This document shows, piece after piece, positions 1 to 64,000 of a DNA stretch of 64,000 nt (positions are counted from its first letter, which is position 1; every line of letters starts with the position of its first letter). The DNA is from a virus. The notes under the pieces are model-generated. The model saw only the letters and a program-made list of their open reading frames with translations, was not told the DNA's origin and searched no databases. The position numbers and the translations under genes were made by a program. The stretch is taken from the IMG/VR virus record IMGVR_UViG_3300021964_000012, positions 64,001 to 128,000 of that record; one strand, written 5' to 3'.

Positions 1-900
1 ACTGGTATGAATAATATTAAAACATTTTTTGAGAAAAATGTTTTCTAACAGTAGATCAACATTGTGTTGTAATCTTATTCTATTATCTTCCAGTATTGTT
101 TTAAGCACTGCAACATCTTCAAACAGATGAAGGTTAAGTTCTAAAGACTGCACACATCGTTCTCTCGGATCTTCTAAAGATTCATAGCTGTGATCTACTA
201 TATCATCAAATACATCAAATCCTAAGTTACGCATCGCGGTTGCATTTTTCCAACCGCCAAACCAAATTGGCAAAGTTCCACCCATTATAGACATAAAAGT
301 TTTTTCAGTAAGTAAAGATTCCTTTTCATAATAGCATGGTTCGGTAATTATACTGATGCAACTTGGTTCAAATACTGTTTCTTTTAATAACTTGTTGTAT
401 GTTTCTGCGTTCTTAAAGTTGCCATTTTTGATACTCTGTCCTAGTTGCACCTCAGGGCCAAATCTAAAATCAGTAACTGGTATGTCGTTCACGTCGTTAT
501 ATTGCCAGGCTAAACTATGGGTATAGTTTTTAAAATTTAGACGTTTGATTTCTTCAAGTAATAATTTTCTATGAATTCTTGATTTGTTTATTGCAAAATT
601 AAAAATTGCGGTCTTGTCTTTCCAATTAGTTTCTATATTCTGCTCTATAAACTCTTGGCATTCACTTGCTAAGAATATAGGAAAATAAACTAAATTGTAT
701 TCTGACAATACATCATCATGAAGAACATGATCAAATATCAAAGTGTGTGATTTAGGATCACAGGCGCTGCTGTCTAAAAGTTTTTTTACATGAAAACATT
801 GATCTTCTTCGTCGAAACAATGATCATTAATCCATATAAATTCAGGGTTAGTAAGTATTTCGCCCTTGTACTTGTAGGTTGGTCCAAGCAGTTCAATCAT
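1..900 (-). CDS. Glycosyltransferase-like protein of the 'EKTF' family, partial
   Basis: Open frame running off the left edge; it starts at an ATG whose codon ends at 900 and overlaps the stop of the upstream SGNH gene by 8 bases. About 300 residues are visible. The segment TEKTFMSIMGGTLPIWFGG followed by LGFDVFDDIVDHSY matches the C-terminal part of the neighbour at 1641-2600 (FDVLDDYVDHSYD), so the two are paralogues. This pattern, E-K-x-F, then a G-x-P loop and GF-D-x-x-D-x-S-Y-D, is familiar from marine phage proteins that look like the C-terminal donor-binding half of GT10/GT-B transferases. The function is inferred; the substrate is unknown. The C-terminus lies outside the window. Confidence 0.7.
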   Translation of the reverse strand, partial: MIELLGPTYKYKGEILTNPEFIWINDHCFDEEDQCFHVKKLLDSSACDPKSHTLIFDHVLHDDVLSEYNLVYFPIFLASECQEFIEQNIETNWKDKTAIFNFAINKSRIHRKLLLEEIKRLNFKNYTHSLAWQYNDVNDIPVTDFRFGPEVQLGQSIKNGNFKNAETYNKLLKETVFEPSCISIITEPCYYEKESLLTEKTFMSIMGGTLPIWFGGWKNATAMRNLGFDVFDDIVDHSYESLEDPRERCVQSLELNLHLFEDVAVLKTILEDNRIRLQHNVDLLLENIFLKKCFNIIHTS

Positions 901-1648
901 TAAACCGTACTCCAGTCTTATCAATTTTTCTCTTTACAAATCGTGCATATTCTTGATGGGCTTCTCGAAAATAATGTCCACGAGGTTCTCTAGGAAATTC
1001 TTTTGTATCACAAAAATTACAAAATTCTAAACGGTGCCCGGGCAATGGACGGTAGATATCTTCTGGCCATGGAAATTGATGATGTATTCCTTGAAAACTA
1101 TCAAGGTTAATAACTTTAATACTTTTGCTTCGGGCTATTGCATTTAGTGCTAGTATATTTTTTAGCTTATTATTGTAGGCCCTTTGTTCATTGCCTTCAT
1201 AGGTAAGCCATTGTTTTCCATAGTTTTCGTAAAGCTCGTGGTCTTTGACTTTGGTTAGAACATTCCTACCTTGTAACAGTATATCATTTGGTGTTTTGGT
1301 AAATGAATCACTGTTTCCAACATTGATTGGAATCCAATAGTTGTGTTCTGTGTGAAACAGTTCACCACGATCTTTGCCTGTCCAGCAGGCTATTACTAGA
1401 TCAAAGTTATCTGCTTGTTCTAAAAATATTCTAAACATAGCATCATTTGATCCACCGCTTATTGCATGATTGTGTGGTGTGTATCCCAATAATTCAGCTA
1501 ACTTTACAGGGTAACTGTTTTTTGCACCGTACTCTGCCTCAATTTGATAATGGTCCTTTCCAGGTTCTCCTGCTAATACCAAACCTGGTTCTTCATGCAT
1601 TAGTGCACCAGCCGCATGTGAACATCCTAGTATAAGTGCGTTAGGCAT
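893..1648 (-). CDS. SGNH/GDSL-like hydrolase family protein
   Basis: A 251-residue protein with SGNH-type blocks: GCSHAAG near residue 8 in place of GDSx (block I, nucleophile Ser) and HAISGGSNDAM near residue 60 (block II and III Gly/Asn). A late HYFREAH segment could supply block V. These esterase or acetylhydrolase-like proteins act on acylated sugars or lipids in known members. The real substrate here is unknown. It sits between two EKTF-type transferase genes with 8-base overlaps at both ends, so it is co-translated with them and probably serves the same glycan. It is one of six SGNH-type genes in the window. Confidence 0.6.
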   Translation of the reverse strand: MPNALILGCSHAAGALMHEEPGLVLAGEPGKDHYQIEAEYGAKNSYPVKLAELLGYTPHNHAISGGSNDAMFRIFLEQADNFDLVIACWTGKDRGELFHTEHNYWIPINVGNSDSFTKTPNDILLQGRNVLTKVKDHELYENYGKQWLTYEGNEQRAYNNKLKNILALNAIARSKSIKVINLDSFQGIHHQFPWPEDIYRPLPGHRLEFCNFCDTKEFPREPRGHYFREAHQEYARFVKRKIDKTGVRFND

Positions 1649-2600
1649 CGGCTATTGCTTTTTTAACTTCTTGTAACTTTTGAGGCCAACGTTCAGTGTA
1701 ACCGTCAAGTAACTGTTTGTTTGTTGCAGCCGCAACTTCAAATCTTTCATAGTCTCTACGTGTGTATACTTTTTCTATAAACGTTTCTAATTGGTCTAAT
1801 AACATACGCATTCTATCTATTTTTCGAAATTCGTCATCGTATGAGTGATCTACATAATCATCTAGTACATCAAAACCATGTGTCCTAAGCAGAGATACAC
1901 TTTTAGGACTACAAAACAACAACCATGGACGTGGTAATTGTAATGCTCTAAACAGTTTTTCACTGAAGGTTATATGATCTTCATTCATAAAAGTTTCTAA
2001 AATAAAACTTACATTGGTTTTCATAATGACTTGTTCAAGGGATCCAAGGCGATCAACCTTGTTGTATGGTACAAGATCTTGTGCAATTAAGTGTTCATGG
2101 TTGTAACGAGACATTTGACCTGACTGATACTGGTTGTTTAGTTCTTCTTGTGTTATGTTATAACTCACTGCACCTTTGTCAAGTAAATTTCTACGTATTA
2201 ATTCGTAAAAAACTTCGTTTCTATCTCCTCGTACTCTGTTCATAAAACAGTTGTATCCCTGCGAGTCACAGTCTTCGTACACAGGATCAAAACGCCACAT
2301 ATGCCAAAGCTCTGGGAGTAAACTTATTACCTTGCCTGCGACCGAACGTAGTGCATGGTTGTCTGTAACTATGGTTGCATTAGGATCAGTCCAAGCATCA
2401 GGTGTAGGTTGAAACACACTATCAACGAATCTACAATGTAATCTCTGGTTGTCTTTTTGATATCCGTATGGATATCCAAAATTGTTACTATCATGTATTG
2501 TGGCCACATAGCCATGATCAAGTATGTACTTGCTTAAATCTTTTATTATTATAGGCTCTCTTTTGTCAGAGATCCAAATTCCATCGTTGCGTAGTGTCAT
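1641..2600 (-). CDS. Glycosyltransferase-like protein of the 'EKTF' family
   Basis: A 319-residue paralogue of the partial gene at the left edge. The C-terminal third carries FSEKLFRALQLPRPWLLF followed by HGFDVLDDYVDHSYD, the same E-K-x-F / P loop / GFDV-DD-DHSYD pattern. The N-terminal part is not recognisable. Role as a sugar transferase is inference from the donor-site-like C-terminus. Its start is only 14 bases from the start of the divergent gene at 2615, so any promoter for it must lie inside that neighbour. The downstream SGNH gene overlaps its end. Confidence 0.6.
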   Translation of the reverse strand: MTLRNDGIWISDKREPIIIKDLSKYILDHGYVATIHDSNNFGYPYGYQKDNQRLHCRFVDSVFQPTPDAWTDPNATIVTDNHALRSVAGKVISLLPELWHMWRFDPVYEDCDSQGYNCFMNRVRGDRNEVFYELIRRNLLDKGAVSYNITQEELNNQYQSGQMSRYNHEHLIAQDLVPYNKVDRLGSLEQVIMKTNVSFILETFMNEDHITFSEKLFRALQLPRPWLLFCSPKSVSLLRTHGFDVLDDYVDHSYDDEFRKIDRMRMLLDQLETFIEKVYTRRDYERFEVAAATNKQLLDGYTERWPQKLQEVKKAIADA

Positions 2601-2614
2601 GACTAATTACTTAT

Positions 2615-3325
2615 ATGGCATACTGGGACAACCCTATAAAAACATATACCAACACAGTTCTTTCATACGAACGCGACTGTGATCCTATAGTACACAGTTC
2701 GCACGGAGGAGAACATTGTATATTTTTCCAACCCATGCTTCCAAAAGGTATTTTACAGTACCAACAGAAGTTAACAGATCTCTGTGATTGGGCAAACAAT
2801 CGCACTAATACTTTTACTGATCAGCCTGAAAATTTTTATGATATTGCAAATCTTGTTAAACTTAATCTATGGGTCACAGACATAAGAACACAAGGCATTG
2901 TTAAACCTTTGTTACTTGCATATGTAGAAGAAGATAAACCTTACCTAATCAACAATGGTGAAAGTAGACTGAGATGCTTGGAAATAATTCCTGAAGTTAA
3001 AACAGTGGATTGTTTTATAACCACTCATAGACGTCATGCTGATCGATTTCGAGCATTGCCACAAATTGAAAATTTTTCACAGTACGCAGAAATCTGTAGA
3101 GCTGAGATTGGACAACAGTTTCAATTTAGATTTACTGATCGTAATGCACCCTACGGTATAGATTGGTATGAAACCAACAGTCAAAAGACTGGTCAATTAA
3201 TGCTTTCACAAGAAGAATGTAGATTACTAATTAAAAATTATCTTAGAGAACACCCATTGGTAGTGTTTTCTCCAGACTGGTTTTCAACAGCAGTTGACTG
3301 GGATCTTTATAGAAAGAATCTGTAA
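2615..3325 (+). CDS. ParB/sulfiredoxin-like domain protein
   Basis: One of only two plus-strand genes in the window; 236 residues. The middle holds GIVKPLLLAYVEEDKPYLINNGESRLRCLEII, split here as a GIVKPLL strand, a polar hairpin and the NNGESRLRCL helix. This matches the ParB/Srx fold, where the motif is normally GERRxxA. In phages such domains occur in DNA-binding, nuclease or scaffolding proteins; no HNH or helix-turn-helix is obvious here. Its 3' end overlaps the end of the convergent asparagine synthetase gene by 83 bases, and both protein tails look genuine. Function unknown. Confidence 0.6.
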   Translation: MAYWDNPIKTYTNTVLSYERDCDPIVHSSHGGEHCIFFQPMLPKGILQYQQKLTDLCDWANNRTNTFTDQPENFYDIANLVKLNLWVTDIRTQGIVKPLLLAYVEEDKPYLINNGESRLRCLEIIPEVKTVDCFITTHRRHADRFRALPQIENFSQYAEICRAEIGQQFQFRFTDRNAPYGIDWYETNSQKTGQLMLSQEECRLLIKNYLREHPLVVFSPDWFSTAVDWDLYRKNL

Positions 3326-4757
3326 CTGCATCACGCCATTGCGTATTTCTATTTGTATCGCTAACTTTTACATTTAAATAAGGCAAACTATCGTTGCAAT
3401 GTCCACTAAAACCTTTTTTGGGCCATATATGTGATTCTTTCCAATGTTCTAAAAACAAATCTCTAATCAATGGCTTTGGGAATGTGCCTACTTTATATTC
3501 GAAAGGTAAATTAAGTGCAAATTGCATAATTGGTCTTGCAAGAAACGGGTTACGTGCTTCTATGCCAAATGCGCCTGCAATAGTATCCACACCTCTTATA
3601 TCGCATCCTGAAATTTGATGCCAATAGTCAGCAAGTAATGTGGCTTGTCCTGGATGCTGATTGTAACTATCTAAACACCATTTCCATAATGGAGAACCGT
3701 TACTGTATGGACTGTTGTTATTGTATTTTAATGTTTGATATATATTATAGCCACCAAACAATTCGTCGGCACCAGCACCAGTGAATAACACACGTTGTTT
3801 ACAATTTTTTGCTATTGCCCATTGACCAACAAAACTCCAACTTTGTACAGGCATTTTAGTTCGTGCAATTACATCAATAAAATCTCGTGCCCAATCTTCG
3901 TTGTTAATATGCAATTGATTAAGACGAGACATTTGACTGCCAGTCAAAAAGTCTTCGATATGATCTACAATTGGGTCTTTGCCAATCATGTTTGTTGTGT
4001 ATAATTCTGCACTATCCAGTTCAGCGAGAATAATACTACTATCCATTCCGCAACTATATGTCAGTGCATGATTGCATTGGGGTGTCATTTGACTAATAGT
4101 TTGCTTCCACAAAGCACCAAACTCTTCTCTTGCTTCTTGATAGGTGCAAGACTGAGGACGAATCCAATTCCATAGCATGTCTATTGGATTAGTAATTGTA
4201 CCGTCACGATATTCCCATCCTGGTATTACTCTTGTTATACCCTGATAAGGAGTTTGCTCTAGCATGGTCCAATGTCTAGTATTATAGGTTTGTTTTACTT
4301 TAGTGCAGTCAATGTATTCAAGTATAGGGGCAACTTCACTACACACTATTAGTATATCTTTATCTTTATACTGGTATAATGTTTTTTCGCCTTGAGGGTC
4401 AGCAGCATATCTCACAGTTTTTTTATCAGTCCAGGCCCATGCCCATGGACCCCAACCTTGAGCCAATAGTTTTGAATTTATGTTTACACATTCATCTACA
4501 AACTCTATATCATTAGAATAACTACCAATGTCTTTATAGTTGTATATTTCGCCATTGTATGCTAGAAAGTTTTCGTGAGAATGTTTGTAGTATTCATCTG
4601 AACCGGTTATGTGCAGTATAGCCTGTGCAATAAAAATATTATCGCTATGTTGATACCTTACACTGTCTGGCCCTCGGCTTTTCAATATATCAAGGGCTCG
4701 ATGATGTTGTTCTATAGGTAGTTTTTCTTTGCTTTTGACTAATAAGATGCCACACAT
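3243..4757 (-). CDS. asnB: Asparagine synthetase, glutamine-hydrolysing (AsnB-like)
   Basis: Converts aspartate, glutamine and ATP to asparagine. It has 504 residues against about 550 for the bacterial enzyme. The N-terminal glutaminase begins with Met-Cys2 (nucleophile after Met removal), has LKSRGPDS near 25-32 and AYNGEIYNY near 66-74. The synthetase domain has a PP-loop near residue 235 that reads SCGMDSS, so the first Gly of SGGxDSS is Cys, and GADELFGGY further on. It follows the SHMT gene directly (stop and start adjacent) and ends the metabolic run starting at 9091. Some relatives amidate sugars or peptides, so a glycan role is an alternative. Confidence 0.88.
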   Translation of the reverse strand: MCGILLVKSKEKLPIEQHHRALDILKSRGPDSVRYQHSDNIFIAQAILHITGSDEYYKHSHENFLAYNGEIYNYKDIGSYSNDIEFVDECVNINSKLLAQGWGPWAWAWTDKKTVRYAADPQGEKTLYQYKDKDILIVCSEVAPILEYIDCTKVKQTYNTRHWTMLEQTPYQGITRVIPGWEYRDGTITNPIDMLWNWIRPQSCTYQEAREEFGALWKQTISQMTPQCNHALTYSCGMDSSIILAELDSAELYTTNMIGKDPIVDHIEDFLTGSQMSRLNQLHINNEDWARDFIDVIARTKMPVQSWSFVGQWAIAKNCKQRVLFTGAGADELFGGYNIYQTLKYNNNSPYSNGSPLWKWCLDSYNQHPGQATLLADYWHQISGCDIRGVDTIAGAFGIEARNPFLARPIMQFALNLPFEYKVGTFPKPLIRDLFLEHWKESHIWPKKGFSGHCNDSLPYLNVKVSDTNRNTQWRDAVTDSFYKDPSQLLLKTSLEKTLPMGVL

Positions 4758-5897
4758 TTACTTTAGCAATTCGCAAATTTTATGTGCAATGGACTTAAAA
4801 TCTTTTTCTACTAAACCTCGTGTGGTTTCAGCGGCAGTTCCTATTCTTATTCCTGATGTTTCAACAAAGTTACGTGGATCGTTTGGCACACCGTTCTTGT
4901 TAACAGTAATACCATGCTCTTCTAGTATGTCTGCAGCCTGTCTACCACTGTGTTTACTTTTGCTTAGATCCATCAGTATGATATGACTGTCTGTACCACC
5001 AGTCTGCACTGGAAATCCTTTAGATTCAAATACTGTACACATTGCTTGAGCATTTTTTACAACCTGATCAGCATACTGTTCAAAACTAGGAAGTAATGCT
5101 TCACTATAACACTGTGCTTTCGCTGCAATAATATTCATGAGGGGACCGCCCTGTGTTCCTGGAAAGATTGCACTGTTTATACGACGAGTGTAATCAGGAT
5201 TGTTCCACAGTATCATTCCGCCTCTTGGTCCACGTAGTGTTTTATGTGTGGTGCTGGTAACAACATCTGCAAAAGGCAATGGTGATCCATATACACCACC
5301 TGCAACCAGTCCACTGTAGTGTGCCATGTCAACTACAAGAATAGCACCAACACTTTCAGCAATGTCTTTAAAAGCACTCCAGTCTATCTGCCTTGGATAT
5401 GCACTTGCACCTGCTACAATTACTCGTGGCATATTTAAACGTGCTATGCCTTCGATCTTATCGTAGTCGAGGAAACCATGATCGTCTACTCCATAGGTCA
5501 CACTATTGTAAACTTTACCACTAAGTGTAGGCGAAGCACCATGTGATAGGTGTCCGCCACTTGCTAGATCCATGCCCATTAGAACATCACCGGGTTTCAT
5601 AAATGCTTGATAAACGGCAGTATTTGCATTAACACCTGAGTGTGGTTGAACATTTGCAAATTCACAATCGTATAATTCGCAAACCTGTGCTATTGCTAAA
5701 CTCTCAATGACATCCATATTTTCGCAACCGTTGTAGTAACGTTTGCCTGGATAACCTTCAGCATATTTGTTGGTGAATACACTGCCACATAGTTCCATTA
5801 CGGCTTCACTTGCAAAGTTTTCACTGGCTATTAGTTCAAGAGTATCTTTTTGTCTGCCAAATTCTTTTGTAAGAATGTATCTAATATCTGGATTCAT
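4758..5897 (-). CDS. glyA: Serine hydroxymethyltransferase
   Basis: PLP enzyme interconverting serine and glycine with transfer of a one-carbon unit to tetrahydrofolate. Clear family signatures: LELIASENFAS near residue 20, NKYAEGYPGKRYYNGC, VDMAHYSGLVAGG, and the PLP-lysine motif VVTSTTHKTLRGPRGG. It is 379 residues, about 35-40 shorter than the E. coli enzyme, with the loss at the C-terminus; all catalytic motifs are present. It lies between asnB and the L33-like gene with 0-2 base gaps. Likely role: one-carbon units for dTMP or purine synthesis during infection (inference). Confidence 0.93.
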   Translation of the reverse strand: MNPDIRYILTKEFGRQKDTLELIASENFASEAVMELCGSVFTNKYAEGYPGKRYYNGCENMDVIESLAIAQVCELYDCEFANVQPHSGVNANTAVYQAFMKPGDVLMGMDLASGGHLSHGASPTLSGKVYNSVTYGVDDHGFLDYDKIEGIARLNMPRVIVAGASAYPRQIDWSAFKDIAESVGAILVVDMAHYSGLVAGGVYGSPLPFADVVTSTTHKTLRGPRGGMILWNNPDYTRRINSAIFPGTQGGPLMNIIAAKAQCYSEALLPSFEQYADQVVKNAQAMCTVFESKGFPVQTGGTDSHIILMDLSKSKHSGRQAADILEEHGITVNKNGVPNDPRNFVETSGIRIGTAAETTRGLVEKDFKSIAHKICELLK

Positions 5898-5898
5898 A

Positions 5899-6102
5899 CT
5901 ACTTGCTATGACTTGGCATTTTGGTTTCTATAAACCAAACATGCTTTTGTAATTTAGGATGATATTTTTTTACACGTATCTTTTTACCTTCACGTATCAT
6001 ACTCACAGTTTTGTGTGCTAGGTAATGATAGGTTGCGTTCTCACGTTTTTCGCCTTCAGGTATCATCCATGCTTTGGAGTCTTTATTTTTTTTAGCTGCC
6101 AT
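5899..6102 (-). CDS. rpmG-like: Ribosomal protein bL33-like
   Basis: A 67-residue basic protein. Its second half reads GKKIRVKKYHPKLQKHVWF then IETKM, which lines up with the C-terminal half of bacterial L33 (KxEIKKYDPxxRKHVxYKEAK), and the preceding ATYHYLAHKT matches the L33 GTGxFYTTxKN segment. L33 lies near the E site of the 50S subunit. There are no zinc-binding cysteines, as in the Cys-less L33 type. The first 20 residues are a non-conserved extension. Recognition is by motif only, so a homologous fold with another role is possible. It overlaps the upstream oxygenase gene by 11 bases. Confidence 0.6.
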   Translation of the reverse strand: MAAKKNKDSKAWMIPEGEKRENATYHYLAHKTVSMIREGKKIRVKKYHPKLQKHVWFIETKMPSHSK

Positions 6103-6628
6103 CTACTGTTCCTGTTATTGTCATTGTACGTCTTATCTCTACACCTGCATTCACACCACTGTGTAGTATTTTCTGCCAAGGTGTAATGTCAAACACATCG
6201 CCTGCACTGTAGTTAGTTACAACTTGATCATCACCCATAAAAAGTGCATGTCCCATTTTATAGTCACCACAGGGTATCCAAAGCCTTTTTATGTCTCTGT
6301 TTACCCATCTATACTTTTTCCGTGACTGTGTATATGCATCAACATGAGGTTCAGTAAAACTTGCAGGTGGCAGTTCAATTATCCTGATAAGTGTTTTTCC
6401 AGTGTATCCTTCTGATGCTAAAAATCCGTCTGGTAACCATGTATGGAACGTATCGCTGGTATAACAATGATGGGCACAGTTATCAGTGTTGTAATATTTT
6501 TCACCATTGGCTATCATCTGTCTAAGAGTAATGTGTGGAGCCGGCTTACGGACACAACCATCTTCACGGTTTAGTCTATCATTAAACCAAACCCAATCAA
6601 TATCCAGTTTATTATGCGGCTTCAGCAA
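6092..6628 (-). CDS. Fe(II)/2-oxoglutarate-type oxygenase, tandem copy 3
   Basis: A 178-residue protein with the double-stranded beta-helix iron site: EPHVDAY (HxD) in the middle and ILHSGVNAGVEIRRTM near the end (distal His and the 2OG-binding Arg). It is a clear paralogue of the next two genes upstream (LDIDW near the N-terminus; KRLWIPCGDYKMGH; AGDVFDI). The start is a TTG at 6628, preceded by a good Shine-Dalgarno (GGAG, 6-base spacing) inside the end of the previous gene. These proteins resemble aspartyl or prolyl hydroxylase-like enzymes; the substrate is unknown. Confidence 0.7.
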   Translation of the reverse strand: MLKPHNKLDIDWVWFNDRLNREDGCVRKPAPHITLRQMIANGEKYYNTDNCAHHCYTSDTFHTWLPDGFLASEGYTGKTLIRIIELPPASFTEPHVDAYTQSRKKYRWVNRDIKRLWIPCGDYKMGHALFMGDDQVVTNYSAGDVFDITPWQKILHSGVNAGVEIRRTMTITGTVDGS

Positions 6629-7169
6629 CTTCTTCTCCGGTAACAGTCATAACTCTGCGTGTCTTTGTTCCAATATTAAATGCACTATGCATTATGTTCT
6701 GCGGAAATTCAAAAACATCGCCTGCTTTATAGTCAATCACAACTTGTTTCTCAACACAAAGCACATGTCCAAATTCATAGTCCATACAAGGAATCCAAAG
6801 GCGTTTTACTCTAGCATCCTTAGCCAATCCAAACTTGCGTTTGGCACTATTATATGTGTCCATGTGAGGCCATGTGTTTGTTCCTGGCGGATGTTCAAGT
6901 ATTTTTATAAGCACATTAGTTTCGCTTATTCCATTACGTTTCAAGAAGCCTTCAGGAAGTAGTGGTACAAATGTGTGTGACTCATACATAATTTTTTGTG
7001 CATTTAGTTGGTTAAGAATTGATTGTAGCTCATTGGGTATCTGTTCATAGCCTTCTTTATCGTACACATTTTCTAACAAAGCACCTCTGCTGACTTCAAC
7101 ATCCACTCTGTTGTCTAGTTGTTCGTTAAATGCTTCCCAATCAATATCTAATCGATCTTGTTTTAGCAA
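6612..7169 (-). CDS. Fe(II)/2-oxoglutarate-type oxygenase, tandem copy 2
   Basis: 185 residues. HxD in WPHMDTY, distal His and Arg in IMHSAFNIGTKTRRVMTVTG, and the family core VKRLWIPCMDYEFGHVL plus YKAGDVFEF. N-terminal LDIDWEAFNEQLDNR matches the other two copies. The start is TTG at 7169 with an AGGAG Shine-Dalgarno seven bases upstream, within the end of copy 1. Downstream copy 3 overlaps by 17 bases. Hydroxylase activity is inferred from the metal-site residues; the target is unknown. Confidence 0.7.
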   Translation of the reverse strand: MLKQDRLDIDWEAFNEQLDNRVDVEVSRGALLENVYDKEGYEQIPNELQSILNQLNAQKIMYESHTFVPLLPEGFLKRNGISETNVLIKILEHPPGTNTWPHMDTYNSAKRKFGLAKDARVKRLWIPCMDYEFGHVLCVEKQVVIDYKAGDVFEFPQNIMHSAFNIGTKTRRVMTVTGEEVAEAA

Positions 7170-7738
7170 ACTTCAACTCCTCTAAAGCCTTTGCGGTCTA
7201 TTGCTTCGCCAGTTACTGTAATTATTCTACGTGTTTCAACTCCAAGGTTACCAGCACTATGCAGTATGTCACCGGGTATCTCATACACATCACCTGCTTT
7301 ATAATCGGTCATAATAAAATCATCACCAACACAAAGTATATGTCCAAACTTATAGTCGGTGCATGGTATCCATAATCTTTTTACTGGGCCGTCCTCAGCT
7401 AGATCAAATTTTTCTTTTGTGATATGATACCCATCTAAGTGGGGTTGTGTTACAACTCCTGGTTCATGCTCAAGAACTTTTATTATAACACGACCATCCA
7501 TACCTACTGTGGGCCAGAAATCTTTTGGAAACATATCAATAAAGTCATCGCTTACGTATTCTGTATAAATGCAAGTTGCTTTATCATAATGATGTTCATT
7601 TACTTTGTAGTTGTTGTCATATGTTTCTTGTTTTAGTGGCCAGTTATATTCTGTTGGCTTTTTAACTACACCATCAATATTGTCAATTCTGGCATTGAAT
7701 GCTTGCCAATCAATATGCAAGTGCCCTATTTTTTCCAT
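7163..7738 (-). CDS. Fe(II)/2-oxoglutarate-type oxygenase, tandem copy 1
   Basis: 191 residues and an ATG start. HxD in QPHLDGY, distal His and Arg in ILHSAGNLGVETRRIITVTG, and the core VKRLWIPCTDYKFGHIL plus YKAGDVYEI. N-terminal LHIDWQAFNARIDN matches copies 2 and 3. It is the first of three adjacent paralogues and follows the PP-loop gene by 9 bases with a GGAG Shine-Dalgarno. The three copies have diverged mainly in the segment between the N-terminal helix and the iron site, which suggests different substrates (inference). Confidence 0.7.
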   Translation of the reverse strand: MEKIGHLHIDWQAFNARIDNIDGVVKKPTEYNWPLKQETYDNNYKVNEHHYDKATCIYTEYVSDDFIDMFPKDFWPTVGMDGRVIIKVLEHEPGVVTQPHLDGYHITKEKFDLAEDGPVKRLWIPCTDYKFGHILCVGDDFIMTDYKAGDVYEIPGDILHSAGNLGVETRRIITVTGEAIDRKGFRGVEVC

Positions 7739-7747
7739 GTTTAGCTC

Positions 7748-9091
7748 CTATGTTTTATATAATTTAATAAGTTCGTTTGCAAGTTTTTTATCACTTAATT
7801 TGCTTATCTCTCTTATGTGCCTATCACCAACACGATTGATCTTTTGTTTGAAACCCTTGTATTCTACTTCAGAATAGTCTACACCTTGATGTTTAACAAT
7901 ACTTGTATCTTCAAACCCATTTGGTATAAGTTCCTGTTGGCTATATATTTCTAATTTATCTATATCAATAAACCAAGCAAACTTGCCTTGGCTTGTCAAT
8001 GGTACAAAGCCTGTGCGACATTCAGGAAATATTTCAAAAAACCTTTCCATACAACGTGCATATTTACTTACTATATCCCATCTATCTGCGACTATAAAGT
8101 TTCCTTTTTCCATTGGGTACTTTGCGTTTTTTCCTAATTTTTTATCTGCATTAAATATTTCAGGCCGAGAAATTACATAATTTAAGTGATCTTGATCGTA
8201 AAATTTAAAAAAGGATAAGGTATTTGTTAAATCAAACTTTTTGTTGGCTAGTATATACTCTCGAAATAGTCTACTTTCTTTAATTAATGTTTTAACATTT
8301 CCTGGATGAGCCCAAAAGTAAATTGTATTCAACAAACCACCTCTATCATTCATTGCACTGTCAAGAAACGTAACGTACCAGCTATTTTTATAATAGACCA
8401 ATTGAGGTTTGTCTTTGCCAATGATAAAGCAACCCAGTGGGTCCATATCTAATTTTTGATCTAAATTTGTAGGCACACCATAATCATAAGGTGTTGCTCC
8501 ATTGTAAAAATTTTCAATTTGTAACGAGCTCATCGGCTCAATTATTGTACCACATTGTGGGCGTTTGAAAATTGCATATTCGTCTGAGAAATGTTCGAGT
8601 AATTCGTCCTCATGTTGATACAAAAAAGTTTGCTTATCTATTTTATCACGATATTTGTAAAGGCTAGGAAACGCATTTTCTCTGTACTCTTCATTCATGT
8701 TGTCATCAGTTTCAGTGAAAAAATGCATAACAGTCTCATCTACGCGAATATTGTTTTCAACAAAATCTAACAAAATTCTTTGACTGTCATAGCCGCCACT
8801 GTATAGTAAAGCAACATGTTTATATTCTTTTTTAAGTCTTTTTATAAAATCCAAACTATAGTTGTAATCCATGTCAAGAGTTTTGTCTGCAAGTGCATTT
8901 CTAAACTCATCCATTAGTGCTGGTGCACATACAAACGGCAACCAACAATCAAACACTTTTTCATACCATTTTACTAGGAACACGTTACCTAATCGTTTGC
9001 CGTCAGGAGTTTCCCAGTAGAAAGAGTAATTCATCTTTCGTGCTTGGCGGTTACCTAGTTCTACAAGTTCTAATAATTTTTCTTTAGACAT
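7748..9091 (-). CDS. PP-loop ATPase, asparagine-synthetase-like domain without glutaminase
   Basis: 447 residues. The ATP-pyrophosphatase loop LLYSGGYDSQRIL lies near residue 97 (SGGxDS). No MCG glutaminase start and no CxxC zinc site, so it is neither complete AsnB nor QueC. PP-loop enzymes adenylate a carboxyl, carbonyl or base before amination or thiolation. The long C-terminal part is not recognisable. It heads the run of oxygenases, L33-like protein, SHMT and AsnB, and starts 27 bases past the terminator hairpin of the transporter gene, so part of its transcription may be read-through. Function unknown. Confidence 0.6.
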   Translation of the reverse strand: MSKEKLLELVELGNRQARKMNYSFYWETPDGKRLGNVFLVKWYEKVFDCWLPFVCAPALMDEFRNALADKTLDMDYNYSLDFIKRLKKEYKHVALLYSGGYDSQRILLDFVENNIRVDETVMHFFTETDDNMNEEYRENAFPSLYKYRDKIDKQTFLYQHEDELLEHFSDEYAIFKRPQCGTIIEPMSSLQIENFYNGATPYDYGVPTNLDQKLDMDPLGCFIIGKDKPQLVYYKNSWYVTFLDSAMNDRGGLLNTIYFWAHPGNVKTLIKESRLFREYILANKKFDLTNTLSFFKFYDQDHLNYVISRPEIFNADKKLGKNAKYPMEKGNFIVADRWDIVSKYARCMERFFEIFPECRTGFVPLTSQGKFAWFIDIDKLEIYSQQELIPNGFEDTSIVKHQGVDYSEVEYKGFKQKINRVGDRHIREISKLSDKKLANELIKLYKT

Positions 9092-9117
9092 CTTAAGTTC
9101 TTTGTAAATGCAGAAAT

Positions 9118-9144
9118 AGTATGACGAGCAGCACTCGTCATACT
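9118..9144 (-). terminator. Hairpin terminator after the binding-protein gene
   Basis: Perfect 11-base inverted repeat (AGTATGACGAG / CTCGTCATACT) with a 5-base loop, 27 bases past the stop of the periplasmic binding-protein gene. On the minus strand it is followed by ATTTC, a short U-rich stretch. This fits an intrinsic terminator, perhaps leaky. Confidence 0.7.
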
Positions 9145-9170
9145 ATAAAGTTTCGATTGATCAATAAGAT

Positions 9171-10133
9171 CTATTGTAGTTTACCAGCTTTCCAGTTGTT
9201 CACTGTATCAGCTTTAACACCACCTGGCATCCAATCAGCAGCATCTTTCCACCAATCTTCTAAACCAAGACCTCTTTTTTCCAATTCAGCTGAAGTTGGA
9301 ATAAAAGCAGTACCATAGTACTTCTTAAGGTCTGCATCGTTAGACATCATGTCACCAATAACAGCTTTAGCATCTGCTTTTTGAGCTTCATTTAGTTTAA
9401 TACCAAATACAACTGGAAATTCAACCAATGAACTTAATCCCCAATTTGGGAAAATATCAGCAAATTTAGCAGTACCGTTTACGCCACCTGTTGTAGCAAA
9501 ACAGTTTAGATCTGGTGTATTGATTTCTCTTGCAGTATAACCCAAGTACATTAGGTCAGTATCACCTGCTAAGAAACCTTTAAGTGTATTTGAAGAACCG
9601 TTGTATGCAACCTTCTTCCACTTGTTTCCAAACTGTTTTCCTAAGTCGGAGAAGTCATCTGGTAAGTTGTTAAAAGTACCAATTGTAACACGATCTTTTG
9701 CTTTGATCCATGCCATAATGTCTTTCAAGTCTGAACCGATATTGTCTGACTTACGAACACACATTGCATTTGATCTGTAAAAGAAAGGAGTTACATAACT
9801 AACGTCTTTGGTAACTTCTGGTGCAATAAAGCACTTCTTTCTAACTACATCACTAATCCATGATGATCCAGACTTAAAGTAAAATCCTGGACGGTCTGTA
9901 CCAGCAATGTATTTTTTGTTTTTAAAACAGTTAGCAGTATGTACTAACTTACTGTCATAACCTCTTTCTGTAAGAGCTTTCTGTAACATAACACCCTGTT
10001 TCCAGTTGTTACCTGTGTTAGAAGAAGCAACGATAACATCGAGGATCTTCTTTTCTGCCATTGCAGGACCAGAAACTCCTGCAAAAATTGTAAGTGCTAC
10101 TAGTACAGCACTTAGTCTTGATAGTAAGGTCAT
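9171..10133 (-). CDS. Periplasmic solute-binding protein, TctC/Bug-like
   Basis: 320 residues with a classic signal peptide: LSRLSAVLVALTIFAGVSG then AMA cleavage near residue 27. The mature part resembles tripartite tricarboxylate transporter (TTT) receptors: an N-terminal Rossmann-like VIVASSNTGNNWKQG strand-loop and the YNGSSNTLKGFLAGDTDLMY segment that corresponds to the TctC hinge motif. Four cysteines suggest disulfides in the periplasm. Its neighbour encodes a TctA-like membrane subunit, which supports the call. It has its own sigma70-type promoter and a terminator. It is a divergent member; the ligand (normally a carboxylate) cannot be read from sequence. Confidence 0.7.
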   Translation of the reverse strand: MTLLSRLSAVLVALTIFAGVSGPAMAEKKILDVIVASSNTGNNWKQGVMLQKALTERGYDSKLVHTANCFKNKKYIAGTDRPGFYFKSGSSWISDVVRKKCFIAPEVTKDVSYVTPFFYRSNAMCVRKSDNIGSDLKDIMAWIKAKDRVTIGTFNNLPDDFSDLGKQFGNKWKKVAYNGSSNTLKGFLAGDTDLMYLGYTAREINTPDLNCFATTGGVNGTAKFADIFPNWGLSSLVEFPVVFGIKLNEAQKADAKAVIGDMMSNDADLKKYYGTAFIPTSAELEKRGLGLEDWWKDAADWMPGGVKADTVNNWKAGKLQ

Positions 10134-10169
10134 ATATTTTTCTCCATAATTATGTTTAACCTATGTTGC

Positions 10170-10197
10170 ATTGTACAACACTTTAAGATGTTGTCAA
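10170..10197 (-). promoter_or_regulatory. Sigma70-type promoter for the binding-protein gene
   Basis: On the minus strand TTGACA (10192-10197), a 16-base spacer, then TACAAT (10170-10175), about 37 bases before the ATG at 10133. A GGAG Shine-Dalgarno lies between. Five of six bases match in the -10 box and all six in the -35. Confidence 0.75.
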
Positions 10198-10216
10198 CCT
10201 TTGTTTTGGTTTTTTT

Positions 10217-11626
10217 CTAACCAAAATGTAAATTATATAATACGTTCGAACTCATCAATAGTTTATCTTGCAATATAAATGCAATTAAAAGTATTAGTGT
10301 TTCAGTTCTACGTAAAATATAGCCTAGTGGCAATAACAATACCATTACGGTAAAGTGATACCACATGTCGTATTGTTGGAAACCTGTGTACAACACAAGC
10401 CCAACCAGTATGGCACCAGTAGCATATATCATGTGTACCATGTTAAGTTTTTTAAGAACATTAACATATTTCACTGCTGGCCAACACAATATGACTGCTA
10501 CCATATTAATAAAGACAAACCAATAGGTAAGTCTTTCAAAAAAGTTTTGTTCAATACTAATTCTCCAATTGATTACATAGCTGTTCATTTCAATTAGACT
10601 TATTAGTATGGTTTCACTAGGACTCATTGGAATACCAATCAGCATCAACGGCAACAACAATACTAATGTACAACTGTTGTTGGCAGTTTCAGCACTTATG
10701 AGTGATTTCATGTGTCCGTCTTCTCGATAGCTACCTTCCTTTATAGCACGTTTCTTTTCCACTGCATAACTGAAGTTACTTGCAATACCTGTACCAATGT
10801 GCGGTACCAATCCAACAATTGCTCCAAATATACTACCACGTATGCTGGCCCATTTGTTTTGCCACCAATGTTTAAAATGTACCATTGGCGAGCTATCGTC
10901 AAAGTAGTCTTTGTCGTTTTCATATTTGAAGTCTTTGAACTGTTCCACAGTGTTAAGCAATGTAGGAAACACATAAAGTGCTACCACCACTGGAAACAAT
11001 GGCAAGCCTTCGTATAAACTTGGGAAAGTGTCGTATGGAATAAAGCCTTCGCCGAAGATAAAAAATGGAACGTTGTGTTGTCCTATGAGTCCTAGTGCGG
11101 CTCCGAGTATAAAGACAACTCCATTTTCTCGCCAACTGCGTCCTAATAAGAATACCACACTACAAGTTGCAATCCACAGTATGCCAAACTGTATTTCTGC
11201 ACTATAAAAGTTCATTAGGCCGTGGATAACAAATGGAAGCACTGCAAAGATCACACAAACGGAGATGAACGATCCAAACACACTTCCAATTGCAGCTCCA
11301 CTTATTGCAAAGTTTCCTTGCCCACGTTCGAACAATCGTTTACCTTCTCGTACGGCTGGTAAACTACTGGATTCGCCTGGTATTCCAAACACTGTTGCAA
11401 TAACACTGCCACTGAACTGCGAAACACTTGCCAAGCCAAGATAAAATACCAACATTTGAAAGAGAGTTGACTCCATAAGAAATGGGTAAAGCATGAACAA
11501 CATTATAGTATTGCCAATACCAGGGATTAAGCCAGCTAAAAAGCCTGCAAGGATACCACCCATCACATGGATAAAATCTATCCATTCAAAAGAGCCTACA
11601 ATGTGTACAACACCATCGTCGATCAT
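10217..11626 (-). CDS. tctA-like: TctA-like membrane subunit of a tripartite tricarboxylate transporter
   Basis: About 469 residues and ten or more hydrophobic segments. Near the N-terminus it has GGILAGFLAGLIPGIGNT, the TctA signature G-x-x-x-G-x-x-PGxG, and later TVFGIPGESSSLPA, matching the TctA GIPG(T/S) repeat. The start at 11626 (MIDDGVV) is chosen because AAGGA lies 6 bases upstream; a start 20 codons earlier has no such site. No TctB gene is visible beside it; the last 60 residues contain extra membrane segments. With the binding protein downstream it would make a secondary carboxylate uptake system in the inner membrane. A transporter of this type is unexpected in a phage. Confidence 0.8.
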   Translation of the reverse strand: MIDDGVVHIVGSFEWIDFIHVMGGILAGFLAGLIPGIGNTIMLFMLYPFLMESTLFQMLVFYLGLASVSQFSGSVIATVFGIPGESSSLPAVREGKRLFERGQGNFAISGAAIGSVFGSFISVCVIFAVLPFVIHGLMNFYSAEIQFGILWIATCSVVFLLGRSWRENGVVFILGAALGLIGQHNVPFFIFGEGFIPYDTFPSLYEGLPLFPVVVALYVFPTLLNTVEQFKDFKYENDKDYFDDSSPMVHFKHWWQNKWASIRGSIFGAIVGLVPHIGTGIASNFSYAVEKKRAIKEGSYREDGHMKSLISAETANNSCTLVLLLPLMLIGIPMSPSETILISLIEMNSYVINWRISIEQNFFERLTYWFVFINMVAVILCWPAVKYVNVLKKLNMVHMIYATGAILVGLVLYTGFQQYDMWYHFTVMVLLLPLGYILRRTETLILLIAFILQDKLLMSSNVLYNLHFG

Positions 11627-11654
11627 AATCAATCCTTTACTAATAAAAATACTC

Positions 11655-11693
11655 TTAACAGTAACACAGATAGGTCTGTGGTTCAACTGTTAA
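11655..11693 (-). promoter_or_regulatory. Nested inverted repeat upstream of tctA-like gene
   Basis: Outer arms TTAACAGT / ACTGTTAA and inner arms CACAG / CTGTG around ACCTAT. On the minus strand a run of five T follows 5 bases later, so it can end transcription from upstream. It also overlaps a weak promoter-like pair (TTGAAC, 17 bases, TACTGT), with the inner repeat filling the spacer as an operator would. Either reading is possible; it is 28 bases before the tctA start. Confidence 0.5.
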
Positions 11694-11839
11694 CTTTACC
11701 TTTATTGTGAATTCGACTAGTGAAATAGAGCTGGGCGTTCTTGTTAAGTAAAGGCGTTAGCCAGGCGTCCGTTGTTGCTCGCGTCTTAGATGGCGCTGTC
11801 GATGTGAATATTTAGTGGGTGTGTCTATTAGGGTGTAAT

Positions 11840-12073
11840 TTATATGGCTTGTCTTTTGGTTCGATAATACATTACCTGGTTGGTATCTAAGCACTGAAAC
11901 CTCATGCCATTGTTTGTTGGTGCTATACTTTGAATGTCGTTGATAACACTTGGATTTTCTGTGAGATATTGTATGCATGCAGGTCTAGTTTTAAAACTAT
12001 CCTGCATGAGTTGCACTTCAATTCTATCAGTGTTAGGAAATGAAATAAATGCTACAATAAACCATTCTAGCAA
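11840..12073 (-). CDS. Small protein with hydrophobic N-terminus and a Cys pair
   Basis: 77 residues starting at a TTG that immediately follows the TAA of the upstream gene. The N-terminal LEWFIVAFISF is hydrophobic and is followed by a polar domain with two cysteines (RPACIQYL and RFQCLDT). Layout and size match the gene at 50465 (MNWLLVALV, then DECKTY and IRCFHT) and the upstream gene. Probably exported or membrane-anchored with a disulfide (inference). Function unknown. The 146 bases after it, up to the inverted repeat at 11693, hold no gene that I can support. Confidence 0.55.
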   Translation of the reverse strand: MLEWFIVAFISFPNTDRIEVQLMQDSFKTRPACIQYLTENPSVINDIQSIAPTNNGMRFQCLDTNQVMYYRTKRQAI

Positions 12074-12074
12074 T

Positions 12075-12284
12075 TTATTTTGCTTCTTCTTTGGTAAGAG
12101 CTAGTTTGTAACAAACTTTTTTTCCTTGAACACTATCTATTGTAATAGCTGGCACGTCTGCCTTTACTATTCTGCATTTTTCAAGTTCGTGCCATTTATA
12201 GCCTGCCTGTTTTTGTGCTTCTACTGTTCGATTGAAATCTGCATTGTCAACAGAAAACAATAATGCTAGTATTAATAATGCCAT
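12075..12284 (-). CDS. Small secreted-type protein with a Cys pair
   Basis: 69 residues with a short signal-like start (MALLILALLFSVDNA) and two cysteines (EKCRIVK and KKVCYKL). ATG preceded by AGGA at 8-base spacing. It is followed after one base by the TTG of the next small gene, which has the same layout. The pair may be periplasmic or inner-membrane effectors, or modulators of the adjacent transporter; this is a guess from location. Unrecognised family. Confidence 0.6.
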   Translation of the reverse strand: MALLILALLFSVDNADFNRTVEAQKQAGYKWHELEKCRIVKADVPAITIDSVQGKKVCYKLALTKEEAK

Positions 12285-12310
12285 TTTAGGTTCCTTTTAA
12301 ATTATAGTAT

Positions 12311-12344
12311 TATTTATAGTAACATTGAGACGACAGAATGTCAA
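12311..12344 (-). promoter_or_regulatory. Overlapping sigma70-type and T4-late-type promoters
   Basis: Minus strand: TTGACA (12339-12344), 17 bases, TACTAT (12316-12321). Overlapping the -10 is a perfect T4-type late box TATAAATA (12311-12318). Both point to the ATG at 12284, which leaves room for its Shine-Dalgarno. Confidence 0.6.
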
Positions 12345-12359
12345 CCTCATGCTTAAAAA

Positions 12360-13043
12360 TTACCAGTGTTCAGGCCAGGCATAGTGTCTGTTTAGTGTGT
12401 TGTATATCTGTTGTACCTTATACTTGATCTCACTGCCACTGTTAATCTGCTGTAGTCTTTTTAACCAGTCAACCAATTGAACAATTTCAGTTTTTGTTCC
12501 GCTATGACTGGTCCTACCTATAGTCAACGGCCTGCCTCTTTTGCTTGCAAAGCCATAATTCCACAGTGTTTCTATTTGTGTATGTCTATTTTTGATTCTT
12601 TCAAACTTGTCGTCCTTAAACTGAAAAAATCCTTGTTCGCTTGGCAACACACTATAGTTTTCATAGTTTAAATTAAGCTCTAAACATTCGACACCTTGAT
12701 CACTTACTTCGCTTCTCCAAGTGCTTCGACTCCAATGATTTTCACTGGTATCAAATGCTTTTAATTGTTCGTCTGTCATTATTTCGTTTGCTATTACGGC
12801 GTCGTTACCAAGAAATTGTATTACTTTTGGTGTAATCAATACTGTGGGTATGAACAGTTCTTCTGCACGTGATAGTATTTCTTTTTGGTTTTGAACACTA
12901 TGTTCCTTAGCACTTTTTTGTGCAGTAAACTGTTGCAGTTGTAAACCTGCACGTTCCTCATTGAAGTTTCTATAGTACCTACCGTTTTTAAGTCTATTAG
13001 TGACTTTAGTATATAGACTAATATCTTTGGTTTCTAAGTGCAT
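12360..13043 (-). CDS. Conserved-looking phage protein of unknown function
   Basis: 227 residues, soluble, no recognised domain. Visible features: a charged N-terminal half with many Gln/Lys/Glu, a central NHWSRSTWRSEVSDQG stretch and a basic KRGRPLTIGRTSHSG segment near residue 170, which could bind nucleic acid. ATG with a GGAG Shine-Dalgarno 8 bases upstream and a TTGACT-N16-TATAAT promoter directly before it. It stands alone on its transcript apart from possible read-through into the small genes after 12344. Function unknown. Confidence 0.6.
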   Translation of the reverse strand: MHLETKDISLYTKVTNRLKNGRYYRNFNEERAGLQLQQFTAQKSAKEHSVQNQKEILSRAEELFIPTVLITPKVIQFLGNDAVIANEIMTDEQLKAFDTSENHWSRSTWRSEVSDQGVECLELNLNYENYSVLPSEQGFFQFKDDKFERIKNRHTQIETLWNYGFASKRGRPLTIGRTSHSGTKTEIVQLVDWLKRLQQINSGSEIKYKVQQIYNTLNRHYAWPEHW

Positions 13044-13076
13044 TAATTAATCTCCAGTCTAATTCGATATAATTAC

Positions 13077-13104
13077 ATTATAACAAATAATCAGCAAAAG
13101 TCAA
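13077..13104 (-). promoter_or_regulatory. Extended -10 sigma70 promoter in a divergent gap
   Basis: Minus strand TTGACT (13099-13104), 16 bases ending in TGT, TATAAT (13077-13082). The TGn element just before the -10 makes it an extended -10 promoter. It serves the gene starting at 13043, and its -35 box touches the start of the divergent plus-strand gene at 13104. Confidence 0.7.
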
Positions 13105-13619
13105 TGGATAAAATGTTACTCACAATTGGTGATAGTTTTACATACGGAACAGAACTTCTTGACATCAGTCTGTCCTGGCCTTATCAACTAGGTGCAAGAC
13201 TTGGTATGCCAGTGGTAAATCTTGCACAACCTGGAGCAAGTAATGATTATATTGTACGAACCACTGTGAATGCTATCAATGAGTACAATCCTGATCTTGT
13301 GATTGTAGGGTTTACAACGCCTAATAGATTTGAACTTAATTGGGAACACTATACACCAACTAAAACACCAAATTACTTTGACAATTGGAATGAAGAATGG
13401 GCAGAGAACAAGTTTCATACTCAGGTTTGTGTACTAGAGAGCTATATCAAATGCAAAAACTATTTCTTAGGTCCATGGGATTGTGATATAAGCTATTGTA
13501 GTAATTACATTGGTACTTTAGTTGAAATGTGTGAAGGTTTTGATAAAGGTTCTGGAGGACATCCACTGGTACAAGGCCACACCGTAATAGCAAAAAAAAT
13601 ATCAGAAATTATTGGCTAG
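13104..13619 (+). CDS. SGNH/GDSL-like hydrolase (plus strand)
   Basis: 171 residues, compact, with all four SGNH blocks: IGDSFTYG near residue 8 (Ser nucleophile), NLAQPGASNDYI (Gly and Asn), and GGHPLVQGH near the C-terminus (catalytic His; the usual Asp is replaced by Gly-Gly). Two possible ATG starts lie 3 codons apart and neither has a strong Shine-Dalgarno. A plus-strand TATAAT at 13068-13073 may be its -10. The 3' end overlaps the convergent gene by 18 bases. Probably an acyl-ester hydrolase; substrate unknown. Confidence 0.7.
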   Translation: MDKMLLTIGDSFTYGTELLDISLSWPYQLGARLGMPVVNLAQPGASNDYIVRTTVNAINEYNPDLVIVGFTTPNRFELNWEHYTPTKTPNYFDNWNEEWAENKFHTQVCVLESYIKCKNYFLGPWDCDISYCSNYIGTLVEMCEGFDKGSGGHPLVQGHTVIAKKISEIIG

Positions 13620-13952
13620 CCATGATTCTAGATCACCGGTAAGATTTGCCATCATTGCTTCTTGTGAACCAAAGAAACTCAAACGTTTTTGTCCGTAGTA
13701 ATAAGGAAATTGCAGTTTTCGATCAAGACCAAGTATAACTCGTTTGTTCTTACGGGCATAGTTGTCAGGTAGCACATAATCCCAATATTCAAATTTAAGT
13801 TTTTTTAGTACTGTAAAACCTGTAGTGGTTAGACGCATTCCCCCATTTTCACGTGTGTTATACCACCATGAATGTAACGCAGTTTTGTACTCAGTACGAT
13901 TTTCTTCTAATAGATTAAGAATACTAAGTGTAAGTTTTTTCTTATCCCGCAT
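13602..13952 (-). CDS. Small basic phage protein, unknown
   Basis: About 116 residues from the ATG at 13952 (a TTG 4 codons earlier is also possible). Basic, with the phrase GGMRLTTTGFTVLKKL and a C-terminal SFFGSQEAMMANLTGDLESWL, which look like a winged or DNA-associated fold but are not a named motif. It overlaps the upstream gene by 11 bases and the convergent SGNH gene by 18. Co-transcribed with the genes from 14238. Unknown function. Confidence 0.6.
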   Translation of the reverse strand: MRDKKKLTLSILNLLEENRTEYKTALHSWWYNTRENGGMRLTTTGFTVLKKLKFEYWDYVLPDNYARKNKRVILGLDRKLQFPYYYGQKRLSFFGSQEAMMANLTGDLESWLANNF

Positions 13953-14238
13953 CTTTATAAACAACTTGACCTTTACTAAGTAATACCACAGTAAACTTGT
14001 CGGTCTTGAATTGTGTATTAAGTTTTTTTGCTAGGCTAATTGCATGCCCTGGGTTTGAGAAACTTACTTTTTTATACTTAGGCCCAGGATATTGTACCAG
14101 CATGTTTGATGTTTTTAGATTTATAGGTTTTTCATCAAAATATACTGCCCATATACCTTCACTGGCTAATACTTGTTCAGTTTTGTAAGTTACTTTGTCA
14201 GTGACTTCAACTAGTATCTTCGGTTTTGGTCTTGCCAT
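13942..14238 (-). CDS. Small phage protein, unknown
   Basis: 98 residues from the ATG at 14238 (MARPKPK), chosen because GGAG lies nine bases upstream; the ATG at 14253 overlaps that site. The protein is mixed alpha/beta with TSNMLVQYPGPKYKKVSF and a C-terminal FTVVLLSKGQVVYKDAG. No named family is recognised. A CATAAATA late-type box lies at 14257-14264. It overlaps the next gene. Confidence 0.6.
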   Translation of the reverse strand: MARPKPKILVEVTDKVTYKTEQVLASEGIWAVYFDEKPINLKTSNMLVQYPGPKYKKVSFSNPGHAISLAKKLNTQFKTDKFTVVLLSKGQVVYKDAG

Positions 14239-14256
14239 ATTCGTTATCTCCATAGT

Positions 14257-14264
14257 TATTTATG
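14257..14264 (-). promoter_or_regulatory. Late-type promoter box CATAAATA
   Basis: CATAAATA on the minus strand, one mismatch to the T4 late box TATAAATA, 18 bases before the ATG at 14238 with the Shine-Dalgarno in between. Single-box evidence only. Confidence 0.4.
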
Positions 14265-14302
14265 ATAAACTACGTAGATAACTTGGTTAACTGCTCAGTT
14301 AA

Positions 14303-14506
14303 TTACCATGTTCCACCATCTACTTCTATAGTATCTGGTTTTTGGAAATTTTCTTGTTTTTGAAGTAGATCTATGTCAAGTAATAGTTTGGTTATGTCTC
14401 CGTGTAGGTTTTTTGCATCCTGCATTGTCCAGACAAAATCTCTAGCATTTGTTGCATCACATTGTGCAACCCTGTCGATAAATTTTCTAATGTAAAGTCC
14501 ACTCAC
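14303..14506 (-). CDS. Small acidic helical phage protein
   Basis: 67 residues starting at a GTG that overlaps the upstream stop as GTGA. Mostly helical and acidic (DVxWTMQDAKNLHGDITKL type helix, then LLDIDLLQKQE) with a C-terminal DGGTW. No known motif. Translationally coupled to the gene upstream and so part of the RNase H transcript. Confidence 0.6.
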   Translation of the reverse strand: MSGLYIRKFIDRVAQCDATNARDFVWTMQDAKNLHGDITKLLLDIDLLQKQENFQKPDTIEVDGGTW

Positions 14507-14949
14507 TTGTAGTAGAATCCATCTGGTTCTCTAACTGGACCAACATAACCGTAACGATCTAGTATAATAAGTTTAGGACAAAACATTACCTTGGTTTTGT
14601 GATTGATTGTAACCATGTAATATCCTGCAGCATACCAGCTTTTAGATTTCTTTTCTTTGGTATATATTGGCAAACGTTGATTTATATCCCATACACCATT
14701 GTATGGTTTGCAATCTGTTGGAAATCGGTTTACTTGATTCTCTGGATGCTGGACACGTTCAAGTATGCTATCAAATTTTATTTTAGTAATGTCACGTAGA
14801 CTATTAATAGTTTTAAAACGACTTGCCTCTTTATTTGTTTTTAGAAAATAGCCAGTTGGAGTTTTTTCAACTGAACCAATCTTTTGGTTGTTTTGTTGTA
14901 AAACCCAAAACTTTCCATTAACTATAGGCTTTGCTATCGTGTCTGTCAT
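14503..14949 (-). CDS. Phage protein of unknown function downstream of RNase H
   Basis: 148 residues from the ATG at 14949 (MTDTIAKP), which overlaps the RNase H stop as ATGA and has AAGGAG upstream; a start 12 codons earlier lies inside RNase H. Contains KFWVLQQNNQKIGSVEKTPTG-type beta hairpins and a C-terminal KVMFCPKLIILDRYGYVGP stretch. It is rich in Lys/Tyr. Coupling to RNase H hints at a replication or repair link, but no domain is recognised. Confidence 0.65.
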   Translation of the reverse strand: MTDTIAKPIVNGKFWVLQQNNQKIGSVEKTPTGYFLKTNKEASRFKTINSLRDITKIKFDSILERVQHPENQVNRFPTDCKPYNGVWDINQRLPIYTKEKKSKSWYAAGYYMVTINHKTKVMFCPKLIILDRYGYVGPVREPDGFYYK

Positions 14950-15947
14950 ATTTTTAAAACTCCTTGGTATGTTTGATTCAACCAACGACCATACTGTTCA
15001 GCATTTTCGCTTAGTCGATTCAAATCGTATTTACCACAAAATTTAAGGAACTTAGAACCAACCTGTCCTACATCCTTGTTTGTGATTTGTTCTCTAATAA
15101 AATTGTCAAGTCTTTGTTTTATTTCTTCAGGTTGTGCAGTTAGATCGATCAGTTGTCGGTTTCGATTGTAGTCATCTAACACTCTGTGTTCTTTGCCTTC
15201 ATGATCTGTCCAACGTTGTAACATCATGTTGTTCCAAGCATAACCTTTGCTGGATCTATCTTCAAATGCTTCTTGTAAGCCAACCTTGTTTTTAGTGCCT
15301 TTCTTACGTACACCAGGAAATGCACTAAACACATTGTCACTGCTGTCGCCTCTCATACACTTTTCAAACAACAACCATTTAGGATTTGGAACTTCTTTAG
15401 GCAGTTTTGTTTTCTTGTCTATCACTGGCTTGCCTTTTGCATCAAATATGCCTTCGATGGTAATCAGTGTGTCATTGATGCCATTAAACTGTTTAACATT
15501 TTCTGCCAGCAGTTGATAAAAGTCACTGTCTGAACTGATAATAACATGTTCATCTGCAGGATGTAGATGTATCCAACGTGCTATAAGATCGTCAGCTTCT
15601 GCATCACCATCACGTAGTACACTACAATTAGTTTTTTCACGTAGGTATTGATTGAAGTCATCAAACGTATCCCAAAACAATTTTTCTTCTTCTTGCTCAC
15701 GTTCTGTTAGTGCGGCTCTTGCTTCTGAGCGATTGGCTTTGTATGGCTTGTAGTAATCTTTGCGCCAACTACGACCTTCTAAACAAAACACAACATGATC
15801 AGCATCAAACTTTTTTGCTACTTTGTTGATAGCGGCCATGCTGATGTGCAGTGCATATCCAACTTTCTCCCATGGATCACTTGCACGGAATGCAACGTGT
15901 CTTGCACGGAAAAACATATTAGCAGTGTCAATCAATAGATACTTCAT
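14946..15947 (-). CDS. rnh: T4 RNase H-type 5'-3' nuclease (FEN/PIN family)
   Basis: 333 residues. Removes RNA primers from the lagging strand in T4-like phages. Metal-site acidic motifs are in family order: LLIDTANMFFRAR at the start, DHVVFCLEGRSWRKDYYKPYK near 55-75, DGDAEADDLIARW near 120 (Asp cluster), ISSDSDFYQLL near 145, and CMRGDSSDN followed by FPGVRKKGT near 210 (helix-hairpin DNA grip). It is expressed from a consensus sigma70 promoter at 15975-16003. Replicative partners gp43 and gp45 are at 38.6-43 kb. Confidence 0.88.
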   Translation of the reverse strand: MKYLLIDTANMFFRARHVAFRASDPWEKVGYALHISMAAINKVAKKFDADHVVFCLEGRSWRKDYYKPYKANRSEARAALTEREQEEEKLFWDTFDDFNQYLREKTNCSVLRDGDAEADDLIARWIHLHPADEHVIISSDSDFYQLLAENVKQFNGINDTLITIEGIFDAKGKPVIDKKTKLPKEVPNPKWLLFEKCMRGDSSDNVFSAFPGVRKKGTKNKVGLQEAFEDRSSKGYAWNNMMLQRWTDHEGKEHRVLDDYNRNRQLIDLTAQPEEIKQRLDNFIREQITNKDVGQVGSKFLKFCGKYDLNRLSENAEQYGRWLNQTYQGVLKI

Positions 15948-15974
15948 AGTACACCTTTTGTTAGTAATATGTTT

Positions 15975-16003
15975 ATTATAACACTAGATAAGTTTATTGT
16001 CAA
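15975..16003 (-). promoter_or_regulatory. Consensus sigma70 promoter for RNase H
   Basis: Minus strand TTGACA (15998-16003), 17 bases, TATAAT (15975-15980): both boxes perfect. It lies across the 3' end of the SGNH gene that stops at 15984 and 28 bases before the RNase H start. Confidence 0.85.
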
Positions 16004-16685
16004 CTATATACTTTGTGAGATATTGTGCCCATGCTCTGTGTCCATTTGTTCCATAATGGTAGCTTGCTGGGCTTACAGTTTCGCATTTTTGTGATACAAC
16101 TGCATCGAATGTGTTTGCTGGATTATAGGGACCAATAAAACTTGAGCCCCAATCTTTTTGTATTTCTATTTTACTAAAGTCATTGTTGCCGTTAAAGAAA
16201 ATATGTTTTGCTCCAAGAGACTCAAGTTCTAGATGAAATTGCCAAATTTTATCGTGTGCTTCACTGGTTTTCTTTTTCCAATCAACGTTTGCTACATATT
16301 CTTTGTATTTTTGTTGATGGCTGTCAGGCACATCATCTATGCCACTAGCATTTATCTGATAGTATGCACCATCTATCAGCCATTCTTCTCTTTCCCAAGT
16401 GCTCCACTGAATAACATAAAGTGTTCTGTAGATGTCTTTTGCTTGTTGTTCTAGCCATCGACGTGTAGTTCTCATAATACGATCGTTAGAACTCGCACTT
16501 TCAGCCTCACACTTGAAACCACAATTCAACCTGTTGCTCAGTAGTTTACCCCAAGAATGTGCAATGTTATCGGGATGTGGAACTCTACCCATCATCCAGT
16601 ACTGTGGATCATCTTCAGCAAAAGCATGATTATTCACACATTCAGCGGCCGCAGTATGCGAATCTCCGTTAACATATAGTATCAT
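15984..16685 (-). CDS. SGNH/GDSL-like hydrolase, GDSH subtype A
   Basis: 233 residues. Block I YVNGDSHTAAA at the N-terminus, block II region ESASSNDRIMRTT near 80, a WSTWEREEW helix shared with the next gene, and the final YHYGTNGHRAWAQYL (His). It is a close paralogue of the gene at 16682. The first loop carries an insert of about 40 residues that the paralogue lacks. No signal peptide. Likely a sugar O-acyl esterase-like enzyme; substrate unknown. Confidence 0.68.
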   Translation of the reverse strand: MILYVNGDSHTAAAECVNNHAFAEDDPQYWMMGRVPHPDNIAHSWGKLLSNRLNCGFKCEAESASSNDRIMRTTRRWLEQQAKDIYRTLYVIQWSTWEREEWLIDGAYYQINASGIDDVPDSHQQKYKEYVANVDWKKKTSEAHDKIWQFHLELESLGAKHIFFNGNNDFSKIEIQKDWGSSFIGPYNPANTFDAVVSQKCETVSPASYHYGTNGHRAWAQYLTKYIVDNKLI

Positions 16686-17308
16686 ATAAGTTTGTTTTCT
16701 CTAATGTAATCGATTAAAAATTCAGCCCACACTTTGTGGCCATCAGCTTCATAGTGATACCATTTGTCTGGACGTAAACCTTTGTTTTTGAGATACCAGT
16801 AATAACTTTGATTGTTATCATATGGACCTACGAATTTGTTGTTCCAGTCATACTTTTTGTTTTTATTAACCTGAAAATGCAAAAACAAATCATACATGCA
16901 ATTGAAGAACAAATGCGTAATGTTTTTATGTTCTAGTTCAAGATGAAAACTATAGATGCGTTTGTGCCATTCTCTAGCCTTTTCCATCCATAAATCAGGC
17001 GTTTGTTCAGTTACCCACTGTTTGTACTTGCTTTGAAGTTCCTTAGGTATACTGTCTGTTCCGCTTGCGGTTACTGTGTAGTATCTGTCATTGTGTAACC
17101 ATTCTTCACGTTCCCAGGTGCTCCATCCAATTACAATAAAGTCTGGTGTTGAGTGCTCTAAATATTCCTGTGTGCGTCTAATGATGCTTGAATTGCTACT
17201 ACCACCTTGTGCTTGGTTTATTAAATTGAATCCAAATTCTTTTGCAACAATACCTGCATAACTAAAATCTGGAGCAGTATGTGAATCGCCGTTGGCATAT
17301 AAAATCAT
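16682..17308 (-). CDS. SGNH/GDSL-like hydrolase, GDSH subtype B
   Basis: 208 residues: YANGDSHTAPD at the start, QAQGGSSNSSIIRRT (Gly/Asn blocks), WSTWEREEWL near 80, and C-terminal YHYEADGHKVWAEFLIDYI. Tandem duplicate of the following gene with a 4-base ATGA overlap between them. The shared WSTWEREEW region marks a subfamily not found in the other SGNH genes here. Catalytic Ser/His are present; activity and substrate are inferred. Confidence 0.68.
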   Translation of the reverse strand: MILYANGDSHTAPDFSYAGIVAKEFGFNLINQAQGGSSNSSIIRRTQEYLEHSTPDFIVIGWSTWEREEWLHNDRYYTVTASGTDSIPKELQSKYKQWVTEQTPDLWMEKAREWHKRIYSFHLELEHKNITHLFFNCMYDLFLHFQVNKNKKYDWNNKFVGPYDNNQSYYWYLKNKGLRPDKWYHYEADGHKVWAEFLIDYIRENKLI

Positions 17309-17694
17309 TACTTTACTTCGGTATATCCGTTGCCAAGATCACGACTCTGTGTATACCGTATTTCAGGATCTGCCTGCTCTTGTTCGTATGTTTCAAGAGC
17401 AACATTTCTACAAACATTCTGAAACCAACGATCAACTATTACATGCTCTTCTTCGTTTGGCTTTTGTTGATAGCCAGCACGAACAAGATTTGCAATAAAT
17501 TTTTCGTTCCAGTCTAGTTCAAATGCACCATTGTTTATATCTTCTGGATCAACATCCATGCTTAGTATAGACACATATGGTTCACCGTTAGCAGTTGCAA
17601 TTTCTTTTGCTGTTTTTTTCGTACGAGAAACTTTATTGCCTTCATGGACTCCTTTTTTAGTTGCTTTCTTTTTACCAAACAATCTTTCAAACAT
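17308..17694 (-). CDS. Conserved phage protein of unknown function
   Basis: 128 residues. Basic N-terminus (MFERLFGKKKATKK) then TAKEIATANGEPYVSIL, DPEDINNGAFELDWNEKF and VDRWFQNVCRNVALE. This arrangement is one I associate with marine T4-like phage hypothetical proteins, but no function is known. It overlaps both neighbours by one base, so it is part of the SGNH-sulfotransferase transcript. Confidence 0.65.
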   Translation of the reverse strand: MFERLFGKKKATKKGVHEGNKVSRTKKTAKEIATANGEPYVSILSMDVDPEDINNGAFELDWNEKFIANLVRAGYQQKPNEEEHVIVDRWFQNVCRNVALETYEQEQADPEIRYTQSRDLGNGYTEVK

Positions 17695-18299
17695 TACACT
17701 CTCCCTTGTTGTTTAAGTATATCAGTTACCTTTGACAAAACTTCATTGTAATTTTCTGGCTTTGCTGTAGGTTTAAAATCGCTTTCGTTCAATAAATTTA
17801 AGATATCTTCGTAATATAATTGTACACTATACGAGCTTTCTTTTATACCATCTAAATAATCTAAATTTAAAAGTTGTTTGTGTACGCAATACTTAATAAA
17901 GTCGTCATCAATATCTACAGTAGGTATTTGTATTACTTTGGTATTGTTCCATACATCTGTTTTCATACTAATAATCCAACTGGTAATTTGTTTTGCTATA
18001 TCCTTTCGTAGCAGTTTTATAACATAACTGCTACTCCAAGTTTGAAAGCACTCTTCTCTTTCACTATCAACCAGTGGGATATGATCAGGAAACAACTTCC
18101 ATACATAATTTTTATTGTCTTTTTTGTACTTAAAAAAATCGGCCCACTTTGCTCGTACATCGTCGTTCCAGTGATATGGTTCTTCGAAGTATTTAGAGTT
18201 TAGTTTCTTTGCTAGAAAACTTCCAAGTGCAGTTGATCCACTACGATAACTGCCTAAAATCATAACAGGAACATTGTCAGGTATTGTAAATTTTTTCAT
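17694..18299 (-). CDS. Sulfotransferase-like protein
   Basis: 201 residues. N-terminal MILGSYRSGSTALGSFL matches the 5'-phosphosulfate-binding loop of PAPS sulfotransferases, and VIKLLRKDIAKQITSWI near 95 matches the 3'-phosphate-binding region (RxDxxxxxxS). LYYEDIL later fits the family's YExL helix. It would sulfate a sugar or protein; the acceptor is unknown. It sits next to a tandem SGNH pair. The sulfotransferase at 37948 is a second, distinct member. Confidence 0.7.
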   Translation of the reverse strand: MKKFTIPDNVPVMILGSYRSGSTALGSFLAKKLNSKYFEEPYHWNDDVRAKWADFFKYKKDNKNYVWKLFPDHIPLVDSEREECFQTWSSSYVIKLLRKDIAKQITSWIISMKTDVWNNTKVIQIPTVDIDDDFIKYCVHKQLLNLDYLDGIKESSYSVQLYYEDILNLLNESDFKPTAKPENYNEVLSKVTDILKQQGRV

Positions 18300-18340
18300 T
18301 ACAATTTTCCATCTTCCCTTTTGATTTTATCAAACATATT

Positions 18341-19093
18341 CTACCTCTTGTTTTTAAAAACCGGTATAGGTTGCATTTTATGCAAGTTTTTAGCTCTAAG
18401 TTCGCGATATTTTTCCAATGATTCTACTTCAGGGCCAACTGCAAGTGCATTTAGGTCATCAAGTTGCATTGCTCTTTCCATCTGTTGGTAAGATAGTCCT
18501 CCTAATTGATCTTGGTCAGTTCTGCCATCCTCCCATAACCCATCAGTTGGTTGAGCATCAATGATACGTTGGTCGATTCCTAGGTCTCTGCCAAGTTGCC
18601 ATACTTCAGTTTTGTATAAATCTGCAATAGGTGAAATGTCAACACCACCGTCACCATATTTTGTATAAAAGCCAACACCAAAGTCTTCAACTTTGTTTCC
18701 TGTACCTACAACTATGCCACCAAATGTTTGTGCCTTTTGATACAATGTCATCATTCTCAACCTAGCACGTGAGTTTGCCAGTGCTAGTTCATTTTTTGGA
18801 AACTGAAATAGGTCTTCAAATTTTTCAAATACTGGTGTAAGATCAATCATTTCAAAACTAGAATTCATGTAGTGTTCGCCTAACCATAAACAGTGATCTA
18901 CACCTAAGTCAGTTTGCTCTTGTTTCTGCCTTATTGGCATTACTAATGCAAGTGTTGGAATACCAGTCATTGAACACAATGTACTAACCACAGCACTATC
19001 TATGCCACCGCTTACACCAACTACTAACTGCTGAATGTTATGCTCTTTACAGTAGGTTTTAATCCAATCTTTAATCTCAGTTTTTAAATCCAT
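18341..19093 (-). CDS. nadE: NAD+ synthetase (ammonia-type)
   Basis: 250 residues, close to the usual 245-275 for the ammonia-dependent form. PP-loop VVGVSGGIDSAVVSTLC near 22-38; GTGNKVEDFGVGFYTKYGD near 130 (NaAD-binding loop); ISPIADLYKTEVWQLGRDLG; and PTDGLWEDGRTDQDQLG (P2-type loop). It makes NAD from nicotinic acid adenine dinucleotide. A nucleotidyltransferase at 59748 could make its substrate. The upstream gene is a Rossmann-fold protein. No glutaminase domain. Confidence 0.92.
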   Translation of the reverse strand: MDLKTEIKDWIKTYCKEHNIQQLVVGVSGGIDSAVVSTLCSMTGIPTLALVMPIRQKQEQTDLGVDHCLWLGEHYMNSSFEMIDLTPVFEKFEDLFQFPKNELALANSRARLRMMTLYQKAQTFGGIVVGTGNKVEDFGVGFYTKYGDGGVDISPIADLYKTEVWQLGRDLGIDQRIIDAQPTDGLWEDGRTDQDQLGGLSYQQMERAMQLDDLNALAVGPEVESLEKYRELRAKNLHKMQPIPVFKNKR

Positions 19094-19094
19094 A

Positions 19095-19706
19095 TTAAAA
19101 GAAATACTCCTTATGTTTATCAGTATCTAACAGTACTTGCAAGATAGTATTATATAGTATATTTTCACTTTTGTCAACACTGAAATCAGGGTAGATTCCA
19201 AACGTTTTAAAATTATTTTGTTCCGAAAAACATTTCATTTGAAGATAATTAAAGTATTTGAAACTGCTATAATCAGGATGCTTGTTATTGTCTTTGACGT
19301 TATGTTTCATGTAACTACTTAACATCCAACCAATTTTAGTTTCGGCATGTATACTATCTCTTAATGTGTGAACAAGCAAAAAAGGCAGTTGACAACTTAA
19401 CCAATTACTTCTGGTCCAGTCTTTAATAAGTGTCCATGTTTGAAGAGTATCTGTTTTCAAACTAAAGTTTTGTTCTGCAAGACTACTAGAATTCTGACTA
19501 AAAAATATAAAATCTATTGGATGGTCAAACCTACAATGACGTTGTACAAATAATATATCAATATCTTTCCAGTCTACTGTAATATTATTACATTTTGGAT
19601 GCTGACTGCTCCCAATATTGGTAACTGAATATCCATTTTCAAGTAGTGTATCAACAACAATTGCACCTTTGCCTTGTCCGCCACCTACTACAATTGCATT
19701 TTTCAT
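19095..19706 (-). CDS. Short-chain dehydrogenase-like Rossmann protein
   Basis: 203 residues from the ATG at 19706, which overlaps the upstream stop as ATGA. N-terminal AIVVGGGQGKGAIVVDTL is a glycine-rich NAD(P) site; FIFFSQNSSS and YLQMK (YxxxK) could be the catalytic Ser and Tyr/Lys of the SDR family. It is shorter than typical SDRs (about 250). A distant paralogue is at 46326, also next to a radical SAM gene, which suggests radical SAM plus SDR pairs acting on one pathway. Confidence 0.6.
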   Translation of the reverse strand: MKNAIVVGGGQGKGAIVVDTLLENGYSVTNIGSSQHPKCNNITVDWKDIDILFVQRHCRFDHPIDFIFFSQNSSSLAEQNFSLKTDTLQTWTLIKDWTRSNWLSCQLPFLLVHTLRDSIHAETKIGWMLSSYMKHNVKDNNKHPDYSSFKYFNYLQMKCFSEQNNFKTFGIYPDFSVDKSENILYNTILQVLLDTDKHKEYFF

Positions 19707-20848
19707 ACCAACTCCGGATAAAGATTTTTCCAATTACTACCCTGCAATTTATCAATTTTATCAAAATATTGTCTATAATCATTGACTGCATCATATTCAA
19801 GTTCACGTAAGCAATTCTTAATATTGCCACTGATATTCAAATTGTCACAGTACTTTACTAGATAATCTTCTAGTTTAGTTTTCACCTGTTCTTTTATTTT
19901 TGTAGGTAGATTCCTACAACGTAGGCGTTCTTGTCCCATGGTTACTTGATTTATCGTATGATCAATGGCACCCACTTCTTGCATAAAGTAATCAATGATG
20001 TCTGGAAGTTCTTGTGCAGTTAGTACAAAAAATACAGTATTGGCTCTCAAGTCAACATTAGTTTGTGCTTGGAGAAACTTTATATTATTGAGCGTGGTAT
20101 TCCAGTTGCCACCTCTTCTAATATAATTAAATTTTTCCCCAAATCCGTCGATGCTACAAGTAAACATCACATTAGGAAATTTAAGTATTTCTTGCACAAT
20201 GGCATTGTCTTGTTTCCACTGCATATTTGTGTTTACTCTTACAAGCAAATCAGGACGTTTTTCAATCTGCCTCAGTAATTTAAGATTATACTTGATAAGT
20301 GTGGGTTCACCACCGCTCATATAAATTTCATTGAGTCTGGCTTGATGGGTGACTACATAATCTATTATTTTATTAGCAACTGCAGGAGGAGTATGTTGTA
20401 CTGGCATATTTTGCTCTACTGCAATGCTACTACTTTGTTTGTGCCAACAAGTAACACATTTAAGATCGCATAAACTACTCCAATGTAAATCTAATGCTTT
20501 AAGTTGGAACTGTGATACATCTGTATAATCTATAGTGCTATCAATGCTTAACTCATTATAAAGATTGCGTAGGCTTAAAAAGTCACCGGCACCTGTTGAA
20601 TTTTCTAAACTTAGACAACTTTTGCAATTGTCTGTAATATTGTCATTGAGAATTTTTTTTCTAAGAGTTTTATATTTGTCATTGAACAATGTTTCTTCAA
20701 GCGTCGTATTGGTTAGATCATAGCTTACGAGACTACGAGTACAAGCCCTTGTGAATCCATTTGTATCCACATACAGCACGGTCCATGGAGCACTACAAAA
20801 ATGTTTGTGTTGCTTAAAAAGTTTAAATTTTGTTTTAGGATCAAACAC
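19703..20848 (-). CDS. Radical SAM protein with an N-terminal Cys-rich (SPASM-like) region
   Basis: 381 residues from a GTG start that overlaps the previous stop. The [4Fe-4S] motif CDLKCVTC lies near residue 140, followed by YMSGGEPTLIKYN (GGEP) and a TIM-barrel. Before the core are CSAPWTVLYVDTNGFTRAC and DNCKSCLSLE, cysteine groups like those of SPASM or twitch domains but placed N-terminally. Such proteins often modify peptides or sugars. The substrate is unknown. Neighbours are a beta-rich protein upstream and an SDR downstream. Confidence 0.75.
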   Translation of the reverse strand: MFDPKTKFKLFKQHKHFCSAPWTVLYVDTNGFTRACTRSLVSYDLTNTTLEETLFNDKYKTLRKKILNDNITDNCKSCLSLENSTGAGDFLSLRNLYNELSIDSTIDYTDVSQFQLKALDLHWSSLCDLKCVTCWHKQSSSIAVEQNMPVQHTPPAVANKIIDYVVTHQARLNEIYMSGGEPTLIKYNLKLLRQIEKRPDLLVRVNTNMQWKQDNAIVQEILKFPNVMFTCSIDGFGEKFNYIRRGGNWNTTLNNIKFLQAQTNVDLRANTVFFVLTAQELPDIIDYFMQEVGAIDHTINQVTMGQERLRCRNLPTKIKEQVKTKLEDYLVKYCDNLNISGNIKNCLRELEYDAVNDYRQYFDKIDKLQGSNWKNLYPELV

Positions 20849-21287
20849 TATTTAATAACCATGTATAGAAAGGCGTTGTATAGAATAAAGTCCAATAACC
20901 ATTCCATCCCCAAACAAGAGATCCAGTTTGATATTCAGGTAAAGTAATACCTTGATCCTTTTGTTCTGTATACCAAGGTTCGGGGTACTTTGGAAAATAC
21001 TTTGAATGATCTAAGATCTTTGCTAGATCTATTCCATCAACAGACATTGAAGTAAGTTCTAACTGTTGAGAATTAATTTCATCATGATTTTCTCTTAATA
21101 TTTTTAAACAATAGTCACTGTTACTATTAAGATTAAGTTCAAAATTAGCAGTATAATTGTTGTTAACTATTGTAGATGGATATACAATTTCATTGTTATT
21201 AAGAATAACAAAACTAGGGGGCAGTAGTTCGTATGTTGCTTTAAAATTAACAGTGAAATTAATTTGTTCAGAATTACTAAAATTCAT
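20841..21287 (-). CDS. Beta-rich phage protein, unknown
   Basis: 148 residues. The first 70 residues (INFTVNFKATYELLPPSFV, ANFELNLNSNSDYCLKIL) look like an immunoglobulin-like or carbohydrate-binding beta sandwich; the rest holds PEYQTGSLVWGWNGYWTLFY. The layout recalls the N-terminal half of the oxygenase at 33668 (FDIPPGWYNF, WTEGYYSIWL). Function is not known; binding of a glycan or of the radical SAM substrate is possible. The 67 bases that follow, up to QueE, hold nothing I can name. Confidence 0.55.
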   Translation of the reverse strand: MNFSNSEQINFTVNFKATYELLPPSFVILNNNEIVYPSTIVNNNYTANFELNLNSNSDYCLKILRENHDEINSQQLELTSMSVDGIDLAKILDHSKYFPKYPEPWYTEQKDQGITLPEYQTGSLVWGWNGYWTLFYTTPFYTWLLNSV

Positions 21288-21354
21288 CTATAAGCCCTTG
21301 CTTCTTAACTTGCTCAAGTCTATTGGTGCTTTCATTGCTCGTTCAAGCGGTGTA

Positions 21355-22290
21355 CTAGGTGCCCCATGCGTTTCCGAAGAGGCTAATGTGTAGTCTGGGT
21401 GTAAACCTCCATCCTCTCTCCATGCAGAGTCTTGCAACTTCTTGGACGTTGAGAACATATTCTTCACTCCTGCCACCCAACGGCATAAGATATACAGGAC
21501 ATTCAATCCCTGCTTGCCTATACTCGTCAACAGCTCGACCAGCTTCATTGATATCAGTTTCATCAGCAACCACAAACTTGAGATACATGTCACTACCGAC
21601 CACAGACTGATAATCACGAGCCACTGCAGGCTTAATAGCAGTCTCCCAAGGTTCTCCTGAAACTGTGAGCTTTGGGGAACAACTCCAAGTAACCTTAAAC
21701 CTCTCTTGAGTGGAGAGATAATCGCCAAAATCTTCATGTAGCATTTGTGTTGTATTAGTTTCAAATGTAACATTTTTCAAGTCCTTCATTTTTGGATGTT
21801 CAAACAATTCAACATACAATCTTTGCCAAGCAAGTAAAGGCTCACCACCTGTCATTATCAAGTGTACGTCTTGCCCATTATCCATTGTCCATTTGCCTTC
21901 TGGCAGTAAACTGATTAAATGTTCAACTACTTCATCAACTGTACGTAGCATGTTGAAGTGTTTAAACTCAGGATAGATACTAGCATATGTATCGCAACCT
22001 GTGTGTATTATTGGCAAGTCGTTGAACTCTTTTGTATTTTTATGTATGCCTGTATCAAGCAAACCTTGTACTTCTTGATTGTGTATTATACCTTGTTTTT
22101 GTTTTTCATCTCGCATGGGTTCTGATCTATCCAAACCAAAGTTCATGCATCTAAAGTTACAACCAAATGTACGTAAGAACACACTAGGTACTCCTACAAA
22201 TTTACCTTCGCCTTGCACACTGTAAAAGGCTTCACTGTATCGTAATTTTGCTTGTTTGTTGGTGGCAACTGTTTGTTCTTCTACTACCAT
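21355..22290 (-). CDS. queE: 7-carboxy-7-deazaguanine synthase (QueE), variant radical SAM
   Basis: 311 residues; third step of 7-deazaguanine synthesis, from 6-carboxytetrahydropterin to CDG. AFYSVQGEGKFVGVPSVFLR near 21-40 is the QueE signature. The cluster motif reads FGCNFRCMNFG, so Cys44 and Cys48 are present but the third position of CxxxCxxC is Phe51. A separate TGCDTYAS (Cys99) may supply the missing ligand. LIMTGGEPLLAW follows. It ends in FGNAWGT as in other QueE proteins. It has its own promoter. QueD (24738), FolE (28670) and DpdA (36495) complete the pathway in this window. Confidence 0.85.
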   Translation of the reverse strand: MVVEEQTVATNKQAKLRYSEAFYSVQGEGKFVGVPSVFLRTFGCNFRCMNFGLDRSEPMRDEKQKQGIIHNQEVQGLLDTGIHKNTKEFNDLPIIHTGCDTYASIYPEFKHFNMLRTVDEVVEHLISLLPEGKWTMDNGQDVHLIMTGGEPLLAWQRLYVELFEHPKMKDLKNVTFETNTTQMLHEDFGDYLSTQERFKVTWSCSPKLTVSGEPWETAIKPAVARDYQSVVGSDMYLKFVVADETDINEAGRAVDEYRQAGIECPVYLMPLGGRSEEYVLNVQEVARLCMERGWRFTPRLHISLFGNAWGT

Positions 22291-22493
22291 ATTCCTAATG
22301 TCCTTCCGTTACCCATTATTATAGCACAACATGTAACAATATGCAAGACTATCCAAAAGGTTCGCATAGCAAGAGCAAGTCTGACATTTTGTTGTGTAAT
22401 AGGCAAAAACTCAGGCTTGTCATCATCAGTGATGCCAATTGGCATTCCAACTGTTCTTGCCCAGGTCCTAAGCCAACGTCGTTGTCCACTCAT
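22284..22493 (-). CDS. Small membrane protein with basic N-terminus
   Basis: 69 residues. Basic start (MSGQRRWLRTWARTVGMP), then GITDDDKPEFLPIT and one transmembrane segment ALAMRTFWIVLHIVTCCAI. Topology with the basic end inside is likely. The family is unrecognised functionally. It overlaps both neighbours by 4-7 bases, and its coding sequence contains the queE promoter. Confidence 0.6.
   Translation of the reverse strand: MSGQRRWLRTWARTVGMPIGITDDDKPEFLPITQQNVRLALAMRTFWIVLHIVTCCAIIMGNGRTLGIW
22318..22346 (-). promoter_or_regulatory. Sigma70-type promoter for queE
   Basis: Minus strand TTGCAT (22341-22346), 17 bases, TATAAT (22318-22323), about 28 bases before the queE start and inside the preceding gene. 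An AAGGA Shine-Dalgarno follows. Confidence 0.65.
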
Positions 22494-22714
22494 TTAGATT
22501 CAGTTACTTTCTGTAGTTGAAGTTCTTTGCCAACTATTTCACGCAGTTTTAATCCGTTACCCATTGGGTCCATGTTTTCATAACGTGTTAAACAATCACG
22601 TGCATTAATATCTTTCCAGATTTCCTTACGTCCATCTGGCCAAGATATTTCGTACCTACGTAAACTTTTGTCCCAGCTCTTAGGCGAGCCGTCTTTCATA
22701 TAGGTAACAGTCAT
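22490..22714 (-). CDS. Small soluble phage protein, unknown
   Basis: 74 residues. RRYEISWPDGRKEIWKDIN forms a likely beta-hairpin DNA- or ligand-binding stretch, followed by ARDCLTRYE and MGNGLKLREIVGKEL. No named family. It overlaps the phosphoribosyltransferase gene upstream by one base and the membrane-protein gene downstream by 4, so it is translated with them. Confidence 0.55.
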   Translation of the reverse strand: MTVTYMKDGSPKSWDKSLRRYEISWPDGRKEIWKDINARDCLTRYENMDPMGNGLKLREIVGKELQLQKVTESK

Positions 22715-23304
22715 TACCGCATAACCTCTTCATTTGGATTCCAACGACTCCACCATTCTTCCCATGGAAAAACAATCCAACTTGGATCATCTACTTTGTT
22801 GATTTCTTCTGCGGCATAGCTAACTTTCAGAACTGCGTCGCTTGCACTGTTATCATATAATACTGCAAAACGTGTTGATTCATTCCATATAGTATTCCAA
22901 ACATAGAGTAAATTATCATCGATCTTTTTATTGATTGTGTTTTCCCAATCTTGTTTGATCCAATTAATAGTTGCACCTGAATCATTTATATCATCTACAA
23001 TTAGGACTTTCTTACGTTGCCCAACGTCCCATCTTGCACCACTGTGTCGACCGTCATTCATGCCAAATGCTATTTCTGCTAATTTCTCATTGCTTTCACA
23101 TGGTACATGTTTGCCATCACGTAATCTTACATCAAGTGTATACATAGTAACATCTAAATATTGACTTAACAAGTTGCTTAGTGTTAGTCCGCCTCTTGTG
23201 ATACCCACGATAAAGTCAGGCTTCCATGAATCTTTCTGCATTTGACGCAATATTTCTTGAGTTTGTCTTTGTACATCATGCCAGGTTACATAGACTTTTT
23301 TCAT
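22714..23304 (-). CDS. Phosphoribosyltransferase (purine salvage type)
   Basis: 196 residues. VLIVDDINDSGATINW near residue 97 is the 13-residue PRPP-binding motif of type I phosphoribosyltransferases, and DFIVGITRGGLTLSNLL near 30 is the N-terminal PRPP-loop seen in xanthine-guanine and hypoxanthine enzymes. It would couple a purine base to PRPP to give a nucleotide. The base cannot be told from sequence. Salvaged guanine could feed GTP to FolE (inference). It ends in a short charged tail. Confidence 0.82.
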   Translation of the reverse strand: MKKVYVTWHDVQRQTQEILRQMQKDSWKPDFIVGITRGGLTLSNLLSQYLDVTMYTLDVRLRDGKHVPCESNEKLAEIAFGMNDGRHSGARWDVGQRKKVLIVDDINDSGATINWIKQDWENTINKKIDDNLLYVWNTIWNESTRFAVLYDNSASDAVLKVSYAAEEINKVDDPSWIVFPWEEWWSRWNPNEEVMR

Positions 23305-23317
23305 AGTATTAATCCTT

Positions 23318-24151
23318 TCAAGTGCTGACTTTATAGGTGGTTAGGAATCCTTTGGTATCTTGTTCTAATAACTTGTCATTATAATTTGCTTTGCCTTCTT
23401 GTACACTATCAAAGAATCCATTGTCTTGTCCAAGTCTTTTTCTAAGCCAATTCATTTTTAAAGTCCATTGCCATCTAAGATTGACTGTGTCTTTGTGTAG
23501 GAAATCACCTGGTTTGTCTGGATTTCCTTCGTGAGTTAGATCTCTTTCTTTATAGGTATCATCATTGTTATTGCCTGTAAGATCATGTCTATCGTGTAAG
23601 CATCGGCTTTTTAATTGTATTACTGCATCATTAGGGTAAGCCACTTGACTTATCCATGCATCAATATAAGGAAAAGGACTGCAGGTACCAAAGAATACAA
23701 CCCAGTCACGTGGTATGATTGGAAATATTGCATAAGGATGTCCATGATTATCTTGCATTCTTAGTACTGCAAATTGCCCATTATAACTGAGCACTTCTGT
23801 ATCCCATCCTTTACTTTCCATTCTGGCATCATCATTCCATGTAAGTAACCATCGACCTCGAGACTCAGTTGCCAATTGATTATCATATTCATTGAGCCTA
23901 GCATAACCTAATCTAGGCTGAACAAAACACTGAAAATCAACGTCTGCCTCTTCAAAATAAGGAACCATTGTGTTGTTTACATAATCAATCGTTTCTTTAT
24001 CGTCGTCGTCAACTGCTACTAAAAATTCTATACCACTAGGATCATCAGCAGTTTCTATACAACTTTTCATGCTTTCTAAAGCCAGTTCTGGACGGCCACG
24101 AGTTGCCATTTTCACACTGATATTTGTTGAAGGTTCTATATTAAATGGCAT
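23318..24151 (-). CDS. GT-A type glycosyltransferase-like protein
   Basis: 277 residues. ISVKMATRGRPELALESM then EFLVAVDDDDKETIDYV resembles the nucleotide-binding start of GT-A enzymes, and LLTWNDDARMESKGWD could be the metal-binding DxD region. LTGNNNDDTYKER near 220 matches FTGNNNDEIYQE in the gene at 49602, so the two are paralogues. Sugar donor and acceptor are unknown. Stop and start of this gene and ClpP share one base. Confidence 0.65.
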   Translation of the reverse strand: MPFNIEPSTNISVKMATRGRPELALESMKSCIETADDPSGIEFLVAVDDDDKETIDYVNNTMVPYFEEADVDFQCFVQPRLGYARLNEYDNQLATESRGRWLLTWNDDARMESKGWDTEVLSYNGQFAVLRMQDNHGHPYAIFPIIPRDWVVFFGTCSPFPYIDAWISQVAYPNDAVIQLKSRCLHDRHDLTGNNNDDTYKERDLTHEGNPDKPGDFLHKDTVNLRWQWTLKMNWLRKRLGQDNGFFDSVQEGKANYNDKLLEQDTKGFLTTYKVST

Positions 24152-24738
24152 TATCTTTTCTCTACTATTTTATCAACCAATCCATAATCTAAGGCTTGTT
24201 CTGCACTCATAAATTTGTCACGATCCATGTCTCGATCAAAATCTTCGTAGGTTTTGCCTTTGGTGTTATGTTTTACATAAAGTTTTGTGAGTGTTTCTTT
24301 GATGTTTTGTATTTCTTTATAACGTATTTCAATGTCACTGGCTTGTCCGCTGGCGCCACCACTTGGTTGATGTATCATGTGTCTTGCATTAGGCAACATC
24401 AAACGTTTTCCTGGTGCACCTGCATTGGCTAAAAAACTACCCATTGAACAGGCCTGTCCCATCACAACAGTGGTTACATCTGGTTTGATGAATTGCATGG
24501 TATCGTATATGCTCATGCCAGCAGTGACTACGCCACCTGGTGAATTAATATAGAACAATATATCTTTGTCAGGATCTTCTGATTCTAAGAATAACATTTG
24601 TGCTACAATTAAATTTGCACTGTAGTCTTCAACCGTTCCATTAAGCATTACAATTCGATCTTTTAACAACCTACTGTAGATATCATATGCACGTTCACCT
24701 TTAGAGGTGGTTTCTACCACCATTGGTACCAAAGCCAT
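24151..24738 (-). CDS. clpP: ATP-dependent Clp protease proteolytic subunit
   Basis: 195 residues from the ATG at 24738, which overlaps the QueD stop as TAATG; an upstream alternative start lies inside queD. Serine protease triad: Ser in [14 protein letters not shown], His in [12 protein letters not shown], Asp in [30 protein letters not shown] and [16 protein letters not shown] are family blocks. It forms a 14-subunit chamber that needs a Clp ATPase; the gene at 61417 encodes one with a ClpP-docking loop. No propeptide is evident. Confidence 0.93.
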
Positions 24739-25193
24739 TATGTTGTGATCCTTTTGTATATTGCACTGTTTGCACCATGTTCCATACACTCAACTGAATG
24801 TACCCAACATCTGCCATCTGTTTGTTCTTTAATTAGTTTATCTGCAAAATCATATGCATGTTTGGCAAACATCTCTGCACCAACACCATCAAGTATTGTT
24901 AGTTGTGCTAGTCCTGCATCTTCTAATGTGTGAAAGTAGTGAAGTTTGTCATCATTCTCATCAAGCACAACCTTGTGATCAAATGTATCTTCTAACCACT
25001 GTTTCAATGGCTTCAATCCACCAAAGTCCACTGCCCAGTTTTTATTGTCAAGTTTGCTACAAGCAAATACAAACTTGAATCCTAAACTGTAGCCATGTAA
25101 GAATCTACAATGAGAATGATCTGCATGCGGTTGTCTAAACACTGCACTAAGTCCAATGTTGTGTCCATAAGTTTTTGTACTATAGTATGCCAT
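24738..25193 (-). CDS. queD: 6-carboxy-5,6,7,8-tetrahydropterin synthase (QueD-like)
   Basis: 151 residues. Zinc ligands and catalytic residues of the PTPS/QueD T-fold: [14 protein letters not shown] near 24-37 (Cys plus HxH), [15 protein letters not shown], and [12 protein letters not shown] near the C-terminus (Glu). It converts dihydroneopterin triphosphate to 6-carboxytetrahydropterin, the second step to 7-deazaguanines. Located directly upstream of clpP in the transcript started at 26663. Confidence 0.85.
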
Positions 25194-25201
25194 ACGTTCT
25201 C

Positions 25202-25504
25202 CTATTCAGCATCTTCATCTAACCATGGTTGGTACCATGCTTCCCAATCCATGTTAAAACTTTCGTCTTGTTCAGCATAGTGTTTTGCTTCTTCTAACAG
25301 TCCTGGGTATTGTTCTAGCATTTCACGGAAGTAGCCTGCTTGTTCTTCACTTGCTTCTTCTTTTACTTCTTCTGCACGATCCCAATCATCTTCATTGTCG
25401 CTTTCCATTAATCTATCTGATTCTTCCCAGGTATCCCATGCTTGATGATGTGCTTCTTCATTTAGATCATGAATTATATCATGTACTTCTTCTTTGGTTC
25501 TCAT
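25202..25504 (-). CDS. Small, very acidic helical protein
   Basis: 100 residues from the ATG at 25504 (MRTKEEV). Extremely acidic, with Glu/Asp-rich helices (NEEAHHQAWDTWEESD, EEVKEEASEEQAG) and a Trp-rich end (MDWEAWYQPWLDEDAE). Acidity of this kind is seen in phage DNA mimics and inhibitor proteins, but there is no motif evidence. It is 2 bases after the stop of another acidic protein. Confidence 0.5.
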   Translation of the reverse strand: MRTKEEVHDIIHDLNEEAHHQAWDTWEESDRLMESDNEDDWDRAEEVKEEASEEQAGYFREMLEQYPGLLEEAKHYAEQDESFNMDWEAWYQPWLDEDAE

Positions 25505-25505
25505 A

Positions 25506-26264
25506 TTAGTAGTCCCATACTCGTGCATAATAGCCTTTGCCTGTGGTGTCACCACCTACGTTATCAACTGGTTCACCTTTGTATTCAACTTCTGTTATTA
25601 TGGTATCACCATTTGGTTGTGCTTCCACATAAATTTTCAACTTTGTTGGGTCAAATTTTGAACCATCATCAACATGCACAACACCGTCAAAGAACGATCC
25701 TTTTTCTGCACTCATACCATAAAACACATATGGACCAGGAACGGTACCGTCATCTAGTGGCAATGGTTCACCTTCATTGTCGCCTTCTTCTACAAATCCA
25801 TTTGGGTATAGTGCTTTGTCAAGATCAAATTCACCATCTTCTTTTTCTATATTGTTGTCAGTAATATACTTTGGAGTGTCTTCATTGTCAACTATATCGG
25901 CAATATGTTTTGAGCTATAGTCTTCTCCGTCTCGTTCTTCAATGTTTATCCAACTGTTGTCTATATCAACTCCATAGTTGTGTTCTAATTCACCAGGTGC
26001 TTCATACCATTCACTGTAGAAATCTTCTCCAGCATTGTATAGAAAGTTTGCTTCAGTCGGTAAGTCTGGATTAGTATCTGTAACATAGTCTTCTGGTGAA
26101 CCCATGTAGCTTTCTAATTCACTGTCACCCTGTTCATTCCAATATTCGAATGCTTCTTGACTGATACGTGCATAGACTGTTTCACCACCATAGCCACCAA
26201 TGCTTATGTGATAGTATCTGTCTGGACGTTTAATTGCTTCAATTAGTTCTTCATCAGTTGCCAT
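25506..26264 (-). CDS. Acidic phage protein of unknown function
   Basis: 252 residues from the ATG at 26264, which has GGGAG eight bases upstream; a GTG 3 codons earlier is less likely. Strongly acidic, many Asp/Glu/Tyr. The N-terminus (MATDEELIEAIKRPDRYYHISIGGYGGETVY) and the C-terminus (KGYYARVWDY) are ordered-looking; the middle is low in complexity. No family recognised. It overlaps the HIT-protein gene by 11 bases. Confidence 0.6.
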   Translation of the reverse strand: MATDEELIEAIKRPDRYYHISIGGYGGETVYARISQEAFEYWNEQGDSELESYMGSPEDYVTDTNPDLPTEANFLYNAGEDFYSEWYEAPGELEHNYGVDIDNSWINIEERDGEDYSSKHIADIVDNEDTPKYITDNNIEKEDGEFDLDKALYPNGFVEEGDNEGEPLPLDDGTVPGPYVFYGMSAEKGSFFDGVVHVDDGSKFDPTKLKIYVEAQPNGDTIITEVEYKGEPVDNVGGDTTGKGYYARVWDY

Positions 26265-26637
26265 AGTTGCCACTCCCTGGTATTACGTTGCGAACTCCGC
26301 CTGTGGGGTCTTTTGTATCGCCATCACGTCTAAAAATTAAATGCACATGAGGATACATCACAGTTTGACCTGCACTGGTACCTACGTTGATACCAACGTT
26401 AAAGCCTGTAATTTCGTTGTCTTTGCCTTCAACGTTTGCATTACCCATTTGCATTGCATAATTGAAACAACGAAGCAAGTTCTGCATGTTCGACTCACGA
26501 GGCACAACCAGTGTGTGCCCTGGCGTAACCGGAAAGCCATCATTGTAGACAACAAATTCTTTTGTTTCTAGTTGCACATCGGTCCAAGGGGCTCTACCCT
26601 CTTGCTTTGCCACTTCTAACGTATCTAAACTATGCAT
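26254..26637 (-). CDS. HIT-family protein with altered histidine triad
   Basis: 127 residues. Nucleotide hydrolase or transferase fold: DGFPVTPGHTLVVPRE (conserved N-terminal block) and GQTVMYPHVHLIFRRDGD, then TGGVRNVIP. In the usual HxHxH triad the first His is Tyr here, while the last two, including the nucleophile position, are kept. Related proteins hydrolyse dinucleoside polyphosphates or adenylates. First gene of the transcript that runs through QueD and ClpP, with a perfect promoter just upstream. Confidence 0.75.
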   Translation of the reverse strand: MHSLDTLEVAKQEGRAPWTDVQLETKEFVVYNDGFPVTPGHTLVVPRESNMQNLLRCFNYAMQMGNANVEGKDNEITGFNVGINVGTSAGQTVMYPHVHLIFRRDGDTKDPTGGVRNVIPGSGNYGN

Positions 26638-26662
26638 CGCTTGCCTCGTTGTTAATACTGTT

Positions 26663-26690
26663 ATTATAGCAGTTTATGAGCAAATGTCAA
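26663..26690 (-). promoter_or_regulatory. Consensus sigma70 promoter for the HIT-queD-clpP operon
   Basis: Minus strand TTGACA (26685-26690), 16 bases, TATAAT (26663-26668), both perfect, 26 bases before the HIT start. The -35 box overlaps the stop codon of the upstream oxygenase gene (26687-26689). Confidence 0.85.
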
Positions 26691-27547
26691 CCATAACTTT
26701 GACTTAATCGCCACATTAGATATTCTTTTGATTCAATTGGGTCGTAATGGTTTGGTTCTTTTAGTAGATTTTCAACTATTGTGCCTGGTTCAGGATCCAC
26801 AAAGTGTGGCATACTGTATCTTGGTAAATGACAGTAACTGTTTTCTACTCTATGACGTGTGCTTTTGAAGTAGTCGTTTGTCCAACGTTGTAGTAGGTCG
26901 CCAATGTTAACAACAACTCCATTCCAAACATATGGCACGGCATGCCATTTGCCATCTAAATCTTCAACTTCTAGTCCTGGCACACTGTCAAGTTGCCATA
27001 AGAGTGTAATAGTGCCATAGTCTGAATGTTCGCCAATACGTAGCATTCTATCTTCAGTTGGTTTCATTGCTGGATAATGTATAACTCTAGTTGTGTTATA
27101 AGGACGTCTATGTGCATCTACCAGTGTAGTGCCCGAATCTAGTATTAGATCAAATTTATGCAGTATGTCCAATGTAAGTCTATCTGCAATGTCAATTGAT
27201 TGCAGTGCAAGTTCTTTAAAATTTTCTATATCAGTAGGCCAAAGTTCATCTGGCATACGAGTGTTGTTGTAGTTGAAACTTTCTTTCATATCTTTAGGAG
27301 CAGTAGGGTCTACATTTTCTGCGCCTACTATGCTATAGCCTAAATTGTTTTCTGCTTGATATTTGTATTTGTTTTTTGTGTCTTGATCTTGATCAAAAAA
27401 ATCTTGCATTAGTTCCCACCAAGATTTCATATCACTTTGATCTTTGTTGTTAAGTGCATGTTGAAAGACTGCAAAGCCTACTGTGGTGTAGGCTTCGCGA
27501 ATCTCTTCCAGTATGTTTTTACTATTGTAATCAATAACTGGAATCAT
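26687..27547 (-). CDS. Fe(II)/2OG dioxygenase, isopenicillin-N-synthase-like
   Basis: 286 residues. N-terminal IPVIDY and VGFAVFQHAL match the N-terminal domain of the plant/fungal-type dioxygenase family (DIOX_N). The iron site is GEHSDYGTITLLWQ (HxD) with STRHRVEN (distal His) and RYSMPHFVDP (Arg-x-Ser for 2-oxoglutarate). Motifs are complete, so it should be active; substrate unknown. A different family from the tandem trio at 6-7.7 kb. It lies between the BMP protein gene and the HIT operon promoter. Confidence 0.85.
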   Translation of the reverse strand: MIPVIDYNSKNILEEIREAYTTVGFAVFQHALNNKDQSDMKSWWELMQDFFDQDQDTKNKYKYQAENNLGYSIVGAENVDPTAPKDMKESFNYNNTRMPDELWPTDIENFKELALQSIDIADRLTLDILHKFDLILDSGTTLVDAHRRPYNTTRVIHYPAMKPTEDRMLRIGEHSDYGTITLLWQLDSVPGLEVEDLDGKWHAVPYVWNGVVVNIGDLLQRWTNDYFKSTRHRVENSYCHLPRYSMPHFVDPEPGTIVENLLKEPNHYDPIESKEYLMWRLSQSYG

Positions 27548-27549
27548 TT

Positions 27550-28617
27550 TTAGTTCCCTGGCACTTTAGCATCAATACCTTCAACATAGTACATCATGCT
27601 GTTGAGGTGAGCATCATCAGCAATTTCTCCAGCTTTTAACTGAATCTTTCCTGTGTTGTCTTTGATAGGACCTGTAAATGCAAAGTATTTGCCGGTCTTG
27701 ATACTATCTTTGATCTTTTGTGCAAATGCTTTTACGTCTGCTGGCATGTTTGTGAATGGAGCCATTTGTACTACGTCATCATTCATATGTCCAAAGTAGT
27801 CACCTGATTTCCAGTTACCATCAATTACTGCTTGTACTTTACTAATGTAGTAAGGTGACCAGTTATCGATTGTTGCAGTTAACTGAGCCTTTGGTGCAAA
27901 TTTGTATTGATCACTTGCTTGGCCAAAACCAAGTACACCTGCTTTTTCAGCAGTTTGTAGTGGTGCTGGTGAATCAGTGTGTTGTGCAACCATATCACAA
28001 CCTTCAGCAATCATAACGTCTGCAGCCTGTGCTTCTTTACCTGGATCATACCATGTGTTTACCCATACAATATCAATGTCAATATCTGGATTAACAGTCT
28101 TAGCACCTAGGTAGTAAGTGTTAATTTCACGAATAACTTCAGGTATCGGAAATGCGCCAACATAACAAATTTTATTTGTCTTAGTCATTAATCCAGCAAT
28201 AACACCTTGTACATGTCTTGCTTGATATAATCTTAAACCATAAGTTGCCATGTTTTTACTACGTTTGTAACCAGTAGCATGTTCAAATTTTACATTTGGA
28301 AAATCTTTAGCAACCTTTAGCATAGGCTCCATGTAACCAAAACTTGTTGCAAATATAATATCTGCACCTGATTTTGCCATGGCTCTAATAGCTCTTTCAC
28401 TATCAGGGCCATACTTTACATTTTCCAAATATACTGTTTCCACTTTGTCTCCAAAGTGCTTTTCAACATCTAATCTTCCGATGTCATGTCTGTAGGTCCA
28501 TCCATGGTCACCAATTGGTCCAACATAGATAAAACCTACTTTGATTTTGTCTCCAGCATGTGCAACACTGAAAAACATAACTGACAGTAATACTGCCAAT
28601 AATTTTAGAACGTTCAT
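27550..28617 (-). CDS. BMP-family (PnrA-like) periplasmic binding protein
   Basis: 355 residues with a signal peptide (LLAVLLSVMFFSVAHA, cleavage near residue 22, no lipobox Cys). Mature part: KVGFIYVGPIGDHGWTY, IFATSFGYMEPMLKVAKDFPNVKFEHATGY and GQASDQYKFAPK are strong matches to the BMP/Med/PnrA family, which binds purine nucleosides or related molecules for ABC importers. No ATPase or permease gene lies beside it, so it would have to work with a host importer. It shares the direction and possibly the transcript of FolE. Confidence 0.9.
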   Translation of the reverse strand: MNVLKLLAVLLSVMFFSVAHAGDKIKVGFIYVGPIGDHGWTYRHDIGRLDVEKHFGDKVETVYLENVKYGPDSERAIRAMAKSGADIIFATSFGYMEPMLKVAKDFPNVKFEHATGYKRSKNMATYGLRLYQARHVQGVIAGLMTKTNKICYVGAFPIPEVIREINTYYLGAKTVNPDIDIDIVWVNTWYDPGKEAQAADVMIAEGCDMVAQHTDSPAPLQTAEKAGVLGFGQASDQYKFAPKAQLTATIDNWSPYYISKVQAVIDGNWKSGDYFGHMNDDVVQMAPFTNMPADVKAFAQKIKDSIKTGKYFAFTGPIKDNTGKIQLKAGEIADDAHLNSMMYYVEGIDAKVPGN

Positions 28618-28641
28618 TTTGTTTCCTTCTCGAGGGTGTTA

Positions 28642-28659
28642 AGGCAGGATCGACTCTGC
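28642..28659 (-). other. Small hairpin between folE and the BMP gene
   Basis: Five-base arms GGCAG / CTGCC around an 8-base loop in the 52-base gap between folE and the BMP gene, with no T-run after it. It could be a weak terminator or a leader stem for the BMP gene. Low information. Confidence 0.3.
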
Positions 28660-28669
28660 CATGGTTGAT

Positions 28670-29356
28670 TTATCGTGGACTATATTCTTGTTGCAACTTG
28701 ATATTGTCCATGAACTCCTTTTTTGTGCCAGAGTCAGTTTTGAATGCACCTTTAAGTACAGTGGTCTGTGTAAGACTACTGTGTGCCATTATGCCTCTGT
28801 TTTCACAACAACCATGTGTTGCTTGTATGTAAACACCAACATCTTCACTGTCAGTTGCTCTCATTATTTCTCTGGCTATGTCCATTGCAAGTTCTTCCTG
28901 CAATGTACCTCTTCTTGCACACCATTGTGCAATTCTTGTGTATTTGCTTAATCCTATTAGATGATCTGCGGCTAGTATACCAATATAAGCAGTTCCAGTA
29001 ACTGGTTGATGATGATGCGAACACATGCTCTTCAATTCGCTACGAACCACCAACATACCATCATATCTATCTTCAAGATGATTGGGAAAACTGGTTGCGT
29101 TTGGCATAGGACTGTATCTGCCTGCCATCAATTCATTGATATACATCTTAGCTAAACGTTTACCTGTGCCATGTGAGTTTGGATCATTTTCTCTGTCAAT
29201 GATCAAACTGTCAAGCACACCATTGAACTTTTCAGTAAGTTCTTCTATCAATGCTTCTTTGTCGCCGTCATGCAGATAACCACTGATGTTGTCACCAGCC
29301 CAATATCTTTTTTTGGCTTTTTTAATTCTTTGTGTAATTATATTGGAAATTGTCAT
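28670..29356 (-). CDS. folE: GTP cyclohydrolase I (FolE)
   Basis: 228 residues, near the usual 190-230. Zinc and active-site residues: KSMCSHHHQPVTG near 108-120 (Cys, His, His), LIGLSKYTRIAQWCARR, and ATHGCCENRGI near 185 (second Cys), with SSLTQTTVLKGAF at the C-terminus. It converts GTP to dihydroneopterin triphosphate, the first step to both folate and 7-deazaguanine. With QueD and QueE in the window the 7-deazaguanine route is favoured. ATG with GGAG upstream and two overlapping promoters. Confidence 0.92.
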   Translation of the reverse strand: MTISNIITQRIKKAKKRYWAGDNISGYLHDGDKEALIEELTEKFNGVLDSLIIDRENDPNSHGTGKRLAKMYINELMAGRYSPMPNATSFPNHLEDRYDGMLVVRSELKSMCSHHHQPVTGTAYIGILAADHLIGLSKYTRIAQWCARRGTLQEELAMDIAREIMRATDSEDVGVYIQATHGCCENRGIMAHSSLTQTTVLKGAFKTDSGTKKEFMDNIKLQQEYSPR

Positions 29357-29403
29357 TTAGGATTCTCCGAGTTTGGGTCGAGGATGACCACAATAGTTTA
29401 CTT

Positions 29404-29432
29404 ATTGTACGATTATTTATACAACTGGTCAA
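29404..29432 (-). promoter_or_regulatory. Overlapping sigma70-type and T4-late-type promoters for folE
   Basis: Minus strand TTGACC (29427-29432), 17 bases, TACAAT (29404-29409). A perfect T4-type late box TATAAATA sits inside the spacer (29414-29421). Both face folE, 48 and 57 bases before its ATG. A 10-base direct repeat GGTCAAGTCA covers the -35 and recurs at about 29453. Confidence 0.6.
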
Positions 29433-29433
29433 G

Positions 29434-30045
29434 TCAATCGATTATTTTTATCTTGGTCAAGTCAGGATAGTTAACCAGTTGAGATTGTTTGGTTTTCAGT
29501 TGATTATTTGCGAGCATGTACATTCCTTTCTCGCAATCTTCAATGCTGGGTTTATAATGATATCCAACACGAAAAGTTTTTTGATCTTGCCAGGGAGCTA
29601 TTGCTAGATCTCGACCATCATAGGCCATTTTTCTCAGTGTCTTCGCATCTCGTTCATTGTTAGTTAGAATAGCGCCACCATGTCCAATTTCAAGTCGTTT
29701 ACTGTGACCAAAACTTAAACATTGAAACTGACCTGCTCTATACATGTCACTGTCTAACCCTCTAGCACTATCCCATACATTTGTTAGTCCGATTCTATAT
29801 TCGTGTGTCCATTCAACTTTGTCATAGCGATAATCTATGTTGAGTTTGTGCATGGTCATTGGAATGCTTATGTAACTTCTGTATGGAAGATTTACTATGC
29901 TGACCTTTTGCATTCGCAAACAAAGTTCCACTGCATGAGTGCAACAGTCAGTAAGTACCACATGTGGTGCACCAGTATAATCACCGAGTGCCTTTTCAAA
30001 TTGTGCGAACTTTTCAAACCCCACAGTTATACCAATTCCATGCAT
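29434..30045 (-). CDS. Short DegT/DnrJ-type PLP aminotransferase-like protein
   Basis: 203 residues, about half of the normal 370-400. It keeps the N-terminal catalytic part: GDYTGAPHVVLTDCCTHAVEL (PLP phosphate loop), DSARGLDS (Asp to the pyridine N) and CLSFGHSKRLEIGHGGAILTNN with the PLP lysine. The C-terminal small domain is missing. Full-size relatives make amino sugars or act as sugar dehydratases. Start is ATG at 30045, with 32 bases of overlap with galE; a GTG 8 codons later is possible. Either a minimal active form or a decayed copy. Confidence 0.65.
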   Translation of the reverse strand: MHGIGITVGFEKFAQFEKALGDYTGAPHVVLTDCCTHAVELCLRMQKVSIVNLPYRSYISIPMTMHKLNIDYRYDKVEWTHEYRIGLTNVWDSARGLDSDMYRAGQFQCLSFGHSKRLEIGHGGAILTNNERDAKTLRKMAYDGRDLAIAPWQDQKTFRVGYHYKPSIEDCEKGMYMLANNQLKTKQSQLVNYPDLTKIKIID

Positions 30046-30967
30046 GTTCTACAATGTCATCAACATGATATTCGTTTTGCCACTGGCATGTTTCATAGAA
30101 CTTTTTGTTACTTGCTACTAACGTATCTGGGTCACCTGGTCTGCCTGGACCTTCTACAACCGTACTAGGTTTACTTCCACTTACAGTGCAACACTTACGC
30201 AGTATCTCTAGATTACTTGCACCCATTCCTGTGCTTAAATTGTAAAATCCAGTACTTACTCTTGGTTCTGTGCAATAGAAGTGTGCTTTTGCAATATCAG
30301 ATACATGTACGTAGTCTCTTACACAGGTTCCATCTTCGGTTGCTAGGCCTGTGCCATTGAGTGTGAACTGTTTTTGTTCTTTAATTGCTTCCATTACTCT
30401 TGCGATAATGTGTGTGGCAGATTTTTCTTGTCCGTGTCTTCCTTTAGGATCTGCACCAGCAGCATTGAAATAACGCAATCCTACATAGTCTAGGTTATAT
30501 GCAACACCATATGCTTCAAGCATCTGTTCAACCATCAGTTTGCTTAGTCCATATGGTGATATTGGATTTTTTGGATCTTCTTCTGCTATTGGTGTCATCA
30601 TCGGATTACCATACACTGCGGCACTACTTGAAAAAACTATACGAGGATGCAGTTTCATACCAACAACATAATCTAGCATGCGTTTTGTAGCAACAAAGTT
30701 GTTTTCAAAATATCTGCTAGGATCTTTTATGCTTGGACCAACTAAACTACTACCAGCACAGTGTACTATAACATCTGTGTAGTGTAGTTGTCCGAGAGTT
30801 TGTTTGCTTTCAAAGTCGTCGTGTATGACATAATCCACAAAAGGTCCAAGTCTATCTGGAACAGGATTGCGATCAATAACAGTAACCTCCCATCCTTGTT
30901 CTTTAAAATATATAGCAGTTTGGCCACCAATGTAGCCTCCGCCACCAGTAATTGCTACTTGTTTCAT
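30014..30967 (-). CDS. galE: UDP-glucose 4-epimerase-like (GalE) extended SDR
   Basis: 317 residues from the ATG at 30967 (ATGA overlap with the upstream gene). NAD site ITGGGGYIGGQTA at the N-terminus, VIVHCAGSSLVGPS, the catalytic Ser-Tyr-Lys in FSSSAAVYG and SPYGLSKLMVE, and LRYFNAAGADPKGRHGQ, which is typical for GalE. Interconverts UDP-glucose and UDP-galactose, or the N-acetyl forms. Beside a DegT-like gene and near glycosyltransferases, so it supplies nucleotide sugars for glycan building. Confidence 0.9.
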   Translation of the reverse strand: MKQVAITGGGGYIGGQTAIYFKEQGWEVTVIDRNPVPDRLGPFVDYVIHDDFESKQTLGQLHYTDVIVHCAGSSLVGPSIKDPSRYFENNFVATKRMLDYVVGMKLHPRIVFSSSAAVYGNPMMTPIAEEDPKNPISPYGLSKLMVEQMLEAYGVAYNLDYVGLRYFNAAGADPKGRHGQEKSATHIIARVMEAIKEQKQFTLNGTGLATEDGTCVRDYVHVSDIAKAHFYCTEPRVSTGFYNLSTGMGASNLEILRKCCTVSGSKPSTVVEGPGRPGDPDTLVASNKKFYETCQWQNEYHVDDIVEHAWNWYNCGV

Positions 30968-31515
30968 GATAGGTTTGCTTTCCATAGTTTGTGTAAATAT
31001 TTTGCTTTGTCTTTGTTGATAGCAGATGTTAAGAAAAAATCAAGCCTATCTAGTACTTCATCTATGTCATCACTGAATAATTCATACACACTGATATTCA
31101 TAATATCTTCCATGTTGCTTCCAAAATAATTGTGCATCATATGCGGTTCATATAAAAATATTTGTTCATGATCAAAATAACCATCTAACTTTAGTTCTCC
31201 ATTACGTTTGTAAAGAATTGATCTGCATTCATATGTATCTGGTGATATGAGTATCCACTTTTTATTGTCTGTTTGGCGTATATCTTCTCTAATACTCATT
31301 ATTTCGCCAAAGTGGCCGTGTACTATATTGTTTTTATGATACTTTTCCTTTGTTAAGTTTGGTTCACCCTCAACTTCATGAACACCAATTTGCTTATTTT
31401 TTTTGTTTCTAGTATAAATTTGTTTATAGTAGTCAAAGTTATCTTCATTGAGATGAAGTATGTTCTTAAGATGGTTACCGCCGCCAAAAGGAACAAAGCA
31501 AATTATTATTTTCAT
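30964..31515 (-). CDS. Sulfotransferase-like or P-loop protein, unknown
   Basis: 183 residues from the ATG at 31515. IICFVPFGGGNHLKNIL at the start resembles the phosphate-binding turn of sulfotransferase-like phage proteins, with the layout of the gene at 32787 (VYIPGSAGNLLTRCLSL). The rest is charged, with YECRSILYKRNGEL and a C-terminal DVL-type acidic helix. No named family with certainty. It lies between a GT-B glycosyltransferase and galE. Confidence 0.45.
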   Translation of the reverse strand: MKIIICFVPFGGGNHLKNILHLNEDNFDYYKQIYTRNKKNKQIGVHEVEGEPNLTKEKYHKNNIVHGHFGEIMSIREDIRQTDNKKWILISPDTYECRSILYKRNGELKLDGYFDHEQIFLYEPHMMHNYFGSNMEDIMNISVYELFSDDIDEVLDRLDFFLTSAINKDKAKYLHKLWKANLS

Positions 31516-31544
31516 GAAAACAGTTCCTATTGTCAAGTGTCTTC

Positions 31545-32732
31545 TTAAATTTTTACAACTTGATACTTTGCACCAGCAACATGATCTCTATACCTGTTAC
31601 CTGTACGTAACCATTGTTCACCTTTGCCCTGCATGATGTCAACCACCCTATCAACAGTACCATCAGTATGATCGCTTATCAAGCCCATGTTGTGATGTGC
31701 TTCTTTTAGTAGGTTTCCTAGTTTAACTTCGACATCATCAATGCTCCAAGGCACATACAATCTGTTTGGATCGTTTGCAAATGTTTCTGGAAAACTTCTG
31801 TATGCTGGATACAGTACATTACAACCTAGTGCATCTGCTTCACTGACAGTGTTGCTTACCCAATCTTGTAAAGCACAGTTAAACAATACTCTACTATCAT
31901 TTAGTATTTTGTAGTATTCATGCTTTTGCAAGTTTTCGTGTATTTCTAGTATGCCACGTGCTTCAAGTTCTCTTGCACGAGTTATATATTTTTCATTGTT
32001 ACTACGCAATGGTCCACCTTGTAGTATTGCAAACGTTTGAGAACCTGGATGTTGTTCGCTATAACGTTCTACTAGATCCATAAAGAAGTCTGGTTGCTTC
32101 TCTTGATCAAATCTTGCACTAAAGCAAATCCTATTAGCACGTTCATGAAAAGGCTTTATCCGTTCGCCCAACCTTTCCTGAACTTCTGCTTTGCCAAATG
32201 CCAAGCCTGAGATATTGTATATAGGTGACTCCCAGCCAGCAATCTTCATGTGTGCTACCATTTCTTCATTGGTAGCCAAGACTGTGGCAAACTCACATAC
32301 CATCTTCTCATATAGGCCCATCCACTTGGACATTCCCCACACATGTACGAAATCATCTGGATCAATTGCTTGGGCAAGACAGCGTACATATACTCGGGGT
32401 CTTTGGGTACTTGGAATCTGATCCATAATATATGGCAGACTCTCTATACCCGGCTGAAACATATCTTCAAAGTAAATAACATCTTCTCCACCGCATTCAC
32501 CATTACGCATCATTTGCACTAGATTCATAATCTGGCTCATACCAAAATAACTGCGTCCATGTGCATCTAATACTTGTCCAACTGATATACTTTTTGAGTC
32601 ATCAATTGTTGTACCTGGAACATACACAACATCAAGTCCTCTACGATCAAACACACGTCGATTCCATTCAGTTAATTGTAATGTATATCGAGCTTCATAA
32701 GATTCAAGACCCATGTAGAATAGTTTACGCAT
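31545..32732 (-). CDS. GT-B type glycosyltransferase (family 1/4-like)
   Basis: 395 residues from the ATG at 32732, preceded by AAAGGAG; an earlier start would not have it. Two Rossmann-like halves: the C-terminal half has ICFSARFDQEKQPDFFMDLVERY, FAILQGGPL and VLFNCALQDWVSNTVSEADALGCNVLYP, i.e. the donor-site E-x7-E-like region of GT4 enzymes. Sugar donor unknown. It begins its own transcript from a promoter with an inverted repeat in the spacer. Confidence 0.75.
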   Translation of the reverse strand: MRKLFYMGLESYEARYTLQLTEWNRRVFDRRGLDVVYVPGTTIDDSKSISVGQVLDAHGRSYFGMSQIMNLVQMMRNGECGGEDVIYFEDMFQPGIESLPYIMDQIPSTQRPRVYVRCLAQAIDPDDFVHVWGMSKWMGLYEKMVCEFATVLATNEEMVAHMKIAGWESPIYNISGLAFGKAEVQERLGERIKPFHERANRICFSARFDQEKQPDFFMDLVERYSEQHPGSQTFAILQGGPLRSNNEKYITRARELEARGILEIHENLQKHEYYKILNDSRVLFNCALQDWVSNTVSEADALGCNVLYPAYRSFPETFANDPNRLYVPWSIDDVEVKLGNLLKEAHHNMGLISDHTDGTVDRVVDIMQGKGEQWLRTGNRYRDHVAGAKYQVVKI

Positions 32733-32757
32733 TTTTACTCCTTTGAAATATGTACTA

Positions 32758-32786
32758 ATAATAACAACCAATTAAATGGTTGTCAA
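32758..32786 (-). promoter_or_regulatory. Sigma70-type promoter with an operator-like inverted repeat
   Basis: Minus strand TTGACA (32781-32786), 17 bases, TATTAT (32758-32763). The spacer and the edge of the -35 form a 7-base inverted repeat ACAACCA / TGGTTGT (32764-32783) with a 6-base centre, as expected for a repressor site. It could also be a short terminator stem of the upstream gene, but no T-run follows. Confidence 0.6.
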
Positions 32787-33392
32787 CTATTTAGGTAACC
32801 GAACTAGGTGTGTTGTTTCTTTGTGCCATTTGTACCATATCTCTTTTACATAATCTCTATAGTATACAACGTCTATGATGTTACAAATTTTTTCTACTTC
32901 TGCACTAAATGTAGCATAAGCAATTAGAGCAGTAAAATTTATTGTATATGTTGATTCTTGTACTAAACTATGATACATTTTTATTTGTGAGTTTAAGAAA
33001 TCATTATGATCCAAGTCGGGCCGTTTTGTTTCGGCAAGTTTTTTAATTGTTTCCATGTCATCCGGAGCAATAAAAATTAGGTTTTGCCACTGATAATCAC
33101 CAGTCCAAAGATTGAGTTTACCATCTATAAATTGATCAGGATGAAGTCTATGTATCAATTTTAGAGAATTGGTTTCATGCACAAAAAAGTCGCCTTTGCC
33201 TTTTTGATATCCAACTTCTAATTCAGTTTCAGTTTTAAGCCAGTTTTTACTATTCCAATTATTGTATTCTTGAAATTTGCTGTTTAAAGTAGTAGCCTTA
33301 CCAAAAGGCACTGTAGATAGATCCAATGATAAACATCTTGTTAGCAAGTTTCCGGCACTTCCTGGAATATATACTATACATGCAGTAAGCAT
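32787..33392 (-). CDS. Sulfotransferase-like phage protein, unknown
   Basis: 201 residues. The N-terminal ACIVYIPGSAGNLLTRCLSLD fits a phosphate-binding strand-loop-helix as in P-loop sulfotransferase relatives. The middle has FFVHETNSLKLIHRLHP and LIFIAPDDMETIKKLAE. No PAPS 3'-phosphate motif is clear, so catalysis is not supported. It is one base from the NqrM-like gene upstream. Likely part of surface or glycan chemistry given its neighbours. Confidence 0.5.
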   Translation of the reverse strand: MLTACIVYIPGSAGNLLTRCLSLDLSTVPFGKATTLNSKFQEYNNWNSKNWLKTETELEVGYQKGKGDFFVHETNSLKLIHRLHPDQFIDGKLNLWTGDYQWQNLIFIAPDDMETIKKLAETKRPDLDHNDFLNSQIKMYHSLVQESTYTINFTALIAYATFSAEVEKICNIIDVVYYRDYVKEIWYKWHKETTHLVRLPK

Positions 33393-33667
33393 TAGAAGTC
33401 AACATCTCTTCCGTTTATATTGTAAGTACCGTGTGTGAAACCTCTATCCATCTTTTCGATTTCGGTCATGTCGTCACTATCAATCCTGCGATTAGGATCT
33501 CGTTTCATTTGTGCTAGACGGTCTTTTGCATTGTCTTTGCCACACACAGAGCATACGCCTGATGCACCACCGCAACTGCCGCTTACACGACGGCCTCTTA
33601 GGAGGCCTATACTCATTGCCAATACTGTAATTAATAAGATGACCAAGCATATTAAAAATGTCTCCAT
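33392..33667 (-). CDS. NqrM-like protein (Na+-NQR maturation factor family)
   Basis: 91 residues. One N-terminal membrane helix (TFLICLVILLITVLAMSIGLL) followed by RRVSGSCGGASGVCSVCGKDN: the GSCGG and CxxC cysteines in the same spacing seen in NqrM (DUF539), a small membrane protein needed to insert iron into the sodium-pumping NADH:quinone oxidoreductase. The C-terminal 40 residues are polar and not part of the family core. Recognition is by motif only. No Nqr subunits are in the window. Confidence 0.65.
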   Translation of the reverse strand: METFLICLVILLITVLAMSIGLLRGRRVSGSCGGASGVCSVCGKDNAKDRLAQMKRDPNRRIDSDDMTEIEKMDRGFTHGTYNINGRDVDF

Positions 33668-34717
33668 TTAGTATTCGTAATGTATATTTCTATCGCCTTG
33701 TAATATTAACATAGGACGGTCGTAATTGCTATTGTTAATTGAACAATGTGAAAAATATTGTTGATTGAAAAATGCTCCATCATTGATTGGCACTAAGCCT
33801 GCTGGCCCTAGTTTATACTTGTTTTTGTCTGCTTCTTTTTCTTGCAGATTAAGTAAAAATATTACTGGACCTTTAGTATAATACATTGCTTCTTTTATGC
33901 CATATGGATCTTGAATATATGCATCATCAATATGTGGTTTAAAACTTGCGCCTGCTGGTAATGTTTGTAAATTTATATCTAACATACGAGTAAAACCAAT
34001 CTGTTCACATAATTTTCGTAGTTCTTTGTTTTGAATTTGATCAAGTTCTGTAAACGGTAAGTGTGCATGCTCAGACATTACCTTACGATGCAATATGCGT
34101 GTCTTTCCATCTTGTTTTCCAAACTGTGAAATATCTTTATCAATTACCAATTTACAGTCTAATTCTATATCATGTATAATTTTTTGTCTGTCAATGTTTG
34201 AAATCTTCTCTGGTGGAACTATATCATAAGGTTCAGCCAATGATCCTTTTCTCCACCACCCAGGACCATGCCCTGCTCTATAATAACTTCTGATGCGTTC
34301 TGGCCAGATTGGATCGATATCAATAGGCTTGTCAACTGTATGCAAATAAAGAGGAAATTTGTCTAACCCATAATCTCCGTTTCTAATATTCTGTTGCATA
34401 AATATTTCTAGATATCCAAATTCTGTATGTAACCATATACTATAATAACCTTCTGTCCATACTGCATTTGCAGGTTGAAACCTTTTTCCTGTGCTAGACT
34501 CTGTAAAAAACCCTGTATAAAAATAATGTCGAAGTGTTTCACCATTTATTTTCATGTCACTAAGCTCTATTTTTTCTCCGGTGTATTCTAGTATAAAATT
34601 ATACCAACCAGGAGGTATATCAAATGATTCGTGATTTGTAAACTGTATTACTTCGTCTTTTAGGTTTTTTAGATAATATTTTCCTAAAGGTTTATCAGCA
34701 AAAATTTCAATCTTCAT
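33668..34717 (-). CDS. Beta-sandwich plus Fe(II)/2OG oxygenase-like protein
   Basis: 349 residues. The N-terminal 130 residues are beta-rich (SFDIPPGWYNFILEY, WTEGYYSIWLHTEFGYLEIF), like a carbohydrate-binding or Ig-like module. The C-terminal part has the oxygenase site: LPAGASFKPHIDDAY (HxD) and YFSHCSINNSNYDRPMLIL (distal His and Arg). Such fusions hydroxylate sugar or protein substrates held by the first domain; this is inference. Sits between the NqrM-like gene and a T-fold-like gene. Confidence 0.6.
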   Translation of the reverse strand: MKIEIFADKPLGKYYLKNLKDEVIQFTNHESFDIPPGWYNFILEYTGEKIELSDMKINGETLRHYFYTGFFTESSTGKRFQPANAVWTEGYYSIWLHTEFGYLEIFMQQNIRNGDYGLDKFPLYLHTVDKPIDIDPIWPERIRSYYRAGHGPGWWRKGSLAEPYDIVPPEKISNIDRQKIIHDIELDCKLVIDKDISQFGKQDGKTRILHRKVMSEHAHLPFTELDQIQNKELRKLCEQIGFTRMLDINLQTLPAGASFKPHIDDAYIQDPYGIKEAMYYTKGPVIFLLNLQEKEADKNKYKLGPAGLVPINDGAFFNQQYFSHCSINNSNYDRPMLILQGDRNIHYEY

Positions 34718-34718
34718 A

Positions 34719-35162
34719 TTAGTAACTTACGCAACAACCATTTTCTCCATCTTCACTGACTTCAATGGTTACGGCCCTTCCTGGGTATTTATTAGCTATT
34801 TGCAAATACAAATCATCCGCTATCATCTCACAGGACTTGTAGTCCAGCTCAAGCACTCCAGTGTCACCGTGTCCTTCACTTCCGTCCGGTACCATATCAT
34901 ACAATCGTTGTAGCCAACGTTTGAATTGTATAAATTCAATTTCTCTGTCGTCATGGAATACTTCGATTTGCACCCTGAAATGGAAAATATGACGATGAGG
35001 ATAACCAAGAAACGATACATCATCCCAACCTCCTGTTGCTAGTTTTGGATCATCCAATGCCGCTGGATACTTGTGAATACCTTCACGTTTAAAGGTTACC
35101 CAAATCTGCCTGGAGGCTTTGTCTTTTGCATTTTCAACGGCTTCACGTTCTGCTTGTATCAT
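34719..35162 (-). CDS. Phage protein, possible T-fold (PTPS-like) family
   Basis: 147 residues. WVTFKREGIHKYPAALDDP, then FLGYPHRHIFHFRVQIEV with HDDREIEFI, and LDYKSCEMIADDL and VTIEVSEDGENG. The HRHxFxFxVxIEV strand with a later SCEMIADDL helix recalls the QueD/PTPS tunnelling fold, where His ligands and a Glu bind zinc and pterin. I cannot assign a reaction. It overlaps the SGNH gene upstream by 4 bases and shares its promoter. Confidence 0.5.
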   Translation of the reverse strand: MIQAEREAVENAKDKASRQIWVTFKREGIHKYPAALDDPKLATGGWDDVSFLGYPHRHIFHFRVQIEVFHDDREIEFIQFKRWLQRLYDMVPDGSEGHGDTGVLELDYKSCEMIADDLYLQIANKYPGRAVTIEVSEDGENGCCVSY

Positions 35163-35947
35163 ATTAACTCCTTGTAAAGTAAAGGATACCTTTTTTCTAT
35201 GGTATCTAATACGTTATCGCATATCATTTTGTGTCCTTCAGGACTAGGATGCCCAGGATGTAATCCTTTGTCATCATCAATATGATTGTACACTAAATCA
35301 CTCCATGGGTCAAGTACCAATTGCCACTCGTCAAATTTTGTTTTAAAAAAATTAAAAGCCGCAACGTATTCATGTGTTGAATAGTCATCAATATCCGCAC
35401 CTGTACTTCTTACCCAAGCATTTGGATCCTTGTCTATGTCTTGATATGCAGTTGCAAGATCATACTTAGCATTAGGTGAAGACCAACTGTTAAAAAATAT
35501 TACAGGACAGTTGAAATAGTTAGTAGCAAGTTCGTATATCTGCCATATTTGATTGAACATTTGGTATATGTATTCAACTTCGTCGTATACATCGTCTACA
35601 AAAAAAGCAAGCAATTTATTTTCATTAGTGAAATCACGATGAAATTTTACATCATTTTTCTTAGCAAATCTATCATTGATTATACCATGTCCTATATTCC
35701 AACTAGAGCCCATCTTACTTGGTAAATGCCAACGTGAATGTACAGTCAATCCTATTAAGATAAGTTTTGGTTTAGAATTTGTATGATATAATTTATAAAG
35801 GTTACTTAGAATTCTACTATTACTTCCACAACCAGCAGCCTGATTTATAACCTTACATTTAACACGTGATTGCAATACACAAGGCCAACTGTAATCAGGA
35901 TCTATATTACTACGTTGTGACCAAGAATCACCATTGACATAAATCAT
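35159..35947 (-). CDS. SGNH/GDSL-like hydrolase, GDSW subtype
   Basis: 262 residues. VNGDSWSQRSN (block I), NQAAGCGSNSRILSN (block II/III), and GLHPGHPSPEGHKMI near the C-terminus (block V His). The second position after Ser is Trp, unlike the GDSH pair at 16-17 kb, but the fold markers are the same. Probable esterase on an unknown glycan or lipid. Co-transcribed with the gene at 35944 from a perfect promoter. Confidence 0.68.
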   Translation of the reverse strand: MIYVNGDSWSQRSNIDPDYSWPCVLQSRVKCKVINQAAGCGSNSRILSNLYKLYHTNSKPKLILIGLTVHSRWHLPSKMGSSWNIGHGIINDRFAKKNDVKFHRDFTNENKLLAFFVDDVYDEVEYIYQMFNQIWQIYELATNYFNCPVIFFNSWSSPNAKYDLATAYQDIDKDPNAWVRSTGADIDDYSTHEYVAAFNFFKTKFDEWQLVLDPWSDLVYNHIDDDKGLHPGHPSPEGHKMICDNVLDTIEKRYPLLYKELI

Positions 35948-36450
35948 TTTATAATCTCATCTTTAGAATAATCTGTCCAAGGAGTAAACTTTCGTCTATC
36001 CATAAGTTTGTGTAAGCTGTGTGTCCATACACCAGGATTTGTTGCATCAAAGTCGATGTCATCAATCTTTAACATTGTATTGTAGTTCCAGTGTTTGATA
36101 AAAGGGATGCCAACTCTCAACTGTGGAATAAAAGTATTGTATTCGCAGTAACCTTCTTCATGGAATGCTTCAAACTGCGATACAGGTATATCCAGTGTAC
36201 ACCATACATTGTCTCTAAGAAAAGGCATGATCATAAACGACCATTCATAATGTTCATCATCATCTTTGGGATCATATGTATGATTGGCACCAAAGAATAT
36301 GTGCTTACACCCATGCTTTTCATATGCTTCTTTGACTGCAACTACATCTTGTATACCAACAACAAACAGTGTCTTCATACCAAACGCAGGAGTGTGTTCA
36401 ACTTCAGTGCCTATAAACCATTGTACGTTTTCGTGATCAGGACGTTCCAT
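35944..36450 (-). CDS. Conserved-looking phage protein of unknown function
   Basis: 168 residues from the ATG at 36450. VQWFIGTEVEHTPAFGMKTLFVVGI at the start and HGCKHIFFGANHTYDP next suggest a compact alpha/beta protein; YCEYNTFIPQLRVGIP and NPGVWTHSL follow. No catalytic motif is clear. It is the first gene downstream of dpdA, but it has its own promoter inside the dpdA 3' end, so it is not simply part of that operon. Confidence 0.6.
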   Translation of the reverse strand: MERPDHENVQWFIGTEVEHTPAFGMKTLFVVGIQDVVAVKEAYEKHGCKHIFFGANHTYDPKDDDEHYEWSFMIMPFLRDNVWCTLDIPVSQFEAFHEEGYCEYNTFIPQLRVGIPFIKHWNYNTMLKIDDIDFDATNPGVWTHSLHKLMDRRKFTPWTDYSKDEIIK

Positions 36451-36469
36451 TGTTTGCCTTTTTCTGTTT

Positions 36470-36498
36470 ATTATACAACAACTTGTACTGTATGTCAA
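36470..36498 (-). promoter_or_regulatory. Consensus sigma70 promoter at the end of dpdA
   Basis: Minus strand TTGACA (36493-36498), 17 bases, TATAAT (36470-36475), both perfect. The -35 overlaps the dpdA stop codon. It drives the gene starting at 36450, 20 bases away. Confidence 0.85.
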
Positions 36499-37958
36499 TC
36501 AAATAGTGCATTAAACTGACTTGCACTGTTTACTATCTTCTTGCCAGTAAAACCTCTTGTACCTTTAATACTATCCCAAAACTTACTGTTGTCTTCGATA
36601 ATTTGCATGCTTTTGTTATAATCTCGTGCTTCAAATACTCTTTCAACAACATCACGGAACAACACACGTTCAAATGTTTCGTGTACTAGCATTCCAGGAA
36701 GGATACCTTCATCATATCTGACATTAGCATCTTGTACTGCTCTTATGTGTTGCCATACATTGTGTCCCATTAGCAGTGCATAACTGAAACTATCCCAACT
36801 TGTCTTACCTTCTTTACCAATCTTATTTAGGTCGCCGGGTGCATAGTAACAAATATCTCCAATAGTTAGTCTTGAGCTTATCGGTGAATCTTCAAATTTT
36901 TCATGTATACCATCACGTAGCACTACGTCACGAAAACTGTCTGTGCCATGTGCATATTTCTTATCATCAGCAGTGGCTTCCATCATGTAACTCCACTTGC
37001 CTCTATCTTCAGTACGCAGGTTGGTATACACTTGTCCGTTAGCAGTTGCAAGGAATGGCGACGCACAATCAAAACTAATAGTAAAGTTTGCATTCGCATG
37101 ACGACGTACACTACGTTGTATATCAGTTAACAAACATGCCCACTCTAGTTTGCTAGTGCCTAAAAAGTGCATCCAATCATGGTGTCCTTTTTCTAGCAGT
37201 CCTTCATGTATAAGTGTAACCAAACGTTTCAATACCAAGTGTACATCACACATGTTCTGTCCACCCATACCCCAACCATCAAATGGCCTGTCATACTTGT
37301 CTGAACAAAACTTTTTCATAGTATCGTACCATTGATCCGCTTCAGTGTGATTTGAACCTTGTAGCACGTTTAGTATCTTCAGCTCGCCACTTCTACTCTT
37401 CATCCAAAATTCATTGTTAAACAAGGTAGCATCAACTGCATCTTGATAACTTTTTATTCCACATGCTTCACTTGCTTCTTTATCCAAGTAAGTCCATGTA
37501 GGAATATCCATGGTCATACCATGTGTTGCTATGCCCATTTGCCATGCAATAACCTGTTCACGTTTCTTCTCACAGGCTTTATCTTTAGGATCAGCCCATG
37601 CTCCTGGCCACACACCTTTGGCAATTTGGAATCCACCTGAGTCAGCAAGCATGATAGTATCTGCTTCTCTATTACGCACCATATCTTCTTTTGGCACTGT
37701 GATACTTAGATCCATATTGGCATGTCCAGCTGAATACAAACTATACTTGTAAGGAAACAAACTTTCTTTGCTGTTCAGCCAATTCATAGCCTCCATATTA
37801 GGAATGCCCTTGGGCAACCTATTACCAATAATCTTGTTTTTATCACCTGCAGGAAAACGTTCCTTACCAATGTAACCAGCATAAAAACTGCTGATTGCAG
37901 GCAAGAATACTGCATAGTCTTTTTGTTTTAGTGTTAGATTATCTTGTTTAGTTTCCAT
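36495..37958 (-). CDS. dpdA: DNA 7-deazaguanine transglycosylase, TGT-like (DpdA)
   Basis: 487 residues from the ATG at 37958. TIMLADSGGFQIAKG near 101-115 is the tRNA-guanine transglycosylase motif with the catalytic Asp, and FTISFDCASPF near 295 supplies the second Asp (nucleophile). The CxCxxCxxxH zinc site of tRNA enzymes is not seen, which fits the phage or genomic-island DpdA group that swaps guanine in DNA for a 7-deazaguanine. It is last in the operon with DNA polymerase and clamp, which supports action on phage DNA. FolE, QueD and QueE provide the base. Confidence 0.82.
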   Translation of the reverse strand: METKQDNLTLKQKDYAVFLPAISSFYAGYIGKERFPAGDKNKIIGNRLPKGIPNMEAMNWLNSKESLFPYKYSLYSAGHANMDLSITVPKEDMVRNREADTIMLADSGGFQIAKGVWPGAWADPKDKACEKKREQVIAWQMGIATHGMTMDIPTWTYLDKEASEACGIKSYQDAVDATLFNNEFWMKSRSGELKILNVLQGSNHTEADQWYDTMKKFCSDKYDRPFDGWGMGGQNMCDVHLVLKRLVTLIHEGLLEKGHHDWMHFLGTSKLEWACLLTDIQRSVRRHANANFTISFDCASPFLATANGQVYTNLRTEDRGKWSYMMEATADDKKYAHGTDSFRDVVLRDGIHEKFEDSPISSRLTIGDICYYAPGDLNKIGKEGKTSWDSFSYALLMGHNVWQHIRAVQDANVRYDEGILPGMLVHETFERVLFRDVVERVFEARDYNKSMQIIEDNSKFWDSIKGTRGFTGKKIVNSASQFNALFD

Positions 37959-38607
37959 AAAATTCCACACGTTCTATTAGATCAAAATCTTCCTGATAAA
38001 AATATTTAATTTTACTCATTAAAAAACTATCTTGACTAACAAGATCTCTATAATATTTTATCAATTCTAACTTTTTGGTATCTTCAGTGACGTTTTCCTT
38101 TTTTTCATATTTGTTAGGTATAGTAAGTTTTTTGTTAGATGCCCACGAGAAAAAATTTTCTGTAAACTGTTCGTCTAAATAAAACCAAGTTGTAGAAGAT
38201 TCCTCTAATTTTCTTATAAATTTGGATACAAATCTATTTTGTGGTTTGGTATGAATATCCAATCCGTCTGCACCATTTGATCCTATTTTTGCAGGTAAAC
38301 CATTCGAGAGTACTGTTTCCTTAGCATTTATAAAAAATTCTAATACTTGCCTTTCGTTCCGTTCACGGCCTGGAAAAGACGCTAGATATTGTGCAACACC
38401 AGATGCCCAACGTTCTATAGGATCTCGAAGAACACAAACCTTATTAGTATGCGATGATTCTGTGCGTTTTAGTTCTCTTCCTAGGTTTCTCTCTAACCAA
38501 CTGCTGGCATTTTTTGGAATACAAATCACCATGTGTGAATTTTTGACATCAGACATTTCATCATCATAATATTCGTTTATAAAAATATACTCTGGATCAG
38601 CCCTCAT
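37948..38607 (-). CDS. Sulfotransferase-family protein
   Basis: 219 residues. MVICIPKNASSWLERNLG near 26 (5'-phosphosulfate loop, PKxxSS) and VCVLRDPIERWASGVAQY near 55 (RDPxxRxxS, 3'-phosphate site) are the two PAPS motifs of carbohydrate sulfotransferases. The FVSKFIRKL and ENFFSWASN parts are family-like. It lies between the clamp gene and dpdA in the replication operon, an unexpected place for sulfation. Acceptor unknown; overlaps dpdA by 11 bases. Confidence 0.75.
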   Translation of the reverse strand: MRADPEYIFINEYYDDEMSDVKNSHMVICIPKNASSWLERNLGRELKRTESSHTNKVCVLRDPIERWASGVAQYLASFPGRERNERQVLEFFINAKETVLSNGLPAKIGSNGADGLDIHTKPQNRFVSKFIRKLEESSTTWFYLDEQFTENFFSWASNKKLTIPNKYEKKENVTEDTKKLELIKYYRDLVSQDSFLMSKIKYFYQEDFDLIERVEFYGN

Positions 38608-39339
38608 CTATTTACTTTGTGCAGGAAGTATGTAATCATAAACTGCAATACCTGAATCAACTGTGATCTTTGTTGCTCCACTGTCGCTTATTCTCACAGT
38701 TTTGTCACCGGTTAAGTTCATGATTGCTATAAACTGTTGTACTGGCCAACTCCAACTTTTAGTTAATTTTCCGCCAACGTCATGTTGGAACACAAAGTCA
38801 CCTGCGTGTGTGCTATGATCACCAAACAAGAACTTTAAATGTCCATCTTCAGTTTTGGTTTGAAATGTTGTCTCTTCAGCATTTGCTTGGGCTTGCATTT
38901 TCAATCTCATGATACTTGCAGTTGTTGGCTCAAACTCAATATCCCATGGCACATCTTTCATCTTAACGCCTTTGAGCTTTTCATTTACAATTTCACTGAC
39001 CATAAATCTATAGTCATTCTTGAAGTCACCAGCGGCATTCTTAAAGTGCAATCCAACTGGAGCTTGTTCGCCATTGCGTTCTTGTCTCTTCACAGTTATT
39101 TCTGCATTTTCTCTATACTCGCCGATGTTAAGCAGTATCTTTAGTTTTGCTAGATTAGGCATGCCAAATGTACCAATATAGTCTGCAACTGGTGCGGCAA
39201 ACTTTGCTTGTAATACAACACTCTTATCCTCTGCAAGTCCGTCAACTGCGGTTGCAGTATCTGTTCCTGTTATCTTAATCAAATCAATACAACCTAAGTC
39301 ATAGCTATGTTCAACTAAGTCTAGTAGATAATCTCTCAT
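38608..39339 (-). CDS. gp45: Sliding clamp, T4 gp45-type DNA polymerase processivity factor
   Basis: 243 residues from the ATG at 39339 (ATGA overlap with the upstream gene). Two-domain beta-rich protein with DLIKITGTDTATAVDGL, ADYIGTFGMPNLAKLKILLNI and a C-terminal DSGIAVYDYILPA. These match the clamp proteins of T4-like marine and jumbo phages, although identity to T4 itself is low. It encircles DNA and, in T4, also activates late transcription. It is two genes from the polymerase. Confidence 0.72.
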   Translation of the reverse strand: MRDYLLDLVEHSYDLGCIDLIKITGTDTATAVDGLAEDKSVVLQAKFAAPVADYIGTFGMPNLAKLKILLNIGEYRENAEITVKRQERNGEQAPVGLHFKNAAGDFKNDYRFMVSEIVNEKLKGVKMKDVPWDIEFEPTTASIMRLKMQAQANAEETTFQTKTEDGHLKFLFGDHSTHAGDFVFQHDVGGKLTKSWSWPVQQFIAIMNLTGDKTVRISDSGATKITVDSGIAVYDYILPAQSK

Positions 39340-40361
39340 TCGTTTTCTCCATTCCATAATCGATTAATTGCACCGAGGTTTTGTCCACCTCTAAGGCTTG
39401 TAAGTTTTCCAGGTTTACGTATTTCAAGCCAGCTTACACACCAATTTGTAAATTGGTTTTCGCCATCATAACTAGACACAATCTCATACCCAGTTGTTTT
39501 GCAGAACTCTTTAAGTGTGTAACCATTTGTGTAAGTGTAGTGCATTTCATCAACTTTGTCAATCGCTTTTGGAAAACTACAATTATTATAGGTAAAAACT
39601 ATTGCTCCACCTGGCTTTAAAAGGTCAAATGCACTCCTAATATACTTTTCTATTACATCTTGTGTCTTAAAATTAAACCAATTGAATGATACAATTAAAC
39701 CAAGTTGACTTTTTGGCAACATGTGCATGGGATTATCAGTAGTGTCGTCAAATTCATAATATCTTAGTCTCTTTTGATACAATTTACTCCATAGTTTTTT
39801 AGTTTCAATGAACCTGCCTTCAACATTATCTGCAAGGTACAAAGGATCAAGAGCAACAAGTTGTTTGGTATAATATCCTTTCAATGGTCCAATTTCTAAA
39901 CCAGGCCATTTGAAATCTACATATTTTTTTATAGTTCCAACAAATTGTTTTTCTATTTCTGATGGTTCTTCTCCTGAGATAGGTGGTGTAAAAAATAATT
40001 CGTGGTAATCAGCTTGAAAATTCTTGTGTTCTGGTGGTTGAACAAGATCCGCTTTCTGTATCTCAATGCTTTTTTCGTGATAGGTTTTTTCTAAATTTAA
40101 AATCATTTGGTCCAGTTCTAATATGAATCTATTTAGATAGGTGTATAGATCAGTGATATTTTTTAGAATTTCTCTTTGAGTATTGTGCATACTTTCTTTG
40201 AGATTATCAATTTCGATATTTTCTAAATTTACTGATGCATTGAAATTTTCTAATTCTTGAAAAATTGGTCTTTCAATTTTTTGATAATCAAGACTGTCTC
40301 TATTAGTAGATATAATACGATATAACGTATTGCGATAGTTTATTAGGTCTTTAAATTGCAT
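39336..40361 (-). CDS. SAM-dependent methyltransferase-like protein with N-terminal coiled coil
   Basis: 341 residues. The first 130 residues are helical (repeated hydrophobic/charged pattern, LYTYLNRFILELDQMILNLEK). Then a class I methyltransferase core: GLEIGPLKGYYTKQLVALDP (motif I, ExGxLxG), LGLIVSFNWFNF (motif IV) and AFDLLKPGGAIVFTYNN (motif VI). No DPPY or IPCxx motif, so not a standard DNA base methylase. Placed between polymerase and clamp, it may act on DNA, protein or a sugar; unknown. Confidence 0.7.
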   Translation of the reverse strand: MQFKDLINYRNTLYRIISTNRDSLDYQKIERPIFQELENFNASVNLENIEIDNLKESMHNTQREILKNITDLYTYLNRFILELDQMILNLEKTYHEKSIEIQKADLVQPPEHKNFQADYHELFFTPPISGEEPSEIEKQFVGTIKKYVDFKWPGLEIGPLKGYYTKQLVALDPLYLADNVEGRFIETKKLWSKLYQKRLRYYEFDDTTDNPMHMLPKSQLGLIVSFNWFNFKTQDVIEKYIRSAFDLLKPGGAIVFTYNNCSFPKAIDKVDEMHYTYTNGYTLKEFCKTTGYEIVSSYDGENQFTNWCVSWLEIRKPGKLTSLRGGQNLGAINRLWNGENE

Positions 40362-43021
40362 TATTCAAACTCAAATAGTGTGTTAAATGTGTTGGTGGTA
40401 TCTGTTTCGCTTGCTAGATCCCAGTCAAGAACACCAAGCAAATTGCTTATTTTTTGATCCACAACTGTTGCTTCCATCAGGGCATTATCAAAAGGTAGTT
40501 CTTTGAACCATTGTGGCAAGTGCATCTCATCTGTTGGATAACCAATTGATGTCCAGTTAAGTGGATTGGATTTTAGTTTGCAAACAATAGTTTTCATTCC
40601 GTCTACAATACTTTGACTGTAGTTGTCTGAATTCATCTTCTTCATGTTATTCCAGTTAAGTGCAGCTCTAACATGTCCAGGCATGTTTGCACGACCTTCT
40701 TGTTCTTCACGTTTGCCATACATTGTGAGATTATTAACACGTTTAGGAGATCCTTTTTCCCAAGCAGGGCGTTCTTTGAAGTCAATCTTAAATGCTTTGA
40801 TCATGTCGATTATTTCCTGACGTTCAGCACCAGCAAGAACTCTTGTTAATAGTGTCATCAAGAAGTCCTGTATCACCTTAGGAGTATCACTGCGTTTCAA
40901 GTCCAAACCCATTGCTTTAATCTTACCTTGTTTTCCTGCAACATCAAGACGTTTACCTTCGTTGTCAAAGATATTAATTGCATAACGTTTCTTTGTGATG
41001 AACAAGCCTCTATCAGCAATACTTTCTCTACCACCTTTGATAATAAGTCCGTTTTCTCTTGGCACATGAAATGCCTGTTCCATAAATGCAGGCCAACTGT
41101 CGTTCAGTTGATCACTTATAGCATCATAAAGTTGTATACAAATTTCTTTGTTCCATTCCATGTTGCCTGCATCAATGTCTTTCTTAAGTATTGGATATGC
41201 ACTGAAATATACACTATCTGTATCACCATATATTACTGCATCACCAACATGATCATACTTTCCAGTGATTGCTTCATTAACAAATGCATCCATATGATAT
41301 GCAATACTTCTGCCAGTGAGTGTGGTTGATTGTCCTATGCGTTTGTCAAAGAATCTACAACCTGGATTGAGAATAGCACCATATAAACTGTTCAAGTTAA
41401 TCTTCTTAACCAACTGTCTCTTGTCCAAAAATTCTATTTCTGCTGGGTCAGTTGCTTGTCTAAGATTTGCTTGTATCTCTTGTCTCTCTCTATACCAACG
41501 TGCAAGTAAGCCAGGAACAATACCTTCTTTTTCATATGTAAAAATAGTACCATTTGCACTCAGCATCCAAGGTTGGTTGCTATCAAAGATCAGTTTCCAA
41601 ATCTCTGCGGCACTGTGTACACTTTCTTCGCCGTTTTCCCAGTCAATGGTAATCTCTGTGCCACGTTCTTGTTTCATAACCGCAGTGTATTCTAGTGTGC
41701 CAAACAATCCTTCCCACGCCATAGCAAATGAACTTTTGTTGTTCATCTTGTTCTTGATATAGTTGTCGGTCATTATAGGTCGCAGTTGTCCTACAATGGT
41801 TTCGCCGGCCATGTTCAGAGCTCTAATAGCACTTGGATACAAACTGTTGATGTCTATAGCACCTATCCATTCATGTATACCTTTTTTAGGATATGCAACA
41901 TATGCACCTGCCGCCGCAGTATCTTCATCAGTGAGCCTTTGACGTCTGTTTGGAACAACTAAGCCTTGTTCGTGTGCTTCGTTAATGATTGCTTGTTCTG
42001 TAACTGCTACTGCACCCATTGTTGTTTGTAGTAGCACAGTATTTGCATGTGCTAGTTCATTTGCAAGTGCTAGGAAACGCAGTTTCTTATCCAGTTTATC
42101 TAGCAGTGCAGTATCTTGTCTAGAATACTCTATAAACGTTTCAAAGTTCTGATTGTACAGTTGATCTAATGTGCCTTCATAAGCAGTTTTCTTCTCATCA
42201 AGTTCATGTTCGCCAATGGCATCCAAACTATAACTGTGACGCTCTTCGTATGTGTATTTTCTGTACAGTTGCATATAGTCCATATGTACTCTGCCAATGG
42301 TATCAAATGTGATATTCTCTGATCCAAAACGTTCAAATGTACGTTTCTTTGGCAGTTGACTCCATAGACAAAAACGTCTAGTGTCATCTTTGCTCAGTAT
42401 CCTTGCAGTTCTATTAACAAGATAAGGTATATCATAACCTTCACTGTTCCAACCACTGATTACATCAGCATCTTCAATTAGGTCTAAAAATGTTGTGAGC
42501 AAGTCTTCTTCACGTTCAAGCAATATTGTGTTCGGAAACTTACTGCATATCTCTTGAGCTGTCTCCCAGCTCAGTGTCTTGGGAGGAAGTACTAGTGTTA
42601 TTAATTGTTCCATCCATTGTAAGTATACACTTATAGCAGTGACTGGATTAAATGGATCGGCAACACTACTGTATCCTCGCACAGGATCAAAATCAGTTTC
42701 AATATCAAAAAAAGCAGTTTGCAATGTTGGTGCGTTTTGATCTTTGTAGTTCTCTTCAAAACATCTAAACACAGGATTGATATCAGATTCAAATATATCT
42801 TTACCTGATTGCATTCTAAGTTCCTTACGAAACTCTTTGTTGTTACGTGTTGAAAATCTACTTACAGGTTTACCATAGATACTTTTGTATTTGCCTCTAG
42901 GATCTGCATAATAGAAACAATACGATGCAGGATACTCACGGTACTCTCTTTTGCCATCTACACGTTCTACAACGTGTATGCGATCTTTTTCTCTGTCAAA
43001 TAGTGCATCAACATAGCTCAT
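40361..43021 (-). CDS. gp43: DNA polymerase family B, T4 gp43-type
   Basis: 886 residues, as in T4 (898). The ATG at 43021 overlaps the SGNH stop as TAATG; a longer start would reach into that gene. 3'-5' exonuclease: FFDIETDF, SGWNSEGYDIPYL and YSRQDTALLDKL. Polymerase: AIDINSLYPSAIRALN (motif A), KKINLNSLYGA (motif B), VIYGDTDSVYFS (motif C). The last residues TFNTLFEFE look like the clamp-binding tail of RB69/T4 polymerase. Main replicative polymerase. Confidence 0.96.
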   Translation of the reverse strand: MSYVDALFDREKDRIHVVERVDGKREYREYPASYCFYYADPRGKYKSIYGKPVSRFSTRNNKEFRKELRMQSGKDIFESDINPVFRCFEENYKDQNAPTLQTAFFDIETDFDPVRGYSSVADPFNPVTAISVYLQWMEQLITLVLPPKTLSWETAQEICSKFPNTILLEREEDLLTTFLDLIEDADVISGWNSEGYDIPYLVNRTARILSKDDTRRFCLWSQLPKKRTFERFGSENITFDTIGRVHMDYMQLYRKYTYEERHSYSLDAIGEHELDEKKTAYEGTLDQLYNQNFETFIEYSRQDTALLDKLDKKLRFLALANELAHANTVLLQTTMGAVAVTEQAIINEAHEQGLVVPNRRQRLTDEDTAAAGAYVAYPKKGIHEWIGAIDINSLYPSAIRALNMAGETIVGQLRPIMTDNYIKNKMNNKSSFAMAWEGLFGTLEYTAVMKQERGTEITIDWENGEESVHSAAEIWKLIFDSNQPWMLSANGTIFTYEKEGIVPGLLARWYRERQEIQANLRQATDPAEIEFLDKRQLVKKINLNSLYGAILNPGCRFFDKRIGQSTTLTGRSIAYHMDAFVNEAITGKYDHVGDAVIYGDTDSVYFSAYPILKKDIDAGNMEWNKEICIQLYDAISDQLNDSWPAFMEQAFHVPRENGLIIKGGRESIADRGLFITKKRYAINIFDNEGKRLDVAGKQGKIKAMGLDLKRSDTPKVIQDFLMTLLTRVLAGAERQEIIDMIKAFKIDFKERPAWEKGSPKRVNNLTMYGKREEQEGRANMPGHVRAALNWNNMKKMNSDNYSQSIVDGMKTIVCKLKSNPLNWTSIGYPTDEMHLPQWFKELPFDNALMEATVVDQKISNLLGVLDWDLASETDTTNTFNTLFEFE

Positions 43022-43815
43022 TATTTGTTTAGTCCATTCGTACAGTAAGGTATTAGTATTTCTTGTGTCCAAGCAAGATCTCCATCAGGTGAAGGATGGA
43101 AGTCGTCATCAGATATAAGCATTCTTTTTACACAAAAACTATATATGTCTTGCATTGGGTCCATAATAGCAGTATAAGTCTCTTTGATTGAATCTGGTAA
43201 AAATTTTACAATATTAAAATTTTCACTGCGATTAGGAACAGATGGATCTAAAAAATCAACAAATATTGACCGATAACCACTAGCATCAAGATATTTTTTC
43301 AATTGTATTTTCCAAATTGCATTTTCAACCGCTCTTGATTCAAAACTCTTGTATTTGTGTATGTCTCGATAACCCCACCAATTTAATGTTATATCGCCTT
43401 CACGACTTGCACCTCCAGTTGATCCATGACACACATTATCTGTATAATTATAAACAAAATTTGCATTTTTGTCAACTGCGTCGGCTGAAAAAATTGCATC
43501 TTCACGATCATGTCCAGACCACATAACTACTACCATAGTCTGATCTGGTGATAATTTAGAGTTTTCTAATCCCCATACTATACTTTTTGAAATGAAATTA
43601 TTGCCAGCACCAGGCATAGCACAAGAATAGACTTCATTGAATCCTGCAAGATCTCTAAAGTAGTATGGCCAACTAACAGGAACTTGGGTAGGATTAGTGT
43701 AGGTAAAACTACATCCACCTACCACAAGATTTTCAAAACCAAGATCTATAACTTGATCAAATTGTTTTGATACTTTCTGTGTTTGCATAGACTGTATATG
43801 GATAACACGATCCAT
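43021..43815 (-). CDS. SGNH/GDSL-like hydrolase, GCSF subtype
   Basis: 264 residues. VGGCSFTYTNP (block I with Cys in place of Asp before Ser), SCAMPGAGNNFI (block II/III), a VVVMWSGHDRED strand, and DDDFHPSPDGDLAW (Asp-x-x-His, block V). The last site is complete, so it may be an active esterase despite the altered block I. It sits in the replication operon between dsbA and polymerase, and TAATG couples it to gp43. Substrate unknown. Confidence 0.68.
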   Translation of the reverse strand: MDRVIHIQSMQTQKVSKQFDQVIDLGFENLVVGGCSFTYTNPTQVPVSWPYYFRDLAGFNEVYSCAMPGAGNNFISKSIVWGLENSKLSPDQTMVVVMWSGHDREDAIFSADAVDKNANFVYNYTDNVCHGSTGGASREGDITLNWWGYRDIHKYKSFESRAVENAIWKIQLKKYLDASGYRSIFVDFLDPSVPNRSENFNIVKFLPDSIKETYTAIMDPMQDIYSFCVKRMLISDDDFHPSPDGDLAWTQEILIPYCTNGLNK

Positions 43816-43818
43816 ATA

Positions 43819-44076
43819 CTATAAAGTCCTGCCTGCAGTTGTAAGTAGCTCATCTAGTACTTCTTGGTCTTCTTTTTCAGCAGTGTAACTAGCCTTGTGG
43901 GCAATACGTATTGCTTTTTTAAGCACACTAGGCTTAATCTGTAGTTCTTCAGCAATGCTTTTTACTGTATCATTTAGTCCTTCGTTCAGTGCGTCTACTT
44001 CGCTCATTACACCCATACCTTCGTTGATAATCTGTGTAATTTTTGCTTTCTGTTCTGAGTCAAATTGGGTTGTCAT
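43819..44076 (-). CDS. dsbA: DsbA-like late transcription / dsDNA-binding protein
   Basis: 85 residues, helical and charged. ITQIINEGMGVMSEVDAL then EELQIKPSVLKKAIRIAHKASY and a C-terminal LDELLTTAG match the small T4 DsbA family (double-stranded DNA binding, enhances late-promoter use), especially the IKPSVLxxAIxxxxK core. No relation to the disulfide oxidoreductase of the same name. First gene of the replication operon, with its own promoter and GGAG site. Confidence 0.65.
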   Translation of the reverse strand: MTTQFDSEQKAKITQIINEGMGVMSEVDALNEGLNDTVKSIAEELQIKPSVLKKAIRIAHKASYTAEKEDQEVLDELLTTAGRTL

Positions 44077-44100
44077 GTAAATACTCCTTATAATCTACAC

Positions 44101-44129
44101 ATTGTATACTAAACGTTGACGGATGTCAA
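44101..44129 (-). promoter_or_regulatory. Sigma70-type promoter for the replication operon
   Basis: Minus strand TTGACA (44124-44129), 17 bases, TACAAT (44101-44106), about 24 bases before the dsbA start. It appears to drive dsbA, SGNH, gp43, methyltransferase, gp45, sulfotransferase and dpdA, as no other strong box was found within that run. Confidence 0.8.
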
Positions 44130-44131
44130 GT

Positions 44132-45259
44132 TTATTTTTCTAAATTTAGTATCTGAAATATAGTTTCTAAACTTTGTTCGTCCTTTAACAGTATGTTCTC
44201 ATCAGCAAATAGAATTTGCTGTCCGCTTTTGATGCTTTGTTCAAACAACTGTTTTGTTTTTTCTAGTGTACCTGAAAATGCATGTATGCTAGGCACTACT
44301 AGTCCGCTTATGTTTTTTCTTTCTACAAAATCTTGTAGTTTAGGCATCCAAGTACAACCCCAATATTCGTTACTCCATTCAACTACATCAAGTTTGAGAG
44401 AACGTGCTTTGCCTAATAAAAATTCACGTATGATAAAGTGTGGAGTCTCGCCTATGTATGTACTGTTTTGATCTACAAATACTACCCAAGGACCACTTGC
44501 AAGATCAGCAGGATCTAGTTTGCTATAATGTCCTTGCATTCTGTAAAAACTACCTGCACGTCTTGGCCCAAGATCATGTCCTATCAGGGCATAACGTGCA
44601 TCAAAACTTACTCTAGTGATATCGGTTTCGTTGTTTATGTTTCCATGCACATGGCCTTGATTAAACAACCATGCTTGTCCTACATCAATTTCAACAGGAA
44701 AACATTTTTCAATGCTAAGTCTTTGTATTTCATTCAATGGCAATTGTTCGTTGTGTATGCGATTCATTATTTCTATACTATCATTCCAACTTACAACTTG
44801 CATGGTGTTTGTACCCCATGTTTTGGTAAGTGGTATCCATACTGTGCCCATGTGATTATTGTAGCCTGTCCAATAGCCTGTATGAAATGCAAGTAATCTT
44901 CCAAGTGCATCCTGATTAGGAACAACAAAACGTATGCCACTGGTTGATTGTATTAGGTAATCTTTACCATCTACAAGATCACTTACATAGTCTGCAAAGA
45001 AACTGTCAAGTCTTGTGCTAAATTCTTTACTGTTTGTAAAAAGTTCAAGGTGTTTTCTTAAATCAATAAACTCTGTGGTTTTAAAATACTTGTGAATTTG
45101 TGTAAGGTCAGGTAGCTCTGGCTTTAGTTCACGCACTGCATTAAAAAAATATTCTGTCCAATTGTGTTTATCTTTGTCGTAATCAAGTATCTTGTTATCC
45201 CAACGTTCATCAATTTCCCAATTGTAACTTTCTAATACATTTTCAATTCTTGCTGGCAT
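44132..45259 (-). CDS. Fe(II)/2OG oxygenase fused to an LIC12192-like domain
   Basis: 375 residues. N-terminal two thirds: GYNNHMGTVWIPLTKTW and GQAWLFNQGHVHGNINNETDITRVSFD (His and Arg), a 2OG-oxygenase-like cupin. C-terminal third: GPWVVFVDQNSTYIGETPHF, EYWGCTWMPKLQDFV, SGLVVPSIHAFSG and SGQQILFADENILL, resembling the small protein LIC12192 of 'sporadic carbohydrate clusters'. In those clusters the oxygenase and the LIC12192 protein are separate genes; here they appear fused. It is next to a radical SAM gene, as in such clusters. Family names are from memory. Confidence 0.6.
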   Translation of the reverse strand: MPARIENVLESYNWEIDERWDNKILDYDKDKHNWTEYFFNAVRELKPELPDLTQIHKYFKTTEFIDLRKHLELFTNSKEFSTRLDSFFADYVSDLVDGKDYLIQSTSGIRFVVPNQDALGRLLAFHTGYWTGYNNHMGTVWIPLTKTWGTNTMQVVSWNDSIEIMNRIHNEQLPLNEIQRLSIEKCFPVEIDVGQAWLFNQGHVHGNINNETDITRVSFDARYALIGHDLGPRRAGSFYRMQGHYSKLDPADLASGPWVVFVDQNSTYIGETPHFIIREFLLGKARSLKLDVVEWSNEYWGCTWMPKLQDFVERKNISGLVVPSIHAFSGTLEKTKQLFEQSIKSGQQILFADENILLKDEQSLETIFQILNLEK

Positions 45260-45261
45260 GT

Positions 45262-46329
45262 TTACTCCTTATACTCTACTTCTAAATTTTGTTCACCAAT
45301 CAAATTAAACTTATCGCCACACATCACACCACAACGTTCTAGTTTGCTTCCGTTTGTCCAACTACGTTTTATGTTATCAAACCAAGGTCCTTCTACTATT
45401 TCTTGTAGTTTTCCATGAAACACATTTGTGCGTGGTAAACCTCCACTCTGTTGCATTAGTTTTTTTATTAAAATTTGATCAGCGGTACCGTCAACTTCTG
45501 GACCATATAGTCTGTCATGTAGCCAACCACACGGAAATACAAAGCCGTCAGCACCAATGTAAATCTCTTTGATATTTAACGCATTACAACTTATACACGC
45601 AGTTTTTACGTATTCACCGATGCTACCAGTTGGAAGTTTGTCATAGTTACTGTTGCGGTACTTTGGATCGCTTGGTGGATATATAATATAGTCTACTAAA
45701 TTTTTTTTATTGTAAACTGTTACTTTACTTTCGTACTCGTGTTTGCGATTCAAGAACCTACCAGTACGTTTTGCACTGAACTTTTTAAAACCCATTTTCT
45801 TACTTAATCGTTCTGCAGCATCTACTTGATCTTGATTGTGATCAAAAACAATGTAATCCCAATATGCAACACCACCGCCTGCAATAAAAGTACTAGCATT
45901 ATCCATTACTTTATCCCATAGTACATTTCTACGATATATGTGATTTGTATCTTCTAGTCCGTCAATACCAAATGCAATAAAATCTACATAAGGTGCTACT
46001 TCTACGTATGTTTTATTCTTGCCTATCCCGCCATTGGTATGGATACCAATTTTAACCTCTGGCAAGATAGATTTTATATGTTGCACTATCTGCGTGATAT
46101 AATAGTTGCTAAACGGATCACCGTATGTACCGCAAAAATACACTTGCTCTAAACTTGTAAATTGTTCTAAAGGAATACTTTCCTTGAACTCTGTAAGTGT
46201 CCAGTTCTTCAATGGAAGTGTTGTTAGTGTTTTGCCGCCAAAAAAATTACGTGGACATTGTGGACATGCCGCATTACATAAGTTTGTAATTTCAAGTTGT
46301 AAACTCTTTACATCAGAAAGTTTTATCAT
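45262..46329 (-). CDS. Radical SAM protein with C-terminal SPASM-like cysteines
   Basis: 355 residues. EITNLCNAACPQCPRN near 13-28 (CxxxCxxC), YFCGTYGDPFSNY (in place of GGEP), then a C-terminal cysteine group: TACISCNALNIKEIY, GFVFPCGWLHDR and LERCGVMCGDKF, which suits auxiliary clusters of a SPASM or twitch domain. Probably modifies a sugar or peptide. Flanked by the oxygenase fusion and an SDR with overlapping ends, so it belongs to the same pathway. Confidence 0.82.
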   Translation of the reverse strand: MIKLSDVKSLQLEITNLCNAACPQCPRNFFGGKTLTTLPLKNWTLTEFKESIPLEQFTSLEQVYFCGTYGDPFSNYYITQIVQHIKSILPEVKIGIHTNGGIGKNKTYVEVAPYVDFIAFGIDGLEDTNHIYRRNVLWDKVMDNASTFIAGGGVAYWDYIVFDHNQDQVDAAERLSKKMGFKKFSAKRTGRFLNRKHEYESKVTVYNKKNLVDYIIYPPSDPKYRNSNYDKLPTGSIGEYVKTACISCNALNIKEIYIGADGFVFPCGWLHDRLYGPEVDGTADQILIKKLMQQSGGLPRTNVFHGKLQEIVEGPWFDNIKRSWTNGSKLERCGVMCGDKFNLIGEQNLEVEYKE

Positions 46330-46871
46330 CTTATTACAGCAATTTGTGTATAACGTTTATCGATACAGTCTTTTACGACATCTACAACTCTTTCAATGGG
46401 CATTCCGCCTGACCAATTGTTCATTTTACTGTTAAACTTACCTACCTCAAACGTTGAAACAACGTTACGTGCTTCGTGTACTATTTTTCTGTTATATAAT
46501 TTACCAAACTTACTTAGACAGTTTTTGCTTAGGTTGTAGAAGAATTTATTATCTTTGATGCCTGGATAACTGCTCCAGTAAGAGCCTGTACTTGAAAAGT
46601 TAATAATGTGTGCACCTTGTAATTTTTTATAAAATAAATCAGTGATATAAACCATACTTGTAAAGTTTACGGTCAATTGATCCCAAGCATCATCAACCTG
46701 TGGCCCAAGTGCAAAAGTGTTTATAACAACATCTGGCGTAAAATCCTTTACAATCCGTTTACATTCATAACGGCTACTGAAATCATACTCAGGCTTTCCA
46801 ACTACAACGGTATCTGGTAAGGCACTTTCTAATTTCTTTGCTATTGTGCTTTTTCCTAGTATTAGTATCAT
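46326..46871 (-). CDS. Short-chain dehydrogenase-like protein
   Basis: 181 residues. N-terminal MILILGKSTIAKKLESALP as nucleotide-binding turn (glycine-poor), VVINTFALGPQVDDAW, NFSSTGSYWSS (Ser) and FYNLSKNCLSKF (YxxxK). Catalytic residues of SDRs are in place, but the fold is short. Distant paralogue of the gene at 19095, which also follows a radical SAM gene. Likely a sugar or sugar-nucleotide oxidoreductase. ATGA overlap with the next gene. Confidence 0.62.
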   Translation of the reverse strand: MILILGKSTIAKKLESALPDTVVVGKPEYDFSSRYECKRIVKDFTPDVVINTFALGPQVDDAWDQLTVNFTSMVYITDLFYKKLQGAHIINFSSTGSYWSSYPGIKDNKFFYNLSKNCLSKFGKLYNRKIVHEARNVVSTFEVGKFNSKMNNWSGGMPIERVVDVVKDCIDKRYTQIAVIR

Positions 46872-47938
46872 GATAGCTCTGCAATAACTTTATTTGCACT
46901 TTGTTCGTTTGCTTTTTTACAAAGGTTGCCAAAGTCTTCGCTGATGATATATTCACGATTATGTTCGCTCGATTCCTTTGTATAATGCAATAATTCATCA
47001 ATGGTATAAATGTTTATAGTTTTACAAAGCTCAACAATTTTTTCAAGTCGACTTAGGTTACCAGGATCACGATCAAAGGACAAGTCTAAAGGACCGTAAT
47101 CAAACATAAAGCCAAGTTGTTGCAATTGATTGTACACATCAAATTGACTAACAGGAATAAAAGCAGTTTCTCCTAATAAACATTTTAGTGTCTTTTCACT
47201 AAGGTGTGGCCCTGCCCTAGTGTATTTTCCATAATCATCTATCATGTAACTGTAGTGATAGCTCTCTAAACAGAAATGCAGTGCCGCATCTGTTAATGCT
47301 ATGCTAAATGGATTACTGTTATATCTTTGTTTGTTGATAGAAAAATTATCAAGTAAAATTGTATTACCTTCGTACTTTTGTCTAAAAATTTCAGTCAGTT
47401 CATCTAGTATAGGATAACCAGTTTCCTGATACCAGTTTACATTCTTTGGTTCAATCCAATTGTTTAGTTTTACAAGACTGTTATCTTCAATTAATTCCAT
47501 AATAGCAGTAAAAATAATTAATTTGCTTTGGGTGACTCTATTATTAATAGCACTCACTTTATACTTTTGTTGCTTCTCTGGCATCGTAGGAAAAAGTTCA
47601 TTTATTTGTTGTAATTGATAGTGCCAACTATGAAAGGTATAAAAGTCTACATTTGGTAGTTGATCAAAATTATCGTAAGGCAGACCATCATTGATTATAA
47701 TTATACGACCGTCGATGTTTTTTGCTTGCTCTCTAATCCATTCCCAATGGAATCGTTCCATATGATAAGACAGTATGTAATTATCATAACCTTTAGGCAA
47801 ATCAGGATCAAATCCTCGCAACCATAAGCCAAAGAAGTTATTGCCCGGAAGATCATGCAACCAATCTAGTTCATTCCATGCTAACCTATCAGGAAGAGTG
47901 CCAAAAATTCGAGGTGGTGCAAGATCGTCGTTAATCAT
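46868..47938 (-). CDS. Divergent 'EKTF' family glycosyltransferase-like protein
   Basis: 356 residues. The C-terminal third has PHLSEKTLKCLLGETAFIPVS followed by LQQLGFMFDYGPLDLSFDRD, the same E-K-T / P loop / LGF-D-S-D arrangement as the genes at 1-900 and 1641. The N-terminal half (GRIIIINDGLPYD, FYTFHSWHYQ) could be the acceptor domain. Sugar transfer is inferred. It has a structured 100-base leader upstream, unlike its neighbours, which overlap. Confidence 0.55.
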   Translation of the reverse strand: MINDDLAPPRIFGTLPDRLAWNELDWLHDLPGNNFFGLWLRGFDPDLPKGYDNYILSYHMERFHWEWIREQAKNIDGRIIIINDGLPYDNFDQLPNVDFYTFHSWHYQLQQINELFPTMPEKQQKYKVSAINNRVTQSKLIIFTAIMELIEDNSLVKLNNWIEPKNVNWYQETGYPILDELTEIFRQKYEGNTILLDNFSINKQRYNSNPFSIALTDAALHFCLESYHYSYMIDDYGKYTRAGPHLSEKTLKCLLGETAFIPVSQFDVYNQLQQLGFMFDYGPLDLSFDRDPGNLSRLEKIVELCKTINIYTIDELLHYTKESSEHNREYIISEDFGNLCKKANEQSANKVIAELS

Positions 47939-48040
47939 ATTGATACTTATGGAACGTTATTATGGCACTTTAAAAACCGGGGTAGCGATATCTCGGTTCT
48001 AGGGCAGGTCCCTCCCTAGCCTTTTGGATCGGTCCTAAGG
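47939..48040 (-). ncRNA. Structured leader or small RNA candidate
   Basis: 102 bases without a gene, GC-richer than the surroundings. On the minus strand, stems can form between AGCCTT and AAGGCT, between CTAGGG and CCCTAG (9-base loop AGGGACCTG), and between AACCG and CGGTT just before a run of T. Three stems in a row, ending in a T-run before the gene at 47938, suit an attenuator, terminator or cis-regulatory RNA. No match to a riboswitch I know. Confidence 0.4.
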
Positions 48041-48148
48041 CTATCCTATGCAAGTGCTTAAAAACTGTAGCATTTGACTGTTACGTGCCACATAAGGCAA
48101 CGACAGTACAGTAAGTATGCCCAACACATACCACATTGCATAAATCAT
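48041..48148 (-). CDS. Very small membrane protein (35 residues)
   Basis: The ATG overlaps the upstream stop as ATGA. It encodes 35 residues, one hydrophobic helix (MIYAMWYVLGILTVLSLPYV) and a polar end RNSQMLQFLSTCIG. Coupled start, clean stop and a membrane helix argue for a real gene. It could be a small regulator of a membrane complex. No family known. Confidence 0.5.
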   Translation of the reverse strand: MIYAMWYVLGILTVLSLPYVARNSQMLQFLSTCIG

Positions 48149-48906
48149 TGTTGATACTCCATTGTAACATGCCATGCTGTTCCATCACGAAATTCATCTC
48201 TAGAAAACTGACTGTGAGCAATATGTTCTAGCATTTCTTGCCTATCAAAGTTGGTTTTATTTTGCCACAGTTGCACTGCACTTTCTCCTAGTATTTCTAC
48301 AGGCTTGCCCAAGCAAAGAGCTTCCACTGCCGCCATACTATGATGCGTAATAACTTTTTTAGATTTTCGTATCAACGGCAAAATATCTTTGTACCTTTGT
48401 TGTCTACTTGCTCTTCCGACTGGTTTGTCTCTAACCAAACAGTATATATCCAAATTATGATAGTGTTCTAAAGTTTCTTGTCTCCAGGTTTCATAATCTT
48501 TGCCAAACCAGGAGAACAACTTGTTTGGTAAAGGCATTACCAATAGATTATAATCACCATCTGTATTCCAATCTTCGTATCTATCATCTAGTTCAAGTGT
48601 GTGTATTCTACTTTTACCAAACTGACCTAGCCTTGTGTTCTGCAGACTGTTACGACTAATACGATAGTACCATGGTTTTTTATAGTTGTGATTGCCAATA
48701 TAGCCATTGTCGATATAAAAAAAGTCTAAATTGTATTTGCGTATTGATTCTTGCAGGTATATTTCAAATGGGGCACTAGTAATTAGAACACGATCAGGAT
48801 CAATGTCATCAGCACTGCTGACGATTTTACAATCATAATTTTTGATTAGATACGGAAAAAGTTGCTCACGTATGCGTAAAGATTCACTTGGTATCTGTAT
48901 TTTCAT
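48145..48906 (-). CDS. Capsule-type glycosyltransferase-like protein
   Basis: 253 residues. VITHHSMAAVEALCLGKPVEIL near 195 matches the donor-site block of capsule and LPS transferases (SxxxxEALxxGxPV), and a C-terminal IAHSQFSRDEFRDGTAW is typical of a phage subfamily. The first half has FFYIDNGYIGNH and VLITSAPFE. The N-terminal Rossmann domain looks reduced. Overlaps the GT25-like gene upstream by 23 bases. Confidence 0.62.
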   Translation of the reverse strand: MKIQIPSESLRIREQLFPYLIKNYDCKIVSSADDIDPDRVLITSAPFEIYLQESIRKYNLDFFYIDNGYIGNHNYKKPWYYRISRNSLQNTRLGQFGKSRIHTLELDDRYEDWNTDGDYNLLVMPLPNKLFSWFGKDYETWRQETLEHYHNLDIYCLVRDKPVGRASRQQRYKDILPLIRKSKKVITHHSMAAVEALCLGKPVEILGESAVQLWQNKTNFDRQEMLEHIAHSQFSRDEFRDGTAWHVTMEYQQ

Positions 48907-49612
48907 TATCTATGTGTTGTATGTGTTGTTCAAGGTTTCGTGTTAACGATAGAGTCTTCATAGCATTTTGTTCAATATACTCTGGATGTATTCGAACAAT
49001 ACTGGGTTTGATGTGTTGTATGTCTGTGAATTCAGTTGTATGTAGCATGTGATCAGCTGGTCTATAACCATGCATTCTTGTTTGTCCAACTAGATGAAGA
49101 GCTGCGTGCGGTTTAACAATATACCCATAGCCGCCCATTGAATAGAGTCCTTGACTATGAACAAACTTTCCATGATCTTCTCTGTCATGTAGACTCCATA
49201 TTTCCTCTTCTACATATTCTTGTTCTTTAATATGCATATTATACATTTTACTGTATGGATTAAGATAGTCTAATTTTAGAATATCTGTGAATCTATCCAT
49301 AATATCTTCAGGGAGTGGTCGTAGCATATAAGCATCATGTTCTAAAATCATAAAAGGTTCATCTGCCTCTACACATTCACACCAAAGAAAATAATGACTC
49401 AAAAAACATCCAAGTACACCAAGTCTTCCACCTTTCATTTTAAACTTGTACTGTCTTAGTCCAAGCTCTTCAAGGATTGCCGGAGCATCAGCACCATGTA
49501 CTGCTGAAAAAATTTCTGGACTGATGCCAACCTCTTTAGCTCTTTTAATACATTTTTGTCCCATAGTGGCACTATGTTTATTTGATTCTAAAACAATAAT
49601 CTTAGTTTTCAT
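48884..49612 (-). CDS. LPS-type glycosyltransferase, family 25-like
   Basis: 242 residues. KIIVLESNKHSATMGQKC at the start, then GVLGCFLSHYFLWCECVE and PFMILEHDAYMLRPL near 65-100: this is the GT25 pattern (GCxxSHxxxW ... ExDA) for galactosyl or glucosyl transfer to LPS. SMGGYGYIVKPHAA follows. Neighbours are other glycosyltransferases, so one glycan is probably built by the group. Confidence 0.78.
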   Translation of the reverse strand: MKTKIIVLESNKHSATMGQKCIKRAKEVGISPEIFSAVHGADAPAILEELGLRQYKFKMKGGRLGVLGCFLSHYFLWCECVEADEPFMILEHDAYMLRPLPEDIMDRFTDILKLDYLNPYSKMYNMHIKEQEYVEEEIWSLHDREDHGKFVHSQGLYSMGGYGYIVKPHAALHLVGQTRMHGYRPADHMLHTTEFTDIQHIKPSIVRIHPEYIEQNAMKTLSLTRNLEQHIQHIDNENTDTK

Positions 49613-50312
49613 TGATTGTACTTCTCCAGCGTTCTATCCACTGTTGCTTTAGTTCATTTACTTCAGCGGTTTTGTAGGCACGTTTGGTTGACTTCTTAGT
49701 ACGTGATGTTTCTTGATATATTTCATCGTTGTTGTTGCCAGTAAATTGGAAATGATCATGAAACAGTTTACTTGAGATGCGTTTGTACGCACCAAGGTCA
49801 TAGGTAATATCTTGCACCCATTGATCAACAGGATTAATACCTATCATGTCAAAAGTATCAATCCATAATCGAGGTAAGCAAGGAAACAGTGTACTATCAG
49901 GACGCTTGCCGTTGGACTCCATGCTTATCAGCGAGTTGTAGTCACGATGCTTGTAGATTTCATCATCCCATCCTTGGTCACGCATGTACACATCATCATT
50001 CCATACAAGATACCATTCACTGTCTATGGATCTTGCCATATGATTGTAGTATTCGTGTAAGCCACTCCATCCTGTGCGTTCCATTTTGTGTACTGATTGC
50101 GTTGCACCAGTTTGTTCAACCAGCATTTTCCAGCGATTGCTATTAAAGTAATCGTCGCTTTCAGTATCATCATCGTCATAGGCTACTGCAATATGCAGTC
50201 TCTGGGGATTGTTTGCAAATTCCAACAGGCCTTTCACACTCTTTTCTGCAAGCATGGTACGCATGCGAGTAGGTAACAGAACTGTTAAAAAAGGTTTACT
50301 TAGGTCGTTCAC
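49602..50312 (-). CDS. GT-A type glycosyltransferase-like protein (paralogue of 23318)
   Basis: About 236 residues if translation begins at the GTG at 50312; ATG at 50360 and GTG at 50402 are further options. The chosen start fits the domain edge (SKPFLTVLLPTRMR) and reduces overlap with the small Cys-rich gene. HIAVAYDDDDTESDDYF and WYLVWNDDVYMRDQGWD (DxD-like), with FTGNNNDEIYQE, mark the same family as 23318. Sugar unknown. Confidence 0.6.
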   Translation of the reverse strand: MNDLSKPFLTVLLPTRMRTMLAEKSVKGLLEFANNPQRLHIAVAYDDDDTESDDYFNSNRWKMLVEQTGATQSVHKMERTGWSGLHEYYNHMARSIDSEWYLVWNDDVYMRDQGWDDEIYKHRDYNSLISMESNGKRPDSTLFPCLPRLWIDTFDMIGINPVDQWVQDITYDLGAYKRISSKLFHDHFQFTGNNNDEIYQETSRTKKSTKRAYKTAEVNELKQQWIERWRSTINEN

Positions 50313-50460
50313 ACTTTTCACATCTGCAATGATCACACGCCTTGTAAATATTGTTACCATCTTGTGGATAGCCTTTGTTCTCTTTCCACAATGGTTCACC
50401 ACAATGACTGTAGTGTCCGCAATTTTTACAATTTGTTGGTTGATAGTCTAGTATGCTCAT
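50296..50460 (-). CDS. Small cysteine-rich protein, zinc-ribbon type (54 residues)
   Basis: Starts at the ATG at 50460. It has four cysteines in the first half and second half groups (NCKNCGHYSHCG and ACDHCRCEKC), i.e. paired CxxC knuckles separated by about 25 residues, as in small zinc-binding proteins. Ends with ERPK. It overlaps the start of the transferase gene in another frame. The cysteine spacing is too regular for a chance frame. Confidence 0.55.
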   Translation of the reverse strand: MSILDYQPTNCKNCGHYSHCGEPLWKENKGYPQDGNNIYKACDHCRCEKCERPK

Positions 50461-50464
50461 ACAT

Positions 50465-50704
50465 TTAATTATCTTGGTACATACGACGACGCATTTCTTT
50501 TATACTTTCTGTATGAAAGCATCTAATTAAAGTTTTTTCTATGTTTGGATAGCGTTCAAGCAATTGTTTATTAAGTAACTCGTCATTTGCTTTGCGATAG
50601 GTTTTACATTCATCAAAAGTCGCAAAACGCAGACCAGCATGTATTTTTAAATCAGGGGATGCTGAATTGCTATAGGTCACTAATGCAACTAATAACCAAT
50701 TCAT
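50465..50704 (-). CDS. Small protein with hydrophobic N-terminus and a Cys pair
   Basis: 79 residues. MNWLLVALVTYSNSASPDL, then FDECKTYRKANDELLNKQLL, then LIRCFHTESIKEM. Same layout as the genes at 11840 and 12075: short hydrophobic start, two cysteines in a polar helical domain. It overlaps the DUF5872-like gene by 4 bases. Probably exported or anchored. Function unknown. Confidence 0.58.
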   Translation of the reverse strand: MNWLLVALVTYSNSASPDLKIHAGLRFATFDECKTYRKANDELLNKQLLERYPNIEKTLIRCFHTESIKEMRRRMYQDN

Positions 50705-51087
50705 TTTGTTTTGACGTTTTTAGCCTTACCACGTCTATTTTTGTCTGGGTCTTGTTTACGTTTACGGTTGGCAGCAGTCTTACGACCTTTTTTGCCTAGT
50801 GCGTGTGCTTTCTTTTGTGGTAGACATTTTGGCTTGCCTTCTGACTTACTGCCCCTAGCACAGTCGCCACGTATTTTTCCATCTGGACCAAAACGCACCC
50901 ATTTTTCTTTAAACCATTTTTTTAGATCTTCATCGAGGTTTTCAGCAAATATTAGTTGTCCATCTGCTCCAAGTTGCACATCTTCTTTCTTGACACAGTT
51001 GGGTACACGTTTGCCGAACATGGTCTTCATGCCCTTCTTTTCGTAACCGTCCCAACATTTTTCGCCGAGTATTTCTTCTATAAGCAT
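50701..51087 (-). CDS. DUF5872-like basic phage protein
   Basis: 128 residues from the ATG at 51087. CWDGYEKKGMKTMFGKRVPNC then GDCARGSKSEGKPKCLPQKK and a very basic tail (KKGRKTAANRKRKQDP). This Cys-pair KPKCLP module is common in large marine phages and often sits in late gene clusters. Probably binds DNA or a partner in the virion; no activity is known. One base after the next gene's stop. Confidence 0.68.
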   Translation of the reverse strand: MLIEEILGEKCWDGYEKKGMKTMFGKRVPNCVKKEDVQLGADGQLIFAENLDEDLKKWFKEKWVRFGPDGKIRGDCARGSKSEGKPKCLPQKKAHALGKKGRKTAANRKRKQDPDKNRRGKAKNVKTK

Positions 51088-51088
51088 A

Positions 51089-51787
51089 TTACTTCTTCTT
51101 TGAATTGCCCCAGTTTGCGGCACCTTTTTTACGGCATTGTACAAGAGCTCCACTTGCGTATGCACTTGGCCATACTTTGTAACGTGACTTTACTTTATGA
51201 TAGCATGCATCTTTTTCGCCAGCAGCTTCATCAAATTGTTCTTCAGTTATTAATGAAGCACTTTCGTTAAGTCCGTCAACTTTGGCTTTCATTTGATTTA
51301 GAAGTAGTTTTAAGCTATCAACTTCTTGTTGCAGTTTAGCAATATCTCTCTGATCTTCGTCGTTGCTTAGGTTTTTCTTTGCTTTGTCCAAAGATAGTAA
51401 TACTGCTTCGAAGTCATTCTTTGCAGTTGGATTGTTTGCTCTAATTAGATTTAGTATGCGTTGTGATCTTTTGTTAGTTGTAGGAAGATCTGAATCAACG
51501 TCTTCGTTTTTCTTGGCTGTTTTTGCCGCATACTTGCGTTTTTCATATTCACTTGGAACATCACTTATGCGTAGATTTTTTAATTTAGGATCAGGCTTGT
51601 ATGTTGCTTTTTCTTCTACATAGTCTTCGTTCTTGGCTTGCTTGGTTGCTACCGCATGCATTACTGATTCAGCATCTTTGCCATAGCGATCAACAAAGTC
51701 ACCTTTTACTTTTTTAAGTTTCTTGAATTTGGCTTCTTTGCTACGCTTTTCGCCACCAGTAAGTTTTCTTTCTTCAATATCAGACAT
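51089..51787 (-). CDS. Phage protein with C-terminal Cys-pair basic module
   Basis: 232 residues. N-terminal LTGGEKRSKEAKFKKLKKVKGDF, a coiled-coil middle (DIAKLQQEVDSLKLLLNQMKAK) and the C-terminal module KDACYHKVKSRYKVWPSAYA then GALVQCRKKGAANWG. The module recurs at the ends of unrelated phage proteins. Likely a virion core or scaffold protein (inference from the late cluster and basic/coiled design). Confidence 0.65.
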   Translation of the reverse strand: MSDIEERKLTGGEKRSKEAKFKKLKKVKGDFVDRYGKDAESVMHAVATKQAKNEDYVEEKATYKPDPKLKNLRISDVPSEYEKRKYAAKTAKKNEDVDSDLPTTNKRSQRILNLIRANNPTAKNDFEAVLLSLDKAKKNLSNDEDQRDIAKLQQEVDSLKLLLNQMKAKVDGLNESASLITEEQFDEAAGEKDACYHKVKSRYKVWPSAYASGALVQCRKKGAANWGNSKKK

Positions 51788-51790
51788 TGT

Positions 51791-53347
51791 TTACTTCTTC
51801 ATGCGTGATTTAAATTTGTAATCTTTTACTATCTTACGTATATCGTCTGTGTTTGTTGTACCTTTATTTGCAAACATACCAACAATAGCATCCATGCTTT
51901 TACCATCATCTACTGCTTTATGTATCTTGTTCATTGATAACTTGCCTTCGCCTAAAGGTTTACCAAAAACTTTTCTATATGCGTACTTGCGTGCATCTTC
52001 TGGTGAAAGGCCTTGCTTTTCAAACTTTTTTGTATGCTTGTCTACCATGTGTTGATCATATGCATCGCCAGTTCTTTGCTTGAGCCTTTTTTCGTCTTTG
52101 CTTGGTGTAAACAAGTCAGATATTACACCTTCATTTCTCATAGTGTATGCTGGTGAAGTTTTCTTTAAGGTCTCAACTTCTTGTTGTAGTTTTTTGTAGT
52201 ACTTTGTAGAAATCATATCACGTAGTTTTTGTTGTTCTGGCATAATACTGCCTTGAGCACTGTGCATTCCGTTAATACCACGTATTACCATCGATTCTGG
52301 ACCAGTTCCGTAAAGATTAACAAGCATCTCTGCTACTTCACCGTGTTGGTTTTGATCTTCAAGTTCCATTACTTTGTCATAAAACTTTTTAAGGTCATAA
52401 TCAAATTCACTTGTTGGAATCGCAGCTTCAACCATTTTGAATGTAGCACTGCTAGTGGCCATTTTTATAAAATCTTTAATTTTACCTGCAGGGCCAGACA
52501 CTTTTATACTGTTACTGCCTGCTGGTTTTGCATTAAACTTTATGCCTTTGAAACTTGGACTTCTATGTGCGTTGTTCATTGTTGCTGCAACAGATTGAGG
52601 GTCATCTATGTTTCCAACTATCATGGTTACATTTTTAGAATCAGTCTTCATTTGTCTTGCAGCCAGTGAGCGGTCGCCGAAACTGGATTCCCCAACACCT
52701 TCACGTTGATCATTCATATGATCTCTTGGATCTTCTGGTATTATGCTATAAGCTCTACGTATTGCACCAGACATTTTTGTGTTAGCATTGAACATTGTAG
52801 TTATTTGATCTGTTAAATCACCGTTGTCGAGGTCGGCTAATTTGATAATCTCGTTTTCGAGCATACGTCTTGATTCACTTAATTCTCTTAACTGTGCTTT
52901 AGCTTTGTAAGCACTATAAGGTTTACCCTTCACAGTTGTTTCTGCTTCTTTGACATCAACTTTCACTGTGCCTTCTTTGTCGACCATCTTCTGTCCAAAA
53001 GCCATCATTTTCATAAGGCTGTCTTTTGTTATCTTGATAGGATTTTTATTGTCCTGTGGCATGTCTGGATCAGGAGCATATCTACCTTCACCGTTTACAA
53101 TGTCCAAAAGTTCCTGCATGTTCTTTGCACCAAAAGCAGTACCATATTCTGGTAAGTGTGTTGCTACTCTTGACAGTGCAATTTGTAGATTCTCATCTGA
53201 GGTGGTCTCTGCTTTATCCATTAGTTTAACTGCAATGGCAGCCAGTCTTGCCTGTGCTGGATTGGTTTCATAGTTAGGTTCTGCTTCCTGCACATGCACT
53301 TCGCTAATTTTCATTTTTTCTTCCTCAAATAGATGTAGTAGTCTCAT
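51791..53347 (-). CDS. Large late-region phage protein, unknown
   Basis: 518 residues. The ATG at 53347 overlaps the upstream stop (ATGA); an ATG at 53314 has a better Shine-Dalgarno (GAGGAAG), so the start is uncertain. N-terminal acidic segment (HVQEAEPNYE), a central alpha/beta region with TMIVGNIDDPQS and FKGIKFNAKPAGSNSIKV, and a basic C-terminus (KVFGKPLGEGKLSMNKIHKAV). Looks like a structural or scaffold-type protein; not assigned. Confidence 0.65.
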   Translation of the reverse strand: MRLLHLFEEEKMKISEVHVQEAEPNYETNPAQARLAAIAVKLMDKAETTSDENLQIALSRVATHLPEYGTAFGAKNMQELLDIVNGEGRYAPDPDMPQDNKNPIKITKDSLMKMMAFGQKMVDKEGTVKVDVKEAETTVKGKPYSAYKAKAQLRELSESRRMLENEIIKLADLDNGDLTDQITTMFNANTKMSGAIRRAYSIIPEDPRDHMNDQREGVGESSFGDRSLAARQMKTDSKNVTMIVGNIDDPQSVAATMNNAHRSPSFKGIKFNAKPAGSNSIKVSGPAGKIKDFIKMATSSATFKMVEAAIPTSEFDYDLKKFYDKVMELEDQNQHGEVAEMLVNLYGTGPESMVIRGINGMHSAQGSIMPEQQKLRDMISTKYYKKLQQEVETLKKTSPAYTMRNEGVISDLFTPSKDEKRLKQRTGDAYDQHMVDKHTKKFEKQGLSPEDARKYAYRKVFGKPLGEGKLSMNKIHKAVDDGKSMDAIVGMFANKGTTNTDDIRKIVKDYKFKSRMKK

Positions 53348-54282
53348 TTTTCGCTCGCATAGTCTCTTGATCTTTGTACAAAGGTTTCACATGCCATTAC
53401 TGCATCTTGAAGTTTGCCAAAGGATTTTTTGGATTCTTTTCCGTTTACTTTTACTCTGTAGCCGTCATCTTCTGAACCATATACTTTAAGTTCTTTGCCA
53501 TCGTCTGTGGTAAAAGTCTTAACAGGTTCTGCTAACATTTCTTCGTTTTTCTTTTTTTCAATGTCGCCAAGATAGTCCATGATTGATTTTTTATCGCCGA
53601 TACTATCCTCAGGTAACTCTGCTTTTTTACTAGCAGGGTTAATTGGTCCGCTTAGTGTTTGATCTGTGTCTGGCGAAACGCCGTCCCATGATTCTTCATC
53701 TCCTGGATTTGGTCCTTCGCCTAGTTCCTGCTTCATGTAGTCTCTGGATATATCAAGATAGTCAAGTGCTTTGATAATTTTACCTTGCACCCATTCTGGC
53801 AAGTTTTCATCATCGTCTAAGATGCCTTGTAGTTCTAGTGCTGCATCTGCTGCTCGTGCAAGTTGATCTTTGGCCATTGCACCTTCTTCGTCATACTCAC
53901 CTTTGTCCTTGATATCTACTTCTTCTGCATCGTTTGCATAGGCAGAAATATCAATTGTTTCTGCGTCTTCACCAACAAGATATCCTTTAGTCGGGTTTTT
54001 CTCTTTGTTGCTTCCTACAACTGGACTTACTTCTGGCATCTTGTAATCAGCCGGAAGTTGCTTTGGCTTATAGCCTTTTTCAAATTCTTTAGTGCTGACA
54101 GTCTTAGCACTTTCAAATGGAATGTCACGGTATAGGTTTTCTAGAATGCTGGTCATATCATTGGCCTTCATACCTTCTTTGATATGATTGACCTTTGATT
54201 TAAATTGACGCTCATGAGGCTTTCTGGCTTCATCAATTTGATTAAGTTTACTTACTAGGTTTGCAAAACTGTTATCGTCCAT
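53344..54282 (-). CDS. Late-region phage protein with acidic linker module
   Basis: 312 residues. The central module KGEYDEEGAMAKDQLARAAD then LPEWVQGKIIKALDYLDISRDY is one I know from many marine phage proteins of unknown role. The C-terminus (LKVYGSEDDGYRVKVNGKES) is a small beta domain. Long low-complexity acidic stretches. Presumed virion or assembly protein. Starts one base from the Dps stop. Confidence 0.65.
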   Translation of the reverse strand: MDDNSFANLVSKLNQIDEARKPHERQFKSKVNHIKEGMKANDMTSILENLYRDIPFESAKTVSTKEFEKGYKPKQLPADYKMPEVSPVVGSNKEKNPTKGYLVGEDAETIDISAYANDAEEVDIKDKGEYDEEGAMAKDQLARAADAALELQGILDDDENLPEWVQGKIIKALDYLDISRDYMKQELGEGPNPGDEESWDGVSPDTDQTLSGPINPASKKAELPEDSIGDKKSIMDYLGDIEKKKNEEMLAEPVKTFTTDDGKELKVYGSEDDGYRVKVNGKESKKSFGKLQDAVMACETFVQRSRDYASEK

Positions 54283-54725
54283 TACTCTCTACTCTCTTTT
54301 AAAAAACTTTTTAACATCCATCCATGTTTAGCATGAGCGTCTAATCGCTCAGCAATAAAATTTTCTATTCCTCTATTCTTTTCTGCACCTGCAGATTGAA
54401 ACGATTGTTCTAGTATGCTTTCTAACGCACGATTATCATCAAGTAGTTCTTGCATCATGATTGATGCTCTTGGCACTTTTGTCTGTCCTTGTATTACACT
54501 TAGTTCAGAGAATCTTTCAAACGATCCTGGAGTGTAAGTATCTAATGTTCTGATATATTCTGCGATCTGATCAATGGCATTTTCATTTAATTCTTCATAT
54601 AGATTAGCAAAAAATTCGTGATACTGTGCAAAGTTTGATCCTTCAACATTCCAATGAAAGTATTGAGCTTTTATTGCGAAAGCATAGGTGCTTGCCAACA
54701 GTGTCTTTAAATCGTCAGATAACAT
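54282..54725 (-). CDS. dps: Dps/ferritin-like protein
   Basis: 147 residues. AFAIKAQYFHWNVEGSNF near residue 14 with HEFFANLYEELNENAIDQIAEYI matches the Dps ferroxidase-site region (H-x-x-x-W-N-V-x-G then H...D...E), and ERLDAHAKHGWMLKSFL is the last helix. It may store iron and protect DNA from oxidation. No long basic DNA-binding tail. First gene of the late transcript, with a GATAAATA box 22 bases upstream. Confidence 0.82.
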   Translation of the reverse strand: MLSDDLKTLLASTYAFAIKAQYFHWNVEGSNFAQYHEFFANLYEELNENAIDQIAEYIRTLDTYTPGSFERFSELSVIQGQTKVPRASIMMQELLDDNRALESILEQSFQSAGAEKNRGIENFIAERLDAHAKHGWMLKSFLKESRE

Positions 54726-54746
54726 TTTTAATTCCTTTATTAAGAG

Positions 54747-54754
54747 TATTTATC
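54747..54754 (-). promoter_or_regulatory. Late-type promoter box GATAAATA before dps
   Basis: GATAAATA on the minus strand, one base from the T4 late box, 22 bases before the dps start, with AAAGGA between. No sigma70 -35 box is seen. It would drive dps and the run of late genes that follows. Confidence 0.5.
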
Positions 54755-54776
54755 TGAAAGAAACAATAAGGGGTTG

Positions 54777-55295
54777 TTAAATGAGATTGAAATATCGATA
54801 GTTAGGGCTTAGTCTCTGACTGTTAACAACTTTTGCCCAACCTTCTACAGGATATGCACATGTCAAGTCTTTGCAAATATAACATTCAATACCGAGACTG
54901 CTCATGTTTTTATATCCTGTGCGGCGATTGATTATGCACTCTTGTTCATGAAAACCACAGTAGATAATATTTGTAAGGTTGTAATGTTTAAGGTACTTTT
55001 CAACTACAAAAGGTCCAGCTTTGTTTGGATAATGCTGAACGTAGGGTAGATTTTGTAATACGTCTGGTGATTTGTCAATCTCGGTTGTAACCACCAGAGG
55101 ATATTTCATGTTTGGGAGATACTCGATTATCTTTCTCATGTAGACACTGTTCCAAGAATTTAGTTCTCCAGGTCCAAGGTTTTCTGGCACCCAAAATGGA
55201 AATAATTCTTCTTGGTTTTCCCAAGGATCCATGATTATCCAAATAGAATTTTCGTTCAGTTCTGCAATTTGTACTTTGGAAAGTTTAACAAACAT
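54777..55295 (-). CDS. Isochorismatase-like cysteine hydrolase fold protein
   Basis: 172 residues. SIWIIMDPWENQEE (Asp of the triad), YPLVVTTEIDKSPD (possible Lys) and IIYCGFHEQECIINRRTGYKNM then CYICKDLTCAYP resemble the isochorismatase/nicotinamidase fold, where a Cys after a G-x-x-x-x-x-C turn is the nucleophile. The match is partial, so the reaction is not assigned. A nicotinamidase role would suit the NAD genes but is not shown. Confidence 0.5.
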   Translation of the reverse strand: MFVKLSKVQIAELNENSIWIIMDPWENQEELFPFWVPENLGPGELNSWNSVYMRKIIEYLPNMKYPLVVTTEIDKSPDVLQNLPYVQHYPNKAGPFVVEKYLKHYNLTNIIYCGFHEQECIINRRTGYKNMSSLGIECYICKDLTCAYPVEGWAKVVNSQRLSPNYRYFNLI

Positions 55296-55297
55296 TG

Positions 55298-55465
55298 CTA
55301 AGATTTTTTTGGTTTGTACTTTGTTGGATTAGGTGTGTTACCATAAGCACGTGGTCCTACACGTTTTATGGGTTGAGCAAATAGATTGGATTGCACAACT
55401 GCAACGTTACTTGCACTGGTTGTTGATGCGTCAGCATTTTCTTGTATGATGTCTTTGATTTTCAT
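55298..55465 (-). CDS. Small late protein (55 residues)
   Basis: ATG at 55465, one base after the stop of the upstream gene. MKIKDIIQENADASTT, then an Ala/Ser/Val-rich part and basic tail (TPNPTKYKPKKS). The KIKDIIQEN start matches the pattern of neighbouring late proteins (MKAEEILKEG, MRAFEIVEN), a shared N-terminal tag. This tag may be a scaffold-type delivery signal (inference). Confidence 0.5.
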   Translation of the reverse strand: MKIKDIIQENADASTTSASNVAVVQSNLFAQPIKRVGPRAYGNTPNPTKYKPKKS

Positions 55466-55654
55466 TTACTTGCCCTCTGTAAAACTAAGCATGCCTTCAT
55501 AGAAACTGTTGTTAGTGTCTGTAGGAAGATCTTGTGGATTAACAATATTACGAGCCTTGGCCCAAGCATAGCCAGCCATATGTCCTGAGCAGTCTTTGGT
55601 ACAAGGATAGCCTTTGTACATTAATCCTTCTTTTAAGATTTCTTCTGCTTTCAT
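55466..55654 (-). CDS. Small Cys-pair phage protein
   Basis: 62 residues. N-terminal MKAEEILKEGLMYKG, then YPCTKDCSGHMAGYAWA, a CxxxC-H module shared by many large phages, and an acidic end. Co-translated (4-base overlap) with the next small gene. Likely a virion or core component; function unknown. Confidence 0.62.
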   Translation of the reverse strand: MKAEEILKEGLMYKGYPCTKDCSGHMAGYAWAKARNIVNPQDLPTDTNNSFYEGMLSFTEGK

Positions 55655-55851
55655 TTTTTCTTCTTACCCGACTTCATGTTTGCACACCAGTGATACATCT
55701 TTGCACGTTCACCAGATGCTTTCTTTGCTTTTGCACGCAAGTCAGTTACACTTCCTTTGCAACTAGCACCTGCACGTTTTACTCTACCTGGTCGGCTTTT
55801 CCCCTTTACTTTGCCATCTGCAAAGTTTTCTACTATTTCAAAGGCTCGCAT
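55651..55851 (-). CDS. Small basic Cys-pair phage protein
   Basis: 66 residues, very basic. GASCKGSVTDLRAKAKKASG then MYHWCANMKSGKKKK: the two cysteines bracket a helical basic stretch, a module seen in many large marine phages. N-terminal MRAFEIVENFADG tag as in its neighbours. Probably binds DNA in the virion (inference). Confidence 0.65.
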   Translation of the reverse strand: MRAFEIVENFADGKVKGKSRPGRVKRAGASCKGSVTDLRAKAKKASGERAKMYHWCANMKSGKKKK

Positions 55852-56134
55852 TTTCTTTTACTATACGAAAGGTTGAATTATCAACGATCTCAGCTGATCC
55901 GTAACTACATCTTAGTTTTCTTGTTTTAAATTCACCACCATGATTTTCAATGCGTACAGTGTATTCACCTGGTTCTGCTGAAATTTGCAGTATTTCTGTC
56001 ACGTATTCGATCGGATACCAAGTGTAGTTGCGTTCATTGAACAGTTCATCGTTGACGTAGATTCTATACATCGGTGGTTTGTTTTGCCATTTAGCAAAAA
56101 CATCTAGTTCCATTTTAACAAATTGTTTTTCCAT
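55838..56134 (-). CDS. Small beta-rich phage protein
   Basis: 98 residues. MYRIYVNDELFNERNY, IEYVTEILQIS and AEPGEYTVRIENHGGEF form an immunoglobulin-like or carbohydrate-binding beta sandwich. No catalytic residues. Overlaps the basic gene by 14 bases and follows the amidoligase gene directly. Possibly an adaptor of a virion complex. Confidence 0.55.
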   Translation of the reverse strand: MEKQFVKMELDVFAKWQNKPPMYRIYVNDELFNERNYTWYPIEYVTEILQISAEPGEYTVRIENHGGEFKTRKLRCSYGSAEIVDNSTFRIVKENASL

Positions 56135-58728
56135 TATAGAACCGCTATCTCTGTTGCAGTGTAATCAGGTGTAAATTGACTGTTAATCTGGAAAAAATAC
56201 TGTGCCTGTTTCATTATCTCATCTCTTGCTTCATCTCTATTGGCGGCTTTTATTGTTCCATCATAGGTTTGATATCTACTATCCCCGGTGTAAGGTATTC
56301 TATATGAAAACTTTTTTAAGTCTGCCTTGTCTGGTTCAGGAAGATCAATCTCTACTTTTAGTGTGTTGAAATCTGGTGTATCAGTTTTCTTCTGTGGATG
56401 CTCAAACACGTTTAAGGCATCTTGTATTGCTGCCTGCGTGGCAGTTTGAGCACTGGATGCGTTTACCTTACGTTCCATTGTTTTTTCTGTACCATCTGCT
56501 GTAGTGTACTGCATAGTATACTTCCACGGCTTTACTGGGCCACCAAGATCCTTTTGCAACTGCTTTGCTTTTGCCAAACGTTTATCATCCGGCCGGCCAT
56601 CAAGTTTGTTTAGTATTGCTTGATTCTGTTTTTGTTGTACAACAAGATTGGCCCAACGCTTTTTAAATACTTCTTTGTTGATATCACCTGATTGAAAGTC
56701 AGCAAACAGACTGTCAATTGTGCGAGCACTGCTTTCGCTTTTGCTCAGTGTTTTGTACAGTTTCTTTTGATACTCTTGTCTGTATGCTTGTGGATCAGCG
56801 GCTATGGTCATTGCTCTTGCAAATCTCAACATAGTATCCATTACTTCATCTACTTCTTGAGCAGTGTACTGTCCGCCTGGTCCTCTAAACTCAATGTAAC
56901 CGTCCTTGATATGTATACTGGTGTATTTTGCTTGTCCAGTACCAGCACGCACATATTCTTCAGCTGCATCTTCCAAGTTGTCTTTCATTTTCTGCATTGC
57001 TTGTGCGGCTTTTTCAGGTGGTAACTGAGCTGCACGAGCTTCCAACTGTCCTAATGCACTGGCTGCATAGTTGTTACTGAGACGCCCGTACTTGCCAAGA
57101 ATGTACTTGTCACCTGAGAATAGCACAAGTTTTGTATAGTCAATGTCGTTGCCCTGTGGTACACTTATATTCATGTGTAGGCCAGTGCTTTGATTTGTAT
57201 AGATGTCTCCATCTTTATCTTCAATATAAGCAAATAGTTTTTCCAGTTGATCAAGTGCTTCATCAAGAGGCATTACCGGTGATACCAGTTCCCAACCAGC
57301 ATCAGGCCCTTCGTCAGCAGTCAAACTGCTGTCTGGTTCAAGAGTATACTTGCCTTCTTCTTTATCACTGCCATGGTACTGATCACTAACGTTTGTGCCT
57401 TTGCCGGTTATCTCACTTATGTCCTGAGCCCAGGAGTCTATTGATATTCCACCACCGCCTTCGGTAAAGTATGGCCACACTAGGTCGTACTTGTTGAGCA
57501 GATCACTCATGGCTTCAATGCCTTCGTGTTCCCAAAACTGATTCCATGTTACACTACCATGTATTTCTTCTTGTACTTCTTCTTGGACTTCTGTCCAGAT
57601 GTTGCCTTGCTCTTCAACTTCCTGGTTCAAGAAGTCTTCTTGTTCATCTTCGTCCATTGATTCAAAGTTTTCATCGCCTTTTAACTTATCTCGTACCAAG
57701 GTGTATTCTTCGTCCATCATTTTTTCTGCTACGAGCATTGATTCGTATTCCATAAGGTCGTCGATGACTACCTCACGAAATCGTTCAGCTTCAATTGGTT
57801 GTAGATTAAGCCATGCATCTTCGTAGCCATAAAACGTACTAATATCATCCAACGTGCCAATTGGCTCATCATAGTCCATGTCTGCTTCATCACCATATTC
57901 ATCTGTTTCACGTTGTGTGTCTACAAATATAAGTTCTAATTCAAATCCTGCACGCACACCTTGAGCTAGTTCACTTTTTGCCCAACTGCGTAATGCACTG
58001 CTTGACATATCTACTTCAAGTAAGTCTTCTTCTTTGATTGCTTGATAACGTTCCATTAGGCTTTCGGCTAATGTTTTTTTCTTACGTTTTTTACCTGGCT
58101 TGGTTTTGTTCACCAGATCCATATTGAGATTCAAGCCAAGTTTTTCTATGTTGCGTTGGTCCTCACCTGGACGTACATCCACAGTGAGTGCAGTTTTGAA
58201 TCTTGGATCGTTTGCTTGTGCGGCAGTTGGAATGTAACCAGATGCTTCGTTTACTTTTTTCTTCTTGCCTGCACAGTGAGCTTTTTGTGAAAAGCCTTTT
58301 GGATTTGAACAGTCAATACTGTCCTTGTATTTTTGACTCCAACCTTCTTCAACTTGCTCTTTTACTTCGTCTGAATATTCAATATCTTCTGCTCCAACTA
58401 TAACTGCTGGTAAGGTTTCTAAGCCTGCTTTACGAGCCGCATGCATTCTATGATGTCCGTCTAAGACTTGATAGCCTTTTGGATCTTTGCGTACCACAAT
58501 TGGCTTTCCTCCCCAAGTGCCAGTTTTCATCTTGAGTGCCATTTTTAGCACAGAATTTTTGTGATGTATGTCATCCATCTTACTAGACGGTTCATAGCCA
58601 AACAGACTCTTCACTGGCACAGGTTTGCTAGGACGTTGCTGATAACTGTCAGGTACATCTGCACCAAAGTACGCAGGATCTGTGTACAGTGTGATTAATT
58701 CTCGATTTTCAAACCAGGTTGCTTTCAT
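56134..58728 (-). CDS. ParB-like plus amidoligase-like giant protein
   Basis: 864 residues. N-terminal ParB/Srx-like domain (GYQVLDGHHRMHAARKAGL near 70), a Cys-pair basic module (DCSNPKGFSQKAHCAGKKKK near 140), an acidic middle, then an amidoligase-like core: GVRAGFELELIF near 258, STGLHMNISVPQ near 520 and YIEFRGPGGQY near 625. Amidoligases form amide bonds between peptides or amino acids by an ATP-grasp/COOH-NH2 mechanism. The C-terminus is not recognised. No Shine-Dalgarno; a GATAAATA box is 7 bases upstream. Confidence 0.65.
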   Translation of the reverse strand: MKATWFENRELITLYTDPAYFGADVPDSYQQRPSKPVPVKSLFGYEPSSKMDDIHHKNSVLKMALKMKTGTWGGKPIVVRKDPKGYQVLDGHHRMHAARKAGLETLPAVIVGAEDIEYSDEVKEQVEEGWSQKYKDSIDCSNPKGFSQKAHCAGKKKKVNEASGYIPTAAQANDPRFKTALTVDVRPGEDQRNIEKLGLNLNMDLVNKTKPGKKRKKKTLAESLMERYQAIKEEDLLEVDMSSSALRSWAKSELAQGVRAGFELELIFVDTQRETDEYGDEADMDYDEPIGTLDDISTFYGYEDAWLNLQPIEAERFREVVIDDLMEYESMLVAEKMMDEEYTLVRDKLKGDENFESMDEDEQEDFLNQEVEEQGNIWTEVQEEVQEEIHGSVTWNQFWEHEGIEAMSDLLNKYDLVWPYFTEGGGGISIDSWAQDISEITGKGTNVSDQYHGSDKEEGKYTLEPDSSLTADEGPDAGWELVSPVMPLDEALDQLEKLFAYIEDKDGDIYTNQSTGLHMNISVPQGNDIDYTKLVLFSGDKYILGKYGRLSNNYAASALGQLEARAAQLPPEKAAQAMQKMKDNLEDAAEEYVRAGTGQAKYTSIHIKDGYIEFRGPGGQYTAQEVDEVMDTMLRFARAMTIAADPQAYRQEYQKKLYKTLSKSESSARTIDSLFADFQSGDINKEVFKKRWANLVVQQKQNQAILNKLDGRPDDKRLAKAKQLQKDLGGPVKPWKYTMQYTTADGTEKTMERKVNASSAQTATQAAIQDALNVFEHPQKKTDTPDFNTLKVEIDLPEPDKADLKKFSYRIPYTGDSRYQTYDGTIKAANRDEARDEIMKQAQYFFQINSQFTPDYTATEIAVL

Positions 58729-58735
58729 AACAACG

Positions 58736-58743
58736 TATTTATC
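58736..58743 (-). promoter_or_regulatory. GATAAATA box directly before the amidoligase gene
   Basis: GATAAATA on the minus strand ends 7 bases before the ATG, with no Shine-Dalgarno in between. If it is a late promoter, the transcript would start at or next to the start codon (leaderless). Confidence 0.4.
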
Positions 58744-58748
58744 GCAAG

Positions 58749-59687
58749 TTAACTTGCTTTCTTTTTCTTGCGTTTGCTAGTGGTTTTGGCAAGCACTTTT
58801 GCACTGCGTCTTTCTGGAGGAAGTTCTGCTTGTTGTTTTGGAATTCCTGCTTCAATTTTTCCTTGATCAGGATCTATAACCAATGGTGCACGATCTTTGA
58901 GTTCGGCATGCAAGGCTTTGTAAGTAGCATCTTGACCAACATGATCGTATGTGTAGGTACCAGTATGTTTCAGTAACACACGTTTGTCAATCCAAACTTG
59001 TCCACCTAGATCTCTCCAGTTTTCACAAAAGGTCCAATCTTCTGAATAGTAACGACCTTCTCTAACATCTGTGTCAAAGAATGTACGCATGTCTTTGTTA
59101 AGTGCAGGGTCTAATCCTATGTCATTGGTAAAAGGAATAGTTGCAGGATGATCAACTAATTTTGCAAACACATGTCTTTTGATCAACATAAAACCTGTAC
59201 CAGTTTTGCTAACTTCTTGTAGCCTACCTAAATCTTCAGTAGCACCACCTTCAATGCCGTTCACGCACCATTTAACTGGCAAACCTTTTAGAGGATACAT
59301 ACCACCAATCACATCTTTGTCATGATGTAATAGCAGTAACAGATGCCACGGTTCCCAACCGATATCGCTATCAATAAACATTAGGTGTGTGCTTTCTGGA
59401 TTGCTTAAAAACTTTGCAACCATGGTATTTCTTGCACGTGATATTAAACTTTCGTTTGTGAGTGTTTCTACAGTATAGTCAATGCCTAACTGTCTAGCAG
59501 TATTTGACCAACGTATAAAACTCATAAAAGTTGATTCTGTTAACATACCTCCATAACAAGGCATACATATATGTACTTTTGTTTTTTTAAGTTTTTCAAT
59601 ATCAACCTGTACTTTGTTTGGATCAGCAACATCCACTTGTGTGTTTTCTGTAACAATTTCGTCAGTGGTTTTCATTTCCTCAGCCAT
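58749..59687 (-). CDS. GT-A type glycosyltransferase-like protein
   Basis: 312 residues. KVHICMPCYGGMLTESTF near 36, THLMFIDSDIGWEPWH (DxD) near 105, and SEDWTFCENWRDLGGQVW near 225. This is a GT-A fold with a donor site; the family is frequent in marine phages. The C-terminal 40 residues are basic (STSKRKKKK), which suggests contact with nucleic acid or an acidic partner. GAGGG site before the start. Confidence 0.72.
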   Translation of the reverse strand: MAEEMKTTDEIVTENTQVDVADPNKVQVDIEKLKKTKVHICMPCYGGMLTESTFMSFIRWSNTARQLGIDYTVETLTNESLISRARNTMVAKFLSNPESTHLMFIDSDIGWEPWHLLLLLHHDKDVIGGMYPLKGLPVKWCVNGIEGGATEDLGRLQEVSKTGTGFMLIKRHVFAKLVDHPATIPFTNDIGLDPALNKDMRTFFDTDVREGRYYSEDWTFCENWRDLGGQVWIDKRVLLKHTGTYTYDHVGQDATYKALHAELKDRAPLVIDPDQGKIEAGIPKQQAELPPERRSAKVLAKTTSKRKKKKAS

Positions 59688-59747
59688 TGGTCCCTCATAG
59701 GTAATAGTTATATAGGTATTTAATGATTTAGTGCTAGTGGTGGTAAT

Positions 59748-60812
59748 TTATTTGATATCGTTGCTGAGTTCATCTTCTGGCAAGTAATCTTCATTGCTTA
59801 TGTCAATTTCAACTTCTTTTTTAATTGGACGGTTACCACGTTTGTTTTTAAAACTTTGATATTGTCTAAGTGCTGATACCAGTGATTCCATAGCACCTGA
59901 TTTGTAAATTACATATTCAAGGTTATCATAGTTCTCATCTTCCAGCATGTCTGAAAGTGTACGCAATTTGTCCGCCAGGTTGCTTTTAATTGATTGTTCA
60001 CTGTGTGATCCCATACCACCTGCTGGTAGTATGCTTACTTCATTGTCTTTTTGTATTATACGTGTTTCTTTTACTTTATGCTCTGAATCTTTCATTAGTT
60101 CACCGTCAGGCATTACATGATAGCCTTTTGGAATTGGCTTACACTTTTGACTCTGTCTACAGTAGTATTCTCCCAGACCGCACTTTTTATCTTCTTCAAT
60201 TGATCCCATTGGTATTGAAACTGGTTGTTTGTTGCCTAGCACAGTGTTGAATATTTCAATAGCCTTGTTGATCATTGGCTTTGAATTCATTGGGTATAGA
60301 TTAACAATGAGATCTTCTTTTTCATCGTCGCTCATGGTTGGCCATTTGCCACGTATTTCAGTAGCACTGGTCATGCCTGGTCCAAACTGCACTGTAGGTA
60401 AGTAGGTCATGAACCCATGTTGTTTCATGTTTTCTGGCTTGTTTCGTTTTAATGGTTGTAAGTAACTTGCACTACCGTCTTTTTTAAAGCCACCTGGTAA
60501 GGGTGCCACACCACTGTCCTTGTCACTACGTATGAATATTAATTGCGTTGTTTCTGGATCATACAAATCTGTGATCTCTCGTGGCTGGAAAGGTGATTTA
60601 ACTTGCACAAATCTATGTGCAGGAATACCTGCTATCCCAGCAAGTGTTTTCTTTAGTTTGAACGGAAATGGTCTTGAGCTTTTGTCATCTGTGGCGGCAA
60701 TAAACACATCAGCCTTAGGAAACTGTGCAACAGCCGCATCATACAATGCCTTATGTCCTGCATGGAACGGATGAAATCCTCCTGGTATAATAACTAATTT
60801 TTTTAATGCCAT
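59748..60812 (-). CDS. Cytidylyltransferase-like (NMNAT-type) nucleotidyltransferase
   Basis: 354 residues. IPGGFHPFHAGHKALYDAA at the start is the HxGH nucleotide-binding site, and MTSATEIRGKWP near 165 matches the (I/S)xSTxxR end motif of the family. FIAATDDKSSRPF and TQLIFIRSD lie between. NMN or nicotinate mononucleotide adenylation would join it to NadE at 18341, but phosphopantetheine or glycerol-phosphate transfer is possible. The tail contains KKCGLGEYYCRQSQKC, a Cys-rich insert. Confidence 0.72.
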   Translation of the reverse strand: MALKKLVIIPGGFHPFHAGHKALYDAAVAQFPKADVFIAATDDKSSRPFPFKLKKTLAGIAGIPAHRFVQVKSPFQPREITDLYDPETTQLIFIRSDKDSGVAPLPGGFKKDGSASYLQPLKRNKPENMKQHGFMTYLPTVQFGPGMTSATEIRGKWPTMSDDEKEDLIVNLYPMNSKPMINKAIEIFNTVLGNKQPVSIPMGSIEEDKKCGLGEYYCRQSQKCKPIPKGYHVMPDGELMKDSEHKVKETRIIQKDNEVSILPAGGMGSHSEQSIKSNLADKLRTLSDMLEDENYDNLEYVIYKSGAMESLVSALRQYQSFKNKRGNRPIKKEVEIDISNEDYLPEDELSNDIK

Positions 60813-60820
60813 CTTTTTTC

Positions 60821-61216
60821 CTAGTAGCTCATTGTTATTGGGCCAATTTCGCCATCAGTAAAATCAGTTACAACTGCTCTAACCCATGTAAATTTTCCAT
60901 ATAGAGTAATGCTTTGGTCAGTTGTAATTAAACTAGAACCATCTGCACTATCATTTGGAAAAGTATATGCATCAAACCAATCTGTGGCTTGTGCGTATGG
61001 AATCTCGCCTGTTGGATCAGATGTCTTTGGATCAGTATCAAGGCTGGCTTGAACTATAACTGTTCCAGGAAAGTCATTGCATTGAAATCTAATCTGTTGA
61101 CTGTTGCCTTGTCCGCCATAGTAGCCTACACCTTTTTGTCTAGTTCCTAAAATGGTTGCAGGTGTGCCTAGCTCATGTGTGGTTTGTGCTATAAGTTCAA
61201 GGCTGCTAGATTTCAT
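60821..61216 (-). CDS. Virion-type beta protein
   Basis: 131 residues. GTRQKGVGYYGGQGNSQQIRF, then DFPGTVIVQASLDTDPKTSD and ITLYGKFTWVRAVVTDF, typical of small phage structural beta-sandwich proteins (decoration, baseplate or fibre adaptor). No enzyme motif. Between a small gene and the nucleotidyltransferase. Role inferred only from look and place. Confidence 0.6.
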   Translation of the reverse strand: MKSSSLELIAQTTHELGTPATILGTRQKGVGYYGGQGNSQQIRFQCNDFPGTVIVQASLDTDPKTSDPTGEIPYAQATDWFDAYTFPNDSADGSSLITTDQSITLYGKFTWVRAVVTDFTDGEIGPITMSY

Positions 61217-61218
61217 TT

Positions 61219-61398
61219 TTACTCTGCTTTTAATACTTCTACTAGAACAGGCCCAGGAGCACCTTCACTGGCAAGTTGTGTAATTACTTGCTCTAGTTGT
61301 GAAATTACATCTTGACTTAGTAATTCTCTACTAGGAGAATCGTCTTTAACCAGTTCGCTTACTGTGATTGCTATTGATGTTGAATTTATCTTTGCCAT
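61219..61398 (-). CDS. Small late protein (59 residues)
   Basis: ATG at 61398. Acidic, helical (SRELLSQDVISQLEQVITQLA), with MAKINSTSIAITVSELVKDD in front. It overlaps no neighbour, and a GATAAATA box ends 5 bases before the start with no Shine-Dalgarno. Function unknown; likely with the beta protein that follows it after 2 bases. Confidence 0.55.
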   Translation of the reverse strand: MAKINSTSIAITVSELVKDDSPSRELLSQDVISQLEQVITQLASEGAPGPVLVEVLKAE

Positions 61399-61403
61399 GC
61401 TGT

Positions 61404-61411
61404 TATTTATC
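61404..61411 (-). promoter_or_regulatory. GATAAATA box directly before the 59-residue gene
   Basis: GATAAATA on the minus strand ends 5 bases before the ATG at 61398, as at 58736. Suits a late promoter giving a leaderless message, or chance in an AT-rich gap. Confidence 0.4.
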
Positions 61412-61416
61412 CATTC

Positions 61417-63711
61417 CTATTCTTGTGTTTCATTGACAGTTACAATACCATTTGTGTCTATGTAAGCATCACTGGGTGAGCCTTTAGGTTTAACATCAAG
61501 TGTTATTCTTGGACGTTTGCCTTTGAACCATACATCAGCAGTTACATGAACATTTTCCAGTTTTTCAAAAAGTATCTTTTTACTTAACGGCACTTTGATA
61601 ATTTCGTCAATCTTTCTGCCCAATGGTCTTGCACCCATTTTAGGATCATATCCAACGTCAACAAGATATTCTACCATTGCTTCTGTTACAATAATATTAA
61701 TATTTTTTTGTTTTAGGTTTGCTCTGAGTTCGTTGATAAACTTTGCAACAATTTTTTTGATTGCAAATGGTTCTAGTGTTTTGAACTTGACTATCAGATC
61801 TAATCTGTTGCGTAGTTCTGGCTTGAAAAAATCTTTTACTGCTTTGTCTTCACTGCCAGTACGTACAAGTTCTTGACCAAATCCAATATTGTTGTTTTCG
61901 TTGTCTCTAGCACCAAGATTTGATGTTAGTATAATAATACAGTTTTTTACATCAACAGTTTTGCCATTTGATCCTGTGATCTTACCTTCGTCCATCATTT
62001 GTAGAAATATGTTTGCTACATCTGGATGGGCTTTTTCAATTTCATCAAACAGCAGGACACTGTAGGGATTTTTACTAACATCTGAAATTAGTTTACCACC
62101 GCTGAGTGTGCTATCATCATAGCCGACAAAACCTGGAGGTGCGCCAAGCAAGCTGCTAACTGTGTGTTTGTCTTGATATTCGCTCATGTCATAACGCAAC
62201 AGATGCATTTCTAAATTGTTGCTCAACAGTTTAGCAAATTCAGTTTTACCTGTACCAGTAGGACCAAGAAATAAAAATGCTCCCATTGGACGATTTGGCG
62301 TGCTTATACCTGCATAGTTTACATAGAGCCTTTCTAGCACTTCGTCTACTACATGATCTTGTCCAAAAAGTTTTTCTTTGATGTTGTTATCTAGATTTTG
62401 TACTTTTTCACTAGCATCGCTCGCCACTTTTGTTTCTGGAATGTTTGCAATTCTTGAAACCTGTTTGTCAATTAAATCTTCTGTAATTACCAAACCTTCT
62501 TGATCTTTAACACGTTCAGTTGCACATGCTCCATCTACTAGGTCTATGCTCTTGTCTGGATTTTTTTTGTCGTGCATGTATCTAGTTGCTAATTCAACTG
62601 CTTTTTCAATGGCGCCTTTGTCTATTGCGACATTGTGAAACTTTTCTAATCTAGGACGCAATCCTTCTAATATCTTTACGGTGGTTTCTTTGTCAGGTTC
62701 ATCTATGCTGACTTTGTAAAAGCGCCTCATCAATGCACGATCTTTTTCAAAACTCTCGTAAAATTCTTCCCAGGTTGTACTTGCAATAACTTTGAGATTG
62801 CCTTTGGTAATTGCAGGTTTGATCATGTTGGAAAAATCCAAACTGCTTCCACCTGTTGAACCAGCACCTTTCATGGTATGTGCTTCGTCTATAAAAAGTA
62901 TACAGTTCTTTTTTGATTCTAAAGCTGAAATAATATCTTTGAGTTTTTCTTCAAATTCGCCACGGTACTTAGAGCCAGCAAGTAGACTGCCTATTTCCAA
63001 ACCCCACACCTCAAAGTTTTTAAGGAACTTTGGTATTTTATTGTCTTTTATTCTAGTTGCCAAGCCTTCTGCAATAGCAGTTTTTCCAACACCTGGATCT
63101 CCTACCATTAATACATTACTTTTAAAACGTTTAGCTAATACTGTAACTATTTCTTCGAGTTCTGTTTCTCGACCAATAACTGGTTCAAGTTTATCGTCTT
63201 TGGCAAGTTTGCTCACATTTATGCAGTGCTCTTCGAGTATTTCATTTGCGGTTGAGATGTCAATTCCGTCTTTGGATTTACCATTATATGTTTGTTGCCA
63301 GTGCATTACAAATTCTTGTTTGACAAGTCCATGTTTCAGCATATAGTAGGCCGCATGACTGTTGGTTTCAGCCATGATTGCTAACCACAGATCAATGGTT
63401 TCCATACTTCGTCTACCACCAAACATAACCTGTGTTAATGCTCTGTTGAAAACTCTTTCAAGTGCATTTGTCTTTTTTGGGTCTCCTTTAACTGGATTGC
63501 TGACCAGCATGGTTTGTGAATCAATATATAATTGTAAATCTGACACAATAGCATCAGAACTGGAACCAAAAGACTCAATGCATCTTTTGAATTTTGGATA
63601 CTGCACCATTGCTAATGTAAGGTGTTCGATTGTCACATAATCGTGTTTCTTGTCTTTCGCAAGTTTATGAGCAGTTGCAAGTATTTGTTCTATTTCAGGA
63701 CTGTGTTGCAT
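61417..63711 (-). CDS. clpA: ClpA-type AAA+ unfoldase
   Basis: 764 residues, as E. coli ClpA (758). N-domain 1-145; first AAA+ with GDPGVGKTAIAEGLATR (204-220) and ILFIDEAHT; second AAA+ with LGPTGTGKTEFAKLL (482-496), LLFDEIEKAHP and PELRNRLD. NNNIGFGQ at 607-614 is the IG(F/L) loop that docks ClpP. No ClpB-type middle coiled-coil domain. It should unfold substrates for the ClpP at 24151. Start has AAAGGAG. A DnaJ-type gene is just upstream. Confidence 0.92.
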   Translation of the reverse strand: MQHSPEIEQILATAHKLAKDKKHDYVTIEHLTLAMVQYPKFKRCIESFGSSSDAIVSDLQLYIDSQTMLVSNPVKGDPKKTNALERVFNRALTQVMFGGRRSMETIDLWLAIMAETNSHAAYYMLKHGLVKQEFVMHWQQTYNGKSKDGIDISTANEILEEHCINVSKLAKDDKLEPVIGRETELEEIVTVLAKRFKSNVLMVGDPGVGKTAIAEGLATRIKDNKIPKFLKNFEVWGLEIGSLLAGSKYRGEFEEKLKDIISALESKKNCILFIDEAHTMKGAGSTGGSSLDFSNMIKPAITKGNLKVIASTTWEEFYESFEKDRALMRRFYKVSIDEPDKETTVKILEGLRPRLEKFHNVAIDKGAIEKAVELATRYMHDKKNPDKSIDLVDGACATERVKDQEGLVITEDLIDKQVSRIANIPETKVASDASEKVQNLDNNIKEKLFGQDHVVDEVLERLYVNYAGISTPNRPMGAFLFLGPTGTGKTEFAKLLSNNLEMHLLRYDMSEYQDKHTVSSLLGAPPGFVGYDDSTLSGGKLISDVSKNPYSVLLFDEIEKAHPDVANIFLQMMDEGKITGSNGKTVDVKNCIIILTSNLGARDNENNNIGFGQELVRTGSEDKAVKDFFKPELRNRLDLIVKFKTLEPFAIKKIVAKFINELRANLKQKNINIIVTEAMVEYLVDVGYDPKMGARPLGRKIDEIIKVPLSKKILFEKLENVHVTADVWFKGKRPRITLDVKPKGSPSDAYIDTNGIVTVNETQE

Positions 63712-63729
63712 AATTCTCCTTTGTGTTTA

Positions 63730-63737
63730 TATTTATT
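63730..63737 (-). promoter_or_regulatory. Weak late-type box AATAAATA before clpA
   Basis: AATAAATA on the minus strand, one base off the T4 late box, 18 bases before the clpA ATG and overlapping the end of the preceding gene. Confidence 0.3.
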
Positions 63738-64000
63738 GACTGTGTTTCTTGATAGCACGAATTATTTCATCAGGAATCGATACAGGAATCTTTGTGTTTA
63801 TTTTTACAAATATATCTCCAGGATTGTGACCAATTCTCTTTACACCACAGGATGCAAGACGCATGACACTACCTGGATTGGTTCTAGGTGGGATATTTAA
63901 GTTAAAACTGCGTCCTATAATATCTGTAATTTTGATATTGCCTCCAACTACAAGTGTCCACAGGTTTACGTCTTGTTCACTATGCATATCGTTGCCATGA
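63733..64000 (-). CDS. DnaJ C-terminal-domain-like protein, partial
   Basis: Open frame running off the right edge; 88 residues are visible. LWTLVVGGNIKITDIIGRSF and LNIPPRTNPGSVMRLAS then GDIFVKINTKIP match the peptide-binding C-terminal domain of DnaJ/CbpA (GG-x-I-x-V, IPPGTxxGxxxRLxGxG, GDLxVxV). An internal ATG at 63987 could start it, but the frame is open before that, so a full J-protein is likelier. With ClpA next door it suggests a chaperone group. Confidence 0.68.
   Translation of the reverse strand, partial: HGNDMHSEQDVNLWTLVVGGNIKITDIIGRSFNLNIPPRTNPGSVMRLASCGVKRIGHNPGDIFVKINTKIPVSIPDEIIRAIKKHSQ

Follow-up and report, generated by a model that had tools for sequence, protein, structure and literature searches.

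A TctA-type permease paired with a divergent TctC-like binding protein, without a detectable TctB, in a T4-like jumbo phage

TTT systems, such as TctABC of Salmonella and the Bug proteins of Bordetella, place a TctA-family permease beside an exported binding protein (SBP) of the TctC fold. TctA carries the motif G-Hy3-G-Hy3-G-Hy2-P-G-Hy-G in TM1 and in TM7 (Rosa 2018; PMC5812351). An accessory role has been proposed for TctB, and in archaea TctA mostly occurs by itself; this view is disputed by analogy with TRAP transporters (PMC5812351, PMC5898192). On the viral side, a study of SUP05 single-cell viral contigs lists tctA as a domain match of unknown role (Roux et al. 2014, PMC4164917), and this observation was repeated in a 2019 review (PMC6359870).

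We analysed a window of 64,000 bases (bases 64,001-128,000 of the 328,292-base IMG/VR virus record IMGVR_UViG_3300021964_000012) that encodes a TctA permease (TctA1) and an SBP (BP1). The pair resembles TctABC and the Bug systems in that a TctA-family permease stands beside an exported TctC-fold SBP, but it comes without TctB, its SBP falls below every family cut-off, and its permease is only 25-30% identical to the bacterial TctAs found and has PH for PG in the second TM motif. With the SUP05 contigs it shares a TctA domain on a marine viral contig, and 2OG-Fe(II) oxygenases are reported there too; in its excerpted text, however, the SUP05 report gives a single domain match and mentions no SBP, pair or TctB analysis (PMC4164917). 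Archaeal stand-alone TctA (arCOG04469) likewise occurs without TctB (PMC5898192), but the archaeal genes mostly lack an SBP too, whereas viral TctA is always near one. The pstS gene of marine cyanophages is also a phage-encoded periplasmic binding protein for nutrient uptake (PMC6359870), yet pstS provides the SBP only, for a host ABC transporter, whereas here the permease, a secondary transporter, is phage-encoded as well. We found no report of the permease-SBP pair, its lack of TctB, its prevalence or two such systems in one phage in the open-access literature, to which most subscription papers and preprints do not belong. What appears to be new is the two-part form and how widespread it is, along with the cryptic SBP lineage and the presence of two systems in one phage.

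The record encodes a T4-like terminase, portal, major head protein, tail sheath, baseplate wedge, DnaB helicase, SbcC and a family-B polymerase, and on the strength of these genes we identify it as a T4-like jumbo phage. An open frame of 4490 aa adjoins the baseplate wedge gene (L003:4933-18405). Many proteins of the record (in L004, L007, L008, L013 and L016) match the phage's radical-SAM protein at 22-27% identity, which suggests an expanded family of modification enzymes. The window also encodes an asparagine synthase-like protein beside a full serine hydroxymethyltransferase (3243-5897 (-); PF00464, 482 bits), a ferritin/Dps-like protein (54282-54725 (-)), a Clp-family AAA+ protein (61417-63711 (-); ClpB D2-small domain match) and scattered GDSL-like proteins, recognized by eye from an N-terminal GDS motif (13104-13619, 15984-17308, 35159-35947 and 43021-43815). 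A third nutrient-binding protein of the phage, an exported SBP of the Bmp/PnrA family (27550-28617 (-); PF02608, 188 bits), adjoins a 2OG-Fe(II) oxygenase (26687-27547), and no permease was seen beside it.

TctA1 (10217..11626 (-), 469 aa) scores 208 bits against the TctA family PF01970, for which the cut-off is 28.9, and the match covers positions 3-415 of the 423-position profile, in full agreement with a sequence-only reading that had described a TctA-like membrane protein here. The published motif (GILAGFLAGLIPGIG) is exact in TM1, and the copy in TM7 carries the single substitution of PG by PH in the window protein and in both near relatives; together with the family match, this is what is expected of a TTT (TC 2.A.80) permease. 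The frame is open upstream to a TTG at 11686, but the ATG at 11626 is the better start because the Shine-Dalgarno sequence AAAGGA precedes it and relatives use the equivalent ATG; in two other viral contigs TctA1 is 94-96% identical and its start is conserved. A TctA profile search found no solved TctA structure.

The neighbouring gene encodes BP1 (9171..10133 (-), 320 aa), which has a signal peptide (...PAMA/EKK, read from the sequence), as expected from its earlier description as a signal-peptide binding protein. BP1 has no match in Pfam, NCBIfam, PHROG or PDB sequences; PF03401 (TctC) does not match it even at E 10, nor does it match any other protein of the 328-kb record. BP1 therefore falls outside TctC at family thresholds, whereas remote homology and fold place it there. 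A profile built from bacterial TctCs scores it at 15.7 bits (E 3e-6 in a ten-sequence test), whereas shuffled sequences score below 0 bits. Against a background of about 264 proteins (the phage's own plus those of the divergent viral locus L105), a trimmed, unfiltered TctC profile ranks the SBP of the second pair described below (BP2), BP1 and the L105 SBP first, second and third, with an E of only 0.03 for BP1. Unfiltered profiles of the TRAP SBPs (DctP and TAXI) score BP1 at noise level, as they do BP2 and the L105 SBP, and we rejected that assignment.

When mature BP1 was searched with phmmer against 1966 proteins, the matches that followed near copies and one chance match were the TctA-adjacent SBPs of L211 (E 0.3) and L105 (E 1.1), weak values that are informative by rank. 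The L211 SBP has a bacterial TctC and BP1 as its best non-self matches, and L211 encodes a second, unmistakable TctC (phmmer E 1e-11) that adjoins a TctA of the same clade as TctA1. The chance match (L100, E 4e-4) is an unrelated-looking 488-aa frame from a bacterial genome among the 385 searched. An AlphaFold model of BP1 (pLDDT 59, pTM 0.48) has 4x9t (TctC), 2dvz and 2qpq (Bug27) as its top three PDB folds in Foldseek, a match that is partly circular because the alignment behind the model contained TctC relatives. A first AF2 model from two sequences had matched several periplasmic-binding-type folds and was set aside as too poor (pLDDT 37). On four partly independent tests, we assign BP1 to the TctC class of type-II periplasmic binding proteins, as a member that has diverged beyond the family models. 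Standard annotation overlooks such an SBP, and the pair is therefore easily under-counted as a lone tctA.

The sequence-only reading had seen no TctB, and a search for PF07331 at Pfam sensitivity found none in the whole 328-kb record, so that the subunit, separate or fused, that belongs to a TTT system is missing; the module called complete-looking in that reading is not complete as a classical TTT. TctA1 is unfused and has no neighbour with 3-5 TM segments, and no suitable gene of 100-220 aa with that profile lies near it. By a test of TM count, size and hydropathy, a fused or adjacent TctB-like gene accompanies none of 77 distinct viral TctAs, some with flanks cut short, as against about 19 of 31 bacterial TctAs (11 are long fusions, and a small protein with 3-5 TM segments is encoded next to about 8 others), many with flanks of only 1.5 kb. 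TctB is the least conserved part of TTT systems, and a very divergent TctB could for that reason be missed. The DUF6552 protein (2-3 TM) was considered as a general substitute and rejected, being near only 19 of the 77 viral TctAs and absent near TctA1.

The SBP gene is preceded by a sigma-70-type promoter (TTGACA-16-TACAAT, 10170..10197 (-)) with 11 of 12 consensus bases that is kept in three contigs, the equivalents in the other two being TTGACA-17-TATAAC and TTGACA-17-TATATT. In the divergent relative L105, TTGACT-17-TATAAT lies directly before the SBP gene. The 8-kb region scanned shows no overall excess of promoter-like sites over shuffles (35 versus 31), and so the case for this promoter rests on its near-perfect match, position and conservation; on these grounds the proposal that the SBP gene has its own promoter stands. 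The terminator proposed for the same gene fares less clearly. A hairpin with a 13-bp stem lies 3' of the gene (9116..9146 (-)), and the stem is conserved, with one pair compensated in L020 (A-U to G-C), but its T-run is poor and the terminator scanner did not list it. Likewise, only part of the claim of a structured element before tctA survives: a non-coding block of 140 bases (11700..11839 (-)) is 75-82% identical among three contigs and occurs before tctA1 only, with no further copy among the sequences fetched, but its predicted RNA fold is no better than shuffles (z -1.16), covariation is slight (3 of 22 pairs compensated in three sequences) and Rfam, searched for a riboswitch, gave no match. 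The block is a conserved leader or promoter region, and RNA structure is unsupported.

The gene that follows the SBP gene encodes a PP-loop protein (motif SGGxDS, here SGGYDS; 7748..9091 (-)). Relatives of this protein adjoin TctA in L105 (E 3e-12) and L211 (E 2e-7) and occur nowhere else among the 1966 proteins, so that TctA, SBP and PP-loop protein have been kept together in three divergent lineages. Three putative cupin/2OG-oxygenase-like paralogues come next (6092-6628, 6612-7169 and 7163-7738, all (-)); one has weak, below-cut-off matches to Cupin/Asp_Arg_Hydrox, and the order of the three is kept in relatives. Upstream of tctA1 lie two small genes of 77 and 69 aa (11840-12073 and 12075-12284, both (-)), 55-66% conserved in relatives, that have no Pfam match or multi-pass membrane profile and are not TctB-like. 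The order 227-aa gene, two small genes, tctA, SBP gene, PP-loop gene and three paralogues recurs, whole or partial where a contig ends, in other viral contigs (3300044674, 3300044723, 3300044246, 3300021375 and 3300025120), across which TctA1 is 94-100% and the SBP 89-100% identical. Between the window and 3300021375, dN/dS is 0.04 for tctA1 (dS about 1.1), 0.09 for the SBP gene and 0.12 for the PP-loop gene. TctA1 and the SBP are under strong purifying selection, and the low values for their genes show that both are functional.

The same phage carries a second pair, TctA2 (contig 162,614-164,053, L008) and its SBP, BP2 (contig 164,069-165,112), after which come a 2OG-oxygenase-like gene and the gene for a DUF6552 protein with three TM segments (cassette L008:14614-18019, contig 162,614-166,019). 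TctA1 and TctA2 are about 25% identical, and BP1 and BP2 show no similarity, either pairwise or profile to profile. The TctA2-BP2 cassette is common among IMG/VR contigs, where BP2 has 35 close relatives. From 288 viral matches to TctA in IMG/VR, 80 loci were retained. TctA alone served to fetch 59 distinct loci. In 58 of these a BP1- or BP2-type SBP lies no more than 3 kb away, and the remaining one, L105, has an SBP of its own; for all 77 distinct viral TctAs, part of which were fetched through their SBP, an SBP neighbour is present in every case (75 of BP1 or BP2 type, with L105 and L211 having their own). The gene order varies, with the SBP first in L105 and SBPs on both sides of TctA in L211. 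Among records of cultured phages no SBP match was found, and the TctA matches, only seven in all, were partial and distant and came mostly from records without annotation.

In a maximum-likelihood tree of 64 rows, the clade of the window, represented by L022 (94% identical), groups with L105 and L211 at a support of 100/100. This group stands outside both the main phage clade and the 23 bacterial sequences, on very long branches that leave its exact place unsure. The window pair belongs to a rare and very divergent clade made up of the window, L105 and L211. The main phage clade takes in three sequences from bacterial assemblies, namely marine bacterium B5-7, an Omnitrophota MAG and a Rickettsiales MAG. 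In the first (L098, contig C39, a bacterial MAG), a phage-type TctA and a BP2-type SBP lie near a gene pair that by eye resembles DsrMK, and a BP2 relative was found in 1 of 369 sampled genomes of its class. In the third (L063, Rickettsiales MAG MED657, a 47-kb contig), the gene content around TctA and the SBP looks phage-like, and the contig may belong to a phage and have been assigned to the bacterial MAG in binning. The bacterial TctAs found are 25-30% identical to TctA1, none closer than about 30%, and neither a pattern scan nor a search of 385 genomes of one class gave a credible bacterial relative of BP1.

We consider it probable that TctA1 and the SBP form a phage-carried TTT-type importer without TctB that works during infection. 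The SBP would be exported to the periplasm of the infected cell, capture a small, probably anionic organic solute there and hand it to TctA1, which would move the solute inward, presumably by symport with an ion gradient, to the likely benefit of the phage. Since its gene has its own strong host-type promoter, the SBP may be synthesized early in infection and in larger amounts than the permease. The two genes appear to be separate transcription units, and their presumed partnership therefore rests on conserved adjacency. We speculate that the imported solute feeds an amidation or ligation reaction of the PP-loop protein; alternatively, carboxylates such as 2-oxoglutarate may be imported as substrates for the 2OG oxygenases of the phage.

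The earlier proposal that the module alters carbon uptake, either as a two-part system or with a host TctB, gains good support for its phage TTT-type pair, and the two-part option is favoured because every viral TctA examined is without TctB. A two-part TTT is also plausible in view of the accessory role proposed for TctB, although disputed, and of the archaeal TctAs, the majority of which occur alone. The substrate may be a carboxylate, and the pair may change the carbon uptake of the host. It is unlikely that the phage TctA and SBP instead recruit TctB, or another host subunit, into a full three-part TTT. The marine bacteria sampled here do carry several TTT systems that could supply it, but the viral loci never bring a TctB although they bring an SBP every time, and the very poor conservation of TctB makes it less likely that one phage protein would fit the TctBs of various hosts. 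The characterized TTT systems have TctB (PMC5812351), whereas archaeal TctAs have been reported without it (PMC5812351, PMC5898192).

We think it quite unlikely that the two proteins are neighbours and not partners, the SBP serving host permeases as a replacement part in the manner of pstS and TctA1 acting alone as in archaea (PMC5898192). The separate promoters and the Bmp-type SBP without an adjacent permease in the same phage would fit such an arrangement, but TctA and SBP stand side by side in virtually all viral loci, a pattern that holds across two highly divergent lineages and despite exchanges of gene order. Modification of the host envelope is common among phages, and the pair might conceivably alter the cell surface, for instance to exclude other phages, or act as an exporter; we regard this as highly improbable, as SBP-dependent secondary transporters characterized so far are importers (PMC5812351) and the conserved TctA motif and tight purifying selection on both genes fit transport. 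That a bacterial sequence was mis-assembled into the viral contig is very unlikely and largely refuted, as the same gene order is found in viral contigs of several other metagenomes at 89-100% protein identity, no bacterial relative found is close, purifying selection is strong and phage terminase, portal, capsid, sheath and polymerase genes surround the pair, all of which upholds the phage origin first ascribed to the module.

More broadly, and tentatively, a two-component class of TTT importers that works without TctB may have evolved in marine phages themselves; it would comprise two or more deep lineages, of which one is associated with PP-loop enzymes. If true, this class would be a minimal functional TTT, a transport system shaped mainly within viruses. 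The viral pair also provides a natural test of whether TTT transport requires TctB. Similar pairs with no third part are found in dozens of related viral sequences, which suggests that these viruses nourish the infected cell and that the third part may be dispensable. Phage auxiliary genes are mostly enzymes and, in transport, single SBPs. Because many marine viral contigs, and one jumbo phage twice over, encode a complete permease together with an SBP, viruses may directly set the solute uptake of infected cells.
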